Origin: Natronosalvus caseinilyticus
GTDB taxonomy: Archaea; Halobacteriota; Halobacteria; Halobacteriales; Natrialbaceae
Assembly (NCBI RefSeq): GCF_017357105.1
Contig: NZ_CP071596.1
Span: 1,426,001-1,490,000, forward strand
Length of the DNA stretch: 64,000 nucleotides
Direction: 5' to 3'
The notes under the pieces are model-generated. The model was given only the letters and a program-made list of their open reading frames with translations. It was not told the DNA's origin and did no database searches. A program made the translations under genes and the position numbers. This document shows, in pieces, positions 1 through 64,000 of the stretch (the stretch's first letter is position 1; each line of letters begins with the position of its first letter).

Positions 1-398
1 TCGCCTTCCGGATATGAGCCTTCATATTTTTCTTTGAGGTGCTCACGAAGGGCGGGATTGTCGACAAGGACGTAGCCGTTTTCGAGCGCTGCCAGACCAA
101 TACCTGAATTGATTCCCTCGAGGTCAGCAACGTCGATGGCGTCAGTTTCAAGCGCATCAGTGAGTGACACAATGAGTGAAATGCGCTGCTCGAGGCGTTC
201 AGTCGGATCGAGATCGGACTCGAACGCAACAGCAATGTCGATATCACTCTGGTCGGTGGCCGTCCCGTGAACCGTCGAGCCAAACAGTATCGCGAGGCGA
301 ACTGGGTATCCTTCAAGGACACAGGTGAGCTCCTCGAGGTCGATCTCACGCTCGAGAGGCGTGTTCGAACCTGTATCTGAAGGTGGTGTCGGCCCCAT
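1..398 (-). CDS. MNT-type nucleotidyltransferase (partial, C-terminus outside window)
   Basis: The reading frame from the ATG at 398 stays open to the window edge (132 codons). Around residues 40-60 it has the minimal nucleotidyltransferase signature FGSTVHGTATDQSDIDIAV, that is GS, a spacer, then DxD, the metal- and NTP-binding motif of the pol-beta superfamily. Stand-alone MNT proteins of this size usually pair with a HEPN protein; in the HEPN/MNT toxin-antitoxin system the MNT protein AMPylates and silences the HEPN RNase. The partner would lie to the left of the window and cannot be seen. Family assignment is firm, the toxin-antitoxin role is inference. Confidence 0.8.
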   Translation of the reverse strand, partial: MGPTPPSDTGSNTPLEREIDLEELTCVLEGYPVRLAILFGSTVHGTATDQSDIDIAVAFESDLDPTERLEQRISLIVSLTDALETDAIDVADLEGINSGIGLAALENGYVLVDNPALREHLKEKYEGSYPEG

Positions 399-657
399 TA
401 TTCTAACTGTACACAGGGAACGGTTAAAATCGTTTGTCTCACGTGGGTACCAGGTTCGAAGAGCCGTTGAGGTTCCATGGACAGTCGTCGTCTTCGGTAC
501 CACACTCGAGTGCGTCTCCCTGGTGACTGCCGAAGACTGCTCGAGAGACCCACTTGCCAGTACCCAACCCACCAGCACGCCGCGCCAGTCCGTGTCTCGG
601 TCGTGTCTATGAGAGTGATCGTCTCTCTCGAGGGTTCTTACTCAGGGGCGTCCACGG

Positions 658-1551
658 CTATCCGAGGACGCCAGCTGTCTCCGGCGCTGGGGTTGTGGTC
701 TCTCCAGGGATCTCGACGTCCGCTGGAATAATGAGGCGCCGTTCGATGTACTCGAGGCCGTTCTTTCGTTCAGTGCGTTTCCGGACGGCCACACGATGGT
801 TCGAGAGCTCGAGGATGGAATCGATGGTTCGCGAGACGAGCTTTTTCGCGTAGGTCTCGCTCGTCCCGGGCTCCTGTCGGCGGATCCAGTGTTTGAGGTC
901 GCTCGCTTTGACGTACTCACGAATTTCCTTCCTGCCGGGCTCCCAGGGATTGTCGCCGACACTCGAGTCGACGCGTGTCTGCCACAGCTTCGTGGCTAAT
1001 CGCGTCGGTAACGCCTTGGCCGTCGAGCGACGCATATCCTCGTCCATCCGGGCGAGTTGCTGAATTGGGAGCAGGTCGCCGTAGGCCAGCGAGACGCTCC
1101 CACTGTCGAGTGGGTCCGCGCTCTCCGGTACGCGGAAGTACGTCTGCCCGTCATCTTTGGTGATCCGCTCGAGGTGGCCGCCCTGGATCTCGAGTGCGTG
1201 TTCATCAACGGTTTCGGTTCGGAGGTGGGCGCCTTTCTCGAGTTCCCTTTCCTGAAGTTCCTCGAGGCGGACCTTGTTCGCCCCGGTGCGCTTGCGGGTG
1301 GCCTCGGTCAGCGCGTCGACGCGGGTGAGGTCTTTGTTGTGGATGTTGAGGCGCTCGCTGAGTTCTTCGACCTCGGTTTCGAGCGCGGCGTTCGTCGTCT
1401 GGAGGCGGTCGGTCTGAGTTTCGAGACTGGCGATCGTCTCGTGTGCCTCCTCGAGGTCGGTCTCGAGCCGTTCGACGCGGTCGGCGAGGTGGTCGTTCTC
1501 CCGCTCGAGCGCGGAGAGGCGCTCGCGGATGGCCTCGAGGGCCTCACTCAT
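658..1551 (-). CDS. Coiled-coil haloarchaeal protein of unknown function
   Basis: 297 residues from the ATG at 1551; an upstream extension to 1674 would overlap the preceding gene and is not needed. Residues 1-90 are a long leucine/glutamate/arginine heptad coiled coil. The rest is globular, with a basic stretch near the end (SNHRVAVRKRTERKNG) and a short Thr/Pro/Ala tail. I recognise it only as a conserved hypothetical of haloarchaeal accessory DNA. It is the last gene of a minus-strand trio and overlaps the 73-residue gene by 8 bases, so translation is probably coupled. The coiled coil suggests an oligomer. No catalytic motif is visible. Confidence 0.75.
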   Translation of the reverse strand: MSEALEAIRERLSALERENDHLADRVERLETDLEEAHETIASLETQTDRLQTTNAALETEVEELSERLNIHNKDLTRVDALTEATRKRTGANKVRLEELQERELEKGAHLRTETVDEHALEIQGGHLERITKDDGQTYFRVPESADPLDSGSVSLAYGDLLPIQQLARMDEDMRRSTAKALPTRLATKLWQTRVDSSVGDNPWEPGRKEIREYVKASDLKHWIRRQEPGTSETYAKKLVSRTIDSILELSNHRVAVRKRTERKNGLEYIERRLIIPADVEIPGETTTPAPETAGVLG

Positions 1552-1765
1552 TGTGTTCACCACCCTGGCTCGAGCGGTCGGTCGCGGGGTCGGTGCTTTG
1601 ATGTTCGACCGAGAGCGACTCGAGGGGCTCACAGCCACACAGGCGCCACGCGCCGTTGCGGTGCTCGTACTCACACCGGAGCCACGTGCAGTCCTGGTCC
1701 GGTTGTGGGTCGAATACCACCTTTTGGGGCTGATTATCGCGTGGCGCCCACTCGAGGATGATCAT
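1544..1765 (-). CDS. Small conserved hypothetical protein (73 aa)
   Basis: A 73-residue ORF with a dense aromatic and charged N-terminal half (WAPRDNQPQKVVF, then CEYEHRNGAWRLCG), which looks like a small beta-rich domain, and a polar Asp/Ser/Thr tail. Its start overlaps the stop of the 41-residue gene (ATGA) and its end overlaps the start of the coiled-coil gene, so it is the middle cistron of a tightly packed operon. I cannot name the family. The overlaps on both sides are the main reason to believe it is real. Confidence 0.6.
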   Translation of the reverse strand: MIILEWAPRDNQPQKVVFDPQPDQDCTWLRCEYEHRNGAWRLCGCEPLESLSVEHQSTDPATDRSSQGGEHNE

Positions 1766-1887
1766 CGGTTTACCTCCTCGCAGAGGGCGCAGTAGGCTTG
1801 CTCGAGGTCGCCGGGGCGCTCGAAGAGAGTTCTTGGTTGTATCGATTCAGTCGAAATGGTTTCGTGCGTGGTCGTCGTAGTCGTCAT
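1762..1887 (-). CDS. Very small CxxC protein (41 aa), first gene of micro-operon
   Basis: A 41-codon frame begins at the ATG at 1887 with a poly-Thr start (MTTTTTTHETIS) and ends with the half zinc-knuckle CALCEE just before the stop. The stop overlaps the next start in an ATGA arrangement. It reads like an 'ERPGDLEQAYCALCEEV' module, a single CxxC that could bind zinc as a dimer or in a complex. The size and coupling argue for a real gene but no family is recognised. Confidence 0.45.
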   Translation of the reverse strand: MTTTTTTHETISTESIQPRTLFERPGDLEQAYCALCEEVNR

Positions 1888-1981
1888 TGCCTTATCCCAA
1901 GGCACAAGGCTCGGTGTACCAGCACCGGGCCGCAGATTTGTGGCCGCTTGTGCCTCTACTTCTGACTCTGACCGCTAGCGC

Positions 1982-2022
1982 CTTAGTGCTTACTAAGACT
2001 TAGTTAGACTAACAAAGTATAA
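1982..2022. promoter_or_regulatory. Divergent promoter with nested TTAGT/ACTAA palindromes
   Basis: The gap between the minus-strand trio and the plus-strand small gene/HNH pair contains alternating half-sites: CTTAGT (1982-1987), ACTAAG (1992-1997), CTTAGT (1999-2004) and ACTAA (2008-2012). They form overlapping dyads, including the perfect 13-mer ACTAAGACTTAGT (1992-2004) and the 11-mer GTTAGACTAAC (2003-2013). A TATA-like GTATAAG follows at 2017-2023 and is readable on either strand. This is the layout expected of an operator where a dimeric repressor blocks the basal factors. Which protein binds is unknown. Confidence 0.55.
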
Positions 2023-2077
2023 GTGTTCCAGACACACAGTAAGAAACGCTAATGACGTAACCTGTCGAATCGGGTGC

Positions 2078-2233
2078 ATGGTCAAATATCAATTCCAGGT
2101 CGACGACGAGACGTGGAACGCGTGGAAAGAGACGGTTCCGCGGACGAAAAGCCTCGAACAACGCCTCATCGAGTTGATTGAGGCCGATACGGATGGACGA
2201 GTAATCGAAGATGACAGCAAAGAACAAACGTAA
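2078..2233 (+). CDS. Small conserved haloarchaeal protein (51 aa)
   Basis: 51 residues beginning MVKYQFQVDDETWNAWKETV, a beta strand followed by a helix rich in Trp, Lys and Glu, then 'SLEQRLIELIEADTDG'. The strand-helix-helix plan resembles ribbon-helix-helix proteins, where a short strand binds DNA as a dimer. This is shape-based inference only. The gene overlaps the start of the HNH gene by 23 bases and sits directly downstream of the palindromic promoter, so it could be the local repressor of both divergent units. Confidence 0.55.
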   Translation: MVKYQFQVDDETWNAWKETVPRTKSLEQRLIELIEADTDGRVIEDDSKEQT

Positions 2234-2873
2234 TTCGAGTACTGATCAGAAGACGTGTCCACACTGTGGCGATGACTTTCAGGGGAACAGAGGACTTCGA
2301 GTCCATATGGCAGCTGCACACGACAAACAAACGACGGTAATTATCCGATGTAACTGGTGTGGCACGCCGATGGATGTCCGCGAATGGAAGACAGACCAGA
2401 ATCACTACTGCAGTCGGGAATGCGGTGTGGCCTGGAGGACGTACTTACAAACTGGAGAGCGACATCCAAACTTCAAGGATGGGACGTCACGCGGACGCGA
2501 ATTTCGGTGGATTGCCATGGCTGTTCGCGCCAGGGACAGTGCGTGTGTTCGTTGCGGACGGGAGGAGACATCAAATGGACGGGGATTGTACGTCCACCAT
2601 ATTATTCCCGAAAGGAAGGCTGAAGATCCCCACGACCCACAGAATCTCCTCTCGGTCTGTGATGCGTGCCACCAGTCGCTCGAAGGGCTACCCCCAGAGG
2701 AACAACTACAAGCCTGTGACATAGAGTCTCGAGACGAGTTGCGATTGCGTGGCGAAGATGCGGCTTGGATGGAGAAATACTGGGAACGAGTAGCAACGTT
2801 GGAGACGGCGCCTGACCCGTGGCCGGGAATGTTTGCCGAGGCGCAGAAGCACTTCAACCAGTGTTCGGAATGA
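2211..2873 (+). CDS. HNH endonuclease with N-terminal zinc fingers
   Basis: 220 residues. Residues about 16-40 are a C2H2-like finger (CPHCGDDF...HMAAAHD), about 46-72 a second treble-clef type zinc site (CNWCG...CSREC), and about 110-165 an HNH core: CVRCG, then the VHHI catalytic histidines, an asparagine in DPQNL and CDAC closing the zinc site. HNH nucleases with such fingers are common in haloarchaeal viruses and mobile DNA and may be homing or defence nucleases. It is translationally coupled to the 51-residue gene upstream. The substrate is not deducible. Confidence 0.85.
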   Translation: MTAKNKRNSSTDQKTCPHCGDDFQGNRGLRVHMAAAHDKQTTVIIRCNWCGTPMDVREWKTDQNHYCSRECGVAWRTYLQTGERHPNFKDGTSRGREFRWIAMAVRARDSACVRCGREETSNGRGLYVHHIIPERKAEDPHDPQNLLSVCDACHQSLEGLPPEEQLQACDIESRDELRLRGEDAAWMEKYWERVATLETAPDPWPGMFAEAQKHFNQCSE

Positions 2874-3175
2874 CTCTGTCCTGGGATGGTCCGGCTGGCT
2901 GGCAGGATTGCGTGTACTTACGAAGTCATCGCTCGAGTCGGTCTCACCTCGACGAGATTTTGACTGCTCTGGCTTGCGAGCGGGTGTCTCTCCGGGCGCT
3001 ATACGTGTTGCTCGAGGAATCTACCTCACAACACCCGATTCCTTTCGAGGGAACTCGAGACGCGTCGAGAGCGGTTGCTCGTCTTTCGAGCGGTTGCTCC
3101 CGAGACCGCGTTGGGGGGACGAGAACGTGTCCCGGAACGAAAGGGTAATGGAACGGGATACTCACTATCGGTTCA
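2874..3175. other. Intergenic stretch without supported gene
   Basis: About 300 bases between the HNH gene and the AglB-like gene. Open frames exist on both strands but none has recognisable motifs, and they are rich in Arg/Ser as expected of shadow frames in GC-rich DNA. It presumably holds the promoter of the AglB-like gene, but I see no convincing TATA box. Confidence 0.4.
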
Positions 3176-5587
3176 ATGGCTGCGGACGATCGCGTCGCCG
3201 TTCACGAGGCCACGACCGAGTTCCTTGAGGACCGCGACGACGGTGAAGCGACGCTCGAGGCTGTCCTCGAGACCGATTCGGCGCGCGAGACGTGGACGTT
3301 CGACGACGTGCCGGTGAACTCGGGGACCTTCGGCGAGCTGGTCTCACGCGGAATCGTCGAGAAGGCCGACGGCGAGTACCAGGTCTCGGACCCGAAAGCC
3401 GTCCGGGCGGCGCTTGAGGGGGAGTCCCTCGAGACGGAATTCGATGCGGGTGCAGCGAGAGGCTTTCTCGAGGAGCGGTCGCTCGAGCTGGGGATCTGGG
3501 GCGATCGGCGGGCGCTCGCCGGGCTTGCTGGGGCGCTCGTTTTCCTGTTCGCAATGCGGATCGTTCAGTACGGATCGGTCTTTCGAGGGGACGACGTGTT
3601 GTCGCCGGGGAACGATCCCTACTTCTACCGCTACTGGATGGAGGACCTGCTGTCGCGATCGACGAGTCCGACGGACATCGGCTTGCTCGCCGAGATGCCG
3701 GCCGGAGCGATGACTAGGCGGCCGCTCACCCACGCCGCTAACTGGTGGTTTGCGACGCTCCTCGGCGGTGACCAGTGGGCCGCCGATATGGTAGCTGCGT
3801 GGCTCCCCGTCGTCGCGACGGTGGCGCTGGGAGTCGTGGTGTACGCCCTGGCCGTGGTCGTCACGCGAGATGTTCGAGTGGGGGTCGCGTCGGTGGTGTT
3901 GCTGGCCGTCGCCCCCGTTCACGCGGTCTACACGCAACTCGGCTTCCTCGAGCACCGACTCCACCAGTACTTCTGGCTCGGCGTGACATTGCTGGCGCTC
4001 GCGTTGCTCGCCGCCGACTTTACTCGTCGACGAGCGGAGACGAGAACGGAGGACGCTATTCGCGGTCATCTCGAGTCGCCGGTGACGTGGGTGGTTTCGA
4101 TCGGTCTGGGCCTCGCGCTGGGGATATCGATCCACCTATGGGGCGGCTCGCCGTTGCTGTTCATGCCGCTCGCCGCGTACGTCGCCCTCCGCGTCCTCGT
4201 CGACGTCCGGGAGAGTATTTCCCCGACGCTGGCGAACCTTCCGTTGCTCGCAGGGTTGGCGATCGGAGCGGGACTCTCGATCTGGGCGCACACCAGCTGG
4301 GGCTGGCGACTCGCGTTCGTCGCGTACACGCCGGCGATGGTGCTCGGTGGAGCAATCGTGGTGGTCGCACTGGGTGAACTCTGGCGCTCTCTCGACCTCC
4401 ACGTCGGTGGGCTAGCTGCGCTCGAGGTCGGCGTCGTCGGCATCGGCCTCTACGCGCTTCGGCGGCTCCGGCCCGAGGACTGGGCGAACGCTCGAGGCCG
4501 GGCGGACGACCTTTTCCTCCGCGAGGGGTACACAGAGTCGGCGTCGCTGTTCACTCCTGACTACATGGTGATCTTTGGGCCCCTGGTGCAGCTCGGGGTG
4601 GGCTTCTACCTCGGCGTCGCCGTTCTCGCGTGGGCCGTGTGGCTTCTCTCTCGAGAGTACGAACCTGCCTGGTTAGTGCTCGCCGTCTACACGGTCTTCT
4701 TTACCGTACTCGCTGGAATCCAGATTCGATTCGCCGCCCAGCTCATGATCCCTGTAGCCGTGCTTGGTGGCATTGGATTCGTCTACGTCCTCTCGGTAGT
4801 CGACCTAGCCCGGCGGCCCCGTCCGTTTCGGGAGGAAAGTAGTCGGGCTGTCGCTGCCGACGGTAGGACGGAGCCGTCGATAGACTGGCCCGAACGACGA
4901 CAGGTGCTCTACGTCCTCGGTACCGGCCTGCTCGTCTGCGGGTTCGGGTTACTCTTCGTTCCCGGCCTGACCGGACAGATCACCTACAGCGAGGGACAGC
5001 ACGGAGCGACGGCGGCGATCGAGGAACACGCTCTCGAGACCGATCGCGAGTACCCGGAGACCTTCGTGCTGAGCGAGTGGGGGGACAACCGGATGTACAA
5101 CTACTTTGTCAACGGCGAGTCGCGGAGCTATTCATACGCTCGCTCAAACTACGGCGAGTTCGTCGGCGGGGCTTCTCCGGACGAGCAGTACGAGCAGATT
5201 TCCGGGCGCGTCGGCTACGTTGTCGTAACCAATGACGAGGGAACGGTTCGCTCGGGGAGTACGCACGAACAATTCCTCCAAGATAACGGGTCTGTTCCAG
5301 AGCTTGGTCACTACCAGGCGATTTCCCTGTCGGACTCGAGTGCTGCCTATGCAGTCGTCCCCGGCGCGACTATCAACGCAACCGTCTCGCCGAACGAGAG
5401 GGTTTCGGTACGAACGACTGTCGAGGTCGATGGACAAACCCTCGAGTACGGGCGGGACGGGGAGGCGGATGGCGAGGGGCGACTCGAGGTCACCGTGGCC
5501 TATCCGGGAACATACGAGGTCGGTGATCGAAACATTACGGTGACGCAGGCGAACGTGGAGGCCGGTGAGGCGGTCGCAGGCGGGTAA
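3176..5587 (+). CDS. AglB-like STT3-family oligosaccharyltransferase (GT66), short form
   Basis: 803 residues. Residues 1-100 are soluble and winged-helix-like, then about 12 hydrophobic segments run from about 115 to 610, with a C-terminal extracytoplasmic domain. GNDPYFYRYWMED after the first membrane span matches the catalytic acidic loop of STT3 proteins. At about residues 634-642 the sequence EWGDNRMYN occupies the place of the usual WWDYG motif. Classical AglB of Haloferax is about 1050 residues, so this is a shorter, divergent relative. STT3 enzymes move lipid-linked glycan to Asn of secreted proteins. It stands at the edge of the glycan locus, which fits that role, but activity with the altered motif is uncertain. 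Confidence 0.75.
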   Translation: MAADDRVAVHEATTEFLEDRDDGEATLEAVLETDSARETWTFDDVPVNSGTFGELVSRGIVEKADGEYQVSDPKAVRAALEGESLETEFDAGAARGFLEERSLELGIWGDRRALAGLAGALVFLFAMRIVQYGSVFRGDDVLSPGNDPYFYRYWMEDLLSRSTSPTDIGLLAEMPAGAMTRRPLTHAANWWFATLLGGDQWAADMVAAWLPVVATVALGVVVYALAVVVTRDVRVGVASVVLLAVAPVHAVYTQLGFLEHRLHQYFWLGVTLLALALLAADFTRRRAETRTEDAIRGHLESPVTWVVSIGLGLALGISIHLWGGSPLLFMPLAAYVALRVLVDVRESISPTLANLPLLAGLAIGAGLSIWAHTSWGWRLAFVAYTPAMVLGGAIVVVALGELWRSLDLHVGGLAALEVGVVGIGLYALRRLRPEDWANARGRADDLFLREGYTESASLFTPDYMVIFGPLVQLGVGFYLGVAVLAWAVWLLSREYEPAWLVLAVYTVFFTVLAGIQIRFAAQLMIPVAVLGGIGFVYVLSVVDLARRPRPFREESSRAVAADGRTEPSIDWPERRQVLYVLGTGLLVCGFGLLFVPGLTGQITYSEGQHGATAAIEEHALETDREYPETFVLSEWGDNRMYNYFVNGESRSYSYARSNYGEFVGGASPDEQYEQISGRVGYVVVTNDEGTVRSGSTHEQFLQDNGSVPELGHYQAISLSDSSAAYAVVPGATINATVSPNERVSVRTTVEVDGQTLEYGRDGEADGEGRLEVTVAYPGTYEVGDRNITVTQANVEAGEAVAGG

Positions 5588-5664
5588 GACGTATCTCAGG
5601 GTATTCGTTCAACTTTAGCTGGCACTACTGGAGTCTCGTATGGGTTGGTTGAACGGCCGTATTG

Positions 5665-5725
5665 AGGGTTCTACGTAATCACTGAGGAGGGACAGGCGTA
5701 TCTCGAGAGAGTTCGATGTGAGTGA
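5665..5725 (+). pseudogene. Possible winged-helix regulator tail (relic)
   Basis: A short frame reads FYVITEEGQAYLERVRCE and then stops. This is the typical end of a haloarchaeal winged-helix regulator (Y-x-I/L-T-x-x-G-x-x-Y-L). An in-frame stop precedes it by a few codons, so only the tail remains. It may mark the breakpoint where the AT-rich glycan island was inserted. Confidence 0.3.
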
Positions 5726-5752
5726 CCTTGAGGAGGAATTGTGAATCAATTA

Positions 5753-7258
5753 CTATCTTTTGAGAGTCAATATCCATTTGAAAAGTGGATCGAACTTTCT
5801 CGGTGCTTTCTGGCGAACCAGTTCTATTTCATCGGTATTAATCACTCCAAGCTGGATTGAGAGTACAAAATACAGTAGGAATCCAATAGACGGGACAACG
5901 ATGAGTGAGGGAATTGGTGTAAGGATTCTTGCTAAGCCGAACACGATCGGTGCAGTAAGAAGACCAGCTGCAATTATCCGAATTGCACGTAGATCAGAAA
6001 TTGGATCGAATCCAATCCGTCGTGCAATCCACGTATGAAGAAGGACCATCGAACCGTAACCGATAGATGTTGCAAGTGCGGCGCCAATCATGCCGTATCG
6101 TGGAATCAATAAGAGATTCAGACACAGGTTAAGGACTGCAGCACCACTAGTGGCGAGAACAAGGCTTCGGAGTTCACCTTTTCCTTGACCAATAGCGAAA
6201 ATCGGACGAGCTAGGGCAAATCCGAGAACACCCGGTAGGAGAACTAAGAGAGGTCCAACTGCTGGGTAAAATTCAGATCCAAAATAGATCGGAACGAAGA
6301 CGTCTGCAAGAGCAGCCAATCCAATTATCATAATAACCATAAGAGAGAGATTCAGTCTCGTGGATTGAGACGCAATCTCTGTGACCGTTTCGTGTTGTCC
6401 CTTGGACCACATCTCGGACGTAGAATGAACGAGGGTATACTGGATTGCCATGGGTGCCATCCAGAGGAACTCAGCAACTACGAGTGCTGCTTTGTAATAA
6501 CCAGTCTCGACATCTCCTGCTACTGGCCGTAGAATTAGAATATCAACGTGATATAACGATATTGTAAGAAATGCCAGCAGAATACTATACGCATTGAAAC
6601 TCAACAGCTCGTATCTCGGAACAGATTGAGACCTTTTGAACAAGATTGAAAATGATATCTGTTCTCTAATTAACCAGAGAGTAATAGCGCCCACGATCAG
6701 CGCTGCAGTAACTTGACCGATAAGGACACCTTCTACACCCAGTCCAAACTGCAGCAGTACGACCGCTGTTACTGCATATGTTAGCTTCTTCATGATTTGA
6801 AGTGGTTCCGAACGATGCTCTAATCCAAAGCCCATTAGGGCCCCTCGCCCTACCGAATAAAATTGGTTGAGGAAAAGATACGCCGCCAGAATTATAAAGT
6901 ACGTTTGAAACTCTACCGAGAACATATTTTCGACGATATCCGTTTGTGAGAACACCGCCAAGAGACTCGCAAATCCTCCAGTAATCAATATCGATAATTT
7001 AAAGTAAAATGCGAATACATGGTCATTCCAGTGAGCAATCGATCGATCCTCAGCGATATACTTTCTTATGCCATTAAATATTCCAGATGTAGTAAAGACA
7101 GATAAGACACTAAACACAGACATCACAAGTGCGTAATCACCATAGCCACCACTACCCAAGAAACGGACGATAATCGGTGTTGTAAGTATACCTAAAACAA
7201 GAACACCGATCTTTGTTCCCAAGATAGAGAAGAAAGCGCGAACTAGGTTTCGTGACAC
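5753..7258 (-). CDS. Polysaccharide flippase (Wzx/PST family)
   Basis: 501 residues with about 12-14 hydrophobic helices spread over the whole length. The start RAFFSILGTKIGVLVLG and the FLGSGGYGDYAL segment are typical of oligosaccharide flippases of the MATE-like superfamily. It would flip the lipid-linked glycan across the membrane, the role given to AglR in Haloferax. It lies 6 bases after the pyruvyl transferase gene and is surely cotranscribed. Its base composition is far more AT-rich than the flanking AglB-like gene, a sign of transfer. Confidence 0.88.
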   Translation of the reverse strand: MSRNLVRAFFSILGTKIGVLVLGILTTPIIVRFLGSGGYGDYALVMSVFSVLSVFTTSGIFNGIRKYIAEDRSIAHWNDHVFAFYFKLSILITGGFASLLAVFSQTDIVENMFSVEFQTYFIILAAYLFLNQFYSVGRGALMGFGLEHRSEPLQIMKKLTYAVTAVVLLQFGLGVEGVLIGQVTAALIVGAITLWLIREQISFSILFKRSQSVPRYELLSFNAYSILLAFLTISLYHVDILILRPVAGDVETGYYKAALVVAEFLWMAPMAIQYTLVHSTSEMWSKGQHETVTEIASQSTRLNLSLMVIMIIGLAALADVFVPIYFGSEFYPAVGPLLVLLPGVLGFALARPIFAIGQGKGELRSLVLATSGAAVLNLCLNLLLIPRYGMIGAALATSIGYGSMVLLHTWIARRIGFDPISDLRAIRIIAAGLLTAPIVFGLARILTPIPSLIVVPSIGFLLYFVLSIQLGVINTDEIELVRQKAPRKFDPLFKWILTLKR

Positions 7259-7264
7259 TCTTTA

Positions 7265-8566
7265 TCACTTATCAAATAATCTGTTAAATAAATTATTTTG
7301 CTGAACGATTTTGAGTTTTGTTTCTATGGTACTAGACTCACGGCTATACTGTTCACTCATTTTGCTTACTGCAACAGTGAACTCTTTCTCGTTAATCTTC
7401 TCTCTCCCTTCGAAGAAGTACTCTCCTTGATTAAAGTCTCTCAGAAGTGATTTATATTTAATAGCCCAACCGATAGTGATAACGGGTGTATGGTTCTTAT
7501 ACGCATGAATAAGCGAGTGGTAACGAGAACCTATTAGGAAATCAAATTGGTTGATAATATGCTCAAGTTCAATTGCATTTAATTCGTCTTCAAGTAGAAT
7601 GACTCTTTCATTGTTTCTAAACTGTCGTTTTATATTGCGACAAAGATCAAGATCTTCAACTGAATGTCGAAGAATATAGATCGTCCGATTCTCTGAGAGT
7701 AATTTCTCTATAGCTGCGTCGTAGAGTGAGTACAGATCTTCGTGATCTGCGTGTTCAAACACTTTCGAATTTGGGACGATTCCAACAGCATCTGATTGGA
7801 TTTTTTCATATCTCAAATTGGGTTTATCTAAATAAATATTTCTAATGTCATATCCCTGTTTCTGAAGAACGATATCAAATTCTCTTTGAACATTATCCCG
7901 TGTATACGGAGTAAGTGATTCAACCCCCTCAACTTCCCGTGGACAAATAACTTCGGGATATTGGAGGTAAGTTTCCATCAATGGATTAATAACCTGTTTC
8001 TTTGCCATTTCATAATCGAATGGCCCAATTGATTGCGGAAATATGTACATCGGCATTCCGAATTTTCTAGCTATAATTATATTATTAATATAGATTATTG
8101 ATCCTCTGAAGCTACATTGTGAGGAGAATGCATAACCATTGATGTCAATAAGAAATGAGCAGTTTTCCAGCGCTTCATGGATCTGTTCTACTACGTCGTT
8201 TGTAAATTCAGTAGTATTGAAGTACTTCATCGAGGGAGATAGCAAAGGCAGCTGAATTTCTGCACCCCAAGGTAGGATCTCAAACGTGTATTGTGACTTC
8301 TCGTCCGTTGACCGTTGATAATCTCGTCCAGAGAGCAAAATAATGTCTTTCTCGGGAAATCGTTTGGACATCTGATCAACCACGGTAAATGTCATCGCTT
8401 GTGCCCCCTTGTTGAATAACTCTCCACCGATGATAATAATATTACTTCGGTCCGTGGAATCAGTGGGGTGATTATCTTTGGAAAACAGTAGAGTAGACAG
8501 AAGTTCCTTCTCGGTAGAAGCGGCAAGAGACATATTTCGAGCAACCTCTCTACATCTTTCACTCAT
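7265..8566 (-). CDS. Polysaccharide pyruvyl transferase family protein
   Basis: 433 residues from the ATG at 8566. IIIIGGELFNKGAQAM near residue 45 is the glycine-rich motif of the PssM/CsaB/WcaK family, and FLIGSRYHSLIHAYKNHTPVI near residue 370 is its C-terminal signature with the key SRYH. These enzymes put pyruvate ketals on sugars, or in some members build related surface glycans. An ATG at 8587 is also in frame, but the TATA box at 8591-8598 would place the transcript start near 8567, so the leaderless ATG at 8566 fits better. First gene of the operon with the flippase. Confidence 0.82.
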   Translation of the reverse strand: MSERCREVARNMSLAASTEKELLSTLLFSKDNHPTDSTDRSNIIIIGGELFNKGAQAMTFTVVDQMSKRFPEKDIILLSGRDYQRSTDEKSQYTFEILPWGAEIQLPLLSPSMKYFNTTEFTNDVVEQIHEALENCSFLIDINGYAFSSQCSFRGSIIYINNIIIARKFGMPMYIFPQSIGPFDYEMAKKQVINPLMETYLQYPEVICPREVEGVESLTPYTRDNVQREFDIVLQKQGYDIRNIYLDKPNLRYEKIQSDAVGIVPNSKVFEHADHEDLYSLYDAAIEKLLSENRTIYILRHSVEDLDLCRNIKRQFRNNERVILLEDELNAIELEHIINQFDFLIGSRYHSLIHAYKNHTPVITIGWAIKYKSLLRDFNQGEYFFEGREKINEKEFTVAVSKMSEQYSRESSTIETKLKIVQQNNLFNRLFDK

Positions 8567-8590
8567 AACCAAATACCTGTCACGCACCAG

Positions 8591-8598
8591 TATAAATA
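8591..8598. promoter_or_regulatory. TATA box between divergent glycan genes
   Basis: TATAAATA at 8591-8598 lies in the 90-base gap between the pyruvyl transferase (minus) and the nitroreductase-like gene (plus). On the minus strand it reads TATTTATA with its centre 28 bases from the ATG at 8566, the standard archaeal spacing for a leaderless transcript. On the plus strand it would give a leader of about 35 bases. Confidence 0.5.
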
Positions 8599-8656
8599 CC
8601 TCGAAGATATCGCAAGGATGAATGAAAAGATACGTTGAAGTGGCCCCAGCAGATTA

Positions 8657-9793
8657 ATGCTATTTGGAATGTCATCGATGCTTTCTCGAGGAAAATCAAT
8701 TTACTGTCAGGGAGGCACCAGGAAACTACTCCGAAAGGGTATGCAGTTTTCACTTAACATGTTCTACGAAAACGTCATCTGGAGAGCTCTTCCAAGGGAT
8801 AAGACACTTCGAACGATCTCCCGTTCACGGGTTTTAACTAGTCTATACTTCTTCTTTAAAGGAACATTCTACCAGGAACAACGTACTGTGCTTTGTGGTG
8901 TGTCAGAGTATCATAAATTGGAGGAAGAACGAGATAATTTACGGCACCGTATTATTCGAAACACTCATCGGATTGAAAAAGGTCTTTCAATGAGAAACCG
9001 CCGCCCCGTATTTGCAGAAGGGTACATTCGGGATTTAGTTAATGATTTAAAAAATGCGTGGGATCATTCCCAAGAAGATGCTCAACTCTATTGGACTATT
9101 GATGTTCTTGTCGAATACTTTGAAACGGTAGATCATACTGATGTAATAGGAGATGCGTACAGTGAGTTTTCAAGTTTCCTAGCACATATTGATCATACAC
9201 CAGGCGATCGAGTACCATTCCCACGTAGAGAATTAAGTGATCCCCCCGTGTCTCATGACGAATTAAAGCAACTTGCGACCCAGAGAACTAGTACTAGGTG
9301 GTTTCAAGACCAAGAGGTTCCAAGATATCTTATTGACAAGTCACTAGAGGTGGCGATACAATCACCGAGTGCGTGTAATAGGCAGTCATTTGAATTCAGA
9401 TTTTACGATGATCCAGAATCAATTGAGAAGATTTCTTCACTTGCCATCGGAGCTGGAGGATATAGGCATAATATTCCATGTCTAGCAGTCATTATTGGAA
9501 AGCAGCGAGCATACTTTGATTCTCGTGATAAACACGTTACTTACATCGATTCTAGTCTCGCTGCTATGGCATTCCAGTTTTCTTTGGAAACACAGGGACT
9601 CGCGTCTTGCTGTATTAATTGGCCATCTATTCCAAGCAATGACCGTCAAATAACCGATCTTCTTGGCCTAGAAAATGATGAAATCGTTATAATGTTAATG
9701 GCAATCGGTTATCCTGATCCAGATGGTCTAATCCCTTATTCTGAAAAGAAAAGGTTAGAGGACATAAGATCGTATAATGTTGGCAACTGGTGA
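8657..9793 (+). CDS. Nitroreductase-family protein of polysaccharide loci
   Basis: 378 residues. The C-terminal half (about 190-375) is a nitroreductase/FMN fold: TSTRWFQDQEVP with the phosphate-binding RxSxR-like stretch, SPSACNRQSFEF, and a late LMAIGYPDPDG motif. The N-terminal half (about 60-180) is an extra domain with RHRIIRNTHRIEKGLSMRNRRP. Such fused nitroreductases recur in capsule and exopolysaccharide clusters; their substrate is not established as far as I know. Several Met codons near the start (residues 1, 5, 8) make the exact start uncertain. AT-rich like its neighbours. Confidence 0.78.
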   Translation: MLFGMSSMLSRGKSIYCQGGTRKLLRKGMQFSLNMFYENVIWRALPRDKTLRTISRSRVLTSLYFFFKGTFYQEQRTVLCGVSEYHKLEEERDNLRHRIIRNTHRIEKGLSMRNRRPVFAEGYIRDLVNDLKNAWDHSQEDAQLYWTIDVLVEYFETVDHTDVIGDAYSEFSSFLAHIDHTPGDRVPFPRRELSDPPVSHDELKQLATQRTSTRWFQDQEVPRYLIDKSLEVAIQSPSACNRQSFEFRFYDDPESIEKISSLAIGAGGYRHNIPCLAVIIGKQRAYFDSRDKHVTYIDSSLAAMAFQFSLETQGLASCCINWPSIPSNDRQITDLLGLENDEIVIMLMAIGYPDPDGLIPYSEKKRLEDIRSYNVGNW

Positions 9794-9923
9794 TTAAATG
9801 AATGGTAGAATATGCATAACATGTGCCAGCCATGGTACAGATGCTAATGGATAGTAATCGTCTATCTATACCTACCACGTTCCATCAACTTCATATCTCT
9901 CTGATCAGAAACTTCAGAACAAT

Positions 9924-10847
9924 ATGGTAGCAATAAGTGTAATCACTCCCACATACAATCGAGTGAACGTTCTTCCACGAGCTATCGACAGTGTTCTTGA
10001 GCAGTCAATGGGAGATCTTGAATTGATAATTATTGATGATTGTTCGACAGACAACACAAAAGAAGTTATCAAATCTTACACTGACGATCGTGTGACATAC
10101 GTGCGCCTTGATAAAAATATGGGTGCTAACGCCGCTAGAAATAAAGGTATTAAAGAGTCAGAAGGAGATATTGTAGCATTTCTCGACTCTGATGATCAGT
10201 TCGAACCGAATTACCTTGGTAAAGTTCTTAATCAGTTTGATAGTAGGTCGAATCGATGTATTGGGACGTATTCCTCCCGAATTATTTATAAGGACGGAGA
10301 TAAGACCAACGTCACAATTGCAGATCAGGCAATCAAATATGAGGAGATTCTTGTGAAAAATAAGATCGGGGGTTTTTCAAACACTGCCTTTCGCCGTCGT
10401 ATCTTTGAGGAAGTCGGCTATTTGGACGAAGAGATGAGTTCCTCTCAAGACTACGATTTCTTCATCAGAGCACTGCAACCCGACGACTATTTGATTCAGC
10501 CAATCCGGGATGCCTATATTGGATATCACATCCATGACCAAGGAGAAACCCGGATTGGGGCAAATTTACAAAAAAAGATTGAAGGTCAGAATAGGCTACT
10601 GGAAAAACATCGTGACAAGTTTCCACAAGCAGGTATCGCGAATCAATACTACCAACGGGGGATGGCTCACGCTCGTTCTGGGAACATGGGAGCAGCGAGA
10701 TTTTTCTTTTGGAAGGGATTGCGAACTAATCCAAGATCTTGGCGCCACTGGTATCACTTGTTCGCTAGCTTTGGTGGCCGATACGGGATTCAGGCTGCGA
10801 GTTGGTTCAAGAAAACCTTTAAACGTCTGTTTTTTCACATTCGATAA
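9924..10847 (+). CDS. Glycosyltransferase family 2
   Basis: 307 residues. The GT-A fold is clear from VISVITPTYNRVNVL at the start, IIDDCSTDNT (nucleotide binding) and VAFLDSDDQF (the DxD metal site), followed by the SQDYDFFIRAL motif that carries the catalytic Asp region. No membrane segment is seen, so it should act on lipid-linked acceptor at the cytoplasmic face. It heads the plus-strand run to 14.2 kb. The sugar and acceptor cannot be told. Confidence 0.9.
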   Translation: MVAISVITPTYNRVNVLPRAIDSVLEQSMGDLELIIIDDCSTDNTKEVIKSYTDDRVTYVRLDKNMGANAARNKGIKESEGDIVAFLDSDDQFEPNYLGKVLNQFDSRSNRCIGTYSSRIIYKDGDKTNVTIADQAIKYEEILVKNKIGGFSNTAFRRRIFEEVGYLDEEMSSSQDYDFFIRALQPDDYLIQPIRDAYIGYHIHDQGETRIGANLQKKIEGQNRLLEKHRDKFPQAGIANQYYQRGMAHARSGNMGAARFFFWKGLRTNPRSWRHWYHLFASFGGRYGIQAASWFKKTFKRLFFHIR

Positions 10848-10887
10848 ACCACAGAGCAAATAATCTGCCCTAACTAATTATTCACCG

Positions 10888-12189
10888 ATGAATATTTCAA
10901 TCGCTTTCTTTGGCATTCTTGGCTCTGTCGGTCTATATCTCGCAGTTCGAGGTACAATTAGACAAATGCTTGCCTTCCTACTCTTTACGACGCCATTCGT
11001 TCAGTCCATTGAACTCCCATTTGTTGGTGAGAGATTTGCTGTGTTTGAGGTAATATTTGTTCTTCTGGCAATGAAATATATAATCTACGTGTATAAACGT
11101 GACGCTAAACTACAACTTCCTATTCATGTCTTTCCGTTGGTCCTTCTAATAGTTGCTGGCATCGCTTCTCTCTGGAACTCCTACAGTCTGACCTCAAGTT
11201 CTCTCATGCTATTCATTTTAATCTATTATGTGGGGTGTCTCATTGTCTGCTACCAGATTATTGACACGGTTGAAAACTTTGTCTGGTACATTAACATGTA
11301 TTTGGCAGGCGCAGCGGTGGTTCTGTTAGTGAGCATTATCGGAATGGTCGCTATCCTTATGGAGATTCCATCTTCATTTGTGTTTGAACCAAGCAATCGC
11401 CTCATCGCAACGTTTCGACGGCCGAACCAGCTCCCAGCATATCTCCATACTATTGTCCCGCTATTGGCGCTTCATCCGGCGCGATCCCGCTCCAGACGCC
11501 ATTTCTTCATGTTTGTCGGTGCAACTTTACTATCCTTTCTGGCAGTCATTGCGAGCGGATCCGACGGTTCGCTTGTAATTCTCATCGTCCAAGTCATGAT
11601 GGTCCTTGCCTACGAACTGATTTCTCGAGATATAACCTTCAGAACGGAACTTTGGGCGAGTGTTTGCGGCGGTATCGGACTTCTTATCGCGACTCCTCTA
11701 ATTATGGGTGTTCAAATGCCGTCCGCAGTCACTTCCTCGTTTGACCTATTCACTCGCCAAGACTATAGCCTGCAAGCGCTTAGCGGGCCGCGGTATCTCC
11801 AGTTTGTGTATGGGGTTCCACGGGCACTAGAGTTGCATCCGATTGTGGGTGTTGGTATCGGTGCCTCGGCAAGATTTATGAGCGTTGAGGTTGGTGGAGG
11901 TGGCTCGATCCACAATACCTTTCTCGCGATTCTGGCCACGACAGGAATTGTTGGTGGTGTATTTTTTCTAGCATTTCATATTTTGCTCGGCCGGACAGTA
12001 CTGCGCACGTTCGCAATACTACCTGATGGAGAACTCCGTCGACTTGCTGCCGGGGTGTACATTAGTTTAGCAGGTCTCTTGGCTTATGGAACCGTTCATT
12101 TTGGATTTAGACAACGGCATCTATGGCTGATTTTCATATTTGTGCTTTCATTAGGAAAAATCGCGCCAAAACTGGATAAAAGCACATGA
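10888..12189 (+). CDS. O-antigen ligase/polymerase-like membrane protein (Wzy/WaaL type)
   Basis: 433 residues with about 11-12 hydrophobic helices and one large extracellular loop (about residues 270-350) containing the sequence GVGIGASARF and then GGSIHNTFLAILATTG, the His-containing motif typical of Wzy/WaaL proteins. Members join repeat units or ligate glycan to an acceptor outside the membrane. It sits 40 bases after a GT2 gene and in the same AT-rich block, which fits polymerisation of the unit made here. Wzy and WaaL cannot be told apart from sequence. Confidence 0.82.
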   Translation: MNISIAFFGILGSVGLYLAVRGTIRQMLAFLLFTTPFVQSIELPFVGERFAVFEVIFVLLAMKYIIYVYKRDAKLQLPIHVFPLVLLIVAGIASLWNSYSLTSSSLMLFILIYYVGCLIVCYQIIDTVENFVWYINMYLAGAAVVLLVSIIGMVAILMEIPSSFVFEPSNRLIATFRRPNQLPAYLHTIVPLLALHPARSRSRRHFFMFVGATLLSFLAVIASGSDGSLVILIVQVMMVLAYELISRDITFRTELWASVCGGIGLLIATPLIMGVQMPSAVTSSFDLFTRQDYSLQALSGPRYLQFVYGVPRALELHPIVGVGIGASARFMSVEVGGGGSIHNTFLAILATTGIVGGVFFLAFHILLGRTVLRTFAILPDGELRRLAAGVYISLAGLLAYGTVHFGFRQRHLWLIFIFVLSLGKIAPKLDKST

Positions 12190-12379
12190 TTGAGGACATA
12201 CTTGGGAACAAACTACACCCCGTTTCCATGTGTTCTGATTCCGTTGTCGTGTCTATCGAAAACAGAGATAATGCACTCAAACTGTACCCAAAAACTGTGC
12301 TAAGACTTACTACAATTCATACCATAATAAAGTGTATAAATCCCTTGTATGATTTCGATTTGTTTATGTGTGATGACTC

Positions 12380-12386
12380 TATATAT
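12380..12386 (+). promoter_or_regulatory. TATA box for downstream GT2 gene
   Basis: TATATAT at 12380-12386 is placed to start transcription at about 12410, roughly 15 bases before the GT2 ATG at 12424. The 235-base gap between the polymerase gene and this GT2 therefore probably separates two transcripts. No other feature is supported in that gap. Confidence 0.4.
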
Positions 12387-12423
12387 CGATTCTAATGCGG
12401 TCCATCGTTGATCTATAATACGT

Positions 12424-13296
12424 ATGTCTAATGATAGTTCCCCCCTAGTTTCCGTAATCATCCCGATGTATAATGAGGAAGACCACATTCAAACTACTAT
12501 TAATTCACTGCTTGCTCAGACGTATCCAAATTTCGAACTTATACTTGTAGATGATGGCTCTACTGATGGGACTATAATCAAAGCTCGCTCATTCATAGAT
12601 GACGAGCAACATACGATCCTCAGAAACGAGACAAATATGGGACAGACCTTCTCAATGAATCGGGGTGCAATGCACGCCGACGGGGAATTCCTTGTGTTTC
12701 ACGATGCCGATGACATTTCGCTGCCTGTCCGTTTCGAAAAGCAGGTAGAATTCCTTGAAACTAATCCTGGCATCGGTGTCGTTGGAGGTGCGTTCTATTA
12801 TATTACTCCAAACCAGGAAACCCCGGAGCTGCGAGTTCGCCCGTCGTCTGATGGAGATATTCGGAAGAACATGGGACGTGGACCGATGATTAATGGCGGA
12901 ACAGCTATGTATCGTCGAGAGGCGCTTTTCGGAGCCGACCTCTTTCAGTCTGAAAATGTCGAAGGGTATGAACTTATAATCAAGATTGGAATCAACTGGG
13001 AGCTTGCAAATCTGTCTGACCCTGTATACGTCTACCGAATAAATGACGGATCACGGAGTCAGCACAATGAACTCGTAAAGAAAGCTACGCTTGCATATCG
13101 TAGTTGGCAAGCGATTAAAGCATTCAAACTGCCCTACCGATACCTGTTACTCCAATTCGGGTGGCTGATATACATGAATGTACCTGTGAAGATCCAGCGT
13201 CGACTCCGTTCAGCGTTTTCACCCACTACACAGTGTGAGGCAACAAAAGAAGACTGTAGAAAGATAAGAGAACTCATAGATTCGTATGCTAAGTAA
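12424..13296 (+). CDS. Glycosyltransferase family 2
   Basis: 290 residues. PLVSVIIPMYNEEDHIQ at the start, LVDDGSTDGT and VFHDADDIS mark a GT-A family 2 enzyme; GPMINGGTAMYRREAL is the acceptor-loop segment seen in the same family. No N-terminal or C-terminal membrane anchor is obvious, though the last 60 residues hold a hydrophobic stretch. Its end overlaps the sulfatase-fold gene by 11 bases, so the two are coupled. Confidence 0.9.
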   Translation: MSNDSSPLVSVIIPMYNEEDHIQTTINSLLAQTYPNFELILVDDGSTDGTIIKARSFIDDEQHTILRNETNMGQTFSMNRGAMHADGEFLVFHDADDISLPVRFEKQVEFLETNPGIGVVGGAFYYITPNQETPELRVRPSSDGDIRKNMGRGPMINGGTAMYRREALFGADLFQSENVEGYELIIKIGINWELANLSDPVYVYRINDGSRSQHNELVKKATLAYRSWQAIKAFKLPYRYLLLQFGWLIYMNVPVKIQRRLRSAFSPTTQCEATKEDCRKIRELIDSYAK

Positions 13297-14182
13297 AAGT
13301 ATTCGGCGGGGACTACAAAATCCAGAGACCGTCAAGCGAAAAATCCGGATTAATTTGGTTCGCCCGTTTGTGTCTCGATTACCTGATGAGATTCAATTTC
13401 TTGAAGAGGACTGGGATGTACTCGTCATACTTGACGCATGTCGGTACGACCTGATGGCAGAAATTGATCCATTCGAGATCTCAGTGGGGAAGGTCCATTC
13501 GAACTCTAGCCATACACGGGAGTTCATCAAGCGGAACTTTACCGGTGTCGACTGTCGAGACACCGTCTACGTGACGGCCTCGCCGCAGTTCGCGGACTTC
13601 GAACTTTCTTTCGCACACATTGAACACGTTTGGCAGAACAACTGGAACGAGAACATCCGGACGGTGCGCCCCGAACACGTCACCAAAGCTGCGATTGACC
13701 TTGATAACGAATATCCAAATAAGCGACTGATCATCCATTATATGCAGCCACACTATCCCTTCATCGGGCCAACGGGAAGAGAGATCGATGAACAAGCCAC
13801 ATTCGGTCCGAACCGTGAGAGCAAGTATAGTTCCGTGTGGGTACAACTGTCAGCTGGCCAGATTTCAGAGGCAACCGTCCGAACAGCTTATCGGGAGAAC
13901 TTGGAGCTCGTCCTTTCGGAGATGGACAGGCTCCAGTCGGAACTGACAGGAAAGATTGTCCTGACTAGCGATCACGGAAATCTCTACGGAAAACGAGTGT
14001 GCTGGCTGCCAATCCGCATCTATGGACATCCACCTGGAATACACGATCCTGAACTCACGGCTGTTCCGTGGGTCGAATTTCCTTATGAAGAACGTAGATC
14101 GATTGTCAGTGCAAACGAGTCGGCCACTAATGTAGAGTTCGAGAGTGTTGATCAACGTCTTCGTGACCTGGGCTACAGATGA
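13286..14182 (+). CDS. Sulfatase/alkaline-phosphatase superfamily protein
   Basis: 298 residues. WDVLVILDACRYDLMAEID near residue 45 supplies the metal-binding Asp and the position of the nucleophile (here ACR), HYMQPHYPFIGP near residue 150 and VLTSDHGNLYGKR near residue 230 supply the later metal ligands (DH). This is the alkaline phosphatase superfamily, with members that cleave sulfate or phosphate esters or transfer phosphoryl groups. No signal peptide is seen. Similar genes are frequent in haloarchaeal glycan loci. Whether it modifies the glycan by adding or removing sulfate or phosphate is open. Confidence 0.8.
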   Translation: MLSKSIRRGLQNPETVKRKIRINLVRPFVSRLPDEIQFLEEDWDVLVILDACRYDLMAEIDPFEISVGKVHSNSSHTREFIKRNFTGVDCRDTVYVTASPQFADFELSFAHIEHVWQNNWNENIRTVRPEHVTKAAIDLDNEYPNKRLIIHYMQPHYPFIGPTGREIDEQATFGPNRESKYSSVWVQLSAGQISEATVRTAYRENLELVLSEMDRLQSELTGKIVLTSDHGNLYGKRVCWLPIRIYGHPPGIHDPELTAVPWVEFPYEERRSIVSANESATNVEFESVDQRLRDLGYR

Positions 14183-14649
14183 ATGCCGGCCTCATTGTGG
14201 TACCACAGCGCCAATAGCAAGGGACATAAGCATGCCGCCGGAACTGCTGCTGCCAAAGTAAGCAGAAACATCCCGCTAGTCTTGGTATTATCTAGTGATT
14301 TTCTCGACCGGTATTTGCCTATCAAGTGCTTGAGGCGGTCGCTGGAAGATATTATCTTGCGCAAATTGTAAGAACACTCTTGATTACTCGGCCGCCCGTC
14401 CACCCATGAGATGTGTAAACGGTCAACACGCATTTGAGCGTATGAAACCACTTTTTGATAGGCTTTTATTTACCGTATTTGGATCGACCACTCAACCCTA
14501 ATCGAGAGCAGTCTGATAGCCGTAGCCATCAATGAGAACCCTAGTCTCTGAAGGGCTATATTTTCGCGAGTCGATAGATGGTTTAATAAAACACTATTTG
14601 CGATCACTCCTGAATTCCACACCTGAGGCGAATTTATAAATATAATTTA
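14183..14649. other. Intergenic region at end of AT-rich island
   Basis: About 470 bases between the convergent sulfatase-fold and GT4 genes. Two short frames (92 aa minus, 62 aa plus) carry no motif and I do not call them. The last 60 bases are very AT-rich and may include terminators for both genes. GC content rises sharply inside the GT4 gene that follows, so this is the right border of the island. Confidence 0.4.
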
Positions 14650-15735
14650 TTAAATTATTGATTGTAGAGATATTGTTGCTTGTTTAACTGTATCTCGCCA
14701 GCGGAATTCCTCGACAACTGCTTTTCGTCCCTTCTTCCCAATCTCCCCAAACTCAAGCATTCGTTCTAATGATTGAACGTACCCTTCAACATCCCCAATC
14801 GGTACGGTTTCGCCACCTTCCTGAACGATTGGTGCAGTATGCTCAAGGTGGCTCGACACAACTGGGACACCGGAGGCAAATGCTTCTAGTACGGTTCGCG
14901 GTAACCCTTCGGCGCGACTCGGTAATAGCAGTGCAACACCAGTGCGGTAGATTGCTGGCATCTCGTCGTAGGGTACCTGACCAAGGAAGGTCACAATATC
15001 GTCGTCGGCCATCGCCTCGAGTTCGGAACGCATGGTCCCATCACCGACGACGTATAGTTCTACGTCCCTCGTCTCGGCTACTCTCGAGACCGCCCGAATG
15101 GCATCCTGTGGACGTTTCCCCTCGACTAGGCGTCCAACGAATAGCACCACTTGACCGTCGCTATTCACCAGTTCGCTTTCCGGACCTTCAGGTGTGAACC
15201 GTTCCGTGTCGATCCCGTTCGGCACGACCTCGATCCGACTCGAGACGCCGAACTCCCGCACCCGCTCCTTGTCGGTCTCAGTATAGCAAAACACCACGTC
15301 GGCCTGGTTGAACGTCCACCGCCCCACCGTCCGCAGGTACAGGTCGAACACCCACTCGGGCGCGTTCTGGGAGTACAGCCCGTGGTTCGTGATCGCCAGC
15401 GGGATGTCGCCAAGGAACCGCTTGATCGCCGCCAGGTTCGTCGCGAAGTACAAGTGCGAGTGGGCGTGCATCACGTCGTACGCCTCGGCCTCCGCAAGAA
15501 ACCGCGCCAGTCCGAGACTGATGTCGTTCCCCAGCAGGTTCACCGCCGGATCGTACCGCACCACGGTGTACCCGTCTCGAGTCTCCACCGGCGGCAGCTC
15601 CGGGTCTGTTCGAACGGTCAACACGGTCACGTCGTGGCCCATCGCCGCCTGATCGCGACTCATCGCGTGGACGTGGTACGGGCCACCGCCTTTTACGTCC
15701 GGGTAGACCTTCTGTGCGACGCGTAGAATTCGCAT
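14650..15735 (-). CDS. Glycosyltransferase family 4
   Basis: 361 residues from the ATG at 15735 (MRILRVAQKVYPDVKGGGP, the natural start of this family; an in-frame ATG at 15756 adds 7 residues). GGGPYHVHAMSRDQAAMGH is the N-terminal glycine loop, VLFVGRLVEGKRPQDA starts the nucleotide-sugar domain, and PSRAEGLPRTVLEAFASG is the E-x7-E motif of GT4 retaining enzymes (GT-B fold). The 3-prime end is AT-rich and the rest GC-rich. It follows the polyprenyl glycosylphosphotransferase gene in the same direction and probably adds the second or a later sugar. Confidence 0.88.
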   Translation of the reverse strand: MRILRVAQKVYPDVKGGGPYHVHAMSRDQAAMGHDVTVLTVRTDPELPPVETRDGYTVVRYDPAVNLLGNDISLGLARFLAEAEAYDVMHAHSHLYFATNLAAIKRFLGDIPLAITNHGLYSQNAPEWVFDLYLRTVGRWTFNQADVVFCYTETDKERVREFGVSSRIEVVPNGIDTERFTPEGPESELVNSDGQVVLFVGRLVEGKRPQDAIRAVSRVAETRDVELYVVGDGTMRSELEAMADDDIVTFLGQVPYDEMPAIYRTGVALLLPSRAEGLPRTVLEAFASGVPVVSSHLEHTAPIVQEGGETVPIGDVEGYVQSLERMLEFGEIGKKGRKAVVEEFRWRDTVKQATISLQSII

Positions 15736-15786
15736 TGTATCTGTATTCTCGAGCAATTTGATAGGCCGTTCGATTCCCCTTATTGA

Positions 15787-17244
15787 TCAGGAGCGAAATG
15801 TCTCCCACACGTCCTCGAGCACTTTCCATACCTGTCGAATAACGATCTTCACGTCGACCCAGAACGACTGTCGACGAATGTACTCGAGGTCGTAGCGAAG
15901 CTTCATCCCAGGCTCAGTACTTTTCGCGTCGTTGATCTGGGCCAGCCCCGTCAGCCCGGGTTTCACGAACCAGCGCTTGCGCCAGGCGGGCGTATCTTCC
16001 TCGAGCAGGACTTCCTCTTCGGTCCAGGCGGCCCGCGGGCCGACGACGCTCATCTTCCCGACGAGGATCGCCCACAGCTGCGGGAGTTCGTCCAGGTGCG
16101 TCTTTCGCAGCACCCGACCCACCCGCGTGATCCGATCGTTCGACTCGTCGTCGACGGGTTCGGCTGAGTCCCCCTCGGGGACCATCGACCGGAACTTGTA
16201 GACGGGGAACGTCTCGCCGAAGCCGGCGGTGCGATGCTGTTTGTACAACACTGGTCCCGGACTGTCGAGTTTGACGGCCGCTGCAATTACCATCATCAGC
16301 GGCGCAAAGACGACCAGACCCACGGCAGCGAACACCACGTCGAACAGCCGCTTGAACACGTGATCGAGCGGGTCCCAGGGCTCGAGGTCCACATCTACCA
16401 GCTCCCCGACGTCGTCGGTATTCACGAGCACGCTCGAGGCGTACTCCCGGTGAACTTTCGCCTCGACGCCATGTTCGTGACAGGCATCCAGCGCGCCGAA
16501 GAACTCCGCGCGGTCGGCCCGGAAGAAGGCCAGGACGACGGTGTCGACGTCGTATTCGACCAGGACGTCCTCGAGCCGAGACAACCCGCCGAGTCTGGTC
16601 ATCGCACCCAGGTGGCCGTACTCGTCGATGGCCGCTTCGACGTCCGCGACACTCTCCTCGACCGTCCCACCGTCGGTCAAAACTCCGTCGACTTCGGTCC
16701 CGGAGTGTCCGTTCACCGTGGGCCGGGTCGGACAGAGATACCCAATCACGGGAGCGTCGATGGATGGCGCGACCCGTTCGATCTGGTGGAGGTCGTCGCC
16801 GACGATCAGCGTTCGACCCGTCTCGCCGGCCGGCCGTCGGCGCACCTGGAAGAACCACACTGGTACTACGACGGCCAGAATCGCGACGGTCATTGTGAGC
16901 GTCTGGCGAGGCAACCGGTGGGACCACTTGAAGTACCCGAGCGTCGCCATCGCCAGTCCGGCCACGAGTACGCGTTTCTCGGCGATGAAGATCGTATCGA
17001 GGGCCCGTCGGGGCTGTGGCTTGTACAGCGGCAACAGCGCCCCGACTACCGCAATCGCACTCAGCGCCACTGCCCACCGCAACGACGCCCCCGAGAGGAT
17101 CGTCGGCTCAAGGCGGTCGAACACCGGGACGTATGTCGTGAACAGACGCTGGGGGATCGGGTGGTTCGCAATGAGGACGGCAGTAATCGTTAGCGCGAGT
17201 ATCCCACCTGCGCTCACGATTCGGTACTGCCACCCCTTCAACAT
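15787..17244 (-). CDS. Polyprenyl glycosylphosphotransferase (initiating sugar-phosphate transferase)
   Basis: 485 residues. The first half has four or five hydrophobic helices and a nucleotide-binding-like domain, then a further membrane segment (residues about 285-310). The C-terminal 180 residues are the bacterial sugar transferase domain: SPGPVLYKQHRTAGFGETF, VYKFRSM, KTHLDELPQLW and a final KPGLTGLAQIN. It moves a sugar-1-phosphate from a nucleotide sugar to polyprenyl/dolichyl phosphate at the cytoplasmic face, the first step of lipid-linked glycan assembly. It is the first gene of a minus-strand pair with the GT4. Confidence 0.9.
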   Translation of the reverse strand: MLKGWQYRIVSAGGILALTITAVLIANHPIPQRLFTTYVPVFDRLEPTILSGASLRWAVALSAIAVVGALLPLYKPQPRRALDTIFIAEKRVLVAGLAMATLGYFKWSHRLPRQTLTMTVAILAVVVPVWFFQVRRRPAGETGRTLIVGDDLHQIERVAPSIDAPVIGYLCPTRPTVNGHSGTEVDGVLTDGGTVEESVADVEAAIDEYGHLGAMTRLGGLSRLEDVLVEYDVDTVVLAFFRADRAEFFGALDACHEHGVEAKVHREYASSVLVNTDDVGELVDVDLEPWDPLDHVFKRLFDVVFAAVGLVVFAPLMMVIAAAVKLDSPGPVLYKQHRTAGFGETFPVYKFRSMVPEGDSAEPVDDESNDRITRVGRVLRKTHLDELPQLWAILVGKMSVVGPRAAWTEEEVLLEEDTPAWRKRWFVKPGLTGLAQINDAKSTEPGMKLRYDLEYIRRQSFWVDVKIVIRQVWKVLEDVWETFRS

Positions 17245-17436
17245 CTAAGTAAGGCACCCGCGTTCTGAAGATATATGTCTTTGGAAATTACTGGATTGCT
17301 TACACCAATCCACATAACGGTTGTGGCCGTTCGATCGTTTTACTCCGATCACGTAAGTTGGGAATCACGTTGGTGCTCATTAGTTTGCTCCTGTATATCT
17401 TCACGCAAGTAAGGAAGTCCAGAGAGCGTCGTCCAC

Positions 17437-17530
17437 AGTCACATGATTACGGAGACAACTGCGCGATAGCGATCGCCTCCTCCCGAGGCGAAACAGACCG
17501 CCCGAAAGAGCGCTCGCTCACCAATACGTA
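17437..17530 (-). pseudogene. Degenerate relic resembling the UppP C-terminus
   Basis: Read on the minus strand this stretch gives FRAVCFASGGGDRYRAVVSVIM and a stop, which lines up with the end of the intact UppP at 31.5 kb (FWAVCFGLGG...VVSVVV). At base level the run gaaacagaccgccc and its surroundings also match that gene and the second relic near 30.3 kb. It is frameshifted and has no start. It lies in the 350-base gap between the glycosylphosphotransferase and the OB-fold gene, which otherwise holds nothing I can support. Confidence 0.4.
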
Positions 17531-17592
17531 TCGCGTTCTCGAAGTAGTGCAGAACGAAACGCCGAAGTACTGACCGTGAGTCGGCAGAGACG

Positions 17593-18105
17593 ATGCACAC
17601 CGCGGTCCGTCTCGGACTGCTCGCCATCTGTCTCCTCGGGGTCGTCGGACTCGCGATCCACTACGGGGCGACCTACGACGAACACTGGCCCCACCCGACG
17701 GGCGACCAGCTCGAGGGGAACGTCGAGGCCTACACCGGCGAACAAGTGCTCCTCTTCGGCGAGGTCCACGCGGTCAAGGACGACGCACTGACGGTCCACG
17801 TGACCAACGACGCCGACGAGGTCGTTCTTGAGCTGACGGTCTACGGTCCCACCGAGTCAGTCGAACCCGGCGGTGTGGTCCAGGTCTATGGAGTCCTAGA
17901 GACCGATCGAACCATGACACCCGACGAGTTCGTCGTTGTGAACGAGAGTCCGACGGCTACCCGGTACAAGCACCTCGCTTCCCTCATTGGCGGGCTCCTC
18001 GCCGCCGGGTACTTCCTCAGGCAGTGGCGAATCGACGTCGCTAGAATCAGCTTCGAACCTCGCCACGCCACAAGTGATACGCAAGAGGTGCCCGACGATG
18101 GCTGA
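17593..18105 (+). CDS. Membrane-anchored OB-fold-like protein
   Basis: 170 residues: an N-terminal membrane helix (AVRLGLLAICLLGVVGLAIHYG), a beta-rich domain of about 90 residues with VLLFGEVHAVKDDALTVHV and VQVYGVLETDRTM, which looks like the tRNA_anti/OB fold used as a generic strand-forming domain, and a second membrane helix near residue 140. A conserved haloarchaeal hypothetical in my judgement. Its end overlaps the next gene by 8 bases, so the two membrane proteins are coupled. Confidence 0.7.
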   Translation: MHTAVRLGLLAICLLGVVGLAIHYGATYDEHWPHPTGDQLEGNVEAYTGEQVLLFGEVHAVKDDALTVHVTNDADEVVLELTVYGPTESVEPGGVVQVYGVLETDRTMTPDEFVVVNESPTATRYKHLASLIGGLLAAGYFLRQWRIDVARISFEPRHATSDTQEVPDDG

Positions 18106-18595
18106 CCTCCTCACACACGTCCTCGTGGCTTACGCCTGTTTTACTGTCCTGAGTTGGCGCCTCGAGTGGATCACCCCGCGCTGGCTCGCCGTTGGTCTCG
18201 TCGGGTCACTCCTGCCGAACCTCAATCGAACCGAACTGATCATCTCCGATGCCGCGGTCGAGGCCGCGACCGGCGTCCCCTTCGATTTTGATGCGATCCA
18301 CACGTTCGGCGGCATCGTTATCCTCGCCGCCATCGGCGCGCTCTGCTTTCGAGCCAGTCACCAGCGGGCATTCGTCATGCTGTTCGCGGGAGCTCTCTCG
18401 CATCTCGTCGTGGACAGCCTGAAGGTGTACGCCGACGCACAGTCAGGGGTCTGGCTGTACCCGTTCACCTGGTATCGTCACCCGTCGCCGAACCTGTACG
18501 TCTCCTCGGACCCCGTCGTGCTCACATCGGCGCTCATCGTAGCCGTAGTCGTTTGGTGGGTCGATCGATCGCTAAGGCCGGAGGCGACGCAGTAA
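18098..18595 (+). CDS. YdjM-like membrane metal-dependent hydrolase
   Basis: 165 residues from the ATG at 18098. MADLLTHVLVAYACF with an early His, DAIHTFGGI with a second His, and LSHLVVDSLKVYAD with an HxxxD pair between four or five hydrophobic helices fit the LexA-binding/YdjM (DUF457) family of membrane-bound metal-dependent hydrolases. The substrate is unknown. Start codon falls inside the end of the upstream gene, which supports coupling. Confidence 0.75.
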   Translation: MADLLTHVLVAYACFTVLSWRLEWITPRWLAVGLVGSLLPNLNRTELIISDAAVEAATGVPFDFDAIHTFGGIVILAAIGALCFRASHQRAFVMLFAGALSHLVVDSLKVYADAQSGVWLYPFTWYRHPSPNLYVSSDPVVLTSALIVAVVVWWVDRSLRPEATQ

Positions 18596-18670
18596 GCCTT
18601 CGAACCGCCACCGCTCGAGGAGAGCGCTGAGGAAGAAAGTATTTGTGACTGGAAATCACCCCTAGATGAC

Positions 18671-19405
18671 ATGCAAGCAGTTGTTCTCGCCGCGGGGAAG
18701 GGTACCCGCCTACGCCCGTTAACCGACGATAAACCCAAAGGGATGGTAGAGGTTGCCGGCAAGCCGATTCTCACGCATTGTCTTGAACAGGTCGTCGACC
18801 TCGGTGCCGACGAACTCATCGTCGTCGTTGGCTACGAGAAAGAAAAGATCATCGAACACTACGGCGACGACTTCCAGGGTGTTCCTATCACCTACACCCA
18901 CCAGCGCGAGCAAAACGGGCTGGCTCACGCGTTGCTCACCGTCGAGGAACACATCGACGACGACTTCATGCTGATCCTCGGGGACAATATCTTCCGGGCG
19001 AATCTCAGCGATGTCGTGCGTCGTCAGCAGGAGGACCGCGCTGACGCGGCTTTCCTCGTCGAGGAGGTGCCCTGGGAGGAGGCCTCCCGGTATGGGGTCT
19101 GTGACACGAATAAGTACGGCGAGATCACCGACGTCGTCGAGAAACCCGAGGAGCCGCCCTCGAATCTGGTGATGACTGGCTTCTATACGTTTACGCCCGC
19201 GATTTTCCACGCCTGTCACCTGGTCCAGCCCTCGAACCGCGGCGAGTACGAGATCAGCGAGGCAATCGACCTCTTGATCCAGTCCGGACGTACCATCGAC
19301 GCGCTCCGCCTCGATGGCTGGCGAGCCGACATCGGTTACCCGGAGGATCGGGACGCTGCCGAGGAACGAGTCGAAGACGAGGAACTCGAGACGCCGGCGG
19401 CCTGA
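18671..19405 (+). CDS. aglF: Glucose-1-phosphate uridylyl-/thymidylyltransferase, AglF type
   Basis: 244 residues. QAVVLAAGKGTRLRPLTDDKPKGM is the signature of NTP:sugar-1-phosphate nucleotidyltransferases (split here: LAAGKGTRLRPLT followed by KPK); LILGDNIF holds the metal Asp, and EKPEEPPSNLVMTGFYTF is a sugar-binding segment. By eye it is very close to AglF of Haloferax volcanii, which makes UDP-glucose for the N-glycan precursor. It provides nucleotide sugar to the transferases on either side. A TATA-like AGTATTTG lies about 30 bases upstream. Confidence 0.88.
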   Translation: MQAVVLAAGKGTRLRPLTDDKPKGMVEVAGKPILTHCLEQVVDLGADELIVVVGYEKEKIIEHYGDDFQGVPITYTHQREQNGLAHALLTVEEHIDDDFMLILGDNIFRANLSDVVRRQQEDRADAAFLVEEVPWEEASRYGVCDTNKYGEITDVVEKPEEPPSNLVMTGFYTFTPAIFHACHLVQPSNRGEYEISEAIDLLIQSGRTIDALRLDGWRADIGYPEDRDAAEERVEDEELETPAA

Positions 19406-19550
19406 GCGCGATCGATACCGTCCCACCGACTTACCATCACTGCCGTGTCGATCCACGAGAATCGTCCTTTCTTCGTGAATCCATCGACAGATAACAACAG
19501 CTATAGTCCAGCGTCGGCCTTGCCAGACATATGATCGTGGTGGCTGACGT

Positions 19551-20684
19551 ATGGAGCTGATCGACGACGAGGGCAAGCTCTTCGGGCGAGTCAACGTCGT
19601 TGACGCGCTCGTCGTACTGATTTTGCTTGCAGTCGTCGTTGCCGGCATCGCCGTCGTCGGGGTCCTTTCGGGCGATGCCGAACCCGAAACCCGCTATGCG
19701 ACGATCGATCTCGGCCCTCAATCCGAGCACGTCGCTGAACAAATTTCCGAGGGTGACGTCATGTACCTCGAGGGAAGTGGAGACAATCTCACGGTGACCG
19801 ACGTCTATCGGTCGGCGTCGAATAGCGATGACGAGGAACGCGCTGGTGGCGCTCACGTCGTGATCCGCGCGGAACTCAACGGGCAACTCGCCGAGGACGA
19901 CCAGCGAGAGGACCGCGTCTTCCAGTTCGGTGGTCAACGCCTGCACGTCGGCCAGACTCTGACGATCGACACGCTCGAGTACACGACCGAGGGCGAGGTC
20001 CGATCGGTGGCTGGCGAGGAGACGACGCTGCCGGTGAACGAGACGGAACTGGTCGTCGAGACGACCGTTCCGACCGCGACGGCCGACGAGATCGCCGAAG
20101 GGGATACCTACCGTATCGCCGGTGACACCGTCGCGACTGTCGAGTCGGTACGGACGCACGTCGCCGGGGACAACCGGCGCCGCGTCGTCGTCGGACTCAC
20201 CGCCAAGACGATCGACACCAGCTCCGGGCCGGCGTTCGGCGATCAGCCAGTCGTACTCGGGTCGACGATTCCCGTCCGGACCGACGCCTACGCGTTCGCG
20301 GGGAACGTCACGCGACGCGGGGCGCTCGAGGAGTCCGGCGAGGAAACCACCGTGAGCGTCACGGCGACCCTCGATAACGTGAAACCAGACGTCGCCGACA
20401 ACCTCGAGGCCGGCATGACCGAAACCGAACGGGGTGAAACGGTCGCGACCATCGACGCCGTCGAATCCGAACCCGCGTCAGTCATCCTCGAAAGTGAGGA
20501 CGGCAACATCTACGAACGCGACCATCCCCGGAACCTCGACCTCACGCTCGACCTCGAACTCGAGGGTCGAGAGACCGAATCTGGCCTCCGATTCCACGGT
20601 GAACCACTTCGGGAGGGTGAGACGATAATCCTCGACTTCGGCACCGTCATCGTCACCGTCGAGGTAACGGATATCGATCGATAA
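19551..20684 (+). CDS. DUF4330-family membrane-anchored protein
   Basis: 377 residues. A short cytoplasmic start (DEGKLFGRVNVVDALVVL) leads into one membrane helix (residues about 20-42), followed by about 330 residues of repeated beta-rich domains outside. The N-terminal signature KLFGRVNVVD is that of DUF4330. Function is unknown; the family often stands beside polysaccharide genes. It is followed after 15 bases by the 280-residue gene, so the two form an operon at the end of the glycan locus. Confidence 0.75.
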   Translation: MELIDDEGKLFGRVNVVDALVVLILLAVVVAGIAVVGVLSGDAEPETRYATIDLGPQSEHVAEQISEGDVMYLEGSGDNLTVTDVYRSASNSDDEERAGGAHVVIRAELNGQLAEDDQREDRVFQFGGQRLHVGQTLTIDTLEYTTEGEVRSVAGEETTLPVNETELVVETTVPTATADEIAEGDTYRIAGDTVATVESVRTHVAGDNRRRVVVGLTAKTIDTSSGPAFGDQPVVLGSTIPVRTDAYAFAGNVTRRGALEESGEETTVSVTATLDNVKPDVADNLEAGMTETERGETVATIDAVESEPASVILESEDGNIYERDHPRNLDLTLDLELEGRETESGLRFHGEPLREGETIILDFGTVIVTVEVTDIDR

Positions 20685-20699
20685 CACCTAACCACACCG

Positions 20700-21542
20700 A
20701 TGACCGATTCACTCCGCGTAGCCTACGAACGTTCGACCGTCGTCACCGTCGTCGAGCGGGTTCGCCGGAGGCTTGCAACGGCGTTCGCACGATCGTGGCT
20801 CGCCTCGCCAATCCTTTCTGAATCCTCGAGCCGAGATGGCCGAGATTCGCCCGATGACTCCGCTGGCGTCGAAGACGAACGCGTTACGCCTGCAGAGGCG
20901 GCCGGAGCCGGGGCTCTCGGAGCTGACGACTCCACGACGGAGCGCAACTCCCGATCGTTCGTCGCGCGGGCGACCGAGTCGTCGGTCATCGCTTCGTGCG
21001 GCCGGGCAGTCCAGCGCTCTGTAACTCGCGCTGGCCGTTCCGCTCGACTCGTGGGAGCCGCGACCGTTCTCGCTCGATACGTGACGTCGTCGGCGGTCTA
21101 TCGCTGGTTCACGGCCGAACCCGAACCGGAGGTGATCGTCATCGACCTGCGCAAGACGAGAACTGTCGGGCCCATCTTCACCATCCTCGATCGGGTAATC
21201 GCGTTCGTGACTGCCGGCCTCACGACCTCGCGTGTCGCCAGGACCGGCCGTTTGATCGCCGACCGGATCAGCGCCCGTCCGATCCGCGTTCTGGGGCTGT
21301 GTCTCCTTTCAGCGCTGATCTCGAGCTTTTTTCTGTTGACGGTAACCAATGCGCTCACTGTCCCTCTCGCCGTCGTCCACGGCCTGCTGGCCCTCGTGGC
21401 GGCCGCCGGAACGCGTTCGAACATGGCCCTCGAGGATCTGCGCTCGTCGCGGGCTGCTGCCCTTCTCAGCACGGTATTAGAGCCACCGGAACCGCCCGAA
21501 CGGGTAGACGATGAGTCGCTATCTGAGTCCGACCGACGGTGA
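20700..21542 (+). CDS. Conserved haloarchaeal membrane protein next to DUF4330
   Basis: 280 residues. The first 130 are polar and Ser/Arg/Glu-rich; then VYRWFTAEPEPEVIVIDLRKTRTVGPI marks a conserved core (quoted here in part: PEVIVIDLRKTRTVGP), and two adjacent hydrophobic helices follow at about residues 200-245. I recognise this only as a partner commonly found after DUF4330 genes in haloarchaeal glycan loci. It might stabilise or anchor an assembly complex; no enzymatic motif is visible. Confidence 0.65.
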   Translation: MTDSLRVAYERSTVVTVVERVRRRLATAFARSWLASPILSESSSRDGRDSPDDSAGVEDERVTPAEAAGAGALGADDSTTERNSRSFVARATESSVIASCGRAVQRSVTRAGRSARLVGAATVLARYVTSSAVYRWFTAEPEPEVIVIDLRKTRTVGPIFTILDRVIAFVTAGLTTSRVARTGRLIADRISARPIRVLGLCLLSALISSFFLLTVTNALTVPLAVVHGLLALVAAAGTRSNMALEDLRSSRAAALLSTVLEPPEPPERVDDESLSESDRR

Positions 21543-21709
21543 GGTGTCAACTCGAGAAACTCGAACTTGTCTTTCTGGTCGCCTAGGCTGTAAACCATTT
21601 TTCCCGTATTGGATCCTGTGATTGCTATTGACAATATCGGGTGCAGCTGACCAAACGAAAACCATCAAACACGGTCGACGACGAGAGCCACTAGAACTCT
21701 CCTCGGCGT

Positions 21710-22819
21710 TCAGCGATCGGCACCGATGTCGTCGAGCGCCAATTCATAGAACGGATCGAAGCGAACGTTGGAGACGCCGGGTTCGAGCCCCTGAGAGATG
21801 GCATCGCCATCGCCGTCGGCAGGCCTACCGGTCTCGGGGTCGGCGTACGGTTCTTCCGGGTCACCGAAGCTGGAGGGGCCGTTTGCAGCCCCCCAGTAGT
21901 TGTCGACAGCTGTAACCAGTCCTTCCCGCCGATGTTCAAACGGAAAGTCGCGGTCGGGATCGTCTAACAGCTCCGGATCCATTCCCGGCTGGGAACCAGC
22001 GTTGACGCCGTAGTGTTCATTTCGACAGATGTGACACTCCTCGAGAATCGTCCCTTCGGCGATGGGGGAGGTCTCTACGCCGATGGCGTTTTTGACGATA
22101 CGACTCCGGGAGACTTCGGCACGGCTCAGGTGACCCACCCGGAGACCAGTACCCCCATTCGACGTGATCGTACAGTGGTCCAGCTTGACTCTTGGCCCCA
22201 TCAAAAACACCTCTTCTTCTCCCTGGAGGATGATCCCGTCGCCCGCGTTGTTTTCGACGTGACAGTTCATAAGGCTCCCTCCGGTGCCCAAGAAAAAGAA
22301 GCCGCTGTCGTTCTCGATAGCGGTGATGTTCGTGTACTCGAAGCCCTCCGCGAACAGCGAGGCGATGCCATTACGGCCACCGCGGACGACCACGTCCTCG
22401 ATTACCGTATTTAGAATCTCATCCTCGAAGGGATCTCCCACCACGATACAGGAGCCAGTTCCATCCCCTTCGATCGTGTGTCCGTTGCCCCACAACGTGA
22501 CGCCCTCGGAAGCAATAACGATGCAACCCGGGTAATGCGATCCGGCTTCGAGGTCGTCGAAGGAAATATCGGCGACGAGTTCGTACTCGCCGGGTTCGTC
22601 GATCAGCGTACATGAATCGACCGGTGTCGGGTCACCATCGTTTTCGCGGCCGTTGTCGGTCGTCTCCTTGTTCTCGGTATTGACATCATCCTTTACCGAG
22701 GTGACCACTGTCGTGCCAGCTGTCAGGCAGAGCCCCGCGGCCCCAGCTAATTGGATGAAAAGCCGGCGACTGTGGTGAGGAATTCGTGAGTCTCTGGACT
22801 CCTCGTTGTTTTCGTTCAT
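21710..22819 (-). CDS. Exported right-handed beta-helix (NosD/pectate-lyase-like) protein
   Basis: 369 residues from the ATG at 22819; the frame stays open for another 234 bases upstream but that part lacks export features. HHSRRLFIQLAGAAGLCL is a Tat-type signal (RR, then hydrophobic). After an Asn/Asp/Glu linker come parallel beta-helix repeats: VTLWGNGHTIEG, VVVRGGRNGI, LDHCTITSNGGTGLRV, SRIVKNAIGV and LEECHICRNEHYGV. The fold is that of surface-bound or secreted polysaccharide-binding and -cleaving proteins. DNYWGAANGP near the end is the usual cap motif. Placed next to the glycan locus, so it may act on that polysaccharide; no catalytic residues can be assigned. Confidence 0.8.
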   Translation of the reverse strand: MNENNEESRDSRIPHHSRRLFIQLAGAAGLCLTAGTTVVTSVKDDVNTENKETTDNGRENDGDPTPVDSCTLIDEPGEYELVADISFDDLEAGSHYPGCIVIASEGVTLWGNGHTIEGDGTGSCIVVGDPFEDEILNTVIEDVVVRGGRNGIASLFAEGFEYTNITAIENDSGFFFLGTGGSLMNCHVENNAGDGIILQGEEEVFLMGPRVKLDHCTITSNGGTGLRVGHLSRAEVSRSRIVKNAIGVETSPIAEGTILEECHICRNEHYGVNAGSQPGMDPELLDDPDRDFPFEHRREGLVTAVDNYWGAANGPSSFGDPEEPYADPETGRPADGDGDAISQGLEPGVSNVRFDPFYELALDDIGADR

Positions 22820-23312
22820 TACATGGTTTACCTGATGGGCTAGCAGCATCGCTATGTCACAGATAAACTGTTCCATCCGAGTATGGAGTCGGTACCTCCC
22901 TGTAACGGATCGACTGACCTGATGGTATCCGGATACGGCTAACGAGGTAGCATTGTCCCACATGAAACGATTGTTTAGGAGGACATCTAGCATCGATCCA
23001 ATCAGCATATTCGAGCCCTCCAGTCGGCCATTATTGCCTGAGTGGACATCCACCAGTTCGAGAGCGTACCGCTACTCGGGTGAGTGGTGGCGAATACGCA
23101 CATCCCCACATGGATTTAGGCCACTGCCACTTCCAGATTGATCATCCGGAGAGCTCAGTGGATCGGGAAGAGGCTGCGTTTCTGGATAGTCATCCGTTAT
23201 CGGTAGTCGAAACTCGTCTTCAAAGTCTGCCAGCGAGACTCATGGCAATTTCCAGCGAGTGAGCACGTTGACTGGACTCAGAAGAGTTGCCCCAGTAGTA
23301 GCCCTTGTCATA
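22820..23312. other. Unassigned region, possibly degenerate coding DNA
   Basis: About 490 bases with no supported gene. Short frames occur on both strands, the longest on the plus strand ending near 23262 (SSVDREEAAFLDSHPLSVVETRLQ...), which has natural-looking composition but no motif or convincing start. It may be a decayed gene belonging with the AbrB relic that follows. Confidence 0.35.
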
Positions 23313-23525
23313 CGCGTCTCCCAGAAGGGACAGGCGACGATTCCGAAGACGCGGCGAGAGCGATTCGGGGTCGACACCCCGGGTGAGGTGTTCAATTACG
23401 AGGAAGATGAGCGAATCATCGTCGAACCGATCCTATCACCGAGGAGCGGGGTGGGATTCACGCTGATACCGTCCGCGAGCGTGGTGAAGTGCTCGATCGG
23501 GTTCGAAAACTGAAACACGGCTACG
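23313..23525 (+). pseudogene. AbrB/SpoVT-type antitoxin, frameshifted
   Basis: The plus strand reads RVSQKGQATIPKTRRERFG and then VDTPGEVFNYEEDERIIVEP, a clear swapped-hairpin AbrB DNA-binding domain as in VapB antitoxins. After that the frame becomes nonsense, but the sequence resumes in another frame with GIHADTVRERGEVLDRVRKLK, which fits the C-terminal toxin-binding helix. No start codon lies just before the domain. A frameshift plus loss of the start makes this a pseudogene; no toxin gene follows. Confidence 0.6.
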
Positions 23526-23934
23526 GCTCGTCTGGGCGTGGCGCGTTCTCGTACTTGACCATCTTCTCGGGTTTCTCGGAGATCGTCTCGTAGATCCGTT
23601 GGAGCGTCTCCTCGGCCGCGAGAAGGTTGTGGGCCTCGAGGAATTCACGGCCCTCGTCGGTGAGCCCATAGAACTTCCAGGGATACCCCTGTCGGCGTTC
23701 ATCGTCGTTGAGTGCGACCTCCTTGACGATGTCGGCGTCGATCAACTTCTGGATGTGCTTGTAGACGGTGGCGTCGCTGACGCTCGGATTGAGCGCCTCG
23801 AGTTCGTACATCGAGGGGAGCTGGTCGGGATGCTGGAGGATATTGTTGATGAGCGCAAATCGCGTCTGCTGGGTGACGAAGTGGACGAGTTCTCGGGCCT
23901 CCATCCCGTCCGTAGTTCCAAGGTCGGTGCTCAT
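23521..23934 (-). CDS. Winged-helix transcriptional regulator
   Basis: 137 residues from the ATG at 23934 (MSTDLGTTDGMEAREL); an in-frame ATG at 24000 is possible but adds an untypical segment. VTQQTRFALINNILQHPDQLPSMYELEA is the first part of a winged helix, SDATVYKHIQKLIDADIVKEV is the recognition helix and wing, and FYGLTDEGREFLEAHNLL closes the domain. It belongs to the haloarchaeal MarR/PadR-like group. It overlaps the AbrB relic tail-to-tail by a few bases. Target unknown. Confidence 0.8.
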   Translation of the reverse strand: MSTDLGTTDGMEARELVHFVTQQTRFALINNILQHPDQLPSMYELEALNPSVSDATVYKHIQKLIDADIVKEVALNDDERRQGYPWKFYGLTDEGREFLEAHNLLAAEETLQRIYETISEKPEKMVKYENAPRPDEP

Positions 23935-24035
23935 ACTGCACGGTACACGGTATGGCGGCAAGTAGTTTACCTCTGGGTAAATTACTCTCGAGTAAATCAA
24001 ACATACTTACACTCGAAATTGGGAGGTGTTCTCGC

Positions 24036-25514
24036 TCACGCCGTGTCGATCTCGGGGATTACAAACCGCAGATAGTAGGACTCGCGGGTGTACACGGCGT
24101 CCATCGACGGGGCTTTCTCCTGGACGTACACGTCCATAGCGACGAGTTCCTCGTCGTAGTGGACGATCAGATCCCCCGTCTGGGCCGACCCCATATTCTG
24201 GATGTCGCCAATGGCCAGCGCGCCGTACAGTTCGAACTCGCCGTGCATGTACAGCGTCGATTCGGAGGCGTGGACGTACCCCGTCACGCTGATATCGTCG
24301 GGGTCGGCGCGTTCGCCGCGTCGTTCTTCGCCCGCCTGGATGTCACCAGCGACGAAGACACGCACGGTGGACGCCCGATGGGGATTGCCAGCGGTTTCGA
24401 TCCGGACGTCATCGCCCAGCTCGAGGTCGCCCGTCACGTACACTTGAAGCTCGTCATCAGCGACGATTGTCGCGTTCTCGAGCGTGAGGTCACCATCGAC
24501 GAATAGGGAGGTGTCATCGGCCAGGTAGAGCGTCTGATCCCTGACCTCGAGGTCACCGTCCGTATGGTACGACCCGCCGGCTTCGAGGGTGGTCAAGTTC
24601 GATGCTCCGATCTGGGCACCCTGGGTTGACTCCTGGGCTGCGATGACGTCGCTCGTGGGCACTGGCACAGAGACGTTGTCGGCATACTCGACGACCTGAT
24701 CCTCTGTGAGCCAGGGACCGGGGGTGATCGACTCACCTGAGATAACGCGCTCGACCTGAAGGTCCATCGTGCCACCGCCACCGGCCGCAAAGTGCAGTTC
24801 GTTCGGCGAGCGAATCGTTGCGTTGGCCCCGCGATTGTCCCCGTCATAGGCCCCCGCCGAGGAGGCGTAGCTGTCGACCCACAGTCGATCGATCTCGCCG
24901 ACCGTCACGCCCCCTGACTCCCCGAAGGCAATCGCCGACGAAACGGTCGATGGCCGTGGCGCGTTGCCCCCTTCGAAGACCACCTCGACGGTCTCGCCGT
25001 CGACCAGCCGCGCGTCACCGTGGTCTTCGAACGCCTCGTACCAGGCCGGCGCGTACGCACTGTGGACGGTGAGGGTCACGTTCGCGGTCGGATCCTCGAC
25101 GCGAATCGCTGTCGTTCCCGTTCGCTCGAGGTCGCCAGAAAACGTCTCACCGGCAAGTCGCGGCACCGTAATCTGCGTCGCCCGCTCCCGCGTCTCGACG
25201 GCCGGCTGCCTGATAGCCCGACCGTCCTGCACCACGAGGCCGCCTTCGTACACCAGGCCATCGGTCACGAGCCGCCCCATCGTCTCGTTGTATGCCTCTT
25301 GGCCGTCGACGCTGATCACGAGCCGTCCACCCTCGCCCCGCTCATACGACTCCTCGAGGCCGACAGCCTGGCGATCGCCTTCCCCCAGCGAGGAAATCTC
25401 GTGGGCGACCGTCTGCATCTCGAGGCGATCCCGTTCTGTCTCGGCTTCGTCTTGCACTAGCTCTAGTCCACTCACTCCCACAGTCGCAATCGCCGTGGCT
25501 CCCACCAGTACCAT
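24036..25514 (-). CDS. Pilin-like surface protein (DUF7289-type) with 5-prime end cut by TnpB element
   Basis: 492 residues from the first in-frame Met. Upstream of it the frame continues as GRAQAEVLGVVLLFG, which is the start of a type IV pilin-like hydrophobic N-terminus, but then runs straight into the TnpB element end at 25561 and meets a TAA there, with no start codon. The ectodomain has Ig-like strands followed by a bactofilin/polymer-like strand repeat region (VDGDLTLENATIV, VTGDLELGDDV, FVAGDIQAG). The cell-surface role is inference. Translation from 25514 would leave a shortened membrane segment, so the protein is probably not normally exported. Confidence 0.7.
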   Translation of the reverse strand: MVLVGATAIATVGVSGLELVQDEAETERDRLEMQTVAHEISSLGEGDRQAVGLEESYERGEGGRLVISVDGQEAYNETMGRLVTDGLVYEGGLVVQDGRAIRQPAVETRERATQITVPRLAGETFSGDLERTGTTAIRVEDPTANVTLTVHSAYAPAWYEAFEDHGDARLVDGETVEVVFEGGNAPRPSTVSSAIAFGESGGVTVGEIDRLWVDSYASSAGAYDGDNRGANATIRSPNELHFAAGGGGTMDLQVERVISGESITPGPWLTEDQVVEYADNVSVPVPTSDVIAAQESTQGAQIGASNLTTLEAGGSYHTDGDLEVRDQTLYLADDTSLFVDGDLTLENATIVADDELQVYVTGDLELGDDVRIETAGNPHRASTVRVFVAGDIQAGEERRGERADPDDISVTGYVHASESTLYMHGEFELYGALAIGDIQNMGSAQTGDLIVHYDEELVAMDVYVQEKAPSMDAVYTRESYYLRFVIPEIDTA

Positions 25515-25564
25515 CCCAAAGAGGAGGACGACTCCGAGAACCTCCGCCTGTGCACGCCCCGTGA

Positions 25565-25600
25565 CATCCTCCCCTCGTTAAGATGGGGCTTCCCTACAAG
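25565..25600 (-). repeat. Right-end hairpin of element 1
   Basis: On the minus strand: AGCCCCATCTTAACGAGGGG then AGGATGTCAC. The stem is imperfect (CCCC/GGGG core). In TnpB systems of the IS605 group the 3-prime end of the guide (omega/re) RNA comes from this segment and the guide is the flanking DNA, which here is the first codons of the pilin-like gene. Confidence 0.55.
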
Positions 25601-25611
25601 GGGAATGCCAG

Positions 25612-26883
25612 TTAGTCGTTGCTGGCAGTGGGTTTTGGCTCTTGAAACGGCGTGAGTGTCATCTGCGCTGGTGCGCTCTGCTCACGGTGAGTCGTGGCCG
25701 TGTCACTACGGCTCCCGTCCTGTGGCGAGTCATCGCCTGCCTGTTTCCACGGCAGGCTCTCTCCCCACGGGTCTACGCGATGTGCGATGTTCGCACTCGC
25801 GTTAATATCTGCTTGAAACGTCGAAACGTGGCACGCCGGGTTCTTGCATTTAAACTCGGCTTGCCGAGGCCGATACCCGATCTGCTTGCACGCGTGGCAC
25901 GTCTTCGAAGTATACTGCGGATGAACGTATCGAACCGGAATACCCGCGTCCTTCGCCTTGTCGTCGATTCGTCCCTGCAAGCGAGCGAACGCCCACGAAT
26001 GCAGGCGTCGGTTCATGTACGTCCCGTAATCCAGCGACTCGCGGATGTACGCCAAGTCTTCCATTGCGATGACTGGATTCTCGAACTGCTTAGCATACTC
26101 CACAGCCTCACGAGAGGCTTTCTCGATGATGTCTGTGAGCCGGTTCTGGTAGAACGAGAACCGTTCTTCGATACGCCACTCCGAGGCGTCTCGTTCTTGG
26201 AGACGCTTGAGAGTCGTGAACATCTCCTTGCGGAGTCGTTTGGCTTCTTTCCCGTTGATTAGCAGTGGTTTCGTGGGAGTGTCGTGCTGGAGGGCACAGC
26301 CCGTGACCAGCATCGACTCGCCAATATCGAAGCCGACGTGAGTCGGGTTCTCGGGCATTTCGGTCGTGTCTTCGATCCCGTATTCAACGGTAACGTGGAG
26401 TGTCCACGTCGTACGGCATTTCTGTAAGCGAAGTTCGCCCACCTTGGTACTCGACTCCTTATTGAGCAGATCGTCCCACAAGTCTTGCTGGTCTGGGTTC
26501 AGTCGGAGCGGAATCCAGAAGTTGGTTCCGCGACCGGGTTGCGGGACGTTCCAGCAGATTTCGTACTTGCGCGAGGTATCGCGGTCGAACTTTCCAGCTC
26601 GATTGACGAATCGGAGGGGGTGGTTGTCGTCCAACTCGTTCGCGTTGTACGTTTTGTGGAGTTTGGGGACGTAGGATTTGAGGGCGTCTTTTGCTTGGTA
26701 CGGCAGGCTGTACGGCGTCACCACGTCGTTCGTGGCGCTCATCGTCGTACAGTCTTGCTCGAAGGCGTCTTCGAGAGCTTCACGGTATTCAGACAGCGTT
26801 TGTTGAAGACATTGCTCTTTGCACCGAGTGGGTGGCGCGAGCGTGGCTTCCAGCGTCTTATTCGCTGTCGGAGTCGTTGACAT
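25612..26883 (-). CDS. tnpB: TnpB RNA-guided endonuclease (IS1341-type)
   Basis: 423 residues from the ATG at 26883 (an in-frame ATG at 26901 adds 6). All three RuvC residues are in place: D186 in VGFDIGES, E275 in VIAMEDLAYI and D359 in FQADINASANIA. A zinc ribbon lies between (C329, C332, C346, C351). TnpB uses an RNA from the element's right end to cut DNA next to a short target-adjacent motif, which keeps the element at its site. The tail after residue 375 is disordered and probably overlaps the guide-RNA coding region. Catalytically it looks intact. The small ORF upstream overlaps its start by 26 bases. Confidence 0.9.
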   Translation of the reverse strand: MSTTPTANKTLEATLAPPTRCKEQCLQQTLSEYREALEDAFEQDCTTMSATNDVVTPYSLPYQAKDALKSYVPKLHKTYNANELDDNHPLRFVNRAGKFDRDTSRKYEICWNVPQPGRGTNFWIPLRLNPDQQDLWDDLLNKESSTKVGELRLQKCRTTWTLHVTVEYGIEDTTEMPENPTHVGFDIGESMLVTGCALQHDTPTKPLLINGKEAKRLRKEMFTTLKRLQERDASEWRIEERFSFYQNRLTDIIEKASREAVEYAKQFENPVIAMEDLAYIRESLDYGTYMNRRLHSWAFARLQGRIDDKAKDAGIPVRYVHPQYTSKTCHACKQIGYRPRQAEFKCKNPACHVSTFQADINASANIAHRVDPWGESLPWKQAGDDSPQDGSRSDTATTHREQSAPAQMTLTPFQEPKPTASND

Positions 26884-27019
26884 CGTAGCCTTCGGATTCA
26901 AGTGCTTTACGGAGGAGTTCGGGGTACGCCCGTGAGTGGCGAATCCCGTGGTCGCGGGCGTATTGCTTCACGGCTTCGTGGAGCGGCCCGCCTCGCTCCA
27001 TATTGAAGTCGGCTCTCAT
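26858..27019 (-). CDS. Small RHH-like protein coupled to tnpB (element 1)
   Basis: 53 residues: MRADFNMERGGPLHEAVKQY and then ARDHGIRHSRAYPELLRKALE. One strand followed by two helices fits a ribbon-helix-helix fold. It is clearly related to the 44-residue ORF of element 2 (shared pattern MRxDxxxxRGxxLHExVKxY, then GxRxxxAYxEL). A CTTTAA TATA box centred near 27048 would start transcription at about 27021, so the mRNA is leaderless and begins with this ORF. It overlaps tnpB by 26 bases. Likely an autorepressor or tnpB partner; this is inference. Confidence 0.6.
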   Translation of the reverse strand: MRADFNMERGGPLHEAVKQYARDHGIRHSRAYPELLRKALESEGYDVNDSDSE

Positions 27020-27043
27020 CCATCAAAACGTAAGATATTGCGT

Positions 27044-27052
27044 AAGTTAAAG
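27044..27052 (-). promoter_or_regulatory. TATA box of small ORF-tnpB unit, element 1
   Basis: CTTTAACTT on the minus strand, centred 29 bases before the ATG at 27019. The same CTTTAA box at the same distance precedes the corresponding ORF of element 2. Confidence 0.5.
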
Positions 27053-27134
27053 ATAACGCTCAACATTCAGACTAAGCGTCAGAACGTGGTTCGTTCAGCA
27101 AATATCGGATTCCCTCTCGCTGCAAACGGTGAGA

Positions 27135-27151
27135 TTCCTTCATTGAAGGAA
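27135..27151 (-). repeat. Left-end hairpin of element 1
   Basis: A perfect 8-base inverted repeat (TTCCTTCA, one base, TGAAGGAA) near the left terminus. It occupies the same place as the CCCG/CGGG hairpins at the left ends of the other elements, although the stem sequence differs. Confidence 0.5.
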
Positions 27152-27302
27152 GTTGTCATGTCAGCCCAACGGTGGTATACATACACATTATGGCGAGTTT
27201 AACATTCTGCAAATCGAATGGGTTGCCTAACCGAAGGAACAACACAGGTAGGCAGCCGAATGGACTGTCCAGAACGCTCGAGCGACACGACCGCGACGAT
27301 AG

Positions 27303-27656
27303 CTACGCGTCCGGATCGACGAGCTCGGCCTGCCCGGCGGTCCCTTCGACCTCAGTTACGCGGACGGTCGCCTGGATACCCATCACTTCTTCTTCGAGAA
27401 AGAGAACGAATCCGCCGTCGGTTTTGCAAACGAGCGTCCCGTCGGGCTTCTCGTCGACGATGTCGACGGTCAGTTCGTCGCCCGGTTCGGGTTTCCCGCC
27501 GAGGGGCTCCCCGCACCGCCAGCACTCCGTATCGTACGCTGGCGTGCCTTCAGGCGCGTTGTTCGCGCCACACCTCGGCGTATCGCATTTGATGAACGTC
27601 TCGTGTTCGCCTGGTAAATAACGTCCCACGCTACCACTGTCGAGAGCCAGGAGCAA
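27303..27656 (-). CDS. Zinc-ribbon/TRAM-like nucleic-acid-binding protein
   Basis: Up to 117 residues; a GTG at about residue 10 (VGRYLPGEHETFIKC) is an alternative start. Two CxxxxC/CxxC pairs (KCDTPRCG and ECWRCGEPLGG) make a zinc ribbon, and GDELTVDIVDEKPDGTLVC to the end looks like a TRAM/OB-type beta barrel, an RNA-binding module common in haloarchaea. It may act as a small RNA chaperone-like protein. Stand-alone gene just downstream of the TnpB element and a decayed toxin-antitoxin locus. Confidence 0.65.
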   Translation of the reverse strand: MLLALDSGSVGRYLPGEHETFIKCDTPRCGANNAPEGTPAYDTECWRCGEPLGGKPEPGDELTVDIVDEKPDGTLVCKTDGGFVLFLEEEVMGIQATVRVTEVEGTAGQAELVDPDA

Positions 27657-27665
27657 AAAGGTCGT

Positions 27666-27710
27666 TCATTCCTCGAAGAGTCCCTTCGCGCTGGTATCGA
27701 CGACGATCAT
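27666..27710 (-). pseudogene. VapC (PIN-domain toxin) stub
   Basis: Directly after the antitoxin stop codon an ATG at 27710 opens MIVVDTSAKGLFEE and stops. MIVVDTSA is the exact first strand of PIN-domain VapC toxins, with the first catalytic Asp. The remaining about 115 residues are missing, so only a stub of the toxin is left, apparently an internal deletion. Confidence 0.5.
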
Positions 27711-28012
27711 TCACAGGTCTGTGAGTTCGTCTGTCAGTTCGTCGCCCTGCTCGAGAACGGTTTTCGATGCCCGGAGCGCCTCTGCATCCTGCCGACCGAG
27801 AACGGTTTTCAGGGTGTCGAACTCGATCTGATCCTCGAGGTAGAGTTCGGTGACCCCTTCCTTAAATCGGCTTCGTCCTCGATCCCCTCGAAGTACTCCT
27901 GGAGTGCTTCCTTGATGACCTCGGTCCGATTTTTGTGAGCGACTTTGGCGACGAGATCTGCCTTCTTGACCAGTTCGTTCGGTAGTATAATGTTGACTCT
28001 CCTGGTTCCCAT
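27711..28012 (-). pseudogene. RHH (CopG-type) antitoxin, frameshifted
   Basis: From the ATG at 28012 the frame reads MGTRRVNIILPNELVKKADL, then HKNRTEVIKEALQEYFEGIEDEADL, a typical ribbon-helix-helix antitoxin. It then goes out of frame near 27865; the proper continuation FKEGVTELYLEDQIEFDTLK... and LEQGDELTDELTDL is found in the next frame and ends one base before the VapC stub. A single frameshift thus separates the DNA-binding and toxin-binding parts. With the truncated toxin it is a dead VapBC-like module. Confidence 0.65.
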
Positions 28013-28221
28013 ACCAACACCTCTTGTACGTCCGTTCTACTCGCGTCTGTGTAATTGCTTCCCTCGCCACTACGTCTCCGTGTCGACACGTTCCGTCTGT
28101 TCGGCGACTGGCCGTTCTGCGTCACTCGGCTGGTCGCTCGGACCATGGGAGCTGGTCCAAACTCCCGAAGCACTGTCGACTGGACTCCACCGTCCTCGGC
28201 CCCCAGGGCTCGAATGGCCTG

Positions 28222-30204
28222 TTACTCGAGGCGCATCCGCTCGAGACAGAACCGCTCTGCTTCGCCCGGCTGATCGTCGAGGAGGCTCGCCGCTCGCGAC
28301 GGCAGTCGGAAGGCGGCGCGACCAGCATACGGCATCGCGTAGGCCTCGCTGACCGCCTCGGCGTTCGCCAGGGTGAGGCCGTCGGCGAGAAAGCGCTCGC
28401 GCGAGAGACCGTAGCAGATGGCGGCGTCCGACGCGGCCGTGACGACGCCGACGTCGGACAGGGTGTTTTCCGTTCCCTCTTGGTCGACAAGCGACGGGTG
28501 GCTACTCGAATCAGTGAGACCACTCCCGCGGAGCCACAGATCGAAGCGGGCGGCTGGGTCGAGCCCGTCATCCTCGAGTGTAGCCAGTTCGCGGAGTTGC
28601 TCGGCGAAGTCCGGGTAGCGCAGCGCGTCGAGCGTCGGGGCGTCGGACTCGACATCGGTTATCGAAATCGAGAGTTCGCGACGCTCTCCGGGCGCTAACC
28701 TCGTGGACTCGCTGTGACCGAGGCTGGCAGCTTCGAACGCCGTCTCCCCCAGCGCGCGGTCGACGAGCGCGGCTACCTCCTGTGCGGGCACGTAGGCCCC
28801 AGGATCGAACGGGACCGCGACTGCGGCGTCAACGGTGGTGCCTTCGCTGTCGGCGGGCGTCTCGATTTGAAGTTCGAGCACCCCGTCCTCGAGAAAGCGG
28901 TCGCGATCCAGCGCGTGAAAGCACGTGGCCCGGTCGGTCACCGCGCTGGCGTCCGGGTACTCGCCATTGGCGTATCCCCCGAGGTCGCCGAGGTACGTCC
29001 ACGCCCCATTGTGTGTTCGCGCCGCCAATCGATGGTCGGCGTACCCGAAGCTGTCGCCGACTACCCAGAGGTCGAACGCCTCGTCGGCGTCGAACCCGTC
29101 ACGGCTCGCGAGCGTCGCCGCCCAGGCGTACTGGAAGCGATCCCGGGCGATCGTGAAGGTGTTGATGGCGTCCCCATCGGGCTCGGCGCCGGGAACGTTC
29201 GGCACGAAGGGATCGAAGCCGGCCTCCGTGGGCACGTAGCCGTTCCGGACGTACCACCCGAGCCCGCTCGCACCCGCCGAAAGCGCCGTTCGAATCGTCA
29301 TTCCGAGCGTCTCCTTATTCGGCGTGTGGTTCGGGTTGACGGTGTGACTCTGACCGAGGTAGAACACGGGCCGATCGTCGAGGACGTCTCGAGCGTTCGA
29401 GACGAGACTGTGGAGAGCAGCGTTGGCCCGAGCTGGTTCGACGTCCTTGTCGAACCAGCCCCGGTAGAAGTCGGTGAACGCGAACGCCGGGGCGATGTCG
29501 CGTGCATACATCTTCTGGAGGAGTTCCTCGAACACCTCGGGGCGCTTCGAATCGATAATATATGGAAAGTGGACGAACAACCCAACGTCGAGCTCGTCGG
29601 TAACCGATTCGACAGCGTCTTTCTGGGCGGCGAAGATCTCCGGCCCCAGCTCGAGCAGGTTGTCGACGGCTTCCTCGGTCCACTCGCCACCGGGAACCCA
29701 CTGCCCGATAACGGGGGCCTCCTGCCAGAGAATCACCCGCCCGCGGTCGAAGAACTCGCCGTGGGCAGTGACGACCGACTTCAGCCACTCGAGGTGAGTC
29801 TCTCGAGCCTGTTCATCGTTCACGAACGCTTCGGCGGGGATTTCGCTCAACAGTCCCGTATTGAGCCAGACCTCTAGCCCGTACTCGCTCGCAGACTCGA
29901 GAGCCGCGGTGAACGCCTCGGTGTCGGGGCCGCTCGAGGGGGAGACGACCAGCACGACCGCGAGGTCGTGTCGCTGGGCGAACGCGAACAGGTTCTCGCG
30001 GACGGTTTTCTGCGGCCACTGCCCGCCCGACAGCCAGAGGAAGTCTTGGCGAGATTCGGACGCGTCGGCGACCGGTGGCGAGTCGAATCGGTGGTGAGCC
30101 AGGCCACCGATCGCGCCGAGGCCGAGACCAGCGGCCAGGGCGAGCGAGCCGCGACGCGAGAGACGAGTACCAACGGTCGACCATCTGGAGGAATCCTCGG
30201 GCAT
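28222..30204 (-). CDS. Large exported protein with glycoside-hydrolase-like barrel
   Basis: 660 residues from the ATG at 30204 (MPEDSSRWSTVGTRLSRRGS); SRRGSLALAAGLGLGAIGG is a Tat-like signal. Residues about 50-360 alternate strands and helices as in a TIM barrel (DLAVVLVVSPSSG, GLEVWLNTGLL, DVGLFVHFPYI, AFAFTDFYRGWF, ASGLGWYVRNGYV), a layout like that of extracellular glycoside hydrolases. The rest is beta-rich. I do not recognise a named family and can assign no catalytic acids. Its place between glycan-related relics and UppP suggests a role in surface polymers, which is inference. Confidence 0.65.
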   Translation of the reverse strand: MPEDSSRWSTVGTRLSRRGSLALAAGLGLGAIGGLAHHRFDSPPVADASESRQDFLWLSGGQWPQKTVRENLFAFAQRHDLAVVLVVSPSSGPDTEAFTAALESASEYGLEVWLNTGLLSEIPAEAFVNDEQARETHLEWLKSVVTAHGEFFDRGRVILWQEAPVIGQWVPGGEWTEEAVDNLLELGPEIFAAQKDAVESVTDELDVGLFVHFPYIIDSKRPEVFEELLQKMYARDIAPAFAFTDFYRGWFDKDVEPARANAALHSLVSNARDVLDDRPVFYLGQSHTVNPNHTPNKETLGMTIRTALSAGASGLGWYVRNGYVPTEAGFDPFVPNVPGAEPDGDAINTFTIARDRFQYAWAATLASRDGFDADEAFDLWVVGDSFGYADHRLAARTHNGAWTYLGDLGGYANGEYPDASAVTDRATCFHALDRDRFLEDGVLELQIETPADSEGTTVDAAVAVPFDPGAYVPAQEVAALVDRALGETAFEAASLGHSESTRLAPGERRELSISITDVESDAPTLDALRYPDFAEQLRELATLEDDGLDPAARFDLWLRGSGLTDSSSHPSLVDQEGTENTLSDVGVVTAASDAAICYGLSRERFLADGLTLANAEAVSEAYAMPYAGRAAFRLPSRAASLLDDQPGEAERFCLERMRLE

Positions 30205-30292
30205 GCGTACCAGTAACGTCGACCACAACACCCGCGACCTTGAGAGTTAACCACGCAGGCAACGGCCCACTCCTTCGTCTCGGCTGTAGTTC

Positions 30293-30440
30293 TCAGACGA
30301 CCACGGAGACAATTGTCCCGCCGACGATTGCCAGCTCCCCGAGGCCGAAACAGACCGCCCAGAAGGGGACCTGCTCGACGATCTGCATCAGGGCGTCGAC
30401 AATCTGGTATCTGATGATCACACTCACGATTGGGAGAGCA
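30293..30440 (-). pseudogene. Truncated second copy of the UppP C-terminus
   Basis: The minus strand reads IVDALMQIVEQVPFWAVCFG and LGELAIVGGTIVSVVV then stop, against IDALMRVVERVPFWAVCFG and LGGLAIVGGTVVSVVV of the intact UppP 1.2 kb away. The match continues weakly upstream for about 15 residues (ALPIVSVIIRYQ) and then ends at a stop. No start codon or active-site region is present, so this is a tail left by a duplication followed by loss. Confidence 0.65.
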
Positions 30441-30478
30441 GACAGAATTGAGACCGCAACCGGTTTCCACCGCTACGC

Positions 30479-30925
30479 TCACGGCGGATTGGTGAACGAA
30501 TTCAATCGACTGACGTCATCGTGCTCGTAGGCGGCTCGCCACATTGCGTGGACTGCCCGTGTGACGAGCGACACCTCCTCGACGGTAATACACGAGGGCT
30601 CTGCGGTCACACCCTGAACAGGTGGATGGAAGTGTTTCTCGGGAGAGTGGGTATTGGGATGGCGATCGAATCGCCAGTTGACGTCATCGCTACCGACGTA
30701 GTGGAACGAATACATTCCGCGCTCGCTCCACTGGACGTCGAGACGCGCGCCGTCAGCCGTTCCGATGCCGTCGTCGAGTTCGATGTGGAGTTCGGTCGGA
30801 GCGATGGGGTCGTCGTAGGACGTCTCGTCGACGAGCGGCTCGAGCGTGCGCCAGAGGTCGCGAATTCGTCGAAGTGCAGGAAGGTAAATCGGACCGAACT
30901 CGCCAGCACGATCAGCCCCTGTCAT
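30479..30925 (-). CDS. TumE-like toxin (DUF6516 family)
   Basis: 148 residues from the ATG at 30925, which overlaps the stop of the HTH gene (ATGA). The centre (ARLDVQWSERGMYSFHYVG, then WRFDRHPN...EKHFHPP) has the Tyr/Phe-rich strands and the His-rich end seen in DUF6516 proteins. In the TumE/TumA system such a protein is the toxin. The fit is by pattern and gene order only. The order here is antitoxin first, toxin second, as in most type II modules. Confidence 0.6.
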   Translation of the reverse strand: MTGADRAGEFGPIYLPALRRIRDLWRTLEPLVDETSYDDPIAPTELHIELDDGIGTADGARLDVQWSERGMYSFHYVGSDDVNWRFDRHPNTHSPEKHFHPPVQGVTAEPSCITVEEVSLVTRAVHAMWRAAYEHDDVSRLNSFTNPP

Positions 30926-31437
30926 GCAGTGAGCTGCTGGCTCGCCTCGCTGTATGCGAGGGCCGCCTGTGCGATAGAGAGGTTCTGCCGAGTGGTGCGC
31001 CACGTACTCAGGTCCTCCCACCCCTGTCCATCGTCGGCGTCGAGTTCACGTGCGAGTTCCTCGGGCGAAACGACGTCGTACTGGTCTTCGTACCGGCGAA
31101 TCTCCCGTTTCATCCGTTTGATGCCGTCGAGCAACTCCTCACGAGTCGTTTCGCGTCGAAGCTCGCGAATACGGGTCATGAGTACGCGGTCGGCGTTCCG
31201 TTTGTAGACCGTCGATCGGCCGTCCTGCTCGGCTTCGGCGAACCCGGTGTTGACGAGGGCCTTGCAGTGTCGACGAGCGGTCGGCTCGCTAACGAGCGCT
31301 CGCTCGGCGATTTCGGCAGCCGACTGACCGTCGTGAGTCTGTTCGACAATCTCGTAAACACGTTCGAACGGTGTCGTCTCGGCTTTCCACTCCGCTTCGA
31401 CGTGTTCGTTGATGTCGTCCCACGTGTCCTCAGTCAT
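30922..31437 (-). CDS. Winged-helix antitoxin-like regulator (TumA-type partner)
   Basis: 171 residues from the ATG at 31437. AAEIAERALVSEPTARRHCK is a helix-turn-helix, followed by a wing (GRSTVYKRNADRVLM) and a long helical C-terminal part (REELLDGIKRMKREIRRYEDQY) suited to dimerise or to hold the toxin. The TATA-like CTATTTG centred near 31465 gives a leaderless start exactly at this ATG. It overlaps the TumE-like gene by 4 bases and probably neutralises that protein and represses the operon. Confidence 0.7.
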   Translation of the reverse strand: MTEDTWDDINEHVEAEWKAETTPFERVYEIVEQTHDGQSAAEIAERALVSEPTARRHCKALVNTGFAEAEQDGRSTVYKRNADRVLMTRIRELRRETTREELLDGIKRMKREIRRYEDQYDVVSPEELARELDADDGQGWEDLSTWRTTRQNLSIAQAALAYSEASQQLTA

Positions 31438-31536
31438 AGTCTCACGTACGACTCGAGAGGACAAATAGTTTCCTCAGAAAATAATTCCTTTTCCACTGCT
31501 TCAAGCGGCTACGATCACGTGATCGCGGCGTCGCGA

Positions 31537-32388
31537 CTAGACAACCACAGAAACGACCGTCCCGCCGACGATCGCCAGCCCACCGAGGCCGAAACAGACC
31601 GCCCAGAAGGGCACTCGCTCGACGACTCGCATGAGGGCGTCGATGGTCAGGTACCCCACGAACCCGCTCACCAGCAGTGCGACCACAGCTGGCACGGGTG
31701 CGATTCCGGGCAACCCACCGGCGCCGGCCATCGTCAGCGCCGCCGCGCCGAGACTGGCCGGAATCGACAGCAAAAACGACAGGCGAAACGCCGCGGGCGG
31801 TTCGTAGCTCCGGAACAAGAGCGTGCTCGAGGTCATCCCAGAGCGCGAGATGCCGGGCAGGATGGCGAGGCCCTGTACCGCGCCGACCAGGATCGAATCC
31901 ACCAGCGTTGGCTTCTCGCGGGTGCCCATCGAAACGGACTCGAGGCGCAACTGGATCACCCCAGTGAGAATCAGGAGGACGCCGATCAGACCGATGAACA
32001 CCCCACCCGTCAACTGGCCCGCGAACTCGACGGCGTAGATATACAGCGGAATGCCCACCAGGCCGGTCATCATCGACGCAAGCACGATGTAGGACGTAAT
32101 CGCGTTCTCGCCCTCGTAGGCCCGACTCGGGCGCCACTCAGGAACGGACGCGAGGGCCGCCCGGATCTCCCCGCGATAGTACGTCGCTGCCGAGAGGGTC
32201 GTCCCGACCTGCAAGAACAGCGCCAACTGGAGCGCCACGTCGGGGTCGGTGCCGACGAGCGTCAGAAACAGCGAGAGGTTGCCCTGGCTCGAGACCGGCA
32301 GCCACTCGACGACGCCCTGGACGATCCCGGCGAGGATCGCGACGAGCACCTCGAGGTCCGACTCCGCGGCAGCAACGAACGCCCCCAT
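31537..32388 (-). CDS. uppP: Undecaprenyl-diphosphatase-like protein UppP
   Basis: 283 residues from the ATG at 32388. Eight or so hydrophobic helices with the two family motifs, VVEWLPVSSQGN near residue 25 (Glu-rich loop) and LPGISRSGMTSS near residue 175 (the P-G-x-S-R-S-G-x-T signature). BacA/UppP enzymes dephosphorylate polyprenyl diphosphate so the carrier lipid can be reused for glycan assembly. It fits the nearby glycan locus functionally although it lies 10 kb away. Two truncated copies of its C-terminus are found at 30.3 kb and 17.4 kb. Confidence 0.9.
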   Translation of the reverse strand: MGAFVAAAESDLEVLVAILAGIVQGVVEWLPVSSQGNLSLFLTLVGTDPDVALQLALFLQVGTTLSAATYYRGEIRAALASVPEWRPSRAYEGENAITSYIVLASMMTGLVGIPLYIYAVEFAGQLTGGVFIGLIGVLLILTGVIQLRLESVSMGTREKPTLVDSILVGAVQGLAILPGISRSGMTSSTLLFRSYEPPAAFRLSFLLSIPASLGAAALTMAGAGGLPGIAPVPAVVALLVSGFVGYLTIDALMRVVERVPFWAVCFGLGGLAIVGGTVVSVVV

Positions 32389-32454
32389 ATCGTTCCTGAC
32401 TCTCAGGTGGACGCACAAGACCGTTTACATTCGAGTGCCGAACCATGCGGCTGG

Positions 32455-32861
32455 TTACGCCGATTCACGACTGGAGCGTCTATCCGCGTCATCGTTGATG
32501 CCCCAGGAGACGACGCGTTCGGGCGTGACCTGTATCCATGCCTCCCCGGAGCCGGGGCCGAAGCGTTCGCCATCGCCGTGATGTGTCTCGGCCCGACCTC
32601 GTATTTCGATACCGTGAACCACCCACGGATCGACGCTGGCCAGATCATCGCGACGAAGGCGACTCGTGGATTGCGTTCGACGTCGTGGAACTTCTTCGTC
32701 TCGGTGAGGTTGCGCCCGCCGATCTGAATGGTGTCGGTCTCGACGTCGTAGCGGAATCCAACCGGGACGACGTGCGGTTGGTTCTCGGGTCCGATGGTCG
32801 CTAGTCGCCCCAGGCGTTGTCCGTTCAGGTAGTCGATCTCCGGCTTGGTGAACTCACTCAT
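32455..32861 (-). pseudogene. PPOX-class (pyridoxamine-oxidase-like) protein, frameshifted
   Basis: From the ATG at 32861: MSEFTKPEIDYLNGQRLGRL, ATIGPENQPHVVPVGFRYD and NPRVAFV, the FMN-binding split-barrel start of the PPOX/F420 family. Past that point the natural continuation DDLASVDPWVVHGIEIRGRA and then AWIQVTPERVVSWGIND is in the next frame, ending at a TAA at 32455. One base is missing near 32660. Read in the open frame the protein becomes nonsense. Either a recent pseudogene or a sequencing error; the intact copy would be about 135 residues. Confidence 0.65.
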
Positions 32862-32941
32862 TCGATTTTCCGCTGTGATTGAGTCGAGAGGTGCGTAAAC
32901 ACCGTATTCGGCTCATTCTTGGGCACGATTCGTCTCTTTCG

Positions 32942-33322
32942 TCAATCTTCGTAGCTAACGATTGAACGGAAGCCACCGTATGCCATACGCTCCGGGTCGA
33001 AGGGCATCTCCTCTTCGTAGTTTTCGGGGCCCATTGTCGGATCGTCCATCACCTTCGCGTTCACGTCGTCGCGGTGGTCTCGCGACTCGAAGACGATAAA
33101 TGAGAACACGACCGTCTCGTCGTCCCCCATGCCCGCGAGCTGTGGGAACGTCACCATCGGCATGCCGTCCATGTCGGGCTCCATGTCGTCTCCGACCCCT
33201 TCGAAATACTCGAGAGCGCCGTGTTCGATCCAGAGATTTCCGGCCTCGCTGGCCATTTCACGGTACGCATCGAGCTGTTCGTTCGGGACCGGGATAACGA
33301 ATCCATCGACGTATCGTTCCAT
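32942..33322 (-). CDS. DUF1428 family protein
   Basis: 126 residues. MERYVDGFVIPVPNEQLDAY is the textbook start of DUF1428 proteins; FSFIVFESRDHRDDVNAKVM and PFDPERMAYGGF complete the dimeric alpha-beta barrel fold (ABM-like). The family is of unknown function and is widespread in bacteria and haloarchaea. Stand-alone gene. Confidence 0.88.
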   Translation of the reverse strand: MERYVDGFVIPVPNEQLDAYREMASEAGNLWIEHGALEYFEGVGDDMEPDMDGMPMVTFPQLAGMGDDETVVFSFIVFESRDHRDDVNAKVMDDPTMGPENYEEEMPFDPERMAYGGFRSIVSYED

Positions 33323-33566
33323 AGCTTACGTAAGGAGGATGTGAGAGGAGTTGAACTTTTTTGCACCAATCGAGATCTACTTCTGCTGCATACAGTTTTC
33401 GTTCGAACGATCCGTGGAGACTGCGCTCCCTACAGGCACCACTCAGGTGTCTGCAAAGCGCGTCGTGGAAACAGGAAGCCTCACTCTCAAACGCGAGCCG
33501 TTAGGCGAACGATAGAGTGGGTAGTTCACGGGAACACTTGTGTCCCTCGAGAGCGTATCCCACCCC

Positions 33567-34601
33567 ATGACGACCATCTATACGGCGCTCCCGAATCGGT
33601 TGCTGGTCTCTCGAGACGATACGGGTGCCACTGGCGATGACGAAAGCGAGGACGACGGCGACGGCGAGTGGTCACAGTCGACTCGCCTCGAGGGCTACGA
33701 CCTCGAGTGCGTCGCCGCCTCGCCCGACGCGCCCGACCGGGTCTTCGTCGGCACGTTCGAGGACGGCCTCTTCCGCTCGACCGACGGCGGCGAGACCTTC
33801 GACGCACTCGAGACGGACTTCGCCAGCGACGCCGTCATGGCGGCGACGGTCAGCCCCCACGACCCCGACGTTGTCTACGTCGGCACCGAACCCAGCCGCG
33901 TCTACCGCTCCGAGGACGGCGGCGACTCCTGGACGCACGTCGAGGGGCTGGTCGACCTCCCTTCCGAGGAGGAGTGGTACTTCCCGCCGCGACCCCACAC
34001 CCACCACGTGCGCTGGCTCGAGGTGGACCCCCACGACCCCGACCGCCTCTACGTGGGGATCGAGGCGGGGGCGTTCGTCATCCGCGACGAAGCCCAGGAT
34101 AGCTGGCAGGAGCGCCCCGAAGGCTCGCGGTTCGACAACCACAGCCTCGCCACCCACCCCGATATGGAGGGCCGGGTGTACTCCGCGGCGGGTGACGGCT
34201 ACGCCCAGAGTGACGACGGCGGCGAGACCTGGAGTCACCCGCAGATGGGCCTCGAGCACCGCTACTGCTGGTCGGTCGTCCCCCATCCCGACGACCCCGA
34301 TCGGGTGCTCATCTCGAGCGCCAGCGGCGCCTCGAGCGCGCACACGGCCTCGCGGGCGAAGGCCTACGCCTACCGAAAACCAGGACGGGACGCCGACTGG
34401 GAGCGCCTCGACGACCGGGGGCTCCCGATGGGCGAGGGCATCGTCCGGACGATATTCGACGAGTCTGAAGGAACGGTGTACGCCGTCAACAACTTGGGCT
34501 GTTTCGTCTCACGGGACTTCGGGGACTCGTGGTCGGTGCTCGAGGCGGATTGGGAGGGTCCGGAGTCCAAAACGCCGCGGGGGCTGGCGGTCGTCGCGTA
34601 A
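33567..34601 (+). CDS. BNR/WD40-YVTN-type beta-propeller protein
   Basis: 344 residues from the ATG at 33567 (MTTIYTALPNRLLV). Repeated blades contain RSTDGGETF, RSEDGGDSW, QSDDGGETW and SRDFGDSW, the Asp-box (S-x-D-x-G-x-x-W/F) of sialidase-like propellers. It is a conserved haloarchaeal protein, probably binding a ligand or acting as an exo-type scaffold; there is no signal peptide. A truncated copy of its last third is found at 40.3 kb. Confidence 0.82.
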   Translation: MTTIYTALPNRLLVSRDDTGATGDDESEDDGDGEWSQSTRLEGYDLECVAASPDAPDRVFVGTFEDGLFRSTDGGETFDALETDFASDAVMAATVSPHDPDVVYVGTEPSRVYRSEDGGDSWTHVEGLVDLPSEEEWYFPPRPHTHHVRWLEVDPHDPDRLYVGIEAGAFVIRDEAQDSWQERPEGSRFDNHSLATHPDMEGRVYSAAGDGYAQSDDGGETWSHPQMGLEHRYCWSVVPHPDDPDRVLISSASGASSAHTASRAKAYAYRKPGRDADWERLDDRGLPMGEGIVRTIFDESEGTVYAVNNLGCFVSRDFGDSWSVLEADWEGPESKTPRGLAVVA

Positions 34602-34643
34602 CCGACACAGCCATTTTTCCGGTCTAACCGAAAGCAATAACTC

Positions 34644-35000
34644 CTACCTCTCCCGCTGGAGACGCTCGCGACGTTCCTCAAATTCTTCATCCGAGAGGTC
34701 CCCACGAGCGTAGGCCAATCGCAGCTCCTCGAACGCCGCGTCGCTCTGTCGAGTGCCTGATTGGCGAATCGCGCTGTACAGCAGGTATCCGATACCGAGA
34801 ATCACGAGTACGGGCACCAGAAACATGAGCGCCCACATCCAGGTTCCGCCGGAGCCGTCCCACGCACCACCGCCCCACATATGTCCCCACCCCCAGAGAC
34901 CCATCATCGGCATCATCACGACCATCATGACGACCGGCACGAGCAGGATTGCAGCGATGACGATCAGGAGCGTTCGAGTGAGTGAATCATCGGTTGCCAT
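34644..35000 (-). CDS. SHOCT-domain membrane protein
   Basis: 118 residues. Two hydrophobic helices (residues 8-32 and 55-78) enclose a Gly/Trp/Met-rich loop (MMGLWGWGHMWGGG). The C-terminus AFEELRLAYARGDLSDEEFE is the SHOCT motif, a short oligomerisation module at protein ends. Role unknown. The start lies at the ATG at 35000. Confidence 0.8.
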   Translation of the reverse strand: MATDDSLTRTLLIVIAAILLVPVVMMVVMMPMMGLWGWGHMWGGGAWDGSGGTWMWALMFLVPVLVILGIGYLLYSAIRQSGTRQSDAAFEELRLAYARGDLSDEEFEERRERLQRER

Positions 35001-35160
35001 ACACCAAGGATACGGCGCCCAGGTACGTTATTCCTCCACCCCCATTCCCGCAAAACAGGAAACGTCGCTCGAATACAGCCGCGCCGTCGGCCTGATCGAA
35101 TCGCCAGGCGATGCCGTCGATGGTAGCCGACAGTCGCTCGTCCAGCGACTGTGTTCGTTC

Positions 35161-35169
35161 TTTTAAGTA
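35161..35169 (+). promoter_or_regulatory. Likely promoter for the regulator/DUF7521-like operon
   Basis: TTTTAAGTA at 35161-35169 looks like an archaeal TATA box. It would start transcription near 35190, giving a leader of about 60 bases before the ATG at 35251. The 250 bases between the SHOCT gene and the regulator contain no other supported feature. Confidence 0.35.
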
Positions 35170-35250
35170 CTCTCGCCGCTCACGCCCACACATGGCTGCA
35201 CCGGGTGTCTCGAGAGTCCGTCGTTCCGCCTCGGACGGCCACCGATACGA

Positions 35251-35598
35251 ATGAGCGAGGAGAACGACGTACGGGCGGTCGGCGGTCTCCTCGAGGACGA
35301 GTACGCCCATGCAATCCTCATCCATACGAGCACTAAATCGATGTCCGCGCCAGAACTAAGCGAGGTCTGCGACGCCTCCGTCTCGACCATCTACCGACGG
35401 ATCGAACGCCTCCAGGCGTACGACCTCCTCGAGGAGCAGCTCCAACTCGACAAGGACGGCCACCACTACAACACGTACACCGCACGGCTCGAACGCATCG
35501 AAATCGAACTCGAGGACGGCGGATTTGGGCTCACGATCACCTACCGGGAACCGAACGCGGCCGATCGGTTCACCGACCTTTTCGAGGGGTTCCGATAG
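35251..35598 (+). CDS. Winged-helix transcriptional regulator (ArsR-like)
   Basis: 115 residues. AHAILIHTSTKSMSAPELSE and then CDASVSTIYRRIERLQAYDL form the helix-turn-helix and recognition helix, and LQLDKDGHHYNTYTARLERI is the wing. A C-terminal part (GGFGLTITYREP) is typical of haloarchaeal members. It is the first gene of an operon with two small membrane proteins, next to a divergent sensor/ABC exporter operon, and probably controls them. Confidence 0.82.
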   Translation: MSEENDVRAVGGLLEDEYAHAILIHTSTKSMSAPELSEVCDASVSTIYRRIERLQAYDLLEEQLQLDKDGHHYNTYTARLERIEIELEDGGFGLTITYREPNAADRFTDLFEGFR

Positions 35599-35599
35599 G

Positions 35600-35992
35600 A
35601 TGCTCACACTCACACCACTCCAGTCGACGGGCGGATCGCCGATCGTCGTGACGCTCGCACTCGCCACCCTGCTCGTGACGGCGGTGTTGTCACTCGCCGT
35701 CGCGGTCCTCCTGGTTCGCGGCTATCGACGGAACCGGGATCGCGCCCGACTGTATCTCGGGCTGGGGCTGGTCTTCCTCACCACCGTCCCCATCCTCGTC
35801 CAGTTTGCCCTGACGAACGCCGGCCTCTCCCCCGAGCTCCGGTCGGCGGCCGCGAACGGGAGCAAACTCGTCGGGCTCGCGGCGATGCTCTATGCCATCT
35901 ACGGGATCACCCGATCCCATCGAGTGGTCCGGTCGGAACGGAAGTCGAATCCGGACCCACGTCCCGGCCAATCGGAGGAGGATTCGTCGTGA
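35600..35992 (+). CDS. DUF7521-like three-helix membrane protein, copy 1
   Basis: 130 residues from the ATG at 35600, one base after the regulator stop. Three hydrophobic helices (about 14-40, 55-75 and 88-108) separated by RNRDRARLYLGLGLVFLT and RSAAANGSKLVGLAAMLYAI. The C-terminus is polar. It is a paralog of the next gene (shared xxYLxxGxxxLTTxPxxxxxAL pattern). Likely a small integral membrane partner or sensor; function unknown. Confidence 0.75.
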   Translation: MLTLTPLQSTGGSPIVVTLALATLLVTAVLSLAVAVLLVRGYRRNRDRARLYLGLGLVFLTTVPILVQFALTNAGLSPELRSAAANGSKLVGLAAMLYAIYGITRSHRVVRSERKSNPDPRPGQSEEDSS

Positions 35993-36297
35993 TCGCCGCC
36001 GCGCTGGTCCCAGCGGCTGCCATCCCTGGCGGTGGGCTGATCGCGCTTTTCGCCGGCGCGACCGCCGTCGTCGGCTTCCTCGTCGCGGCGCTCGCTTACG
36101 AAGGCTCCCGCCGAAACGGGAGCCGGCCGATGGCGTATCTCGCCGCCGGCATTCTCTGTCTGACCACGATCCCAGTGAGCCTCAACTACGCACTCGTGGC
36201 GCTGACGACGGCGACCGACGCGGAGATCCTACTCGTGATCTCGGTAGCACACCTCGCTGGTGTCGCCTCGATCCTGTACGCCCTGACCAGAGCCTAG
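35989..36297 (+). CDS. DUF7521-like three-helix membrane protein, copy 2
   Basis: 102 residues starting at GTG 35989, which overlaps the previous stop (GTGA). The same three-helix plan as its neighbour: GGLIALFAGATAVVGFLVAA, then MAYLAAGILCLTTIPVSLNY and LLVISVAHLAGVASILYAL. The tandem pair behind one regulator suggests a heterodimer. Confidence 0.75.
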   Translation: MIAAALVPAAAIPGGGLIALFAGATAVVGFLVAALAYEGSRRNGSRPMAYLAAGILCLTTIPVSLNYALVALTTATDAEILLVISVAHLAGVASILYALTRA

Positions 36298-36326
36298 CCG
36301 CTCGAGAATCCCACTGCTTCGATGAG

Positions 36327-37076
36327 CTACCTGCCAGGACGCGTCCAGTAACGCGGCGTCGTGAGCATTCGACGCGCGTACCGTCCCCACAGCCCGGCGG
36401 CGACGTCGGCCAGTACGAGCAGCCCCCAGAGAAGGACGATTCCGAGTCCCGACACCAGCAGGGCCCCCGGGAGGGTCTCGATTCGCCAAGAGCCGAGAGT
36501 GAACGTCGTGGTGAGGCCGACGAGCAGCGAATCCCATCCGAACAGCACGTCGAGGGCCACGTCGGTGGTCGGGATCGGACCGTACGCGACGATCGGCGCC
36601 CGGGTGTAGTACAGCGGGGCGAGGATGAAACTCGCCGCCGTCGCCGCTCCCGAGGCGAGGACGCCGAACAGGAGACTGCCGTAGACGAACTCCGAGAGCA
36701 CGTAGGCGATGGCTTTCCACGTCTCTCGAGCCGTCACCAACCGCTTCGAACGCACCCAGCGCGATCCGCTCGTCTTTGGGTCCGGAACGGGGATGTGAAC
36801 GCCCAACAGGGCGCCGACGAGTCGGCGCTCGAGATGGGCCGCTTCGACGGCGATCACGAACACGGCGAGCAGGAGCGGAACGCCGACGCCGAGGACCAGA
36901 AGCGGGATCCCCGTCGCGAATCCGACGACCAGGACGTCGAAGTAGAGGATCCCGAGCGGGAACATCAGGACGAGATAACAGACGTTCAGGTACGTCTCCC
37001 GTCGCAAGGGCGCACGAAGGACGTGACCGATCGAGGAGGCGTTCGGCTCGTCGGACGACCTCAATTGCGTGGACAT
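36327..37076 (-). CDS. Sensor-domain (PF13796-like) membrane protein
   Basis: 249 residues. Four or five long hydrophobic helices with RRETYLNVCYLVLMFPLGIL and a later AYVLSEFVYGSLLFGVLASG, the layout of the 'putative sensor' domain that in actinobacteria heads histidine kinases but in haloarchaea stands alone. It ends the minus-strand operon with the ABC ATPase and permease, so it may sense the exported compound or membrane stress. Confidence 0.72.
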   Translation of the reverse strand: MSTQLRSSDEPNASSIGHVLRAPLRRETYLNVCYLVLMFPLGILYFDVLVVGFATGIPLLVLGVGVPLLLAVFVIAVEAAHLERRLVGALLGVHIPVPDPKTSGSRWVRSKRLVTARETWKAIAYVLSEFVYGSLLFGVLASGAATAASFILAPLYYTRAPIVAYGPIPTTDVALDVLFGWDSLLVGLTTTFTLGSWRIETLPGALLVSGLGIVLLWGLLVLADVAAGLWGRYARRMLTTPRYWTRPGR

Positions 37077-37163
37077 GGGATGGGAAGTGGTCGCATCGTT
37101 GTTGGAGCGTCGTAGGACTCGTGTATCCTTAATCGCCGCGATGGCCCCTTTCGGAGCCAGCTC

Positions 37164-38060
37164 TCATTCGTTCGCATGAACGTACGTGTAGTAGTTGAAC
37201 AGGTCCGTGTACGAGGGGCGGTCGATGTCGACCAAATCGGCGCCCTTCATCTCCAGGTTCGTTCTAATCTCGTCGAATGCGTCGCTTCCTTCGAGGAAGC
37301 CTCGAATCTCGTCTCCCCGCCGAAACACCCTGCCTCCGAGCAGGTCGTTCTCCGGGGGTAGCGTCCCCCGGACGCGGAGAACTGGCGGCAGCGTCTCGAT
37401 CAGGGTCCGGGGAGCGTCGCTTGCGATGACCTTCCCGTCCCGGACGAAGACGATTCTGTCCGCGATCTGTGCGTCTAGCGGCGCGTGGCTGGTAATCAGC
37501 ACCGTCTTTCCCGCCGTTCGCATGCCCAGGAGCAGATCGTGGAGTTCGCGAATCGTCGCGAGGTCCAGTTCGATCGTCGGCTCGTCGAGGACGTAGAAGG
37601 GGACATCGAGGCTCAGCGTGATCGCGATCTCGAGTTTTCGTTGCATGCCGCCGGAGTAGTCGCCGACGACGCGATCGAGATCGTCCTCGATTTCGAGCCG
37701 CGTTACCAGCTCGCGCCATCGACCCGTCCCGTTCGGGTGGAGCGCCTCGTAGAACTGGAGGTTCTCGCGACCGGTCAGATCGGGATCGGCCATCGCGCCT
37801 TGGAACATCGTACTCACCGCCGGCCGGGCTGCTCGAGGGGTCAGTTCGTCGAAGAGCGTGATGGTGCCACCGTCGGGCGTCGCGCTCCCAGAGAGACACG
37901 AAACGAACACGGACTTTCCCGCACCGTTGGGCCCCATCAGGAGGACGATCTCGCCCGGGGCGACGGTGAAGTCGAGCCCCCTGAGCACGTTCTGGTCGCC
38001 GAATCGTTTCGTGACGTTCACGGCCTCGACGACCGCATTCGGCGTCCCCGAATCGCTCAT
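37164..38060 (-). CDS. ABC transporter ATP-binding protein
   Basis: 298 residues. Walker A GPNGAGKS near residue 43, ABC signature YSGGMQRKLEI near 140, Walker B PFYVLDEPTIELD near 165 and the switch His in LITSHAPLD are all present; the aromatic A-loop (FGDQNVL) is also visible. The C-terminal 70 residues are an extra domain of the drug/lipid exporter type. Its start overlaps the permease stop by 4 bases. With the permease it forms an ABC-2 exporter. Confidence 0.93.
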   Translation of the reverse strand: MSDSGTPNAVVEAVNVTKRFGDQNVLRGLDFTVAPGEIVLLMGPNGAGKSVFVSCLSGSATPDGGTITLFDELTPRAARPAVSTMFQGAMADPDLTGRENLQFYEALHPNGTGRWRELVTRLEIEDDLDRVVGDYSGGMQRKLEIAITLSLDVPFYVLDEPTIELDLATIRELHDLLLGMRTAGKTVLITSHAPLDAQIADRIVFVRDGKVIASDAPRTLIETLPPVLRVRGTLPPENDLLGGRVFRRGDEIRGFLEGSDAFDEIRTNLEMKGADLVDIDRPSYTDLFNYYTYVHANE

Positions 38061-38887
38061 CGGGAGCCACCCCCGTAGGCGACTCGTCGCATAACGAGCA
38101 CGGAGACCGCCGACAGCACCGCCGCATACCCCACGAGGAGGGCGACGTACTCCCTCGAGGTGGGGACCTCTGGCGGCGCCATGAACGCGATACGCTCGGT
38201 GCCCAGCCAGTACCCGATCTGCATTCGCGTCGCCAGCGAGTTGGGGAGGTAATTCACCATGCCCGCGCTGTTCGCCAGCATCTCCGGCGACGTGCCGTTG
38301 AATCCCGTCATGAAGTAGGCGAGCAGAACGATGACGATGGCGATCGTCGTCAGTTGCTCGGGTTTCGTCACCACGAGCGCGAGCACCATCGCCAGGGCCA
38401 TCGCGATCAGACAGAACAGCAGTAACGTCGCAAGCAGTACGCCGATCGTACCCGCATCGAGGGCCGGGAACGCCGCACCGTCGAGGGAGGCTACGGCGAC
38501 GGTCGCGAGGTAGGACGTGACGCCGAAGAGCGTCCCGACCGCGAACCGGCCGGCCAGGTCCGCGGTCGGCGCGAGCGGCATCGTCCGGAGCTTCCGGTAT
38601 CGATTGCTCTCGAGGTCGCGAGCGAATCCGCCGGCGAACAGGGAGACGGTGACCGTAAACGCACCGAAGAGTCCGTAGTTGATCCCGTTGGCTGCCTTGA
38701 GCGGTCCGAGATCGGTTCCCGCGGGGACCTCAACGAAGAAAGTCATCGTGAGGAAGTACCAGAGGATCGGCCAGCCCACGGTGAGAAAGAGAATCATCTT
38801 GTCGCGGACGAGTTGCTGCAGGTGTCGTCGCGCGAACGCACGGGTCTGTCGTCGCCAGGGAACCGGGCTCGAGGTCACGTTCGTCAC
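38057..38887 (-). CDS. ABC-2 type transporter permease
   Basis: 276 residues with six hydrophobic helices: MILFLTVGWPILWYFLTM, FGAFTVTVSLFAGGFARD, LFGVTSYLATVAVAS and later ones. The LESNRYRKLRTMPLAPTA segment is the coupling helix of ABC-2 permeases. It is the first gene of the exporter operon and precedes the ATPase with a 4-base overlap. Substrate unknown, possibly a drug or lipid. Confidence 0.88.
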   Translation of the reverse strand: MTNVTSSPVPWRRQTRAFARRHLQQLVRDKMILFLTVGWPILWYFLTMTFFVEVPAGTDLGPLKAANGINYGLFGAFTVTVSLFAGGFARDLESNRYRKLRTMPLAPTADLAGRFAVGTLFGVTSYLATVAVASLDGAAFPALDAGTIGVLLATLLLFCLIAMALAMVLALVVTKPEQLTTIAIVIVLLAYFMTGFNGTSPEMLANSAGMVNYLPNSLATRMQIGYWLGTERIAFMAPPEVPTSREYVALLVGYAAVLSAVSVLVMRRVAYGGGSR

Positions 38888-39226
38888 CGAGAATCACCCC
38901 GCTGCGGTGTCGCCTGCCGGTTCTGAACGAACACGCGATCGAACGTCGAGTCCGCCGAAATCTCCATCAGTAGCATACCTCGACTATTCGGGGCGCCGGT
39001 GATAGACCGACGCGCACGATCGCCACGCGAGCAACTGTGGGGAAACATTTATGCCTGTCATCGCTTCCGCACCCCGCTCGCGGTCGGTGGGCGCGAGAGC
39101 GACAGCTACCGTTCTGCGTCCGGGGGCGCCCTGCACGACTGTCGTCGATATATACGTCTTTCGCACACCCGCTGTGTCGGCGTCTGTGCTGGACGCTCTA
39201 TCCCCGTCCCGGCCGTCTGAGAGAGT
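38888..39226. other. Divergent promoter region (exporter / halocyanin)
   Basis: About 340 bases between the divergent ABC operon and halocyanin gene. ACATTTATG (39045-39053) and GATATATACG (39146-39155) are TATA-like; the second would give the halocyanin transcript a leader of about 45 bases. No gene is supported here. Confidence 0.4.
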
Positions 39227-39814
39227 GTGAACAACGAGACGAACTCTGGATCACGATCGAGTCACGACATCGAGGGCCAGCGGAACCGGTCGGCCATCGA
39301 CGAGAGCGGGCCATCAGTGTCTCACGAGGGCACGAATCGCCGCCAGTTCCTCCTCACGGCGGGCACACTCCTCGTTTCGGGGGCGCTCGCCGGGTGTACG
39401 GAGACCCTCGGAAACGGCTCAGGCGAGGACGGCGGAAACGAGAGCGTCGACGAGTGGTTAGCGAACGCGGACAACTACGACGGCAGTATTGAGGAACCGG
39501 ACGGGGATATGGTAACTGTCGAAGTTGGGCCAGACGTCAACGAGATGGTTTTCGAACCGGCTGCAATCCAGATTCGGCCGGGAACGACGGTCAGGTGGGA
39601 GTGGATCGGGAACGGCTCGCACAACGTCGTCGCCACCGACGGCCTGTTCGACAGCGGCGGCGTCGAGCAGCGTGCGACCTTCGAACACACGTTCGACACC
39701 GTTGGCACGACGCGTTACTACTGCGATCCGCATCGGCGGGCGGGGATGAAAGGCGTCGTTATCGTCGACGAACACGAGGGCGCGGCGGCGACCGAGAACG
39801 AACGGAGCGGCTAA
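39227..39814 (+). CDS. Halocyanin-type blue copper lipoprotein
   Basis: 195 residues from GTG 39227. A polar start, then NRRQFLLTAGTLLVSGALAGC, a Tat signal ending in a lipobox (written here up to the Cys). The cupredoxin domain covers about residues 95-185: the copper ligands are His in GNGSHNVVATDG, Cys in YYCDPH, the following His and the Met of RAGMKG. Such proteins are mobile, membrane-anchored electron carriers outside the cell. A four-helix DUF6220 protein is encoded immediately downstream and may be linked to it. Confidence 0.9.
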   Translation: MNNETNSGSRSSHDIEGQRNRSAIDESGPSVSHEGTNRRQFLLTAGTLLVSGALAGCTETLGNGSGEDGGNESVDEWLANADNYDGSIEEPDGDMVTVEVGPDVNEMVFEPAAIQIRPGTTVRWEWIGNGSHNVVATDGLFDSGGVEQRATFEHTFDTVGTTRYYCDPHRRAGMKGVVIVDEHEGAAATENERSG

Positions 39815-40201
39815 ATGGCGGAACCAAAGCGGGTCGTCTGGGCGCGCTACGGTTTCTTCGTACTGGCGTCGTTCTTCGTCCTCTGCGTGCTCGTGCAGGT
39901 GTACATCGCGGGGATGGCTGTCTTCGTCGATCCGACGAACTGGTCGCTACACCGAACGTTCGTCCACGTCTTCGAACCCGTTGTCTTCCTGTTGTTCCCG
40001 CTCGCCTTCCTGGGTCGACTCTCGGCGTTTCTGAAAGCCGTTCCCGTCGTGTTGTTCGTACTGGTCTCCGCCCAGTACGCAACGGCCCACCTCTACGGTT
40101 CCCTCGTCGCCGCCATCCATTCGGTAAACGCCGTCGTCATCGTCTTCGTGGCTGCGATGGCGGTCAGACGAACGTGGGCACAGATCCAGGCGGATCGGTA
40201 G
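39815..40201 (+). CDS. DUF6220 membrane protein
   Basis: 128 residues with four hydrophobic helices (about 10-35, 45-65, 72-90 and 96-115). WARYGFFVLASFFVLCVLVQ and HRTFVHVFEPVVFLLFPLAF hold two His residues in membrane segments, which could bind haem or metal as in cytochrome-b561-like proteins, though that is only suggestive. The ATG follows the halocyanin stop directly. Confidence 0.75.
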   Translation: MAEPKRVVWARYGFFVLASFFVLCVLVQVYIAGMAVFVDPTNWSLHRTFVHVFEPVVFLLFPLAFLGRLSAFLKAVPVVLFVLVSAQYATAHLYGSLVAAIHSVNAVVIVFVAAMAVRRTWAQIQADR

Positions 40202-40261
40202 AGAAAAGCACACTCGTCGAACACCGTTCAGATACCGATTTCGTGCGGGAGCAGAACTGGG

Positions 40262-40577
40262 ATGGTCAGTGTCGTCCCCCATTCCGACGACCCGATCGGA
40301 TGCTCCTCTCGAGCGCGCAGACGGCCTGCGAGCGACAGCCTATGCCTACCGCAAACCGGGACCGGACACCGACTGGGAGCGCCTCGACGACCGTGGCCTC
40401 CCGATGGGCAACAGGGTCGTCCGGACGATCTTCGACGAGTGTGGGGGGTCGATCTACGCTGTCAACAACGCCGGCTGTTTCGTCTCACAGGACTTCGGCG
40501 ATTCCTGCTCGGTGCTCGAGACCGACTGGGACGGCGAGGAGTCCAAAACGCCGCGTGGGCTAGCCGTCGTCTCGTAA
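40262..40577 (+). pseudogene. Truncated copy of the BNR beta-propeller gene
   Basis: The stretch encodes SVVPHSDDP and then, in another frame, ATAYAYRKPGPDTDWERLDD, RGLPMGNRVVRTIFDE, YAVNNAGCFVSQDFGDS and SKTPRGLAVVS, which matches the last third of the intact propeller at 33.6-34.6 kb nearly residue for residue (AYAYRKPGRDADWERLDD, RGLPMGEGIVRTIFDE). It has a frameshift and lacks the first about 240 residues. A decayed partial duplicate; the Trp of its last Asp-box is changed to Cys. Confidence 0.75.
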
Positions 40578-40601
40578 CGGCGATTGCTAGCTCTCACGGC
40601 G

Positions 40602-41990
40602 TCAGTTACCGATCGCTCGATTGACGTCACTCAAATTGAACAAACGTAGATCATCGCGCTCGGATACTGCCTCCTGGACGGACTGTGTTGCGCCGCTCCG
40701 TGTGAATAGCGCGTATTCCGTGGCGGAACCATCTGCGTTTGGCCCCCAGCGAATTTCTTCTACGTGGTCCTCGAGCGAGGCAAGAGCACCGTAGTCGAGC
40801 GGTGCATTCGTGAATTTGCACTCCCCTGCAACGATTGTCCCATCTGTGGCCAGTCCGACGACGTCGACCTCGTGCTCCTTGTACCACCAGCGGCCGATGT
40901 CGAGAAACGTCGTCTCTGGGTAGAGGTTCGGCAGGGCGTCCTGGCACAGTTTCTCGAACTCTGGACTGACGAAGTCAGCCATCTCTGGCTCGATGATTGC
41001 CTCGTATGCCTCCTCACCGAGGCGTTCGTATCGGTCCTCCTTGCCGTAGACGAAGCGGAACCAAAACCGAAACAGGGGGTCTCGGATCCGGTAGCGTCCA
41101 CGGCGTGACTTCGCTTTCTCTTCAGTAATCGGTACTTCGCGCTCGATGAGTCGTAATCGCTCTAGCTTCTGTGTGTACGTCGAGATCTGCTTCCCATCGA
41201 TTCCGATTGCCTGGGCGATCTCGTTCGACGTCGTTTTGCCCGCTGCGATCGTAGTGAGGATTGCAAAATACCGATTCGGGTCGGTGAGTTCCGTCCGAAG
41301 CACGTACTCCGGTTCGTTGTGAAGGTAGCCGTTCTGGGAGAACACTTCTTCGGTGAGAATCGTCCCGAGGGTCTGGTTGAGGTCGATGCCATCGAGATAG
41401 TACGGAGTACCGCCAAAGGTACCCCAGACGAAGATCCGCTCTTCAGGCGAGTACTCATCTGGGATGAACTCCTGTGCGGCGGCGAAGTCGAGGGGACGGA
41501 GGTCGAGCCGTTCTGTAAACCGCCCGTACAGGGGACTGTTCCCGAGTAGTGTCGCTTCTTCCATCATACTGATCGACGACCCGATCAGAATGAGCGTCCC
41601 CGACGTGTTTTGGAACTGCTGGTCCCACAACCGCTGGATGACTGAGGGGAGACTCTCGTCGGCGTCGATAAGATACGGAAATTCGTCGAGGACGACGACC
41701 CCGCCCTGATCGCCGAGATATCCGAGCAGTGCTTCCCAATTCTGTCTGATCTGTGTAATGCTGGGAAACGCCTCGGACGCGACATCGACGAATTCGTCGA
41801 GTTGAATCTGTGCCGTGGTCTCCGTGGCCTGAAAGATGACAGCATCATCGCGGTCGGCGAGCGAATGCTGGACGAGCTGTGTCTTCCCGAGACGTCGTCG
41901 CCCAAAAATGACGATCATTTCGGCATCATCGGACTCGTAGCTCCCTCGCAAGCGTGAGAGTTCGACTTCCCGATTGACGAAGTCCTCCAT
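40602..41990 (-). CDS. AAA+ ATPase of the archaeal DUF234 type
   Basis: 462 residues. Walker A FGRRRLGKTQLV near residue 30, Walker B GGVVVLDEFPYLID near 105, sensor residues in LILIGSSISMME, then a winged helix (TSNEIAQAIGIDGKQISTYT) and a C-terminal DUF234 nuclease-like domain (EHEVDVVGLATDG, GECKFTNAPLDYG with E-x-K as in PD-(D/E)xK folds). Archaeal members are linked to mobile DNA and may control DNA. No partner is seen nearby. The function is not proven. Confidence 0.88.
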   Translation of the reverse strand: MEDFVNREVELSRLRGSYESDDAEMIVIFGRRRLGKTQLVQHSLADRDDAVIFQATETTAQIQLDEFVDVASEAFPSITQIRQNWEALLGYLGDQGGVVVLDEFPYLIDADESLPSVIQRLWDQQFQNTSGTLILIGSSISMMEEATLLGNSPLYGRFTERLDLRPLDFAAAQEFIPDEYSPEERIFVWGTFGGTPYYLDGIDLNQTLGTILTEEVFSQNGYLHNEPEYVLRTELTDPNRYFAILTTIAAGKTTSNEIAQAIGIDGKQISTYTQKLERLRLIEREVPITEEKAKSRRGRYRIRDPLFRFWFRFVYGKEDRYERLGEEAYEAIIEPEMADFVSPEFEKLCQDALPNLYPETTFLDIGRWWYKEHEVDVVGLATDGTIVAGECKFTNAPLDYGALASLEDHVEEIRWGPNADGSATEYALFTRSGATQSVQEAVSERDDLRLFNLSDVNRAIGN

Positions 41991-42361
41991 ACGTCTACTT
42001 ACTCTCGGTGGTGAATAATACTTCCGAATAGCCTAACTCAAAATAGCCTAACTCAAAATTGGCTATTTTCAAATCTTTATGGACATCTGGGAACAGGGAC
42101 GGGGTTTCGCCCGATTACCGTCAAAGCAGCCGGTGCCCCCGTCGAACTGATCGAGAAGATACTTCGGAATTGGAATGGATTTGCCGGGGGTGGTTGCTCG
42201 AACACGTTTTACATCTAGGCACGTGAGATAGAACGACTTTTCGGTACATACCGTTCGTCGTCGTCCGCTCGCTCTAATCAGTGTGTGCCCAACCGACACG
42301 CCCCCGGGTTCGAAATCCTTTTAGGCGCTACCCGGGCATAGTAGAGTAACTGAGTGATATC
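41991..42361. other. Intergenic region upstream of rps24e, with promoter
   Basis: About 370 bases. The first 70 are AT-rich, with a 15-base direct repeat (agcctaactcaaaat, copies at 42031 and 42045) before the AAA+ gene start. CTTTTAGG at 42318-42325 is a TATA-like box that would start the ribosomal transcript near 42348. GGTTCGAAATCC at 42308 recalls a tRNA T-arm but nothing else of a tRNA is present. Confidence 0.4.
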
Positions 42362-42673
42362 ATGGACGTCGACATCATCTCCGAGGAGGAAAATCCCATG
42401 TTGCACCGCTCGAACGTCACGTTCGAACTGACCCACGACGAGGCGACGCCCTCGCGTCTGCAGGTCCGTGACAGCCTCGCCGCGAAGCTGAACAAGGACG
42501 CCGACGAGGTCGTCATCCGCAAACTCGACACCAAGTTCGGCATGCGAAAGACCGTCGGCCACGCGAAGGTCTATGAGACCTCCGCTCACGCCACCGAGGT
42601 CGAACAGGAGCACATGCTCGAGCGCAACAAGATCGTCAGCGACGAGAGCGACGTCGAAGCGGAGGAGGCCTGA
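42362..42673 (+). CDS. rps24e: 30S ribosomal protein S24e
   Basis: 103 residues. [20 protein letters not shown] and then LRRxxVxFxL-like [20 protein letters not shown] are characteristic, as is [20 protein letters not shown] (G-x-x-x-x-x-G-x-A) of S24e. It is the first gene of the conserved archaeal order rps24e-rps27ae-kae1. Small-subunit protein, cytosolic. Confidence 0.97.
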
Positions 42674-42674
42674 G

Positions 42675-42809
42675 ATGGCACACTACGAACTCTACAACGA
42701 CGAGGGCGAAGTCGAGCGCGAACAGTGCCCACGCTGTGGGGACTCGTTCCTCGCCGACCACGGCGACCGCCAGCACTGCGGCAAGTGCGGCTACACCGAG
42801 TGGGCGTAA
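42675..42809 (+). CDS. rps27ae: 30S ribosomal protein S27ae
   Basis: 44 residues starting one base after the S24e stop. A zinc ribbon with [12 protein letters not shown] and [10 protein letters not shown] (C-x2-C ... C-x2-C) is the whole protein, as usual for archaeal S27ae, which lacks the ubiquitin part of the eukaryal fusion. Too short for many gene finders but certain by context and motif. Confidence 0.97.
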
Positions 42810-42882
42810 GCCGGCTCGAGATCCGTTTCGTCGCCGTGTCGAACCGAACTCGACCAAGACCACGATTTTTTACACGTGAGGA

Positions 42883-44652
42883 GTGTCGGCTGTGACCCGG
42901 AACACCCACAATGACAATGAGCCCGAGGCCCACTCGAGCACACACGCGAACCCTGCTTCCACCTCCGCCTCCGACAGCGACCGACCGCCGCGGATCCTCG
43001 GCATCGAGGGTACCGCGTGGGCGGCGAGTGCGGCCCTGTACGACGGCGACGACGTGGTAATCGAGACCGACGCCTACGAACCCGACAGCGGCGGCATCCA
43101 CCCCCGCGAGGCGGCCGAGCACATGCACGACGCGATTCCGCGAGTCGTCGAGACGGTGCTCGAGCACGCGGCCGAGACGACGGACGAACGGCCGCCCATC
43201 GACGCCGTCGCCTTCTCTCGCGGCCCCGGTCTCGGCCCCTGCCTGCGCGTCGTCGGCACTGCCGCACGGGCGCTCGCGGGTACCCTCGAGGTGCCTCTCG
43301 TCGGCGTCAACCACATGGTCGCCCACCTCGAGGTCGGGCGCCACGCAGCCGACTTCGACGACCCCGTCTGTCTGAACGCCAGCGGAGCTAACGCCCACCT
43401 GCTTGCCTATCGCAACGGGCGCTACCGCGTCCTAGGCGAGACGATGGACACCGGCGTCGGCAACGCGATCGATAAGTTCACCCGACACGTCGGCTGGTCC
43501 CACCCCGGCGGCCCGAAGGTCGAGCAAGCCGCTAAAGACGGCGAGTACGTCGATTTGCCCTACGTCGTCAAGGGGATGGACTTCTCGTTTTCGGGGATCA
43601 TGTCCGCGGCGAAGGCCGCCGTCGACGAGGGCCACGCCGTCGAGGACGTCTGCTTTTCCCTCCAGGAGCACATCTTCGCGATGCTCACCGAAGTCGCCGA
43701 ACGCGCGCTCTCGCTCACCGGCAGCGACGAACTCGTTCTCGGGGGCGGCGTCGGCCACAATGCTCGCCTCCGCGAGATGCTCGAGACGATGTGTGCCGAC
43801 CGGGGTGCCGAGTTCTACGCCCCCGAGCCTCGATTCCTGGGCGACAACGCGGGGATGATCGCCGTCCTCGGCGCGAAGATGTACGCTGTGGGTGATACGC
43901 TCGAGATTCCGAACTCCCGCGTCGATCCAGACTTTCGGCCCGACCAGGTGCCGGTCACTTGGCGAAGCGACGAACCAGATCGGGCCGTCGTCGGAGGCCA
44001 AGGAGTCGACGACGCCGAGCGTGAAGGCGAAGGCGGAAACGAACGTGACGACGAAAACGAGAGCGAGACGACGATTCGCGGCGCCGAAGCCGTCGTCACC
44101 CTCGAGCCCGAGGCCGGTCGCGTCCGCAAGCGTCGCCGCCCCAAACGCTACCGCCACCCTGATCTCGATGCACGTCTGCGACGCGAGCGGACCACCCTCG
44201 AGGCACGCCTGACGAGCCACGCTCGACGAGCGGGCGTCCCGACGCCGGTGGTTCGCGACGTCGACCGCCAGGAAGCGACCCTCGAGTTCGAGTACGTCGG
44301 CGACGACGATTTACAGAAAGCGCTGACGATCGACCGGGTCGAATCCGTTGGCCGGTCGCTCGCGACTATCCACGAGGCGGGGTTCGTCCACGGCGACCCG
44401 ACCACGCGAAACGTGCGCGTCGACGCCGATCGAACCTACCTGATCGACTTCGGACTGGGCTATCACTCCGACCACCTCGAGGACTACGCGATGGACCTCC
44501 ACGTCTTCGACCAGAGCCTGGTCGGGACGGCCGACGATCCCGAGCCACTCAGGGAGGCGCTTCGGGCGGGCTACCGCGAGGCCGGGGACGGGGCAGTCCT
44601 CGAGCGTCTCCGCGAAATCGAGCGCCGGGGTCGGTACGTCGAAAAAGAGTGA
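42883..44652 (+). CDS. kae1-bud32: Kae1-Bud32 fusion: tRNA threonylcarbamoyladenosine synthase / kinase-like ATPase
   Basis: Up to 589 residues. Kae1 part (about 35-365): RILGIEGTAWAASAALYDG, NHMVAHLEVGRH with the metal HxxxH, and a late GDNAGMIAVLGAKMY. Bud32 part (about 395-585): KRRRPKRYRHPDLD, GFVHGDPTTRNVRV catalytic loop and LIDFGLGYHSD metal motif. The two domains of the KEOPS complex are fused, as in many euryarchaea; they make t6A37 of tRNAs reading ANN codons. A TTTTTTAC TATA box at 42865-42872 fits a start at GTG 42892 rather than GTG 42883. The linker at 365-395 is very acidic. Confidence 0.95.
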   Translation: MSAVTRNTHNDNEPEAHSSTHANPASTSASDSDRPPRILGIEGTAWAASAALYDGDDVVIETDAYEPDSGGIHPREAAEHMHDAIPRVVETVLEHAAETTDERPPIDAVAFSRGPGLGPCLRVVGTAARALAGTLEVPLVGVNHMVAHLEVGRHAADFDDPVCLNASGANAHLLAYRNGRYRVLGETMDTGVGNAIDKFTRHVGWSHPGGPKVEQAAKDGEYVDLPYVVKGMDFSFSGIMSAAKAAVDEGHAVEDVCFSLQEHIFAMLTEVAERALSLTGSDELVLGGGVGHNARLREMLETMCADRGAEFYAPEPRFLGDNAGMIAVLGAKMYAVGDTLEIPNSRVDPDFRPDQVPVTWRSDEPDRAVVGGQGVDDAEREGEGGNERDDENESETTIRGAEAVVTLEPEAGRVRKRRRPKRYRHPDLDARLRRERTTLEARLTSHARRAGVPTPVVRDVDRQEATLEFEYVGDDDLQKALTIDRVESVGRSLATIHEAGFVHGDPTTRNVRVDADRTYLIDFGLGYHSDHLEDYAMDLHVFDQSLVGTADDPEPLREALRAGYREAGDGAVLERLREIERRGRYVEKE

Positions 44653-45036
44653 TTCGGGTCGCTCTGGAACTCCCTGGCCACAGCGGGGCCGTAAGTCCGA
44701 AGTCGAGACTGAGGCGGATTGGGTCGTTCACGACCGGCGAGGTTGTCCTATTCCGTACTCGGGATGAGTCAGTCTTCCAATGACTTGAGAAGAACCATAC
44801 CCCACATTGCTGACTATCACCGTACTGTACAGCGAATACATCCCCAAATCGTCCGGCACCAATAGTGGCTGTGCCAGCTCGATTTTACTATGCTAGCCAT
44901 TGAGTACGCTTCGCATACCTTCAAGACAAGCTAGTCTTCCTTTTGGCGTACCACGTATATGTATTCTTGTATTTCATGAATAAACTAACGAACGACCGCT
45001 GGATTCCTGGTCACGAATCTCGAGGAGCGATCACCC
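44653..45036. other. Intergenic region before PadR-like regulator
   Basis: About 380 bases without a supported gene. An AT-rich part near 44950-44990 probably holds the promoter of the regulator. A Shine-Dalgarno-like GGAG at 45024-45027 lies nine bases before its ATG, which is unusual here where most genes look leaderless. Confidence 0.35.
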
Positions 45037-45540
45037 ATGAGTAATCACACGAAACACACGGGCGCGATTCTCACCAAATTAGCGAACGAGGGGTCGATGG
45101 CTGCCGCGACAGCGCAGGACTCCGTCGAGTGTAACGAAAACCATCAGTCCGCGGTTGACCGTGACCTCGAGGAGATGATGGCGCAGGTCGTTAGCGTCCT
45201 CCCTGCCGACGACGTTCGGTTCGAGGACGCGCTTCTCAAGGAAAATCTCGACGAGGTCCTCTTGATGCTCGTCGCCCTCCACGACGGGGCTAACGGCAAG
45301 GAACTCCTCTCGACGTTAGCCACCTACTTCGACGTCCAGTTGAGCCCCGGTATCGTGTACCCAGCGCTTCACGACCTCGAGGACGAGGCATTCCTGGAGA
45401 TGCACCCGATGGTCCGGACGAAGGAATATTCGATTTCGAACGAAGACCACGTACGTGCGACGCTCGAGTCGACGATGGTCCAGCACCTCGCGTTCGGTTT
45501 GCTGCTCTCTGCGTTTCTCTCCCGACTCACCTCATCATAA
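45037..45540 (+). CDS. PadR-like transcriptional regulator
   Basis: 167 residues. The first 60 are polar and disordered, with repeated acidic residues. LMLVALHDGANGKELLSTLA and then YFDVQLSPGIVYPALHDLED are a winged helix of PadR type (the SPGxVYPxLxxLE recognition helix), with a wing at RTKEYSISNEDHVRATLE. A final hydrophobic helix (HLAFGLLLSAFLSRL) may be a dimerisation or membrane-associated part. A TnpB element begins right behind the gene. Confidence 0.8.
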   Translation: MSNHTKHTGAILTKLANEGSMAAATAQDSVECNENHQSAVDRDLEEMMAQVVSVLPADDVRFEDALLKENLDEVLLMLVALHDGANGKELLSTLATYFDVQLSPGIVYPALHDLEDEAFLEMHPMVRTKEYSISNEDHVRATLESTMVQHLAFGLLLSAFLSRLTSS

Positions 45541-45578
45541 CTTACACGACTGCTACTATCTTTAATCAGCGAGAGAAT

Positions 45579-45596
45579 CCCGCCGTTCACGGCGGG
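45579..45596 (+). repeat. Left-end hairpin of element 2
   Basis: Seven-base stem CCCGCCG/CGGCGGG with loop TTCA, embedded in GAGAGAAT...CGTGAATC. A subterminal hairpin of this type is where the Y1 transposase binds in the IS605 group. Confidence 0.6.
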
Positions 45597-45665
45597 CGTG
45601 AATCGCGTCACTCAACTACGTAACCTACGAGCGACGGCCAACCGAACATCTATCGCGATACGAAT

Positions 45666-45672
45666 CTTTAAG
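45666..45672 (+). promoter_or_regulatory. TATA box of small ORF-tnpB unit, element 2
   Basis: CTTTAAG centred at 45670, 29 bases before the ATG at 45699. It predicts a leaderless transcript beginning with the small ORF, matching element 1 in sequence and spacing. Confidence 0.5.
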
Positions 45673-45698
45673 ATACACAATAACGTACTGAAAAACGG

Positions 45699-45833
45699 AT
45701 GCGAATTGATATCGCCATCGACCGTGGAAGCGACCTCCACGAGCGAGTGAAAGAATACTCTCGCGAGAACGGCCTACGAATGGACTTCGCCTACGCCGAA
45801 CTCGTCGAACAAGGGTTAGACGCTGACGAATGA
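45699..45833 (+). CDS. Small RHH-like protein coupled to tnpB (element 2)
   Basis: 44 residues: MRIDIAIDRGSDLHERVKEY and then SRENGLRMDFAYAELVEQGL. A strand, then two helices, as in ribbon-helix-helix DNA-binding dimers. Its stop overlaps the tnpB start (ATGA). The same protein type, with about 40 percent identity by eye, precedes tnpB in element 1 but not in element 3. It probably binds the element's own promoter or ends; no experimental family is known to me. Confidence 0.65.
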   Translation: MRIDIAIDRGSDLHERVKEYSRENGLRMDFAYAELVEQGLDADE

Positions 45834-47149
45834 GTGAGGAGTGCAAGACGCTCGAAGCGTATCTTGCCCCACTCACTCAGCACAAGCAGCGCAAACTCGA
45901 AAACGAACACGAACGATACGAAGCGTTACTCCATCGTAGTTTCAACGACGAGTGCGATACGATGAGTGCCGTCAACGAGGTCGTTAGCGGCGAAGCCCTC
46001 AACTGGCACTCGAAAAACGCGCTCAAACAATACGTGCCAAACCTCTTAGACGAGGACACGTATGATGCGAAGCAACTCGCAGACGACCACCCCATCCGCT
46101 ACGCCAACACCGCAGCCGTCTTCGACATCCATGAAGATCGCCACCACAAAATATGCTGGGAGGTTCCACTCCCCGGTCGTGGAACAAACGTCTGGATTCC
46201 ACTCCAGTTGAATCCCGAGCAAGAAGACTGGTGGTACGCACTCATCGATGAAGACGACGAGAGTGTACGGGCGGGGGAACTCCGCCTGCAACGCGATGGG
46301 ACTCGCTGGGTGTTACACGTCACTGCGAACTACGAAGTCGAACTTGACCACTCGTGCTCGTGTGACAGCGACGATGTAACGCCCGTTGGATTCGACGTGG
46401 GCGAATCCAAGCTCTTGGTAGGCTGTGCCCTTCAAGACGACACCCCCGTTGACCCGTTGTTCGTGGATGGTGGTCGCGTCCGACACCTCCGACAGAAACA
46501 AGCCAGTGCCGAAGACCGCTTGAAACCCCGAGACGCCCCAAAGCTCCTCGACGATCTCGTGTGGGGACGGTGGCAAGACGCCATTGAAGACGAAATCGAG
46601 AAAGCCTCGACACGAGCTGTCGAATACGCCTTCCAATTCGAAAACCCGATTGTCGTCCTCGAATGCCTCGATGGCATCACGGACGAGGATATCGGGAAGT
46701 ACTGGAATCGACGCCTCGGCAAGTGGTTGTTCTCTCAGATACAATCGCGTATCGAGGATAAGGCTGCGGAGCGTGGTATCCCTGTGGAGTACGTGTACCC
46801 GCATTACACGTCGAAGACGTGTCACGCCTGCAAGCACATCGGGTATCGACCGCATCAGGGCACGTTCAAGTGTACGTACAAGGGGTGTTGGGTGTCGGAG
46901 TATCAAGCGGATTTGAACGCAGCCGCGAATATAGCCAGTCGGCTAAATCCGTGGGGAGAGAGCCTGCCTTGGAAATCGGCAGGCGATGACTCACCACAGA
47001 GCGGGGGCCAGTGGCAGGCCCACGAAGACACGTCACCGAGCGAGGAACTCCCGTCTGAGAAGCGGGCTTCCGATGACAAGGTTTCGTCTAGCTCACCAGC
47101 AGTGGGAGCAGGGACGAAGCCGGAGACCGGTGACACGCACACGTCTTGA
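45830..47149 (+). CDS. tnpB: TnpB RNA-guided endonuclease (IS1341-type)
   Basis: 439 residues. RuvC residues D189 (VGFDVGES), E278 (IVVLECLDG) and D361 (YQADLNAAANIA) are all present, with zinc cysteines C331, C334, C348 and C353. It is a sister of the enzyme in element 1 over the whole length (PLPGRGTNVWIPLQLNP, YTSKTCHACKHIGYRP). The Ser/Asp/Glu-rich tail after residue 375 is variable. It should be able to cut DNA under guidance of an RNA from the right end. Coupled to the small ORF by a 4-base overlap. Confidence 0.92.
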   Translation: MSEECKTLEAYLAPLTQHKQRKLENEHERYEALLHRSFNDECDTMSAVNEVVSGEALNWHSKNALKQYVPNLLDEDTYDAKQLADDHPIRYANTAAVFDIHEDRHHKICWEVPLPGRGTNVWIPLQLNPEQEDWWYALIDEDDESVRAGELRLQRDGTRWVLHVTANYEVELDHSCSCDSDDVTPVGFDVGESKLLVGCALQDDTPVDPLFVDGGRVRHLRQKQASAEDRLKPRDAPKLLDDLVWGRWQDAIEDEIEKASTRAVEYAFQFENPIVVLECLDGITDEDIGKYWNRRLGKWLFSQIQSRIEDKAAERGIPVEYVYPHYTSKTCHACKHIGYRPHQGTFKCTYKGCWVSEYQADLNAAANIASRLNPWGESLPWKSAGDDSPQSGGQWQAHEDTSPSEELPSEKRASDDKVSSSSPAVGAGTKPETGDTHTS

Positions 47150-47175
47150 AACCTCAATCCAGCACTTCACTGGTA

Positions 47176-47224
47176 TTCCACCTGCGGTGGAAGCCCCGGC
47201 GTTCACGCCGGGCGAGGATGTCAC
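47176..47224 (+). repeat. Right-end double hairpin of element 2
   Basis: Two adjacent stems: TTCCACC/GGTGGAA (47176-47192) and CCCGGCG-TTCA-CGCCGGG (47195-47212), followed by CGAGGATGTCAC. This is the probable 3-prime part of the guide RNA; the guide would be the next bases, beginning CGAAACCAGAACTGAG. Confidence 0.55.
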
Positions 47225-47316
47225 CGAAACCAGAACTGAGTAGCGCTACGTAGTCAATTTATTGACGCTTTCTGAACAAAACCAGTGTTTGGAAAGGAGG
47301 GTATCGACAGAACCGC

Positions 47317-48045
47317 TCAGGCCGTCGTTCCCGGAACGAACGGTTGAGTGTCGGGGCGTTCGCTAGGCCCGCCGTCGCGAAGCTGTTCGTACGCGCTGAC
47401 GGTCGTCGCGAGCACGTACACCGTGATGGCCGCGCTGACGACCTGGGCCAGCACGCCTCCGACGATGCCGAGCAGGGCGACTGGCAGGGCAAAAGCCGCC
47501 GTGACGACGGCACCGGTCACGAAGACGGCGACGCCGAGGCCGAACAGCCGAAGCCGGTTGCCACGGGTGAGCTGCCAGCTGCTGCGAAAGCCCTCGAGCG
47601 CGTTCTGGTCCTCGACGGCCACGAAGACAGCCCAGTAGTAGAGGCTGACGAGCAAGAACAGCCCCGGAACGACGAATAGGACGGTTCCGAAGGCGACGAT
47701 CAGTCCGAACGCGATGCCGCCGAGGATCACGTTGAGCGTCGCCCATCCGACGTTCCGACGCACGAACGCGTCCGGGATCGTCTCCGTTTCGCCCGCGGCG
47801 AACGTGCGCAAAGCGACGATCGCGGCGACGACGGTAGCGATAGCGACGACGATCGAGAGCAATCCGGCGACCGCGCCGCCGAACCCGACGATCGGCACTG
47901 CTGGCTCACCAGCGTCGAGTCGCATCGGGGATAGGAGGACGCTCGCGATCGAGAGGATGGCGAAGACGGCGACGAACCGCAGCCCGTTTCGAGTCGTGGC
48001 TCGCTCGAACCCATCAGTCATCGTGTCGATAATAGGAATTCCCAT
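47317..48045 (-). CDS. DUF7847-like multi-pass membrane protein
   Basis: 242 residues from the ATG at 48045 (MGIPIIDTMTDGFERATTRN); a longer frame to 48165 lacks homologous look. About six hydrophobic helices: FVAVFAILSIASVLLSPM, AVAGLLSIVVAIATVVAAIV, VLFVVPGLFLLVSLYYWAVF and others. VALEGF-like NALEGFRSSWQLTRGN before the fifth helix is the motif of haloarchaeal glycerophosphoryl-diester-phosphodiesterase-like membrane domains. Function unknown. Confidence 0.75.
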   Translation of the reverse strand: MGIPIIDTMTDGFERATTRNGLRFVAVFAILSIASVLLSPMRLDAGEPAVPIVGFGGAVAGLLSIVVAIATVVAAIVALRTFAAGETETIPDAFVRRNVGWATLNVILGGIAFGLIVAFGTVLFVVPGLFLLVSLYYWAVFVAVEDQNALEGFRSSWQLTRGNRLRLFGLGVAVFVTGAVVTAAFALPVALLGIVGGVLAQVVSAAITVYVLATTVSAYEQLRDGGPSERPDTQPFVPGTTA

Positions 48046-48189
48046 ACCACTAGTAGGCGCCCGAGCAGCATATACTAGTACGCAGACATGTGTCTGGAAG
48101 TCAGACAGTTTGGTTCCTCTCTCGAACACCGAATGGCGTTCCCACTCGACGCGGGAAGGTGCCAAAATTACAGAACATCGAGGAGAAAG

Positions 48190-48209
48190 CCCACGACTTC
48201 AGTCGTGGG
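48190..48209 (+). repeat. Left-end hairpin of element 3
   Basis: A perfect 9-base stem, CCCACGACT/AGTCGTGGG, with a two-base loop. The same stem recurs at the right end (49680-49700) with one inserted base. Confidence 0.6.
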
Positions 48210-48282
48210 ATGAATCCGACAAACCCATACACAGTCCACCGTTCGATGGCACAGCAGGATATTCCACGCCTGAATCCATACC

Positions 48283-48288
48283 TTATAG
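48283..48288 (+). promoter_or_regulatory. TATA box of tnpB, element 3
   Basis: TTATAG centred 27 bases before the ATG at 48313; a leaderless start of tnpB is expected. Confidence 0.45.
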
Positions 48289-48312
48289 TAGGTTTGTCTA
48301 CATAGGTTACAT

Positions 48313-49650
48313 ATGGCGAAACAGGTCGTCACACGAACCTACACTGCTTCCATTGGGAATCAGCAACAGGTGTCTGACGACCTTGACGCCCTTGGGTTCG
48401 CCGCCTCGAAACTCTGGAACGTCGGACGGTGGACAATCAGTCGCGTCTGGGATGAAATCGGCTACATCCCAGAACACGACGAACTCACCGCGTACCTGAA
48501 GTCACACGAACGCTACGATGACCTGCATTCTCAGTCAAGTCAGCGAGTCCTTCAAGAACTCGCTGAGGCGTTCAACGGCTGGTACGGCAAACGACGCAAC
48601 GGAGACACGAACGCGAACCCGCTCGGCTACCGCAAACACAGAGACGAACATCCGCGTTCCACGGTCACGTTCAAAAACAAAGGCTTCAAACTCGACACTA
48701 AGTACAACCGCCTCCGCCTCTCCAAAGGCTCCAACCTCAAGGAGTACTGGTCGGACTTCATCCTCTGTGAATACCAGACTCGCCCCGACGTTGACCTCTC
48801 TACCGTAGAGAGCGTTCAACAAGTTCGAACCGTCTGGACAGGGGATGAGTGGGAACTGCACTTCGTCTGCAAAGTCGAAATCGAAGTGTCCGAAGCCCCT
48901 AGTGAGCAAACCGTGGGTGTTGACCTCGGGATCACCAACTTCGCCGTACTCGCCTACGAAGATGGCCACGCTGAGTTGTATCCGCTCAACTGTCTGAAGC
49001 AGGACGACTACTACTTCAGCAAGCGTATCGCTCGCTGTGACGACTCGGATTCCGAGCAAGCCACGCGGTTGAACCGGAGGAAGTCGGCTCGCCGCACCCA
49101 CTACTTCCACACGCTTTCCAAGCACATCGTCCAGCGGTGCGTTGACGAAGGGGTTGGAACGATTGTGGTGGGCGACCTCTCCGGTATCCGCGAAGACGAG
49201 GAGAACGGCGAGTCAAAGGACTGGGGCAAGCACGGGAACCTCGATCTGCATTCGTGGGCGTTCGACCGCTTTACCGACCTTCTCGAATACAAGGCCGAGA
49301 TGGAAGGCATCACAATCAAGCAGGTGTTTGAGCGGGATACGTCCAAATCGTGTTCGTGCTGTGGTCGTAAGCGTGACGCGAACCGCGTGGAGCGCGGGTT
49401 GTACGTCTGCGACGAGTGTGGGATGGTGGCGAATGCTGACGTGAATGGCGCAGAGAACATTCGGCAGAAAGTATCTCCGATTCTCGTCACGGATGGCGTT
49501 GACGAGACGCACAGCGTCTCGTCCGCACACCAGAACGCGAAGCATTCTGGGGACGGCGATAGGAGTAACGGCTGGTTGGCACAGCCATCGACGTTCCTGT
49601 TTGACAAGGAAACTGGTGCGTTCGCACCTCGAGAACAGGTCACGTCGTAA
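48313..49650 (+). CDS. tnpB: TnpB-family protein, second subtype, RuvC-II Glu altered
   Basis: 445 residues. The fold is clear: D204 in VGVDLGITNFA, D376 in ANADVNGAENI, zinc cysteines C347, C350, C366 and C369. The RuvC-II segment reads TIVVGDLSGI, with Gly at 287 where elements 1 and 2 have Glu (AMEDL, VLECL). Either catalysis relies on a displaced acidic residue (Asp288, or the REDEENGE stretch after it), as has been described for some TnpB branches, or the nuclease is weak or dead. The same GDLSGI sequence seems common in haloarchaeal proteins of this subtype, so it is not a fresh mutation. Confidence 0.9.
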   Translation: MAKQVVTRTYTASIGNQQQVSDDLDALGFAASKLWNVGRWTISRVWDEIGYIPEHDELTAYLKSHERYDDLHSQSSQRVLQELAEAFNGWYGKRRNGDTNANPLGYRKHRDEHPRSTVTFKNKGFKLDTKYNRLRLSKGSNLKEYWSDFILCEYQTRPDVDLSTVESVQQVRTVWTGDEWELHFVCKVEIEVSEAPSEQTVGVDLGITNFAVLAYEDGHAELYPLNCLKQDDYYFSKRIARCDDSDSEQATRLNRRKSARRTHYFHTLSKHIVQRCVDEGVGTIVVGDLSGIREDEENGESKDWGKHGNLDLHSWAFDRFTDLLEYKAEMEGITIKQVFERDTSKSCSCCGRKRDANRVERGLYVCDECGMVANADVNGAENIRQKVSPILVTDGVDETHSVSSAHQNAKHSGDGDRSNGWLAQPSTFLFDKETGAFAPREQVTS

Positions 49651-49679
49651 ACCACAATATCCCAACGACGGTCGGGAAT

Positions 49680-49710
49680 CCCACGACTTCAGTCGTGTGG
49701 AGGATGTCAA
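49680..49710 (+). repeat. Right-end hairpin of element 3
   Basis: CCACGACT-TC-AGTCGTGTGG with one bulged base, followed by AGGATGTCAA. Putative end of the guide RNA; the flanking guide would begin AGAGTGCGGTTCAACC. Confidence 0.55.
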
Positions 49711-49789
49711 AGAGTGCGGTTCAACCGACCGAACCTAACGCTCGCTCGACACTCGAGTCCTCCACAAAAGAAACGCAACCGAATCCGGC

Positions 49790-51070
49790 CTAGAGCACGT
49801 ACTCGTCGGCGACGTCCTGGGGCGTGACGACCTCGATTTCGCCGGCCTCTTCGAGTTCCTGGACGTGTCCCAGGGTCGCCTCGAGTTCGCCGACGCCGCC
49901 GTCGAATCGGACGAACGAGATGGCGGTGATGCCGCCGAGTTCGGCCGTCGTCTCGAGAGCCTCGCGGGCCTCGTCGCCGTCGGGGTGGACGAGTCGCGGG
50001 CACAGCGCGGCGTTCGTGAGGTAGCCGTTGACGGGGTAGCCGCCCGTGAAGCCGAGTTCGTGGTTCGCCTCGACGGCCTCGATCGCCTCGTCGTTGTACG
50101 CACCGCCCGGGTAGGCGACGTACTCGGGGTCGTACCCCTCGTCTTCGAGCCAGGTGGCGGCCTCCTCGATTTCGCTCGCGGGCGTCCGCTCGCCCTCGAG
50201 GGCCGTCAGGTCGTTGCCGTGGGCGCCGTAGCTCCCGATGGTCCAGCCGGCGTCGGCGAGTTCGGCGACCTGGTCTGCGGTGAGGCGGTCGCCCTCGTCG
50301 TCCTCGGAGGCACGGAGACGGGATGGGGGGACGAACGCCGTCGCGGAGTAGCCGTACTCCTCGAGGAGGGGCATGGCCTCGGTGAGGTGAGATTCGTAGC
50401 CGCCGTCGAACTGGAGGAGGACGGTCGGGTCGGGCTTGGGAACGAAGTGGAGGTCGTCGATCCAGGCCTCGGCCGTGCCGTCGCCGACCCAGATCGAGAT
50501 GTGGATCTCGGTGACCGCGCTCAGGTCGGGGTCGCCGTTGATGTACTCGACGCCGAAGTTCACGTGACGGATGGACATGCCGTGGGTCCGCTGGCGGTAA
50601 ACCACCTTGTCGCGGGTTTCATCGTAGAGCTGGATGCCGACGTTGACCGTCGAGTGGGAGGCCACGGCCAGTCCGGGCGTGATCTCGGTCACGTCGAGGG
50701 GTTCGTCGAGTTCGCGTGCGATGCGAACCTGGGACTCTTCTTCGCTCGCCTCTAGGAGGACGGACTGGGAGCCGACGACCGAGTAGTCGGTGTAGGGGGT
50801 GGCCGACCCGGAGACGACCTGCCAGTCGGAGAGGTCTTCGAAGTCGTCGAAGGTTTCGGCTTCCGTCGGCACGTCGCCGTCGCCATTCCCGTTGCCATCG
50901 CCGTTTCCGTCGCCATTCCCGTTGCCGTTACCATCGCCGTTCCCGGTTTCGTTGCCGTCCGGGTCGCTCGAGTTGCTGTCGTTTCCTCGCGGTTCGTCGG
51001 TCTCACCAAAGCCCATACAACCGCCGAGGGTCAGTGCGCCTGCCGTTGCGAGATAGGTACGTCGCTTCAT
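49790..51070 (-). CDS. Exported polysaccharide deacetylase-family lipoprotein
   Basis: 426 residues. MKRRTYLATAGALTLGGC is a Tat signal with lipobox Cys. A low-complexity linker follows (Asn-Gly-Asp repeats, residues about 40-65). Residues 75-205 are a carbohydrate-binding beta sandwich (DWQVVSGSATPYTDYSVV). Residues 210-425 are a NodB-type barrel: VLLQFDGGYESHLTEAMPLL, WTIGSYGAHGNDLTAL with the metal His, and YVAYPGGAYNDEAIEAVEAN. The first motif is FDGG rather than TFDDG, so one of the two catalytic Asp residues is changed. It may act on surface glycans. Confidence 0.85.
   Translation of the reverse strand: MKRRTYLATAGALTLGGCMGFGETDEPRGNDSNSSDPDGNETGNGDGNGNGNGDGNGDGNGNGDGDVPTEAETFDDFEDLSDWQVVSGSATPYTDYSVVGSQSVLLEASEEESQVRIARELDEPLDVTEITPGLAVASHSTVNVGIQLYDETRDKVVYRQRTHGMSIRHVNFGVEYINGDPDLSAVTEIHISIWVGDGTAEAWIDDLHFVPKPDPTVLLQFDGGYESHLTEAMPLLEEYGYSATAFVPPSRLRASEDDEGDRLTADQVAELADAGWTIGSYGAHGNDLTALEGERTPASEIEEAATWLEDEGYDPEYVAYPGGAYNDEAIEAVEANHELGFTGGYPVNGYLTNAALCPRLVHPDGDEAREALETTAELGGITAISFVRFDGGVGELEATLGHVQELEEAGEIEVVTPQDVADEYVL
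50875..50948 (-). repeat. Asn-Gly-Asp-Gly linker repeat
   Basis: A run of 6-base units encoding alternating GNGDGN in the deacetylase linker. Such short tandem repeats can gain or lose copies by slippage and vary linker length. Confidence 0.6.
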
Positions 51071-51253
51071 TGCGCCGACAGGGGGTACGACGGGAGATGG
51101 GGATTGTTATGAACCGGTTGGCGTCACCGTAGGTCACCACTTCCGAACGGTTTCACGAGGAAGCCGACCGCTCGAATCGATGCGCTATCCGGTGAAATCG
51201 CCCGATGACGAGGGTAGGCGACCGTTACCGGCGCCCGGTCGCGTGTCCGATCC

Positions 51254-51880
51254 CTACTTGGTGTTCGACGAGCGCTTCTCCTTCTCGAGTACGCGGACGT
51301 GCTCGATTCGCGTAGCCGGGTACTGACCGTCTGCGTCCTTTTCGACGGCCTTGACCATGTCCCAGACGACGTTTAGCCCCGTCGTCACGCCCTCGAGAGC
51401 CTCCATCTCGCAGCCGGTTTTTCCCGTCGTCTCGACGGTAACCTCGAGTTCGAGTGCGGCCGATGCGGGTTCGCTGTCGCCTGGCTCGCTCCTCTCGGAT
51501 CCCTCGTCCACGTCGTCTTCCCCGGCCGATCCACCCCGTTCGCCCGCACCATCCTCGAGGAACCGAAACGCCGTGTCGACGTTCGTGATCGGGATCTGGT
51601 GGCACATCGGGATCGTCTCCCAGGTGTGTTTGACCGCCTGGATCGCTCCGACGCGCGCGGTCGCGAGCACGTCACCCTTGCTCACCTCGTCTTCGCGGAT
51701 CGCCTCGAGCGTCGATTTCCGAAGTCTGATCTCGCCGACGGCGACGGCCCGCCGTCGAGTGTCGGGTTTGGCTCCCACGTCGACCATCTGGACGTCGCCG
51801 TCGTCGGTCGTGTGGGTGAGGTCGCTCGCCGTCGATTCGTGGCGGTCGGCGTCCACGGCATCCGATCGATCCTCACTCAT
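51254..51880 (-). CDS. moaC: Cyclic pyranopterin monophosphate synthase MoaC
   Basis: 208 residues from the ATG at 51880. VQMVDVGAKPDTRRRAVAVG, then KGDVLATARVGAIQAVKHT, TIPMCHQIPIT and TTGKTGCEMEALEGV are the conserved MoaC blocks, including the active-site His (MCHQIP) and Lys. An acidic Gly/Ser insert of about 35 residues separates PITNVDTAFRFLED from ALELEVTVETTGKTG. Step two of molybdenum cofactor synthesis. Overlaps the end of the nnr gene by 8 bases, so both are cotranscribed. Confidence 0.92.
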   Translation of the reverse strand: MSEDRSDAVDADRHESTASDLTHTTDDGDVQMVDVGAKPDTRRRAVAVGEIRLRKSTLEAIREDEVSKGDVLATARVGAIQAVKHTWETIPMCHQIPITNVDTAFRFLEDGAGERGGSAGEDDVDEGSERSEPGDSEPASAALELEVTVETTGKTGCEMEALEGVTTGLNVVWDMVKAVEKDADGQYPATRIEHVRVLEKEKRSSNTK

Positions 51881-53300
51881 CGTCCCCACCCCAGATCGCT
51901 GCCGGAATCGCCTCGAGCAGGTCCGATGCGACCAACCCGAGGTCGTGGCGACGCGCGACGCGCTCGCCGGCACGGCCGTTGACGTACGCCGCCGCCGTCG
52001 CGGCCTCGAGGGGGTCGGCGTGCTCGAGTAGCCCCGCCGTGATTCCCGACAGGAGGTCGCCGGTGCCACCGACGGCCATCGCTGGCGTCCCCACGCGGCT
52101 GACGCGGGTCGTCTCGCCGTCGGAGATCACGTCCGCCGCCCCCTTCGCGAGGACGACGTGACCCAAACCTTCGGTGAAGGTCTCGAGCTCGTCCGTGACT
52201 TCTCGGAGGTCGTCGGCCTCGGGCCCGCCCATCCCCGCGAGTTCGTGCCGGTTGGGCGTACAGACCAGCGTCGCCTCGGTTTCGAGGTCGGGCACGACCT
52301 CGAGGGCGTCCGCGTCGACGACGGCCGGGCCGGTGTACGACTCGAGAAATTGCCGGGCAGCCTCGAGGGTTTTCTCAGCAGTGCCCAGGCCAGGCCCGAG
52401 GACGACCACGTCGTCGTGGCGTTCGGCCGTCTCGACGAGCCCCTCGACCTGATCGGGCGTCAGCACCTCGCCCTCGTATGGCTGGACGATCAGGTCCTCG
52501 GCGTACCCCTGGATCTCTCCGGCGACCGTGTCGGGCGCAGCGACGAACGCGAGTTCCATGCCCGCCCGGAGCGCAGCCTGGGCGGCGAGCGCCGGCGCGC
52601 CGGTGTAGGGGCCACCACCAATGACGAACGCCCGACCCGTTCGCTCGGCGGGTCGAGCGAGGTCGACATCGCCGGGGCCCGCGAATCGCTCCGCGGCCGC
52701 CGGAATGCCGATGTCGGCAACCTCGAGCGTCGCCTCGAGGGCTTCGAGCCCCGGCTTGGCGTCGTGGAAGGTGACGACGTGGTCGGCCGCGACGCCGTTG
52801 TCGGCGTGCTCGCCCGCGTCGGCGTCGAACCCGGAGGGGACGTCGACGCTCACCACCGTCGCGTCGGCCGCGTTGATCGCCCGGGCGGCCGAAGCCGCAG
52901 GTTCCCGAAGATTGCCGCTGATCCCGGTACCGAGCATCGCGTCGACGACCACGTCGCACTCGGGGAGGGAAAACGAGCGGGAGTCGGTGACCGTCCGCAG
53001 GTCGTACTCGCCTCGCTCGAGCGCCTCCCAGTTCGCTCGCGCGATGTCGGTGCCGATGGCCTCCGGTCGACCGAGCAACAGCGTCGTCACGTTGTAGTCA
53101 TCGAGAAAGCGGACGGAGACGAGGGCGTCCCCGCCGTTGTTCCCGCGGCCGGCGACCACGACGACCCGTGCGCCGGGGTCGGCGACGCGCTCGACGGCTC
53201 GAGCGACGGCGTTTCCACTGGATTCCATGAGCTGTCGGCGGGGGACGCCCAGCACGGCGGCGTTCTCGTCGACGGCGGCCATCCGTTCGCCAGTGATCAT
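51873..53300 (-). CDS. nnr: Bifunctional NAD(P)H-hydrate epimerase / ADP-dependent dehydratase
   Basis: 475 residues from the ATG at 53300 (MITGERMAAVDENAAVLGVP). N-terminal YjeF epimerase: VVVVAGRGNNGGDALVSVRF, VDAMLGTGISG, VVSVDVPSGFDAD. C-terminal ribokinase-like dehydratase: HDDVVVLGPGLGTAEKTLEA, LVCTPNRHELAGMGG and SRVGTPAMAVGGTGDLLSG, with the ATP/ADP anion hole GGTGD. Together they repair damaged NADHX/NADPHX. It is the first gene of an operon with moaC. Confidence 0.93.
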   Translation of the reverse strand: MITGERMAAVDENAAVLGVPRRQLMESSGNAVARAVERVADPGARVVVVAGRGNNGGDALVSVRFLDDYNVTTLLLGRPEAIGTDIARANWEALERGEYDLRTVTDSRSFSLPECDVVVDAMLGTGISGNLREPAASAARAINAADATVVSVDVPSGFDADAGEHADNGVAADHVVTFHDAKPGLEALEATLEVADIGIPAAAERFAGPGDVDLARPAERTGRAFVIGGGPYTGAPALAAQAALRAGMELAFVAAPDTVAGEIQGYAEDLIVQPYEGEVLTPDQVEGLVETAERHDDVVVLGPGLGTAEKTLEAARQFLESYTGPAVVDADALEVVPDLETEATLVCTPNRHELAGMGGPEADDLREVTDELETFTEGLGHVVLAKGAADVISDGETTRVSRVGTPAMAVGGTGDLLSGITAGLLEHADPLEAATAAAYVNGRAGERVARRHDLGLVASDLLEAIPAAIWGGDDE

Positions 53301-53460
53301 GCTCGAGCCTTCGCCATCCGACCCGTTGAAGATTGCGGGGTTCGGATGGCGAATCACCGAGTCGCTGGTTGGCGGAATTCGGGTGGCGAGCCGCCGAGCC
53401 GGGAAGGGGGCGTGACGCGGCCTGCGAGACGCTTAGGTCTCTCGAGCCCTACCGTCTCCC

Positions 53461-53967
53461 GTGAACGTCTTCTGGCTCGACGAGGACCCGCGCCTGGCGG
53501 CTCGCTATCACTGCGACGAGCACGTCAACAAACTGTTGCTCGAGGCCGCACAGGTGTTGTGTACAGCGGCCCGGGAGAACGGCTACGACGGGGACGACGA
53601 GTTCCTTTACGCCTCGACGCACGCGAACCATCCGATTACGCGCTGGGCGACCGAGTCGGAAGCCAACTGGCTACGCCTTCGCGAACACGCCGCGGCACTC
53701 AACGCGGAGTTTCGCGAGCGCTACGGGCACGCCGACGACCACGCTAGCTGGACCGTCGTCGAGCGGATCGACCCCGACCTGATCGACTTCCCGAGCGCGG
53801 AGCCGACCCCGCGACCACAGGCGATGCCCGAGGCGTACAGACGCGACGATCCCGTCGCCGCCTACCGGGCGTACTACGCAGCCGAGAAGGCGCCCTGGGC
53901 TACCTGGGCCCACACCGAGCGACCACCGTGGCTCGCCGACCTCGAGGCGAGCGACGGAGACGCATAA
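53461..53967 (+). CDS. Conserved haloarchaeal protein, T4-endonuclease-V-like family
   Basis: 168 residues from GTG 53461. MNVFWLDEDPRLAARYHCDE and HVNKLLLEAAQVLCTAAREN start a helical protein with conserved His/Asp/Lys, then THANHPITRWATESEANWLR and PWATWAHTERPPW. This pattern is shared with small phage and archaeal proteins related to the pyrimidine-dimer glycosylase family. The recognition is from memory of pattern only; a DNA repair role is uncertain. Confidence 0.65.
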   Translation: MNVFWLDEDPRLAARYHCDEHVNKLLLEAAQVLCTAARENGYDGDDEFLYASTHANHPITRWATESEANWLRLREHAAALNAEFRERYGHADDHASWTVVERIDPDLIDFPSAEPTPRPQAMPEAYRRDDPVAAYRAYYAAEKAPWATWAHTERPPWLADLEASDGDA

Positions 53968-53970
53968 TCG

Positions 53971-54264
53971 TCAGTACCGGACCTCGAACCCACTCTCACC
54001 CTGTGGCTCCTCGTACTCGACCTCGACGCCGCTGACGTCGGCCGCCGGGCTGCCCTCGTGACACCACTCGACCATCGACTCGACGGCCGCCTCGGGACCC
54101 TCGAAGACCGCTTCGACGCGCCCGTCGTCGAGGTTTTTGACCCAGCCGTCGACGCCTACTTCTCGAGCGGTCTCTCTGGTCGTCGCCCGATAGTAGACGC
54201 CCTGCACCGTCCCGGAGACGAAGACGTGGGCTCGCGTGCTGTCGTCGGAGTGTTCGGTCGTCAT
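53971..54264 (-). CDS. acyP: Acylphosphatase
   Basis: 97 residues from the ATG at 54264. HVFVSGTVQGVYYRATTRET contains the phosphate loop with the catalytic Arg (here YYR for the usual FFR), and GWVKNLDDGRVEAVFEG carries the catalytic Asn. Hydrolyses acyl phosphates; small cytosolic enzyme. The start is chosen because earlier Met codons give no recognisable extension. Confidence 0.93.
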   Translation of the reverse strand: MTTEHSDDSTRAHVFVSGTVQGVYYRATTRETAREVGVDGWVKNLDDGRVEAVFEGPEAAVESMVEWCHEGSPAADVSGVEVEYEEPQGESGFEVRY

Positions 54265-54307
54265 ACGCGAGCAGTGGCTCGCGATGAGCAAAAAGCCACT
54301 CCCGAAA

Positions 54308-54352
54308 GGGGCTTGGGGTGGGGTTGGAAAGGGGGGGGGGGAGGTGAGGGGG
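54308..54352 (+). repeat. G-run cluster with quadruplex potential
   Basis: Five runs of four or more G within 45 bases on the plus strand: 54308-54311, 54315-54318, 54320-54323, an 11-G run at 54331-54341 and 54348-54352. It lies immediately upstream of acyP. The long homopolymer may also be unstable in length. Confidence 0.6.
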
Positions 54353-54592
54353 TGACTCGCGGGCCACCCGACGGGCGGACATCGACGCCCGGATAGGGTG
54401 ACCCGCGTACTACAGTGGTCAACGAATAGCTACATGTGGGTTCTTCCAAAATTGTTTGGGTCGAGTGAACACGAACCAGGGTAGCACTGTCTGAGGCCGT
54501 GGACTCGCCGACAGACGGTCGTCATCCTCGCGAACGTGCACGCCGATCCGTCCAGGAAGTTCGACCAACCTATCTTGATTCAAGGAGAGAAT

Positions 54593-54610
54593 CCCGTCGT
54601 TCACGGCGGG
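54593..54610 (+). repeat. Left-end hairpin of TnpB-less element
   Basis: CCCGTCG/CGGCGGG with loop TTCA. One base differs from the left hairpin of element 2 over the whole 34-base end. Confidence 0.6.
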
Positions 54611-55071
54611 CGTGAATCCGACATGTTGCGAAACAACGGCCGCCGGTTGCCCGCCGAAACCCCAACGCTTAGTACACGCCGTCTCGTCTACGTTACCAAG
54701 GGTTACGTCGGCTCTCGGCACTTGCGCGGGAGTATGAGACGCGCTGAAACCAACGTCTGGGATTTTCTCGGGCGTCGGTTCCCACGGGTCGGTTCTGCAA
54801 CCGATTGCGGGGTTCGCGTCGTTCGCCAGCACGGGAACCCGGCCTACGGGTCGGGGAAGTGTGACCGAACCGACCGTGCCGTGAGGCATGACCGCTTGGG
54901 AGAGAGACGCCCTGAGAAACCGGGCGTCGATGACTCGCTTGCGGATGGGAGCGCCCGTGACAGCGCCACAGGACGCTCCCGAGCGAGGAACGAAACCCGT
55001 TCCACCGACCTCGGGAGAGACGGTCCTGAAACCTGCTCGGCAACAGGCCGGGTTTCCTCGTGCGGGGGAAG

Positions 55072-55101
55072 CCCCGTCGTTTACGACGGGGAGGATGTCA
55101 C
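55072..55101 (+). repeat. Right-end hairpin of TnpB-less element
   Basis: A perfect 9-base stem (CCCCGTCGT/ACGACGGGG) and then AGGATGTCAC, the terminus shared with elements 1 and 2. Confidence 0.6.
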
Positions 55102-55127
55102 ATCAGCGCGTCCGTCGAAATCGACCC

Positions 55128-55385
55128 ATGGGCATCATCGACCGGTTCGAAACCGAGTACCTCGACGTCTCGAGCAGTCGTGCGACCGTGCGCGACATCG
55201 TCGAACTCGTCGTCGGGTCGGTGGTCTTCGTCGCGCTCGCCTGGTTGTTCGTCTCCACGTTCGTCGGCGACGCGGCCGCACTGGGCGTCGCGGTGATTCT
55301 CGCGATCATCTTCACCATCACGATTTTGTCGCAGGCCTACTGGGGGCTCACCGGACGGTCGGATTATCGCGAGGACGACGGCTGA
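55128..55385 (+). CDS. Small two-helix membrane protein
   Basis: 85 residues from the ATG at 55128. MGIIDRFETEYLDVSSSRAT is polar, then two adjacent hydrophobic helices (IVELVVGSVVFVALAWLFV and AAALGVAVILAIIFTITIL) and a short charged tail. Conserved haloarchaeal hypothetical in appearance; it begins 27 bases after the TnpB-less element, which therefore sits in its promoter region. Confidence 0.65.
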   Translation: MGIIDRFETEYLDVSSSRATVRDIVELVVGSVVFVALAWLFVSTFVGDAAALGVAVILAIIFTITILSQAYWGLTGRSDYREDDG

Positions 55386-55400
55386 CGCCACCACCTTCAG

Positions 55401-55498
55401 CGACGCCGAACACCGCCCTCAGCAGCGACTGCGAACGTCGTCTTCGGTAACGACGCCGAACACCACCTTCAACGGCAACCGCCGAACGCCACCCTCGG
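55401..55498. repeat. Imperfect short direct repeats
   Basis: A unit like CGACGCCGAACACCACCTTC occurs at 55401, 55451 and, degenerate, near 55479, in the gap between the small membrane protein and crtB. Perhaps a remnant of slippage; no function visible. Confidence 0.4.
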
Positions 55499-55503
55499 TG
55501 ACG

Positions 55504-56463
55504 TCACCGGGTCGGAACTCCGTCTTCGGGACGCGGGTCCGTCCCGCCTGCCGTCCCCGTCTCGCGTCCGGGAACGGCCGACACCCGCCGGAAGACGGCT
55601 TCCGGGTCGCGGTTCCACTGCCAGTGCCAGCGCGTCTTCAGGACACACCACAGTTTGCGTGCCGTCGAGAGCGACGGCTCGGCGTTCAACACGTCGTACC
55701 CTCGAGCGCGGATGAGCGCGTGATGTTCGGCGTACAGCACGGCCGCGAGCAAGACTGGAAGCTGACAGTCTTCGGGGAGATACTGGATGCCAGCGACGCC
55801 CTCGCGGTACAGCGACTCCGTGCGCCGGAGTTCCTGGGCCATCGCCGTCGCGAACGCGTCGGTCATCTCGAGGCGCTCGACTTGCTCTTCGGTGACCCCG
55901 TGAGCCGCGAGCGTCTCGAGGGGCAGGTAAATGCGGTTGCGCTCGAGGACGTCCTCGCGAACGTCCCGCAGGAAGTTCGTCATCTGGAACGCCTCGCCGA
56001 GTTTGACCGCGTAGGGGAGGGCTGTCTCCGGATCGTCGGGGTCCATGATCGCCGTCATCATCACCCCGACGGCGGCCGCCGACCCGCGCATGTACGCCTC
56101 GAGGTCGGCGTAGGTGTCGTACCGACTGGTGTGGATGTCGGACTTCATCGCCTCGACGAACGCGTCGACCTCGGCGTCGCTGATCCCGTATCGCTCCCGG
56201 AGGTCGCTAAAGGCGATGAGGACCGGATCATCGGTGGGCTGTTCGCCCAGCGCCTGTGCGCGAAGGGTCTCGAGGCGGGCGGCTTGCCGCTCGGATGGAA
56301 CGCCCGAAGCGTCGTCGACGACTTCGTCGGCGATCCGGAAGAAGCCGTAGAGGACGTGCGTCGGCTCCCGGACGCGTCGCGGCAGGAAGCGCGTCGCGAG
56401 GTAGAACGTCTTCCCGGTTCGTCGCTGAATTTCCTTGCCGGCGTGTACGTGTTCTCGATCCAT
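55504..56463 (-). CDS. crtB: Phytoene synthase
   Basis: 319 residues. The two Asp-rich motifs are in place: IADEVVDD near residue 45 and NFLRDVREDVLERNRIYLP near 165, and RTGKTFYLATRFLP is the usual start of the squalene/phytoene synthase fold. It joins two geranylgeranyl diphosphates to phytoene, the first step to the C50 bacterioruberins that colour haloarchaea. Monocistronic here. The final 40 residues are Pro/Gly/Thr-rich. Confidence 0.93.
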   Translation of the reverse strand: MDREHVHAGKEIQRRTGKTFYLATRFLPRRVREPTHVLYGFFRIADEVVDDASGVPSERQAARLETLRAQALGEQPTDDPVLIAFSDLRERYGISDAEVDAFVEAMKSDIHTSRYDTYADLEAYMRGSAAAVGVMMTAIMDPDDPETALPYAVKLGEAFQMTNFLRDVREDVLERNRIYLPLETLAAHGVTEEQVERLEMTDAFATAMAQELRRTESLYREGVAGIQYLPEDCQLPVLLAAVLYAEHHALIRARGYDVLNAEPSLSTARKLWCVLKTRWHWQWNRDPEAVFRRVSAVPGRETGTAGGTDPRPEDGVPTR

Positions 56464-56599
56464 ATGAATCCCCTCGTCGACCGATTCGACACCGATCCGA
56501 TACTATACTGTCCGGCAGAAGCGTACAAAAAGGGAATCCCTCACCAGGTTAAGTTTCGCTCGAGAAAGTATTTGAGGGCTGGCCAGTAACGACGACACT

Positions 56600-57595
56600 G
56601 TGACGCGATTTGCCCTCCAGGTCATCGCCGTGGTCGCCCTGATCGCCCTCGCAGGGTGTACCGGCTTCGCTGCGAGCCCGTTCGAGGACTCGAGTCCCGA
56701 TCGCGAGGCCTACGGTGTCGACGAGCCACTGGATCCCGACGAAATCGAAACCGGATCCGACCAGGACGCCCCTCCCGACATTCCGAGCGACGAGTCCGGA
56801 TCAGTCGACACGGGAGAGGTAGCCAGGGGCCACATGGAGGCGACACTGCACAGTACGTATCGACAACACATCCGGAACGTCGTTACCCTCGATAACGGGA
56901 CGACGCTGCTCGACAATCGCGCTTCGCTGGCGGCCGACCCCGAAGCGGGTATCTTCCACGCCACGGAGCGCTTCGAAGGCCGATTTCCGACGCAGCGCCC
57001 ACCATCGAGAGTTCGCGTCGACGTTCCGGTCGACGGACTGACGGCGGCCGAACAGTGGATCAACCGGTCCGAATCGGAACAGCTCGGCGTGTACGAGTAC
57101 GAGAACGGGTCGACGCGATACACCCGGACGATGGTCGGGTTCGTCGACTACTACTCCACTCAGCAATCCATGGTTCAGTCCGTCGAGGACGTCACCGTGG
57201 AGCGACTCGAGGACGGCGGCGATCGGTACTACCGGCTCACCTCGCAGACGCCTCGAGACGACACGTATCTCGAGGACGAACCCTTCCAGTTCGAGGCCTA
57301 CGTGGACAGCGATGGCGTCATCGTCTACGCCAGCCTCGAGGGAACGATGCGCCTCAAGGAGGTGCCGATCGGACAGCGATTCGACGCAGGAGAACGCGAG
57401 GGGAAGACGGTCACCGTCCAGCACGTCGCCACGACGACGGATATCAACGAAACGGATCTCGAGGAACCCGACTGGGTTGAGACGGCGCGGGAGGAGGCAC
57501 CCGCTCGGGAAGACAGGGTCGAACCCGACGACGCCGAAACCGAACCGGCTGAACGAGAGGGAGACGACGCTCCTGAGAATACTACTGACGACTGA
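56600..57595 (+). CDS. DUF7537-like lipoprotein
   Basis: 331 residues from GTG 56600. TRFALQVIAVVALIALAGC is a signal with lipobox. A Ser/Asp/Glu linker follows, then a domain of about 210 residues (RGHMEATLHSTYRQHIRNVV, YEYENGSTRYTRTM, YRLTSQTPRDDTYL, VYASLEGTMRLKE) of LolA/LppX-like beta shape. Haloarchaeal surface lipoproteins of this kind are of unknown function. The acidic tail (EREGDDAPENTTDD) is typical of halophiles. Confidence 0.78.
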   Translation: MTRFALQVIAVVALIALAGCTGFAASPFEDSSPDREAYGVDEPLDPDEIETGSDQDAPPDIPSDESGSVDTGEVARGHMEATLHSTYRQHIRNVVTLDNGTTLLDNRASLAADPEAGIFHATERFEGRFPTQRPPSRVRVDVPVDGLTAAEQWINRSESEQLGVYEYENGSTRYTRTMVGFVDYYSTQQSMVQSVEDVTVERLEDGGDRYYRLTSQTPRDDTYLEDEPFQFEAYVDSDGVIVYASLEGTMRLKEVPIGQRFDAGEREGKTVTVQHVATTTDINETDLEEPDWVETAREEAPAREDRVEPDDAETEPAEREGDDAPENTTDD

Positions 57596-57651
57596 TCCGC
57601 GAACAGGTCGCGTACCGAACAGCGCTGACGACTGACGCTCGCCCAGCGCGT

Positions 57652-58896
57652 CTACGCCTCGTCCTCGAGCAACTCCTCGGCCAGCATCGGCAGGAACGTC
57701 CCGATGTCGGTGACCATCCCGATCGCCTGGGCGCTCCCGCGGTCGAGCAACTGGGTGACGGTCGCGGGGTTGATGTCGACGCAGACGGTCTTCGTCGTCG
57801 ACGGCAGGCAGTTGCCGACGGCCACCGAGTGGAGCAGCGTCGAGAGCATCAACACGAGGTCGGCCTGTTGGGCCTGCTCGCGGATCGCGTCCTGAGCCTC
57901 GATCGAGTCCGTGATCGTGTCCGGGAGCGGGCCGTCGTCCCGGATCGACCCCGCGAGCACGTAGGGGACGTCGTTGGCCACACACTCGTACATGACGCCG
58001 CTGTCGACGATGCCCGCGTCGACGGCCGCCTCAATCCCTCCGGCGCGGCCGATCTCGCTGATCGTGTAGATGTGGTGCTTGTGGCCCTTCCGGGGGTGCT
58101 CGAGCGTCTCCGTGTCGACGCCGAGTGACGTGCCATAGAGGTCGCGCTCGAGGTCGTGAACCGCGAACCCGTTGCCCGCGCTCAGCGCGTCGACGTATCC
58201 CTCGCGGACGAGGTCTGCGAGGGCCTCCCGCCCCCCGGCGTGGACGATGGCGGGGCCACAGACGACGAGCACGTTGCCGTCGCGCTCGGCCACGTCGCGC
58301 ATCTCGTCGGCGATCTCCTCGATCAGGGACTTCGAGGGGCGCTCGCTCGAGACGCCGCCCTGCATGAACCCGAAGGCGCTGCCTTTCCCGCGTGGGCGTT
58401 CCGGGGGGTCGACGCGAATGCCGGTTTCCCCCGTAACGACGAGGTCGCTCTCCTCGATGGCGTTGAGGACGCGCGTCCGCACGCGCACCTCGTCGGCCTC
58501 GTCCTCGGCGCGGGTGACGACCAGCGCACAGTCCATCTCGACGTTCTCGACGGGAATCCACTCGCCGTCGACGCGGACCTCGGTCGGGTGGTTCGTCGTC
58601 GAGTAGAAGTCGATCGGTACCACCTGGTCGGCGGGCGCCGGCTCGAGCGTCGCGTCGCGCGGATCGGCCACGGTCGCGCCGTTCTGGTTGAGTTCGTGGA
58701 GGATCGCCCGGAGGTCCGCCTCGCTTTCGGCGCTGACGGCCATCCGGCAGTAGGACTCCTCGTGTTTGTGTCGACCCACCTCGAACGCCTCGACGTCGAA
58801 CTCGCCACCGAGGTCCATCACGGCCCCGAAACACCGGGCCATCGTCCCGGAGTCGATAATGTGCCCCTCGAGTTCGACGGTACGACTGACGGTCAT
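57652..58896 (-). CDS. TIGR00300-family enzyme (LOR/SDH-like; ornithine cyclodeaminase candidate)
   Basis: 414 residues from the ATG at 58896 (MTVSRTVELEGHIIDSGTMA). The first 90 residues are the LOR/SDH-like domain (EAFEVGRHKHEESYCRMAV) and the rest contains nucleotide-binding motifs (LVVCGPAIVHAGGREALADL, LVLMLSTLLHSVAVGN). Archaeal members were linked to ornithine cyclodeamination, related to the C-terminal part of cyanobacterial AgrE. It would turn ornithine into proline plus ammonia. The assignment to the family is firm, the reaction is inferred. Confidence 0.85.
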   Translation of the reverse strand: MTVSRTVELEGHIIDSGTMARCFGAVMDLGGEFDVEAFEVGRHKHEESYCRMAVSAESEADLRAILHELNQNGATVADPRDATLEPAPADQVVPIDFYSTTNHPTEVRVDGEWIPVENVEMDCALVVTRAEDEADEVRVRTRVLNAIEESDLVVTGETGIRVDPPERPRGKGSAFGFMQGGVSSERPSKSLIEEIADEMRDVAERDGNVLVVCGPAIVHAGGREALADLVREGYVDALSAGNGFAVHDLERDLYGTSLGVDTETLEHPRKGHKHHIYTISEIGRAGGIEAAVDAGIVDSGVMYECVANDVPYVLAGSIRDDGPLPDTITDSIEAQDAIREQAQQADLVLMLSTLLHSVAVGNCLPSTTKTVCVDINPATVTQLLDRGSAQAIGMVTDIGTFLPMLAEELLEDEA

Positions 58897-59093
58897 CGGT
58901 CGGGCTTGGTTCCGGGGGACCGTGAATCTGTGTATCACCCGTCCGCGACGGAGTGATTCACTCGGAGTCGGGCAACCGACAACCCGATTTCCGGGACCTC
59001 CCGTCACCGACTCGAACTCGACCGACCCCTTCCCGCCACTCTGAAGGCTGTTAGCCGACGACTACCAAAGTCCTGCGAGAGCGAAGGTCGCGC

Positions 59094-59840
59094 ATGGTCT
59101 CGGACCGCGAACTGGTCGACAAGTGGCGAACGCACGTGTTTCGACCCGCAGCAGACGAGGTCAGGTCGCTCCTCGAGCGGTTCCCCGACCGCCGGTCGCT
59201 CACGGTCCCGTTCGACCGTTGCGGGACCGACTACCGTTTTTCGGCGCCGCTGCTCGAACAACCCGACCGGACGCTCGAGGCCGGACGGGCGGCCCTCGGC
59301 GAGTTCGCTGAAGAACTCGGGGCGCGAGAGGGGCGGATTCACCCGGACGACCGGGTCTACCTGCGAGTGACCGGGGCGCCGACGAGCGTTCGCCACTCGC
59401 TGTCGGACCTCGGCACGGAGCACCTCAACCGACTCGTGACCGTCGAGGGCACCGTCGCCGACGTGGACGCACCCGGCCCGCGGGTCGCCGTCGCCGACTT
59501 CCGCTGTGACCACTGCGAGGAACTCGTCTCGGTCCGCCAGCCGGGTCGATTCATGCGTCGCCCGGGGCGCTGTCGCCACTGCAACGCGAGCGGGCCGTTC
59601 ACGCTCGAGCCCGATCGAGCGACCTGCGTCGACGCCCAGACCATCGCCATCAGCGACGACGGCCGGACGCTCGCCGTCGAACTCGAACACGACCTCGTCG
59701 ACGCCTTCTCGATCGGCGAGGAAATCGAACTCGTCGCCATCCCCAGGGCGCGACTCGACGGGAAGACGACGACCGGCACGCTCGAACTCGAGGCGGTGAG
59801 CGCCGACCACGAGGGCGAAAACCCGGCGCTAGCGCCCTGA
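59094..59840 (+). CDS. MCM N-terminal-domain protein without AAA+ ATPase
   Basis: 248 residues. RWRTHVF-like KWRTHVFRPAADEVRSLLER opens the helical domain A; LTVEGTV-like NRLVTVEGTVADVDAPG and later ELVAIPRARLDG form the OB fold; CDHCEELVSVRQPG and CRHCNASGPF give the C-x2-C zinc finger of MCM proteins. There is no Walker A or B motif; the gene ends with GTLELEAVSADHEG. Full MCM helicases have about 700 residues, so this is an N-terminal half on its own, which may modulate the replicative MCM or bind single-stranded DNA. Confidence 0.78.
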   Translation: MVSDRELVDKWRTHVFRPAADEVRSLLERFPDRRSLTVPFDRCGTDYRFSAPLLEQPDRTLEAGRAALGEFAEELGAREGRIHPDDRVYLRVTGAPTSVRHSLSDLGTEHLNRLVTVEGTVADVDAPGPRVAVADFRCDHCEELVSVRQPGRFMRRPGRCRHCNASGPFTLEPDRATCVDAQTIAISDDGRTLAVELEHDLVDAFSIGEEIELVAIPRARLDGKTTTGTLELEAVSADHEGENPALAP

Positions 59841-59886
59841 ACGCGAGAGCAGAACGGATTTACGTCGCGGGCCACTTGGCTCGAGT

Positions 59887-60498
59887 ATGGATTACGAAGC
59901 GAGCCTCGAGCGCGCGATGGAGAACGTCCCCGACATCGGCGGGGACGACGACCGACTGCAGATTCCCGACGCCCAGACCCAGAAGGACGGCGCCTTCACC
60001 CGGTTTACCAACCTCGGCGAGATCGCGGACGTCCTCTCGCGAGAGACCGACCACCTGCACCGATTCGTCCAGCGAGAACTCGGGACGAACGGGAAACTGG
60101 CCGACGGTCGCGGCCGGTACAACGGTTCGTTCTCCGGTCAGGACTTCGACGCCGCAATCGACGCCTACGTCGAAGAGTACGTCCGCTGTTCGGAGTGTGG
60201 CCTGCCCGACACCCGACTCGTCCGCGAGGACCGCACCCCGATGCTCCGGTGTGACGCCTGTGGGGCGTTCCGCCCGGTCACGAAGCGCTCCTCGAGCGCC
60301 CAGCAACAGACCCAGCGCGAGGCCGTCGAGGAAGGCCAGACCTACACGGTCGAGATCACGGGCACGGGACGCAAAGGCGACGGGGTCGCCGAGAAGGGCG
60401 AGTACACAATCTTCGTTCCCGGCGCGAGCGAGGGCGACGTCGTCGACATCTACATCAAGAACATCTCGGGCAACCTGGCGTTCGCTCGAATCGACTGA
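59887..60498 (+). CDS. aIF2-beta-like translation factor with C-terminal TRAM domain
   Basis: 203 residues. Residues 1-135 are aIF2-beta: DAQTQKDGAFTRFTNLGEIAD, VQRELGTNGKLADGRGRYNG and the zinc ribbon CSECGLPDTRLVRED / RCDACGAF. Residues 145-203 are a TRAM domain (GQTYTVEITGTGRKGDGVAE, FVPGASEGDVVDIYI), an RNA-binding beta barrel. This fusion is typical of haloarchaea and exists beside ordinary aIF2-beta. It probably binds initiator tRNA complexes or other RNA. Same direction as the MCM-like gene 46 bases upstream. Confidence 0.9.
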   Translation: MDYEASLERAMENVPDIGGDDDRLQIPDAQTQKDGAFTRFTNLGEIADVLSRETDHLHRFVQRELGTNGKLADGRGRYNGSFSGQDFDAAIDAYVEEYVRCSECGLPDTRLVREDRTPMLRCDACGAFRPVTKRSSSAQQQTQREAVEEGQTYTVEITGTGRKGDGVAEKGEYTIFVPGASEGDVVDIYIKNISGNLAFARID

Positions 60499-60571
60499 CC
60501 CTCGAGTTCGCTCGGTCTGGTTGGATGCTACTCTTTGTAATTGGACACGAGCCTTGAGCCGATAGTATCTG

Positions 60572-60794
60572 GTGGGAAAACTTGTTAACCCGTCAGCCGA
60601 CGGGTGGCAGGCGATTTGCTTGTTCGACGGAGGACTGGGCAGTCACGACGTCAGTCCACTCGGGAACGTCGTCGTCGAAGATAGGGGACTCGTTCCTGCC
60701 GCGTCTAGTCGGTACCGATCGCTCCTGCTCGAGAGACGCGAGACGGTCGTGAACGTTGAATTACCAGCAAAAACGAAAAATCTGATTCGCTCGT
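60572..60794 (+). other. Unexplained open stretch, possible TnpB-tail relic
   Basis: The only open frame in this 296-base gap reads GKLVNPSADGWQAICLFDGG and then SHDVSPLGNVVVEDRGLVPA. The style (NP...GWQ, then DVSPLGN, then a degenerate Ser/Arg tail) recalls the low-complexity tails of haloarchaeal tnpB genes, but no hairpin plus GAGGATGTCA is present. It runs into the convergent surface-protein gene. Not enough for a gene call. Confidence 0.25.
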
Positions 60795-62732
60795 CTAGAG
60801 GAACTTCCGGGAGGCTACGAACAGCCCACCGATGACAGCGACGCCGGCAACGCCTGCTGCGACGGCAGCGGTCGTCGAAATCGGGAGCAGCGAGTCGTCG
60901 TCCTCACCTTCCTCGAGGAACGAGCGGACCTCGTCTTCGTCGATCGAGGGGAACTCGCGGTCCCACTCGCCGGGCAGGTGGACGTCGGTGTCCTCGCCGA
61001 CCTGGCGCTGTTCGCGAACTTCGGCCTCGTCAGCGTCCTCGCCGACGAATCCCTCGACGGTAACGTACATCGTCGTCGTCGCGTTCTCGGTCTCGCCGTG
61101 GACCGCTGTGACCGTGAGGCCGTCTTCGGTCTCGAAGGGGACGCCCTCGAGTTCGGTCATGTTGCCGAACGCCGCGGCCGTCTCGAACTCGGCTTCTTCC
61201 TCGGTGATCGACATCGTCGCTTTGGCCGTCTCGAATTCGGCAGCGCGGAAGTTCTCGATGGTGTCGGTGAACTCGTCACCGATCATCGGATCCTGTTCTG
61301 CCATTTGCTCGTACTCGTCGAGGATGCGCTCGAGCAGAGCGTCGTCTTTGGCGGCGTAGTCGTAGACGATGTTGACGTCGCCGTCGACCGTCTCGGCCTC
61401 GAAGGAGAGCGTCGTCTCCGCGATGAACTGCTCGACGTCACGTTCCTCGAGTTCGTCGACGTAGTCGCCCCAGTTCTCGGCGTCGGCCGAGGAACTGAAC
61501 TCCAGACTCGTCTCGTTGGGCGTCTGGGTCATCGAGAGGTCGAACTCGGACGTCTGGACGAGGTCCGCTTCCTTCTGAGCCTCGATCATCTGTCGGGCCT
61601 CGTCGAACTGGTCGGCGAGTTCGTCGTCGACGTCGTCGAGTGATTCGGCGATCTCGATGACGCCCAGGACGACCTGGTCGTAGTTGTGGATCTCGGTGTT
61701 CCAGTTCATGACGACCGTCGAGCCGTTCTGCTCGGCGGAGAACTGGATTTCTTCGATGTGCAACTCAGCGAGGCGGTCGGCGATCGCTCGCGCCTCGGTT
61801 TCGTCGAGGTCGAGTTCGGGATCGTTCTGGAGTTCCATCGCGATCATGTCGGCAACCTGGTCGCTGATGCCGGTGAAGGTCACCGAGTACTCGAGGTCGA
61901 CCGTCGCCGACTCGCCGTTGTCGTCGTAGCTGTAAGACTCGAGCGTGAGGTCGTAGTTCCCGCCAAAGTTCATCGCGACGGACTGGAACTGGCGGTCGAG
62001 GGCGGCGCGTGCGTCCTCCTCGGTGGCCCAGTTGTCCTGCTCGTAGTCGCTGAGCGCTCGCGTTTCGCTCACCGAGAGGTCGTACTGGTCGTCGCTCTGG
62101 GTAAGCGTCATGTCGATGGTGAAGTCGCCCTCTTCAGCGGGGGTCCCGCTGTCGACGGTCATCGTTCCCGAGGACTCGAACGTCGTTGCGGTGGTTCTGG
62201 TCTCTGCGGAGAGGTCGACCGATTCCTCCGTTTCGACGTAGTTACTCTCGTTGATCACCATCGCGAGGTCGGCGTTCGCCGAGTAGGTCGTTCGGGACTG
62301 CTCGAGGTTGACGTCGGCACTGAACTCCTCGTAGGCCTCGACGTCTCGGAACGTGAGGTCGGCCGCACTCGTGACCGACTCGGGGGACATCCGGAACGAG
62401 GCGTCCCCGACCATGCCGAGTTCCTCGCTAGCGTTCTCGTCCATCTCGGTGAAGTCGGCGCCGTAGAGGGCGTGCATGAGTCCCGTTTGGGTCTCGATAC
62501 CGAACGTACCGGAGACGGCCTCCGCGTCGGAGTCGTTGGAGGTCTCCTCGTAGACGAGGACAGCGTCGCCGTTCTCGGAGACGTAGACTTCGTCCGCTTC
62601 GTCGGGGTCCGCGTCGAATTCTTCCTGCGTCGACGCGCCCGAGGTTTGCGTCGCCGCGATGGCCGTCGCCCCGAGACTCGCGACGAGCAAGAGGGACAGC
62701 ACCAGTGCACCAATTTGTTTATTGCGTATCAT
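60795..62732 (-). CDS. Large exported acidic surface protein with C-terminal membrane anchor
   Basis: 645 residues from the ATG at 62732. NKQIGALVLSLLLVASLGAT is a Sec signal; SLLPISTTAAVAAGVAGVAV and the following Gly-rich helix (FVASRKFL end) form a C-terminal anchor. The middle is extremely rich in Asp, Glu, Ser and Thr, with repeated beta-rich blocks such as YDLTLESYSYDDNGESATV and FDLSMTQTPNETSLEFSSS. Asn-x-Ser/Thr sequons (NDS, NAS, NES, NGS, NET, NAT, NMT) are frequent, so it may be a target of the AglB-like enzyme. No named domain is recognised. Confidence 0.75.
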   Translation of the reverse strand: MIRNKQIGALVLSLLLVASLGATAIAATQTSGASTQEEFDADPDEADEVYVSENGDAVLVYEETSNDSDAEAVSGTFGIETQTGLMHALYGADFTEMDENASEELGMVGDASFRMSPESVTSAADLTFRDVEAYEEFSADVNLEQSRTTYSANADLAMVINESNYVETEESVDLSAETRTTATTFESSGTMTVDSGTPAEEGDFTIDMTLTQSDDQYDLSVSETRALSDYEQDNWATEEDARAALDRQFQSVAMNFGGNYDLTLESYSYDDNGESATVDLEYSVTFTGISDQVADMIAMELQNDPELDLDETEARAIADRLAELHIEEIQFSAEQNGSTVVMNWNTEIHNYDQVVLGVIEIAESLDDVDDELADQFDEARQMIEAQKEADLVQTSEFDLSMTQTPNETSLEFSSSADAENWGDYVDELEERDVEQFIAETTLSFEAETVDGDVNIVYDYAAKDDALLERILDEYEQMAEQDPMIGDEFTDTIENFRAAEFETAKATMSITEEEAEFETAAAFGNMTELEGVPFETEDGLTVTAVHGETENATTTMYVTVEGFVGEDADEAEVREQRQVGEDTDVHLPGEWDREFPSIDEDEVRSFLEEGEDDDSLLPISTTAAVAAGVAGVAVIGGLFVASRKFL

Positions 62733-62871
62733 ACCTACTGGTAAGTAGGACACTTCACACGCATAATAGTTTCTGTAGGTGCCTGTTAGCAGACAACAAT
62801 ATTTGCCAGCGAAGATCGCAGACGATTCGTCGGGCTTTTGGCCGCTGACGCCCCATTCGCGAGTACCACCC

Positions 62872-64000
62872 GTGGCCCGCTATCACATCGAGACCTACGG
62901 CTGTACGTCCAATCGCGGCGAGAGCCGCGAGATCGAGCGGCGTCTCCGTGACGCGGGCCACTATCGCGTCGACGGTCCGGAGACGGCCGACGTCGCCATC
63001 CTCAACACCTGTACCGTCGTCGAGAAGACCGAGCGAAACATGCTCGAGCGAGCCACGGAACTGAGCGAGGAGACGGCCGATCTGTTCGTCACCGGCTGTA
63101 TGGCCCTCGCCCAGGGAGAAGAGTTCGCCGGCCTCGACGCCCAGGTCCTCCACTGGGACGAGGTTCCGACCGCGGTCACCAACGGCGAGTGCCCGACGAC
63201 GACGCCCGACGCCGAGCCGATCCTCGACGGTGTCATCGGTATCCTCCCCATCGCACGCGGCTGTATGTCCGACTGCTCGTACTGCATCACGAAGCAGGCA
63301 ACGGGTAAGATCGAGTCGCCGCCGATCGAGGAGAACGTCGAGAAGGCGCGTGCGCTCGTTCACGCGGGGGCGAAAGAACTCCGGATCACCGGCCAGGACA
63401 CCGGCGTCTACGGCTGGGACACCGGCGAACGCAAACTCCACGAACTCCTCGAGCGTATCTGCGCCATCGACGGGGACTTTCGCGTGCGCGTCGGGATGGC
63501 CAACCCGAAGGGCGTCCACGGCATCCGCGAGGAACTCGCCGACGTCTTCGCGGCGAACGACGAACTCTACGACTTCCTGCACGCGCCCGTGCAGTCGGGT
63601 AGCGACGACGTCCTCGGCGACATGCGTCGCCAGCACCAGGTCAGCGAGTACCTCGAGGTCGTCGAAACCTTCGACGAGGCGCTCGGCTACTGGACGCTCT
63701 CGACGGACTTCATCGTCGGCTTCCCGACCGAGACCGACCACGATCACGAGCAGTCGATGGCCCTCCTGCGAGAGACCCGGCCCGAGAAGATCAACGTCAC
63801 CCGGTTCTCGAAGCGACCCGGCACCGACGCCGACGAGATGAAGGGCCTCGGCGGCACGATCAAGAAGGAGCGATCGAAGGCGATGTCCGAGCTCAAACTC
63901 GAGATCGTCGGCGCCGCCTACGAGGAGATGGTCGGCGAAACCCGCGAGGACGTTCTGGTCGTCGAGGAGGGGACGGGCGACTCGGTGAAGTGTCGCGATT
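62872..64000 (+). CDS. tRNA methylthiotransferase (MtaB/CDKAL1 type), partial
   Basis: 376 residues visible from GTG 62872 (VARYHIETYGCTSNRGESRE); it runs off the window. N-terminal UPF0004 domain cysteines in YGCTSN, LNTCTVV and VTGCMAL hold one iron-sulfur cluster. Radical-SAM motif RGCMSDCSYC is the CxxxCxxC site. LRITGQDTGVYGWD and HAPVQSGSDDVL follow, as in MiaB-like enzymes. It converts t6A37 to ms2t6A37 in tRNA, acting after Kae1. The TRAM domain would be beyond the edge. Confidence 0.9.
   Translation, partial: MARYHIETYGCTSNRGESREIERRLRDAGHYRVDGPETADVAILNTCTVVEKTERNMLERATELSEETADLFVTGCMALAQGEEFAGLDAQVLHWDEVPTAVTNGECPTTTPDAEPILDGVIGILPIARGCMSDCSYCITKQATGKIESPPIEENVEKARALVHAGAKELRITGQDTGVYGWDTGERKLHELLERICAIDGDFRVRVGMANPKGVHGIREELADVFAANDELYDFLHAPVQSGSDDVLGDMRRQHQVSEYLEVVETFDEALGYWTLSTDFIVGFPTETDHDHEQSMALLRETRPEKINVTRFSKRPGTDADEMKGLGGTIKKERSKAMSELKLEIVGAAYEEMVGETREDVLVVEEGTGDSVKCRD

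Follow-up and report, generated by a model that had tools for sequence, protein, structure and literature searches.

TnpB elements without a tnpA of their own form a group that we take to be the one named IS1341. The TnpB lineage has also given rise to TldR, TnpB-derived repressors that target flagellin genes, and some insertion sequences supply expression signals to the gene that adjoins them. The tnpB genes of haloarchaea carry omega RNAs, or sense-overlapping transcripts (sotRNAs), which, according to the available part of PMC12558985, are apparently processed from the tnpB transcript. For ISDra2 from Deinococcus radiodurans, the available part of PMC10097598 gives the order tnpB, overlapping RNA, right end, with the guide located at the 3' end of the RNA. 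TnpB likely maintains its transposon, as stated in the available part of PMC10278001, and PMC11870625 deals, by its title, with insertion sequences in plasmids and with RNA-guided nucleases as their gene drive.

The window analysed here is a stretch of 64,000 nucleotides from Natronosalvus caseinilyticus. It contains a TnpB element directly in front of a pilin-like gene that is read in the same direction (Table 1).

Table 1. Features of the element and the displaced gene, with positions in the window.
Feature	Positions	Strand	Basis
TnpB element, IS200/IS605 kind, own TnpA absent, 1592 bases	25561..27152	minus	Empty sites, ends of relatives
Right-end terminus GAGGATGTCAC	25561..25571	minus	Exact in 30/34 related places, different sequence beyond
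Former target motif, at present ACAA; congeners and related elements have CYAT	27153..27156	minus	
Former AT of the start codon, now AA	27153..27154	minus	Comparison with L010, L011
Third base (G) of the former start codon; at present the flank and the predicted guide begin with it	25560..25560	minus	Congener comparison
Native upstream region, 87 bases	27159..27245	minus	Zero changes peculiar to the genome of the window
Displaced DUF7289/DUF7305 gene, codons 2 onward, 507 codons + stop	24036..25559	minus	Pfam; orthologues L010, L011
In-frame TAA within the element	25578..25580	minus	Read from sequence
GGAGG, Shine-Dalgarno-like, 5 bases ahead of the ACG (25562-25560) replacing ATG	25568..25572	minus	Read from sequence
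Next in-frame ATG, within the hydrophobic stretch	25512..25514	minus	Read from sequence; homologue alignment
tnpB frame, 423 aa from ATG 26883 (429 aa from TTG 26901)	25612..26883	minus	Pfam, structure-chain alignment
Predicted guide, 20 bases: G of ATG + codons 2 to 7	25541..25560	minus	Directly 3' of right end; ISDra2 layout (PMC10097598, available part)

The uninterrupted gene and the point of insertion

Orthologues of the displaced gene were searched for in eight Natronosalvus genomes, including that of the window (G000). Two close ones were found, L010 in G004 (90% residue identity) and L011 in G002 (86%), and the element is absent from both. In both congeners the gene starts as ...CGCYAT|GGGGCGTGCACAG, i.e. 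ATG GGG CGT GCA CAG (M-G-R-A-Q). Around the junction, G004 reads ...CCGTTGGGCAGACACGCTAT|GGGGCGTGCACAGG, G002 reads ...CCGTTGGGCTGACACGCCAT|GGGGCGTGCACAGA, and the window reads ...CCGTTGGGCTGACATGACAA|element|GGGGCGTGCACAGG. An extra TTG is present in L010 five codons farther upstream of the ATG; because L011 has a stop before that position, the ATG is the start common to both congeners. A protein scan of selected genomes for the displaced gene gave 17 stretches that matched the pattern, none of which encodes a relative.

The left flank of the element is 96% and 93% identical to the uninterrupted congeners over 117 bases, and the right flank is 93% and 90% identical over 100 and 103 bases. The junction is therefore not due to chance. 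The flanks of the window and the congeners are equal in length, so that zero target bases were lost. Judged from this alignment, the insertion point is, to the exact base, between the AT and the G of the pilin-like gene's ATG. The start codon is, by the same comparison, the sole broken codon, and the residues after Met are all in place. The preliminary description of this DNA had located the insertion at the very start of the gene and had looked to uninterrupted orthologues for comparison; G004 and G002, which keep the ATG exactly at the junction, bear this out. Its claim that the start codon and the first residues are gone or lie 1.6 kb away held for the codon, which is broken and whose first two bases lie at 27154-27153, and failed for the residues. 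The uninterrupted alleles belong to two congeners, and thus to other species than that of the window. Without the element, the site in the species of the window would be expected to read ...CGCYATGGGGCGTGCACAG.

Ends and target motif of the element

Among the 34 distinct related places listed, 30 carry the right-end terminus exactly and three (L024, L035, L045) with one substitution, which was the tolerance of the search pattern; only in the fragment L006 was the terminus not found. The left boundary falls at 27152/27153, as given by the congener comparison and the ends of related elements, and an earlier placement at about 27164 had to be corrected. Two other readings of the left end, an ATGAC motif and a deletion with loss of CGCCAT, were dropped: congeners and related elements show CYAT|CTT, with flanks of equal length. 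Some match to the element occurs in 87 of the 125 genomes of the family. The pattern GGCGRG(N)GAGGATGTCAC was found in 173 of the 391 genomes of the class, with 0 control hits among the matches listed.

The analysed stretches (140) are part of the places listed, contig-end places and some others being left out, and the places listed are themselves a part of all matches. For the analysis of the ends, 227 distinct right ends were reduced to 80, namely those that score 14 or higher at the left end and contain a frame of 250 or more codons on the same strand. The left ends show CTAT or CCAT, mostly with CTT next. By pattern, 41 CTAT and 13 CCAT were counted (n = 54), the pattern itself imposing YYAT. 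By weight matrix, the 80 elements gave 42 CTAT, 17 CCAT, 11 TCAT and 10 others, with the same lean toward the motif, as the matrix was built from the 54 pattern-found left ends with the motif included.

An exact independent empty site is available for L022, which is one of the two closest relatives (84% identical). Its left flank ...GGTCCAT and its right flank ATATGCC... are contiguous in L066, from another genome of the genus of L022. CYAT is therefore host sequence and the element begins with C. A fixed motif of 4-5 bases beside the insertion, with neither duplication nor loss of the target, is exact for L022 versus L066; at the window insertion, the flanks keep the conserved length and the motif has been altered since. 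The empty sites of L023 were not used, their junction being too diverged. Across these ends, CYAT appears as the target motif of the element family, with TCAT as a likely variant. CYAT followed by G contains ATG, and the target motif therefore overlaps the start codon that is split (CY-AT|G). The motif of the window itself has changed since the insertion, and we infer its form at that time from the congeners.

TnpB, its RNA and the predicted guide

The tnpB frame matches Pfam Cas12f1-like_TNB (2.4e-15) and aligns to solved TnpB/Cas12f chains, best to 9nzq (9.7e-15, residues 121-369). The alignment covers VGFDIGE, MEDL, the CxxC pair and ADINAS, which are the RuvC-type motifs and the zinc-ribbon cysteines. 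A TnpB with RuvC/TNB and zinc ribbon, as is characteristic of IS200/IS605 TnpB elements, is thus encoded. The four Y1 transposase matches in the genome all lie outside the element, which accordingly contains no tnpA. The tnpB frame is open in the window, and the copies in L022 and L023 are damaged (frames as read).

Several further observations were made on these elements and on the window. Right upstream of tnpB, a frame of 52 residues without Pfam match is located (window 26863-27019, minus); it has 14 matches among the 80 related elements, with 92-98% identity in three and 52-65% in nine others shown. L022, L023, L002, L003, L030 and L032 are longer by about 56 bases close to the tnpB stop (near 25620 of the window); the added bases read as two hairpins in the coding and RNA region. 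This extra is absent from the window copy and, judging by the continuous alignment, from L024 to L029. A count of a double-hairpin module was discarded, as its matches lay at implausible positions. A second, more distant tnpB relative (L005) occupies 46687-47025 of the window on the plus strand, inside the frame 45830-47149. Positions 6001-14000 have a G+C content of 41-46%, compared to 54-70% in the remaining 2-kb steps, and are possibly an acquired block.

The guide had been proposed to be exactly the first codons of the gene, and the guide predicted here agrees with that. The motif and the predicted target persist in the congeners, with 20 of 20 bases in G004 and 19 of 20 in G002. A search of the own genome (YAT ahead, at most three mismatches at any position) returned the junction itself, where CAC for CAT is the single mismatch, and six places that differ at three positions, which makes seven matches versus 15 for the reversed control. 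No second place with the motif and a good guide match was found in this genome.

The right-end hairpin of the window reaches -3.0 kcal/mol (z 0.05, 38 bases), compared to -11.2 (z -3.0) for L022 and -11.4 kcal/mol (z -2.6) for L023 over 44 bases. At the left end the values are -6.5 kcal/mol (z -0.92) in the window, -9.0 (z -1.0) in L022 and -11.6 kcal/mol (z -2.9) in L023. No Rfam match up to E 1 was obtained for window 24000-28500 or for the window copy of the element (L001), and the sotRNA families RF02656 and RF02657 gave none in that copy. Over ten loci, HgcC was matched in eight at 22-31 bits, none of them reaching the gathering score of 50, and L005 gave another weak match. In view of the weak end hairpins and the lack of an Rfam match, the RNA of the window copy may have lost its function. 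Against decay of the RNA speak the last 100 bases of the copy, whose fold is better than that of shuffled sequences and has the lowest z of the four compared (-2.5).

Reading frame and start of the displaced gene

Pfam assigns DUF7305 (4.4e-20) and DUF7289 (2.3e-13, starting at residue 2) to the displaced frame. On the minus strand it runs as G-R-A-Q-A-E-V-L-G-V-V-L-L-F-G from 25559 to the Met at 25514, and onward to the stop at 24036. Its R-A-Q-A is presumably a class III signal peptide motif, with processing at R-A|Q-A; such signal peptides are cut by a prepilin peptidase. The sequence and the right ends of the relatives confirm that the frame continues above this Met to the element end at 25561, and the in-frame TAA ascribed to the element is indeed found at 25580-25578. 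Read in frame with the gene, the element supplies TAA CGA GGG GAG GAT GTC, followed by the junction codon ACG (25562-25560), of which AC comes from the element end and G from the flank. Read directly, the sequence has no ATG, GTG or TTG between this TAA and the Met at 25514.

The N-terminus could be aligned in 32 of 38 homologous loci, the other six giving no match. In 21 of these 32 a start codon lies at most 14 codons before position 1. Seven, including both 86-90% orthologues, have it at the codon immediately preceding position 1. For the remaining 11 the 14 codons shown contain no stop, and a start was placed in none of them. These data bear on the idea that the natural start is the Met at 25514 and that the element merely lies upstream of it. 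That ATG is the first standard start past the element, and homologues often have a start-type codon there. However, an ATG directly precedes GRAQ in both close orthologues, DUF7289 already begins at the second residue of the longer frame, and the frame is open upstream of the residue aligned with position 1 in 32 of 32 homologues. No orthologue with its start at the Met of 25514, the observation which the preliminary description had named as contrary to its view, was seen among them. For the uninterrupted gene a start at 25514 is largely contradicted by these alignments, and the idea is hardly credible.

Selection on the displaced gene and the cupin parallel

Along the branch to this genome, the displaced gene has accumulated 56 synonymous and 32 nonsynonymous changes, a ratio of 0.20; the ratios on the other two branches are 0.14 and 0.31. 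The counts are simple and uncorrected, with 19 three-way sites left out. The ratio of 0.20 departs from neutrality (binomial p 1e-13), and the frame contains zero stops and zero shifts. The counts point to purifying selection on the displaced gene along this branch, on which the insertion could fall late.

The gene may be a pseudogene by now, its intact frame only reflecting a recent insertion, and the chances of this appear evenly balanced. Such a state would agree with the stretch that follows the in-frame TAA, in which neither ATG nor GTG nor TTG occurs ahead of the Met at 25514. It would agree as well with the upstream region, where 0 of the 87 bases upstream of -6 are peculiar to this genome, as fits a promoter constrained until recently; at the same 87 bases, L010 and L011 differ from each other at six. 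On the other hand, three of the six junction-adjacent flank bases of the window (-6, -4 and -1) differ from both congeners, and together with the weak hairpins this suggests an insertion of some age. Moreover, a cupin gene that lost its ATG in the same way can stay under selection.

This cupin-like gene adjoins a second such element of the genome, L002 (G000 C1, about 41988-43611, minus). The site is common to G002 (L030) and G004 (L032) and hence to three species, and the three elements, aligned over 1624 columns with one single-base gap, share 95-96% identity. L002 splits CCT-AT|G-GGG-TAC of the gene, which has 105 further codons. Within the genus, no uninterrupted version of the cupin site was found, and the native start was taken from the homologue L375 in G119 (another genus, 67% identical), which has its ATG at exactly the same place. 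Over the three branches, the cupin gene shows 21 synonymous and 10 nonsynonymous changes (ratio 0.15, p 3e-7), with no stop or shift. If the shared insertion is inherited, these changes all postdate it. The conserved start-less cupin gene thus indicates that a gene losing its ATG in this way can remain under selection. The tnpB on the cupin side has a one-base shift in G000 and a stop 35 codons early in G002. The cupin insertion is older than that of the window. In G004, an interruption of about 1.5 kb is also seen directly after the cupin stop codon (L053, L054; C1 43637-45642).

It is conceivable that translation of the displaced gene continues from the element, starting at GGAGG-N5-ACG of a transcript that also spans tnpB and the guide RNA. 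The intact frame with its 32 nonsynonymous versus 56 synonymous changes would fit this, and so would the older cupin insertion, where the gene is conserved and tnpB is damaged. Against it stands that ACG is generally poor as a start codon and that a limited literature search gave no haloarchaeal precedent. The cupin parallel is also incomplete. At the cupin locus a GTG is present in frame within the element, 13 codons upstream; the TAA rules out an upstream in-frame start in the window, and what remains is the ACG 5 bases past GGAGG. Although GGAGGATGTCAC is found in 69 of the 80 related elements, this set was selected by its GAGGATGTCAC ending, and the terminus therefore serves the element anyway. 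Finally, the insertion could be of any age within the branch. On balance, element-driven translation is a real possibility that falls somewhat short of an even chance.

Insertions at start codons

With two of the four places that match over more than 1 kb in this genome sitting at start codons, the TnpB elements of this family might prefer start codons as such. For a test, 10 of the 80 elements (left end not CTAT, CCAT or TCAT) and one duplicate (L030 of L002) were removed, which left 69; the window copy stands outside these. Among the dropped elements are L022, misplaced by one base though its empty site is exact, and L308, which has the left end CGAT and also opens 375 codons. By a mechanical criterion, a frame of at least 100 codons is opened at AT|G in four of the 69 independent insertions. 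Elsewhere in these flanks the corresponding numbers are 22 of 1376 for CYAT/TCAT sites (binomial p 0.025, Fisher 0.03) and 16 of 819 for CYAT sites (binomial 0.046, Fisher 0.06). Yet when the proteins are read, only the cupin (L002) and a subtilase-like case (L041) look like genuine starts, i.e. two of the four, and one of the four seems to run antisense to a gene. Significance in these tests is borderline, and the window case was picked for being at a start. A preference for start codons is thus unlikely, and the borderline excess is not claimed here. In L041, from another genus, the element lies between AT and G, and its end precedes GAGACGGAG; the gene reads as a subtilase with a twin-arginine-like N-terminus (MRRRTFIRTGAS...).

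Proposed mechanism

As a whole, the locus is very probably explained by insertion of the TnpB element at CY-AT|G, presumably by a TnpA acting in trans and followed by guide-aided fixation, and by loss of the normal start. A TnpA in trans would have pasted the element, and the four Y1 transposases of the genome could move it in this way. Directed by an RNA that has the adjoining guide at its end, TnpB would afterwards cut those chromosome copies that still contain CYAT and the target, which is the uninterrupted start. Such cutting would help the insertion to become fixed in a polyploid cell. The native upstream region would now lead into the element, with tnpB and the gene both on its strand.

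For the product of the gene, three outcomes can be ranked. Loss or strong reduction of the normal product would be the likeliest, at about one chance in two. Continued weak translation from the GGAGG-N5-ACG supplied by the element comes second, being plausible to a slightly lesser degree. A functional short form from the Met at 25514 is improbable and ranks last because it lacks the putative R-A|Q-A processing motif. A more general proposal concerns TnpB elements with a CYAT motif that land on CY-AT|G starts: their terminus GGAGGATGTCAC would supply a ribosome-binding site and replace the lost ATG by the ACG (or by a GTG in frame farther upstream). The gene would then survive the insertion as the tail of the guide-RNA transcript and stay selected, as with the cupin. 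This proposal is doubtful, with a chance well below that of the weak translation just described. If true, the element has made a host gene dependent on the element's own RNA end.

Comparison with known systems

The locus provides a base-exact TnpB case in which the predicted guide is the gene's own beginning and an intact target persists in sister species. It also yields a target motif for the haloarchaeal element family (CYAT, with TCAT as a likely variant). In the titles and abstract openings of the papers that the literature searches listed, neither a TnpB element splitting a start codon nor a CYAT motif was found. If start-less genes past such elements are made, as the cupin suggests, an insertion at the start codon is not a knock-out, and start calling beside these elements needs care.

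Like the insertion sequences that supply signals to their neighbors, the element ends next to a frame in the same direction and could give it a transcript and a ribosome-binding sequence. Unlike these, it would offer a start-like ACG and GGAGG via the guide-RNA terminus and no outward promoter. Common to it and TldR are the TnpB lineage and a guide that matches the beginning of a gene of surface-filament type. In contrast to TldR, the TnpB of the window retains its RuvC motifs, and the guide match is the insertion site itself.

The locus also resembles the tnpA-less TnpB elements of haloarchaea (PMC12558985, available part) in several features: a tnpB with TNB domain, a flank-derived guide, an RNA region expected at the tnpB 3' end and the right end, and a left-end motif that stays host sequence. 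The window differs from these in that its target overlaps a start codon and its motif is CYAT, and in the weak hairpins, altered motif and missing Rfam match of its copy, also to RF02656 and RF02657, the sotRNA families which that paper names. With the ISDra2 TnpB it has the order of the components and the RuvC nuclease in common, whereas ISDra2 uses the motif TTGAT and has its own tnpA (PMC10097598, available part). Only a distant relation is to be expected. Compared with these systems, the locus is a new and well-defined insertion of a known element type, ordinary in kind and precisely documented.

What the first reader, a model, noticed from the sequence alone, without database searches (positions are those of the whole stretch)
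26858..27019. A tiny RHH-like protein encoded in front of tnpB, shared by two different elements
Elements 1 (27.0 kb) and 2 (45.7 kb) both begin their coding part with a 44-53 residue ORF of the pattern MRxDxxxxRGxxLHExVKxY...GxRxxxAYxEL. In element 2 it overlaps tnpB by ATGA, in element 1 by 26 bases. Both have a CTTTAA box about 29 bases before the ATG, so they are leaderless first cistrons. Preservation of frame, overlap and promoter in two diverged elements points to selection. A strand plus two helices suggests a ribbon-helix-helix repressor that could hold tnpB and guide RNA in check or recruit TnpA.
Basis: partly seen in the sequence, partly recalled or inferred. Interest (0 to 1): 0.75.

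Follow-up and report, generated by a model that had tools for sequence, protein, structure and literature searches.

The report
RHH-like mini-protein replaces tnpA beside tnpB
Jumping genes in salt-loving archaea that carry the RNA-guided DNA cutter TnpB but lack their transposase very often carry instead a tiny conserved protein, probably a ribbon-helix-helix DNA binder, in the transposase's place, and it most likely holds the cutter gene in check.

Summary
In detail: both 44-53 aa ORFs exist as stated, each with a TATA box 27 nt before its ATG. They belong to a haloarchaeal family under strong purifying selection (dN/dS 0.06-0.15). The pattern is larger than the finding. In 103 distinct full-length tnpB loci of this lineage, the slot upstream of tnpB holds TnpA (33), this sORF (27), or one of two other ~45 aa mini-proteins read divergently (40); three have none, two of them unscorable. 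TnpA and a mini-protein never co-occur. The TnpB tree implies repeated swaps of the slot. Both window elements are absent from the same site in sister species, so they apparently moved without a TnpA of their own. RHH identity is probable, not proven. Between TATA and start lies a conserved box pair 12 bp apart with a variable spacer, clear in three of four subfamilies. Best explanation: an RHH-like autorepressor of the sORF-tnpB operon. The rule is not universal: 30 loci of the clade of the window's third tnpB carry neither. I found no description of the gene in the papers searched; plasmid records call it hypothetical or omit it.

The parts
25564..27158 (-). Element 1 (IS605/IS1341-like, about 1.6 kb, no tnpA); ends approximate, from empty sites in two sister species
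   Evidence: contiguous empty site in G277 and G250
26858..27019 (-). sORF 1, RHH-like mini-protein, 53 aa (subfamily A)
25612..26883 (-). tnpB1, RNA-guided endonuclease TnpB family, overlaps sORF 1 by 26 nt
27047..27052 (-). CTTTAA TATA box, 27 nt before the sORF 1 start
27029..27046 (-). Candidate operator CTTACG-N6-CTTACG between TATA and start
   Evidence: TTAC pair at 12 bp in 20 of 23 subfamily A promoters, spacer variable; only such site in the window
45555..47224 (+). Element 2 (about 1.67 kb, no tnpA); ends approximate, from an empty site in a sister species
   Evidence: contiguous empty site in G277
45579..45596 (+). Left-end hairpin CCCGCCGTTCACGGCGGG, a type also seen in the TnpA-bearing relatives
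45666..45671 (+). CTTTAA TATA box, 27 nt before the sORF 2 start
45673..45688 (+). Candidate operator ATAC-N8-GTAC between TATA and start
   Evidence: 13 of 13 subfamily C promoters have (G/A)TAC-N8-GTAC
45699..45833 (+). sORF 2, RHH-like mini-protein, 44 aa (subfamily C)
45830..47149 (+). tnpB2, ATGA overlap with sORF 2
47195..47212 (+). Right-end hairpin CCCGGCGTTCACGCCGGG of element 2
48313..49650 (+). tnpB3, solo: no recognised mini-protein and no TnpA upstream (internal counter-example)

Best explanation
The sORF encodes a 44-53 aa RHH-like DNA-binding mini-protein that works as a dimer and represses the leaderless sORF-tnpB operon by binding paired TAC boxes between the TATA box and the start. 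This would keep TnpB, and the guide RNA that derives from the tnpB transcript, low in elements that lack tnpA. Shown: a real gene under purifying selection; its place in the tnpA slot; mutual exclusion with TnpA in the sample; conserved promoter box pairs in subfamilies A, C and D; absence of both elements at the orthologous site in sister species. Supported, not proven: the RHH fold. Inferred: dimerisation, DNA binding, repression, and the reason for it (a nuclease that must be dosed).
For: dN/dS 0.06-0.15 in four subfamilies. TnpB-seeded tally: 33 TnpA, 27 sORF, 34 F2 and 6 F3 divergent mini-proteins, 3 none, no co-occurrence. In the B clade TnpA- and sORF-bearing tnpBs with very similar TnpBs are interleaved; 11 changes of the sORF label, at least 5 forced by well-supported branches. 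Box pair at 12 bp in A 20/23, C 13/13, D 7/7, boxes more conserved than spacer; 0.4-1.0% of random block pairs as conserved. RHH: top three PDB profile matches all RHH (9kkd E=0.003, ArtA 0.02, 56B/SvtR 0.1); AF2 helices 12-24 and 28-41/42; Foldseek best CopG 1ea4 TM 0.69/0.69 over 44 columns; related family F1b aligns end to end with RHH_1 proteins of this genome (P=0.0016) and is homologous to the sORF (1e-13).
Against: No binding or expression data. No Pfam RHH model passes its cut-off; the narrow sORF profile A2 finds no RHH in PDB and aligns only weakly to RHH_1 (P=0.03). Foldseek E-values exceed 1. The monomer models lack the strand. In subfamily B only the second box is well kept (ACGTAC 23 of 26; two GTAC boxes 13 bp apart in 9 of 26). 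The boxes might serve the promoter itself. The tnpB3 clade manages without any recognised mini-protein.
Confidence: 0.6

Rival explanations
1. Transposition accessory factor: the RHH-like protein binds the element's ends or its ssDNA circle and helps a TnpA acting in trans (the genome has four intact Y1 TnpAs), or helps TnpB-driven homing, so that elements without tnpA still move.
For: It sits in the tnpA slot; the left-end hairpins resemble those of TnpA-bearing relatives; both elements are absent at the same site in sister species; intact TnpAs elsewhere in the genome.
Against: The conserved box pair lies at the promoter and occurs once in the window, not at the element's ends. Divergent mini-proteins sit at a shared intergenic promoter, a regulator's layout. 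The tnpB3 clade has no recognised mini-protein.
Confidence: 0.17
2. Direct inhibitor of TnpB: an antitoxin-like protein that binds TnpB or the TnpB-RNA complex, with autorepression as a by-product as in type II antitoxins.
For: Small, acidic C-terminal tail, RHH-like fold, overlap or divergent layout; one F3 member matches Pfam CcdA weakly (E=0.01, below cut-off).
Against: Almost no C-terminal extension to grip a partner; swaps between families that cannot be aligned would need repeated re-evolution of a TnpB interface.
Confidence: 0.12
3. Leader ORF whose translation only couples ribosomes into tnpB; the peptide itself does nothing.
For: Overlaps of 4-26 nt on the same strand, much as TnpA abuts or overlaps TnpB in relatives.
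Against: dN/dS 0.06-0.15; divergent mini-proteins in the same slot cannot couple translation.
Confidence: 0.07
4. Degraded remnant of tnpA or a chance ORF.
For: It occupies the tnpA slot.
Against: No alignment to TnpA; strong purifying selection; found across Halobacteria.
Confidence: 0.01

Closest known systems
CopG / Arc / AmrZ type RHH repressors and archaeal SvtR (virus SIRV1) and ORF56 (plasmid pRN1)
   Same: Size, predicted two helices after an N-terminal strand-like segment, repeat-type site at the promoter; best structural and profile matches
   Different: Encoded inside a TnpB transposon in the tnpA slot; overlaps tnpB; below Pfam RHH cut-offs
IS605-type tnpA-tnpB elements (Y1 transposase)
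   Same: TnpB, left-end hairpin, gene order with the first gene abutting or overlapping tnpB
   Different: TnpA replaced by the mini-protein
IS1341-type (tnpB-only) elements, noted as puzzling in haloarchaea (PMC3119063: 35 of 38 Natronomonas tnpBs not linked to tnpA)
   Same: tnpB without tnpA; guide-type RNAs processed from the tnpB transcript (sotRNA, PMC8303175)
   Different: Most of those sampled from the tnpB1/tnpB2 lineage are not tnpB-only: they carry a mini-protein gene that records call hypothetical or omit
Type II antitoxins with RHH domains (VapB, CcdA)
   Same: Small DNA-binding partner next to a nuclease gene
   Different: No separate partner-binding domain; partner is an RNA-guided nuclease
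TldR (TnpB-like RNA-guided transcription factors, PMC13418256)
   Same: Regulation tied to TnpB relatives
   Different: There the TnpB homologue is itself the RNA-guided repressor; here a separate protein

Membership tests
Ribbon-helix-helix (MetJ/Arc/CopG) superfamily | Short N-terminal strand followed by two helices | tested here: inconclusive
   AF2: helices 12-24 and 28-41/42 with pLDDT about 90; strand segment present in sequence but not formed in the monomer
Ribbon-helix-helix (MetJ/Arc/CopG) superfamily | Sequence homology to proven RHH proteins | tested here: inconclusive
   Wide profile A3: 9kkd E=0.003 in register; narrow profile A2: no RHH; Pfam RHH models below cut-off
Ribbon-helix-helix (MetJ/Arc/CopG) superfamily | Structural similarity | tested here: inconclusive
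   CopG TM 0.69/0.69 over 44 columns; top four hits all RHH, but E of 1.6 or more
Ribbon-helix-helix (MetJ/Arc/CopG) superfamily | Dimer that inserts a two-stranded sheet into the DNA major groove | not testable with these tools
   Needs complex modelling or biochemistry
RHH-type autorepressor | Repeated operator-like site at its own promoter | tested here: met
   Conserved boxes 12 bp apart between TATA and start in A, C and D; weaker in B; binding not shown
IS200/IS605 family element (host of the sORF) | TnpB with the C-terminal zinc-ribbon/RuvC region | tested here: met
   Cas12f1-like_TNB 2.4e-15 and 3.8e-16; NCBIfam guided_TnpB (tnpB2 slightly under its cut-off)
IS200/IS605 family element (host of the sORF) | Near-terminal palindromes; element absent from an orthologous site | tested here: met
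   Hairpins in element 2, degenerate in element 1; empty sites in G277 and G250
IS200/IS605 family element (host of the sORF) | Y1 transposase TnpA (absent by definition in the IS1341 group) | tested here: not met
   None in either element; it is in the slot of relatives
IS200/IS605 family element (host of the sORF) | Guide RNA at the tnpB 3' end | tested here: inconclusive
   Rfam sot0042 matches only tnpB3 (49469-49700), not tnpB1 or tnpB2
Type II toxin-antitoxin antitoxin | Neutralises its partner by direct contact | not testable with these tools
   Needs biochemistry

The most novel reading that the evidence does not exclude
Loss of TnpA in haloarchaeal TnpB elements is tied to acquiring an RHH-like mini-protein, several times and from unrelated families, because that protein makes a distinct kind of mobile element workable: one that spreads by TnpB-driven homing or by TnpA in trans, with the mini-protein setting dose or acting at the ends.
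Probability: 0.25. Interest if true: 0.88.

Novelty: new variant of a known kind. Interest (0 to 1): 0.7.

Why it matters
Haloarchaeal genomes hold many tnpB genes without tnpA, and how these persist, move and stay at low copy has been an open puzzle (PMC3119063). A conserved mini-protein that takes the place of the transposase gives a concrete, testable answer and suggests natural protein regulators of the TnpB family, relatives of Cas12. It also shows that many elements treated as tnpB-only carry a second gene that annotation overlooks.

Tried and rejected
Remnant of tnpA: no alignment. Chance ORF: dN/dS and distribution rule it out. Viral origin: no relatives in viral contigs or phage records. 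A universal rule for tnpA-less tnpB: rejected, 0 of 30 tnpB3-clade loci carry a recognised mini-protein or TnpA. Spread beyond Halobacteria: seven weak matches in other classes are not next to tnpB. Pfam and NCBIfam give no family for the sORF; PHROGs only an uncharacterised one (E=5e-4). PDB searches with the F2 and F3 profiles found no RHH, though each aligns in register with RHH_1 proteins of this genome in a single comparison (P=9e-5 and 2e-4), so RHH for F2 and F3 rests on pattern and weak profiles. Some sORF loci end at a contig edge or have a broken tnpB downstream; in two (L051, L059) no tnpB of this type was found and this was not pursued.

Full report
Observation. Both ORFs are as described. 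ORF 1 lies at 26858-27019 (-), 53 aa, and overlaps tnpB1 (ATG at 26883) by 26 nt; ORF 2 lies at 45699-45833 (+), 44 aa, and overlaps tnpB2 by ATGA. Each has CTTTAA exactly 27 nt before its ATG, the spacing expected of a leaderless haloarchaeal transcript (own knowledge; no RNA data here).

A conserved family. Two more copies exist in the same genome. A profile of the four (A1) matches in 143 of 391 sampled Halobacteria genomes and in 38 loci of named genomes. Strong matches fall into subfamilies A (MRADFDMERGGPLHE), B (VRTEIDMERG), C (MRVDIAIERG) and D (VRTDVDMERDGDLHE). Within them dN/dS is 0.15, 0.07, 0.12 and 0.06, with the tnpB overlap left out. Weaker matches are mostly relatives beside other tnpBs: F4 (MTERHLRVDLTDEDIQRAKEYADEHGLRMPRAYGDLIRSGLE) upstream on the same strand and F1b (MRPNIDISHTLNGRVKDYAEANDLDLSEAYAEVLEAGLEAL) divergent. 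F1b and F4 are homologous to the sORF by profile comparison (1e-13 and 1.5e-14).

The slot. Among tnpBs about 66% identical to tnpB1, the gene directly upstream is often a canonical Y1 TnpA of 130 aa (Y1_Tnp, 1e-40) that ends at the tnpB start. Others seemed bare but carry a divergent mini-protein, usually with start codons about 49 nt apart: F2 (MKNINIEVDEEQYESLKDTKKRHGLTWRGMLLHAQRELDSG) or F3 (MERRNVTIREEQDEWIRENHINLSSLVRECIDERMESS). In 103 distinct full-length loci sampled through TnpB (best matches plus further listed loci fetched) there are 33 TnpA, 27 sORF, 34 F2, 6 F3 and 3 none; of the three, L197 is cut by a contig end and the L238 second hit runs off the fetched stretch, leaving L192 as the real exception. 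No locus has two of them. The sample is TnpB-driven but not random: it leans to relatives of tnpB1 and tnpB2. In an independent search with F2, 26 of 30 loci have the mini-protein divergent from a TnpB; three have no TnpB match in truncated loci and one points the other way.

Swaps. On a tree of 126 TnpBs the label sORF needs 11 changes and TnpA 9, with at least 5 and 4 forced by well-supported branches. In one clade of 32 similar TnpBs, TnpA and sORF versions are interleaved, though many inner branches there are weak. Left-end hairpins of the same type are seen in both, so the slot seems to have been exchanged within an otherwise similar element.

Mobility. A junction query made of the two flanks gives one contiguous match in sister species: element 1 is absent in G277 and G250, element 2 in G277. 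Each element holds only sORF and tnpB, so they inserted without a TnpA of their own, unless the sisters lost them. Four intact Y1 TnpAs exist elsewhere in the genome and could act in trans.

Fold. The wide profile A3 has three RHH proteins as its best PDB matches: 9kkd (CopG-family RHH, StnY; E=0.003, end to end), ArtA (0.02), 56B/SvtR (0.1). AF2 models with 31- and 22-row alignments give two confident helices. The ORF 2 model's best structural matches are CopG (TM 0.69 both ways), AmrZ, StnY and CopG, all with E above 1, which is not significant for each alone. Against this, no Pfam RHH model passes and the narrow profile A2 finds none. I call it RHH-like and probable.

Operator. Between TATA and start, subfamilies A, C and D keep two boxes 12 bp apart (A CTTACG-N6-CTTACG, C GTACG..GTAC, D TTACA..TTACA) in 20/23, 13/13 and 7/7 promoters, while the spacer varies; 0.4-1.0% of random block pairs are as conserved. 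Box positions were chosen after seeing the alignment, so these fractions are descriptive. Subfamily B keeps mainly the second box. Several F2 intergenic regions show GTTAC repeats 11 bp apart (read, not tested). In the window the A-type site occurs only at element 1.

Limits of the rule. The window's third tnpB (48.3 kb, with an Rfam sot0042 RNA at 49469-49700) and its sampled relatives, 30 loci, have no recognised mini-protein and no TnpA. Weak matches outside Halobacteria are not beside tnpB.

Interpretation and prior knowledge. The best-supported mechanism is autorepression of sORF-tnpB by an RHH-like dimer at the promoter. Steps beyond conservation, slot exchange, promoter boxes and the empty sites are inferred. 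The rivals (end-binding accessory factor, direct TnpB inhibitor, coupling leader) are ranked above. In the papers searched I found no report of this gene; work outside that open-licence library could not be checked. Plasmid records call it hypothetical or leave it out. A haloarchaeal survey notes the excess of tnpB over tnpA as hard to explain (PMC3119063).

Noticed in passing
window 48313-49650, RNA 49469-49700: Third tnpB with an Rfam sot0042 guide-type RNA at its 3' end; its clade lacks any recognised mini-protein and TnpA.
   Followed up: partly
L097, L322, L323: An F1b-type mini-protein sequence (MRPNxDIPW..) forms the N-terminus of a ~370-400 aa reading frame, a possible fusion not next to tnpB.
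   Followed up: no
window 27809-28012 (-): A host-type RHH_1 protein (21.7 bits, above Pfam cut-off 20.5) encoded about 0.65 kb from element 1.
   Followed up: no
window 45037-45540 (+): PadR-like winged-helix protein (E=1.6e-4, below Pfam cut-off) directly beside the element 2 insertion point; present in the sister species' empty site.
   Followed up: partly
L007 (G000:C1:43.3 kb): A B-type copy whose sORF is intact while the tnpB frame is broken.
   Followed up: no
L063: A MAG contig labelled Halobacteroidaceae (Bacillota) carries a haloarchaeal sORF-tnpB element; probably a misbinned contig.
   Followed up: no
L192: The one intact tnpB of the lineage in the sample with neither TnpA nor a recognised mini-protein upstream.
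   Followed up: no
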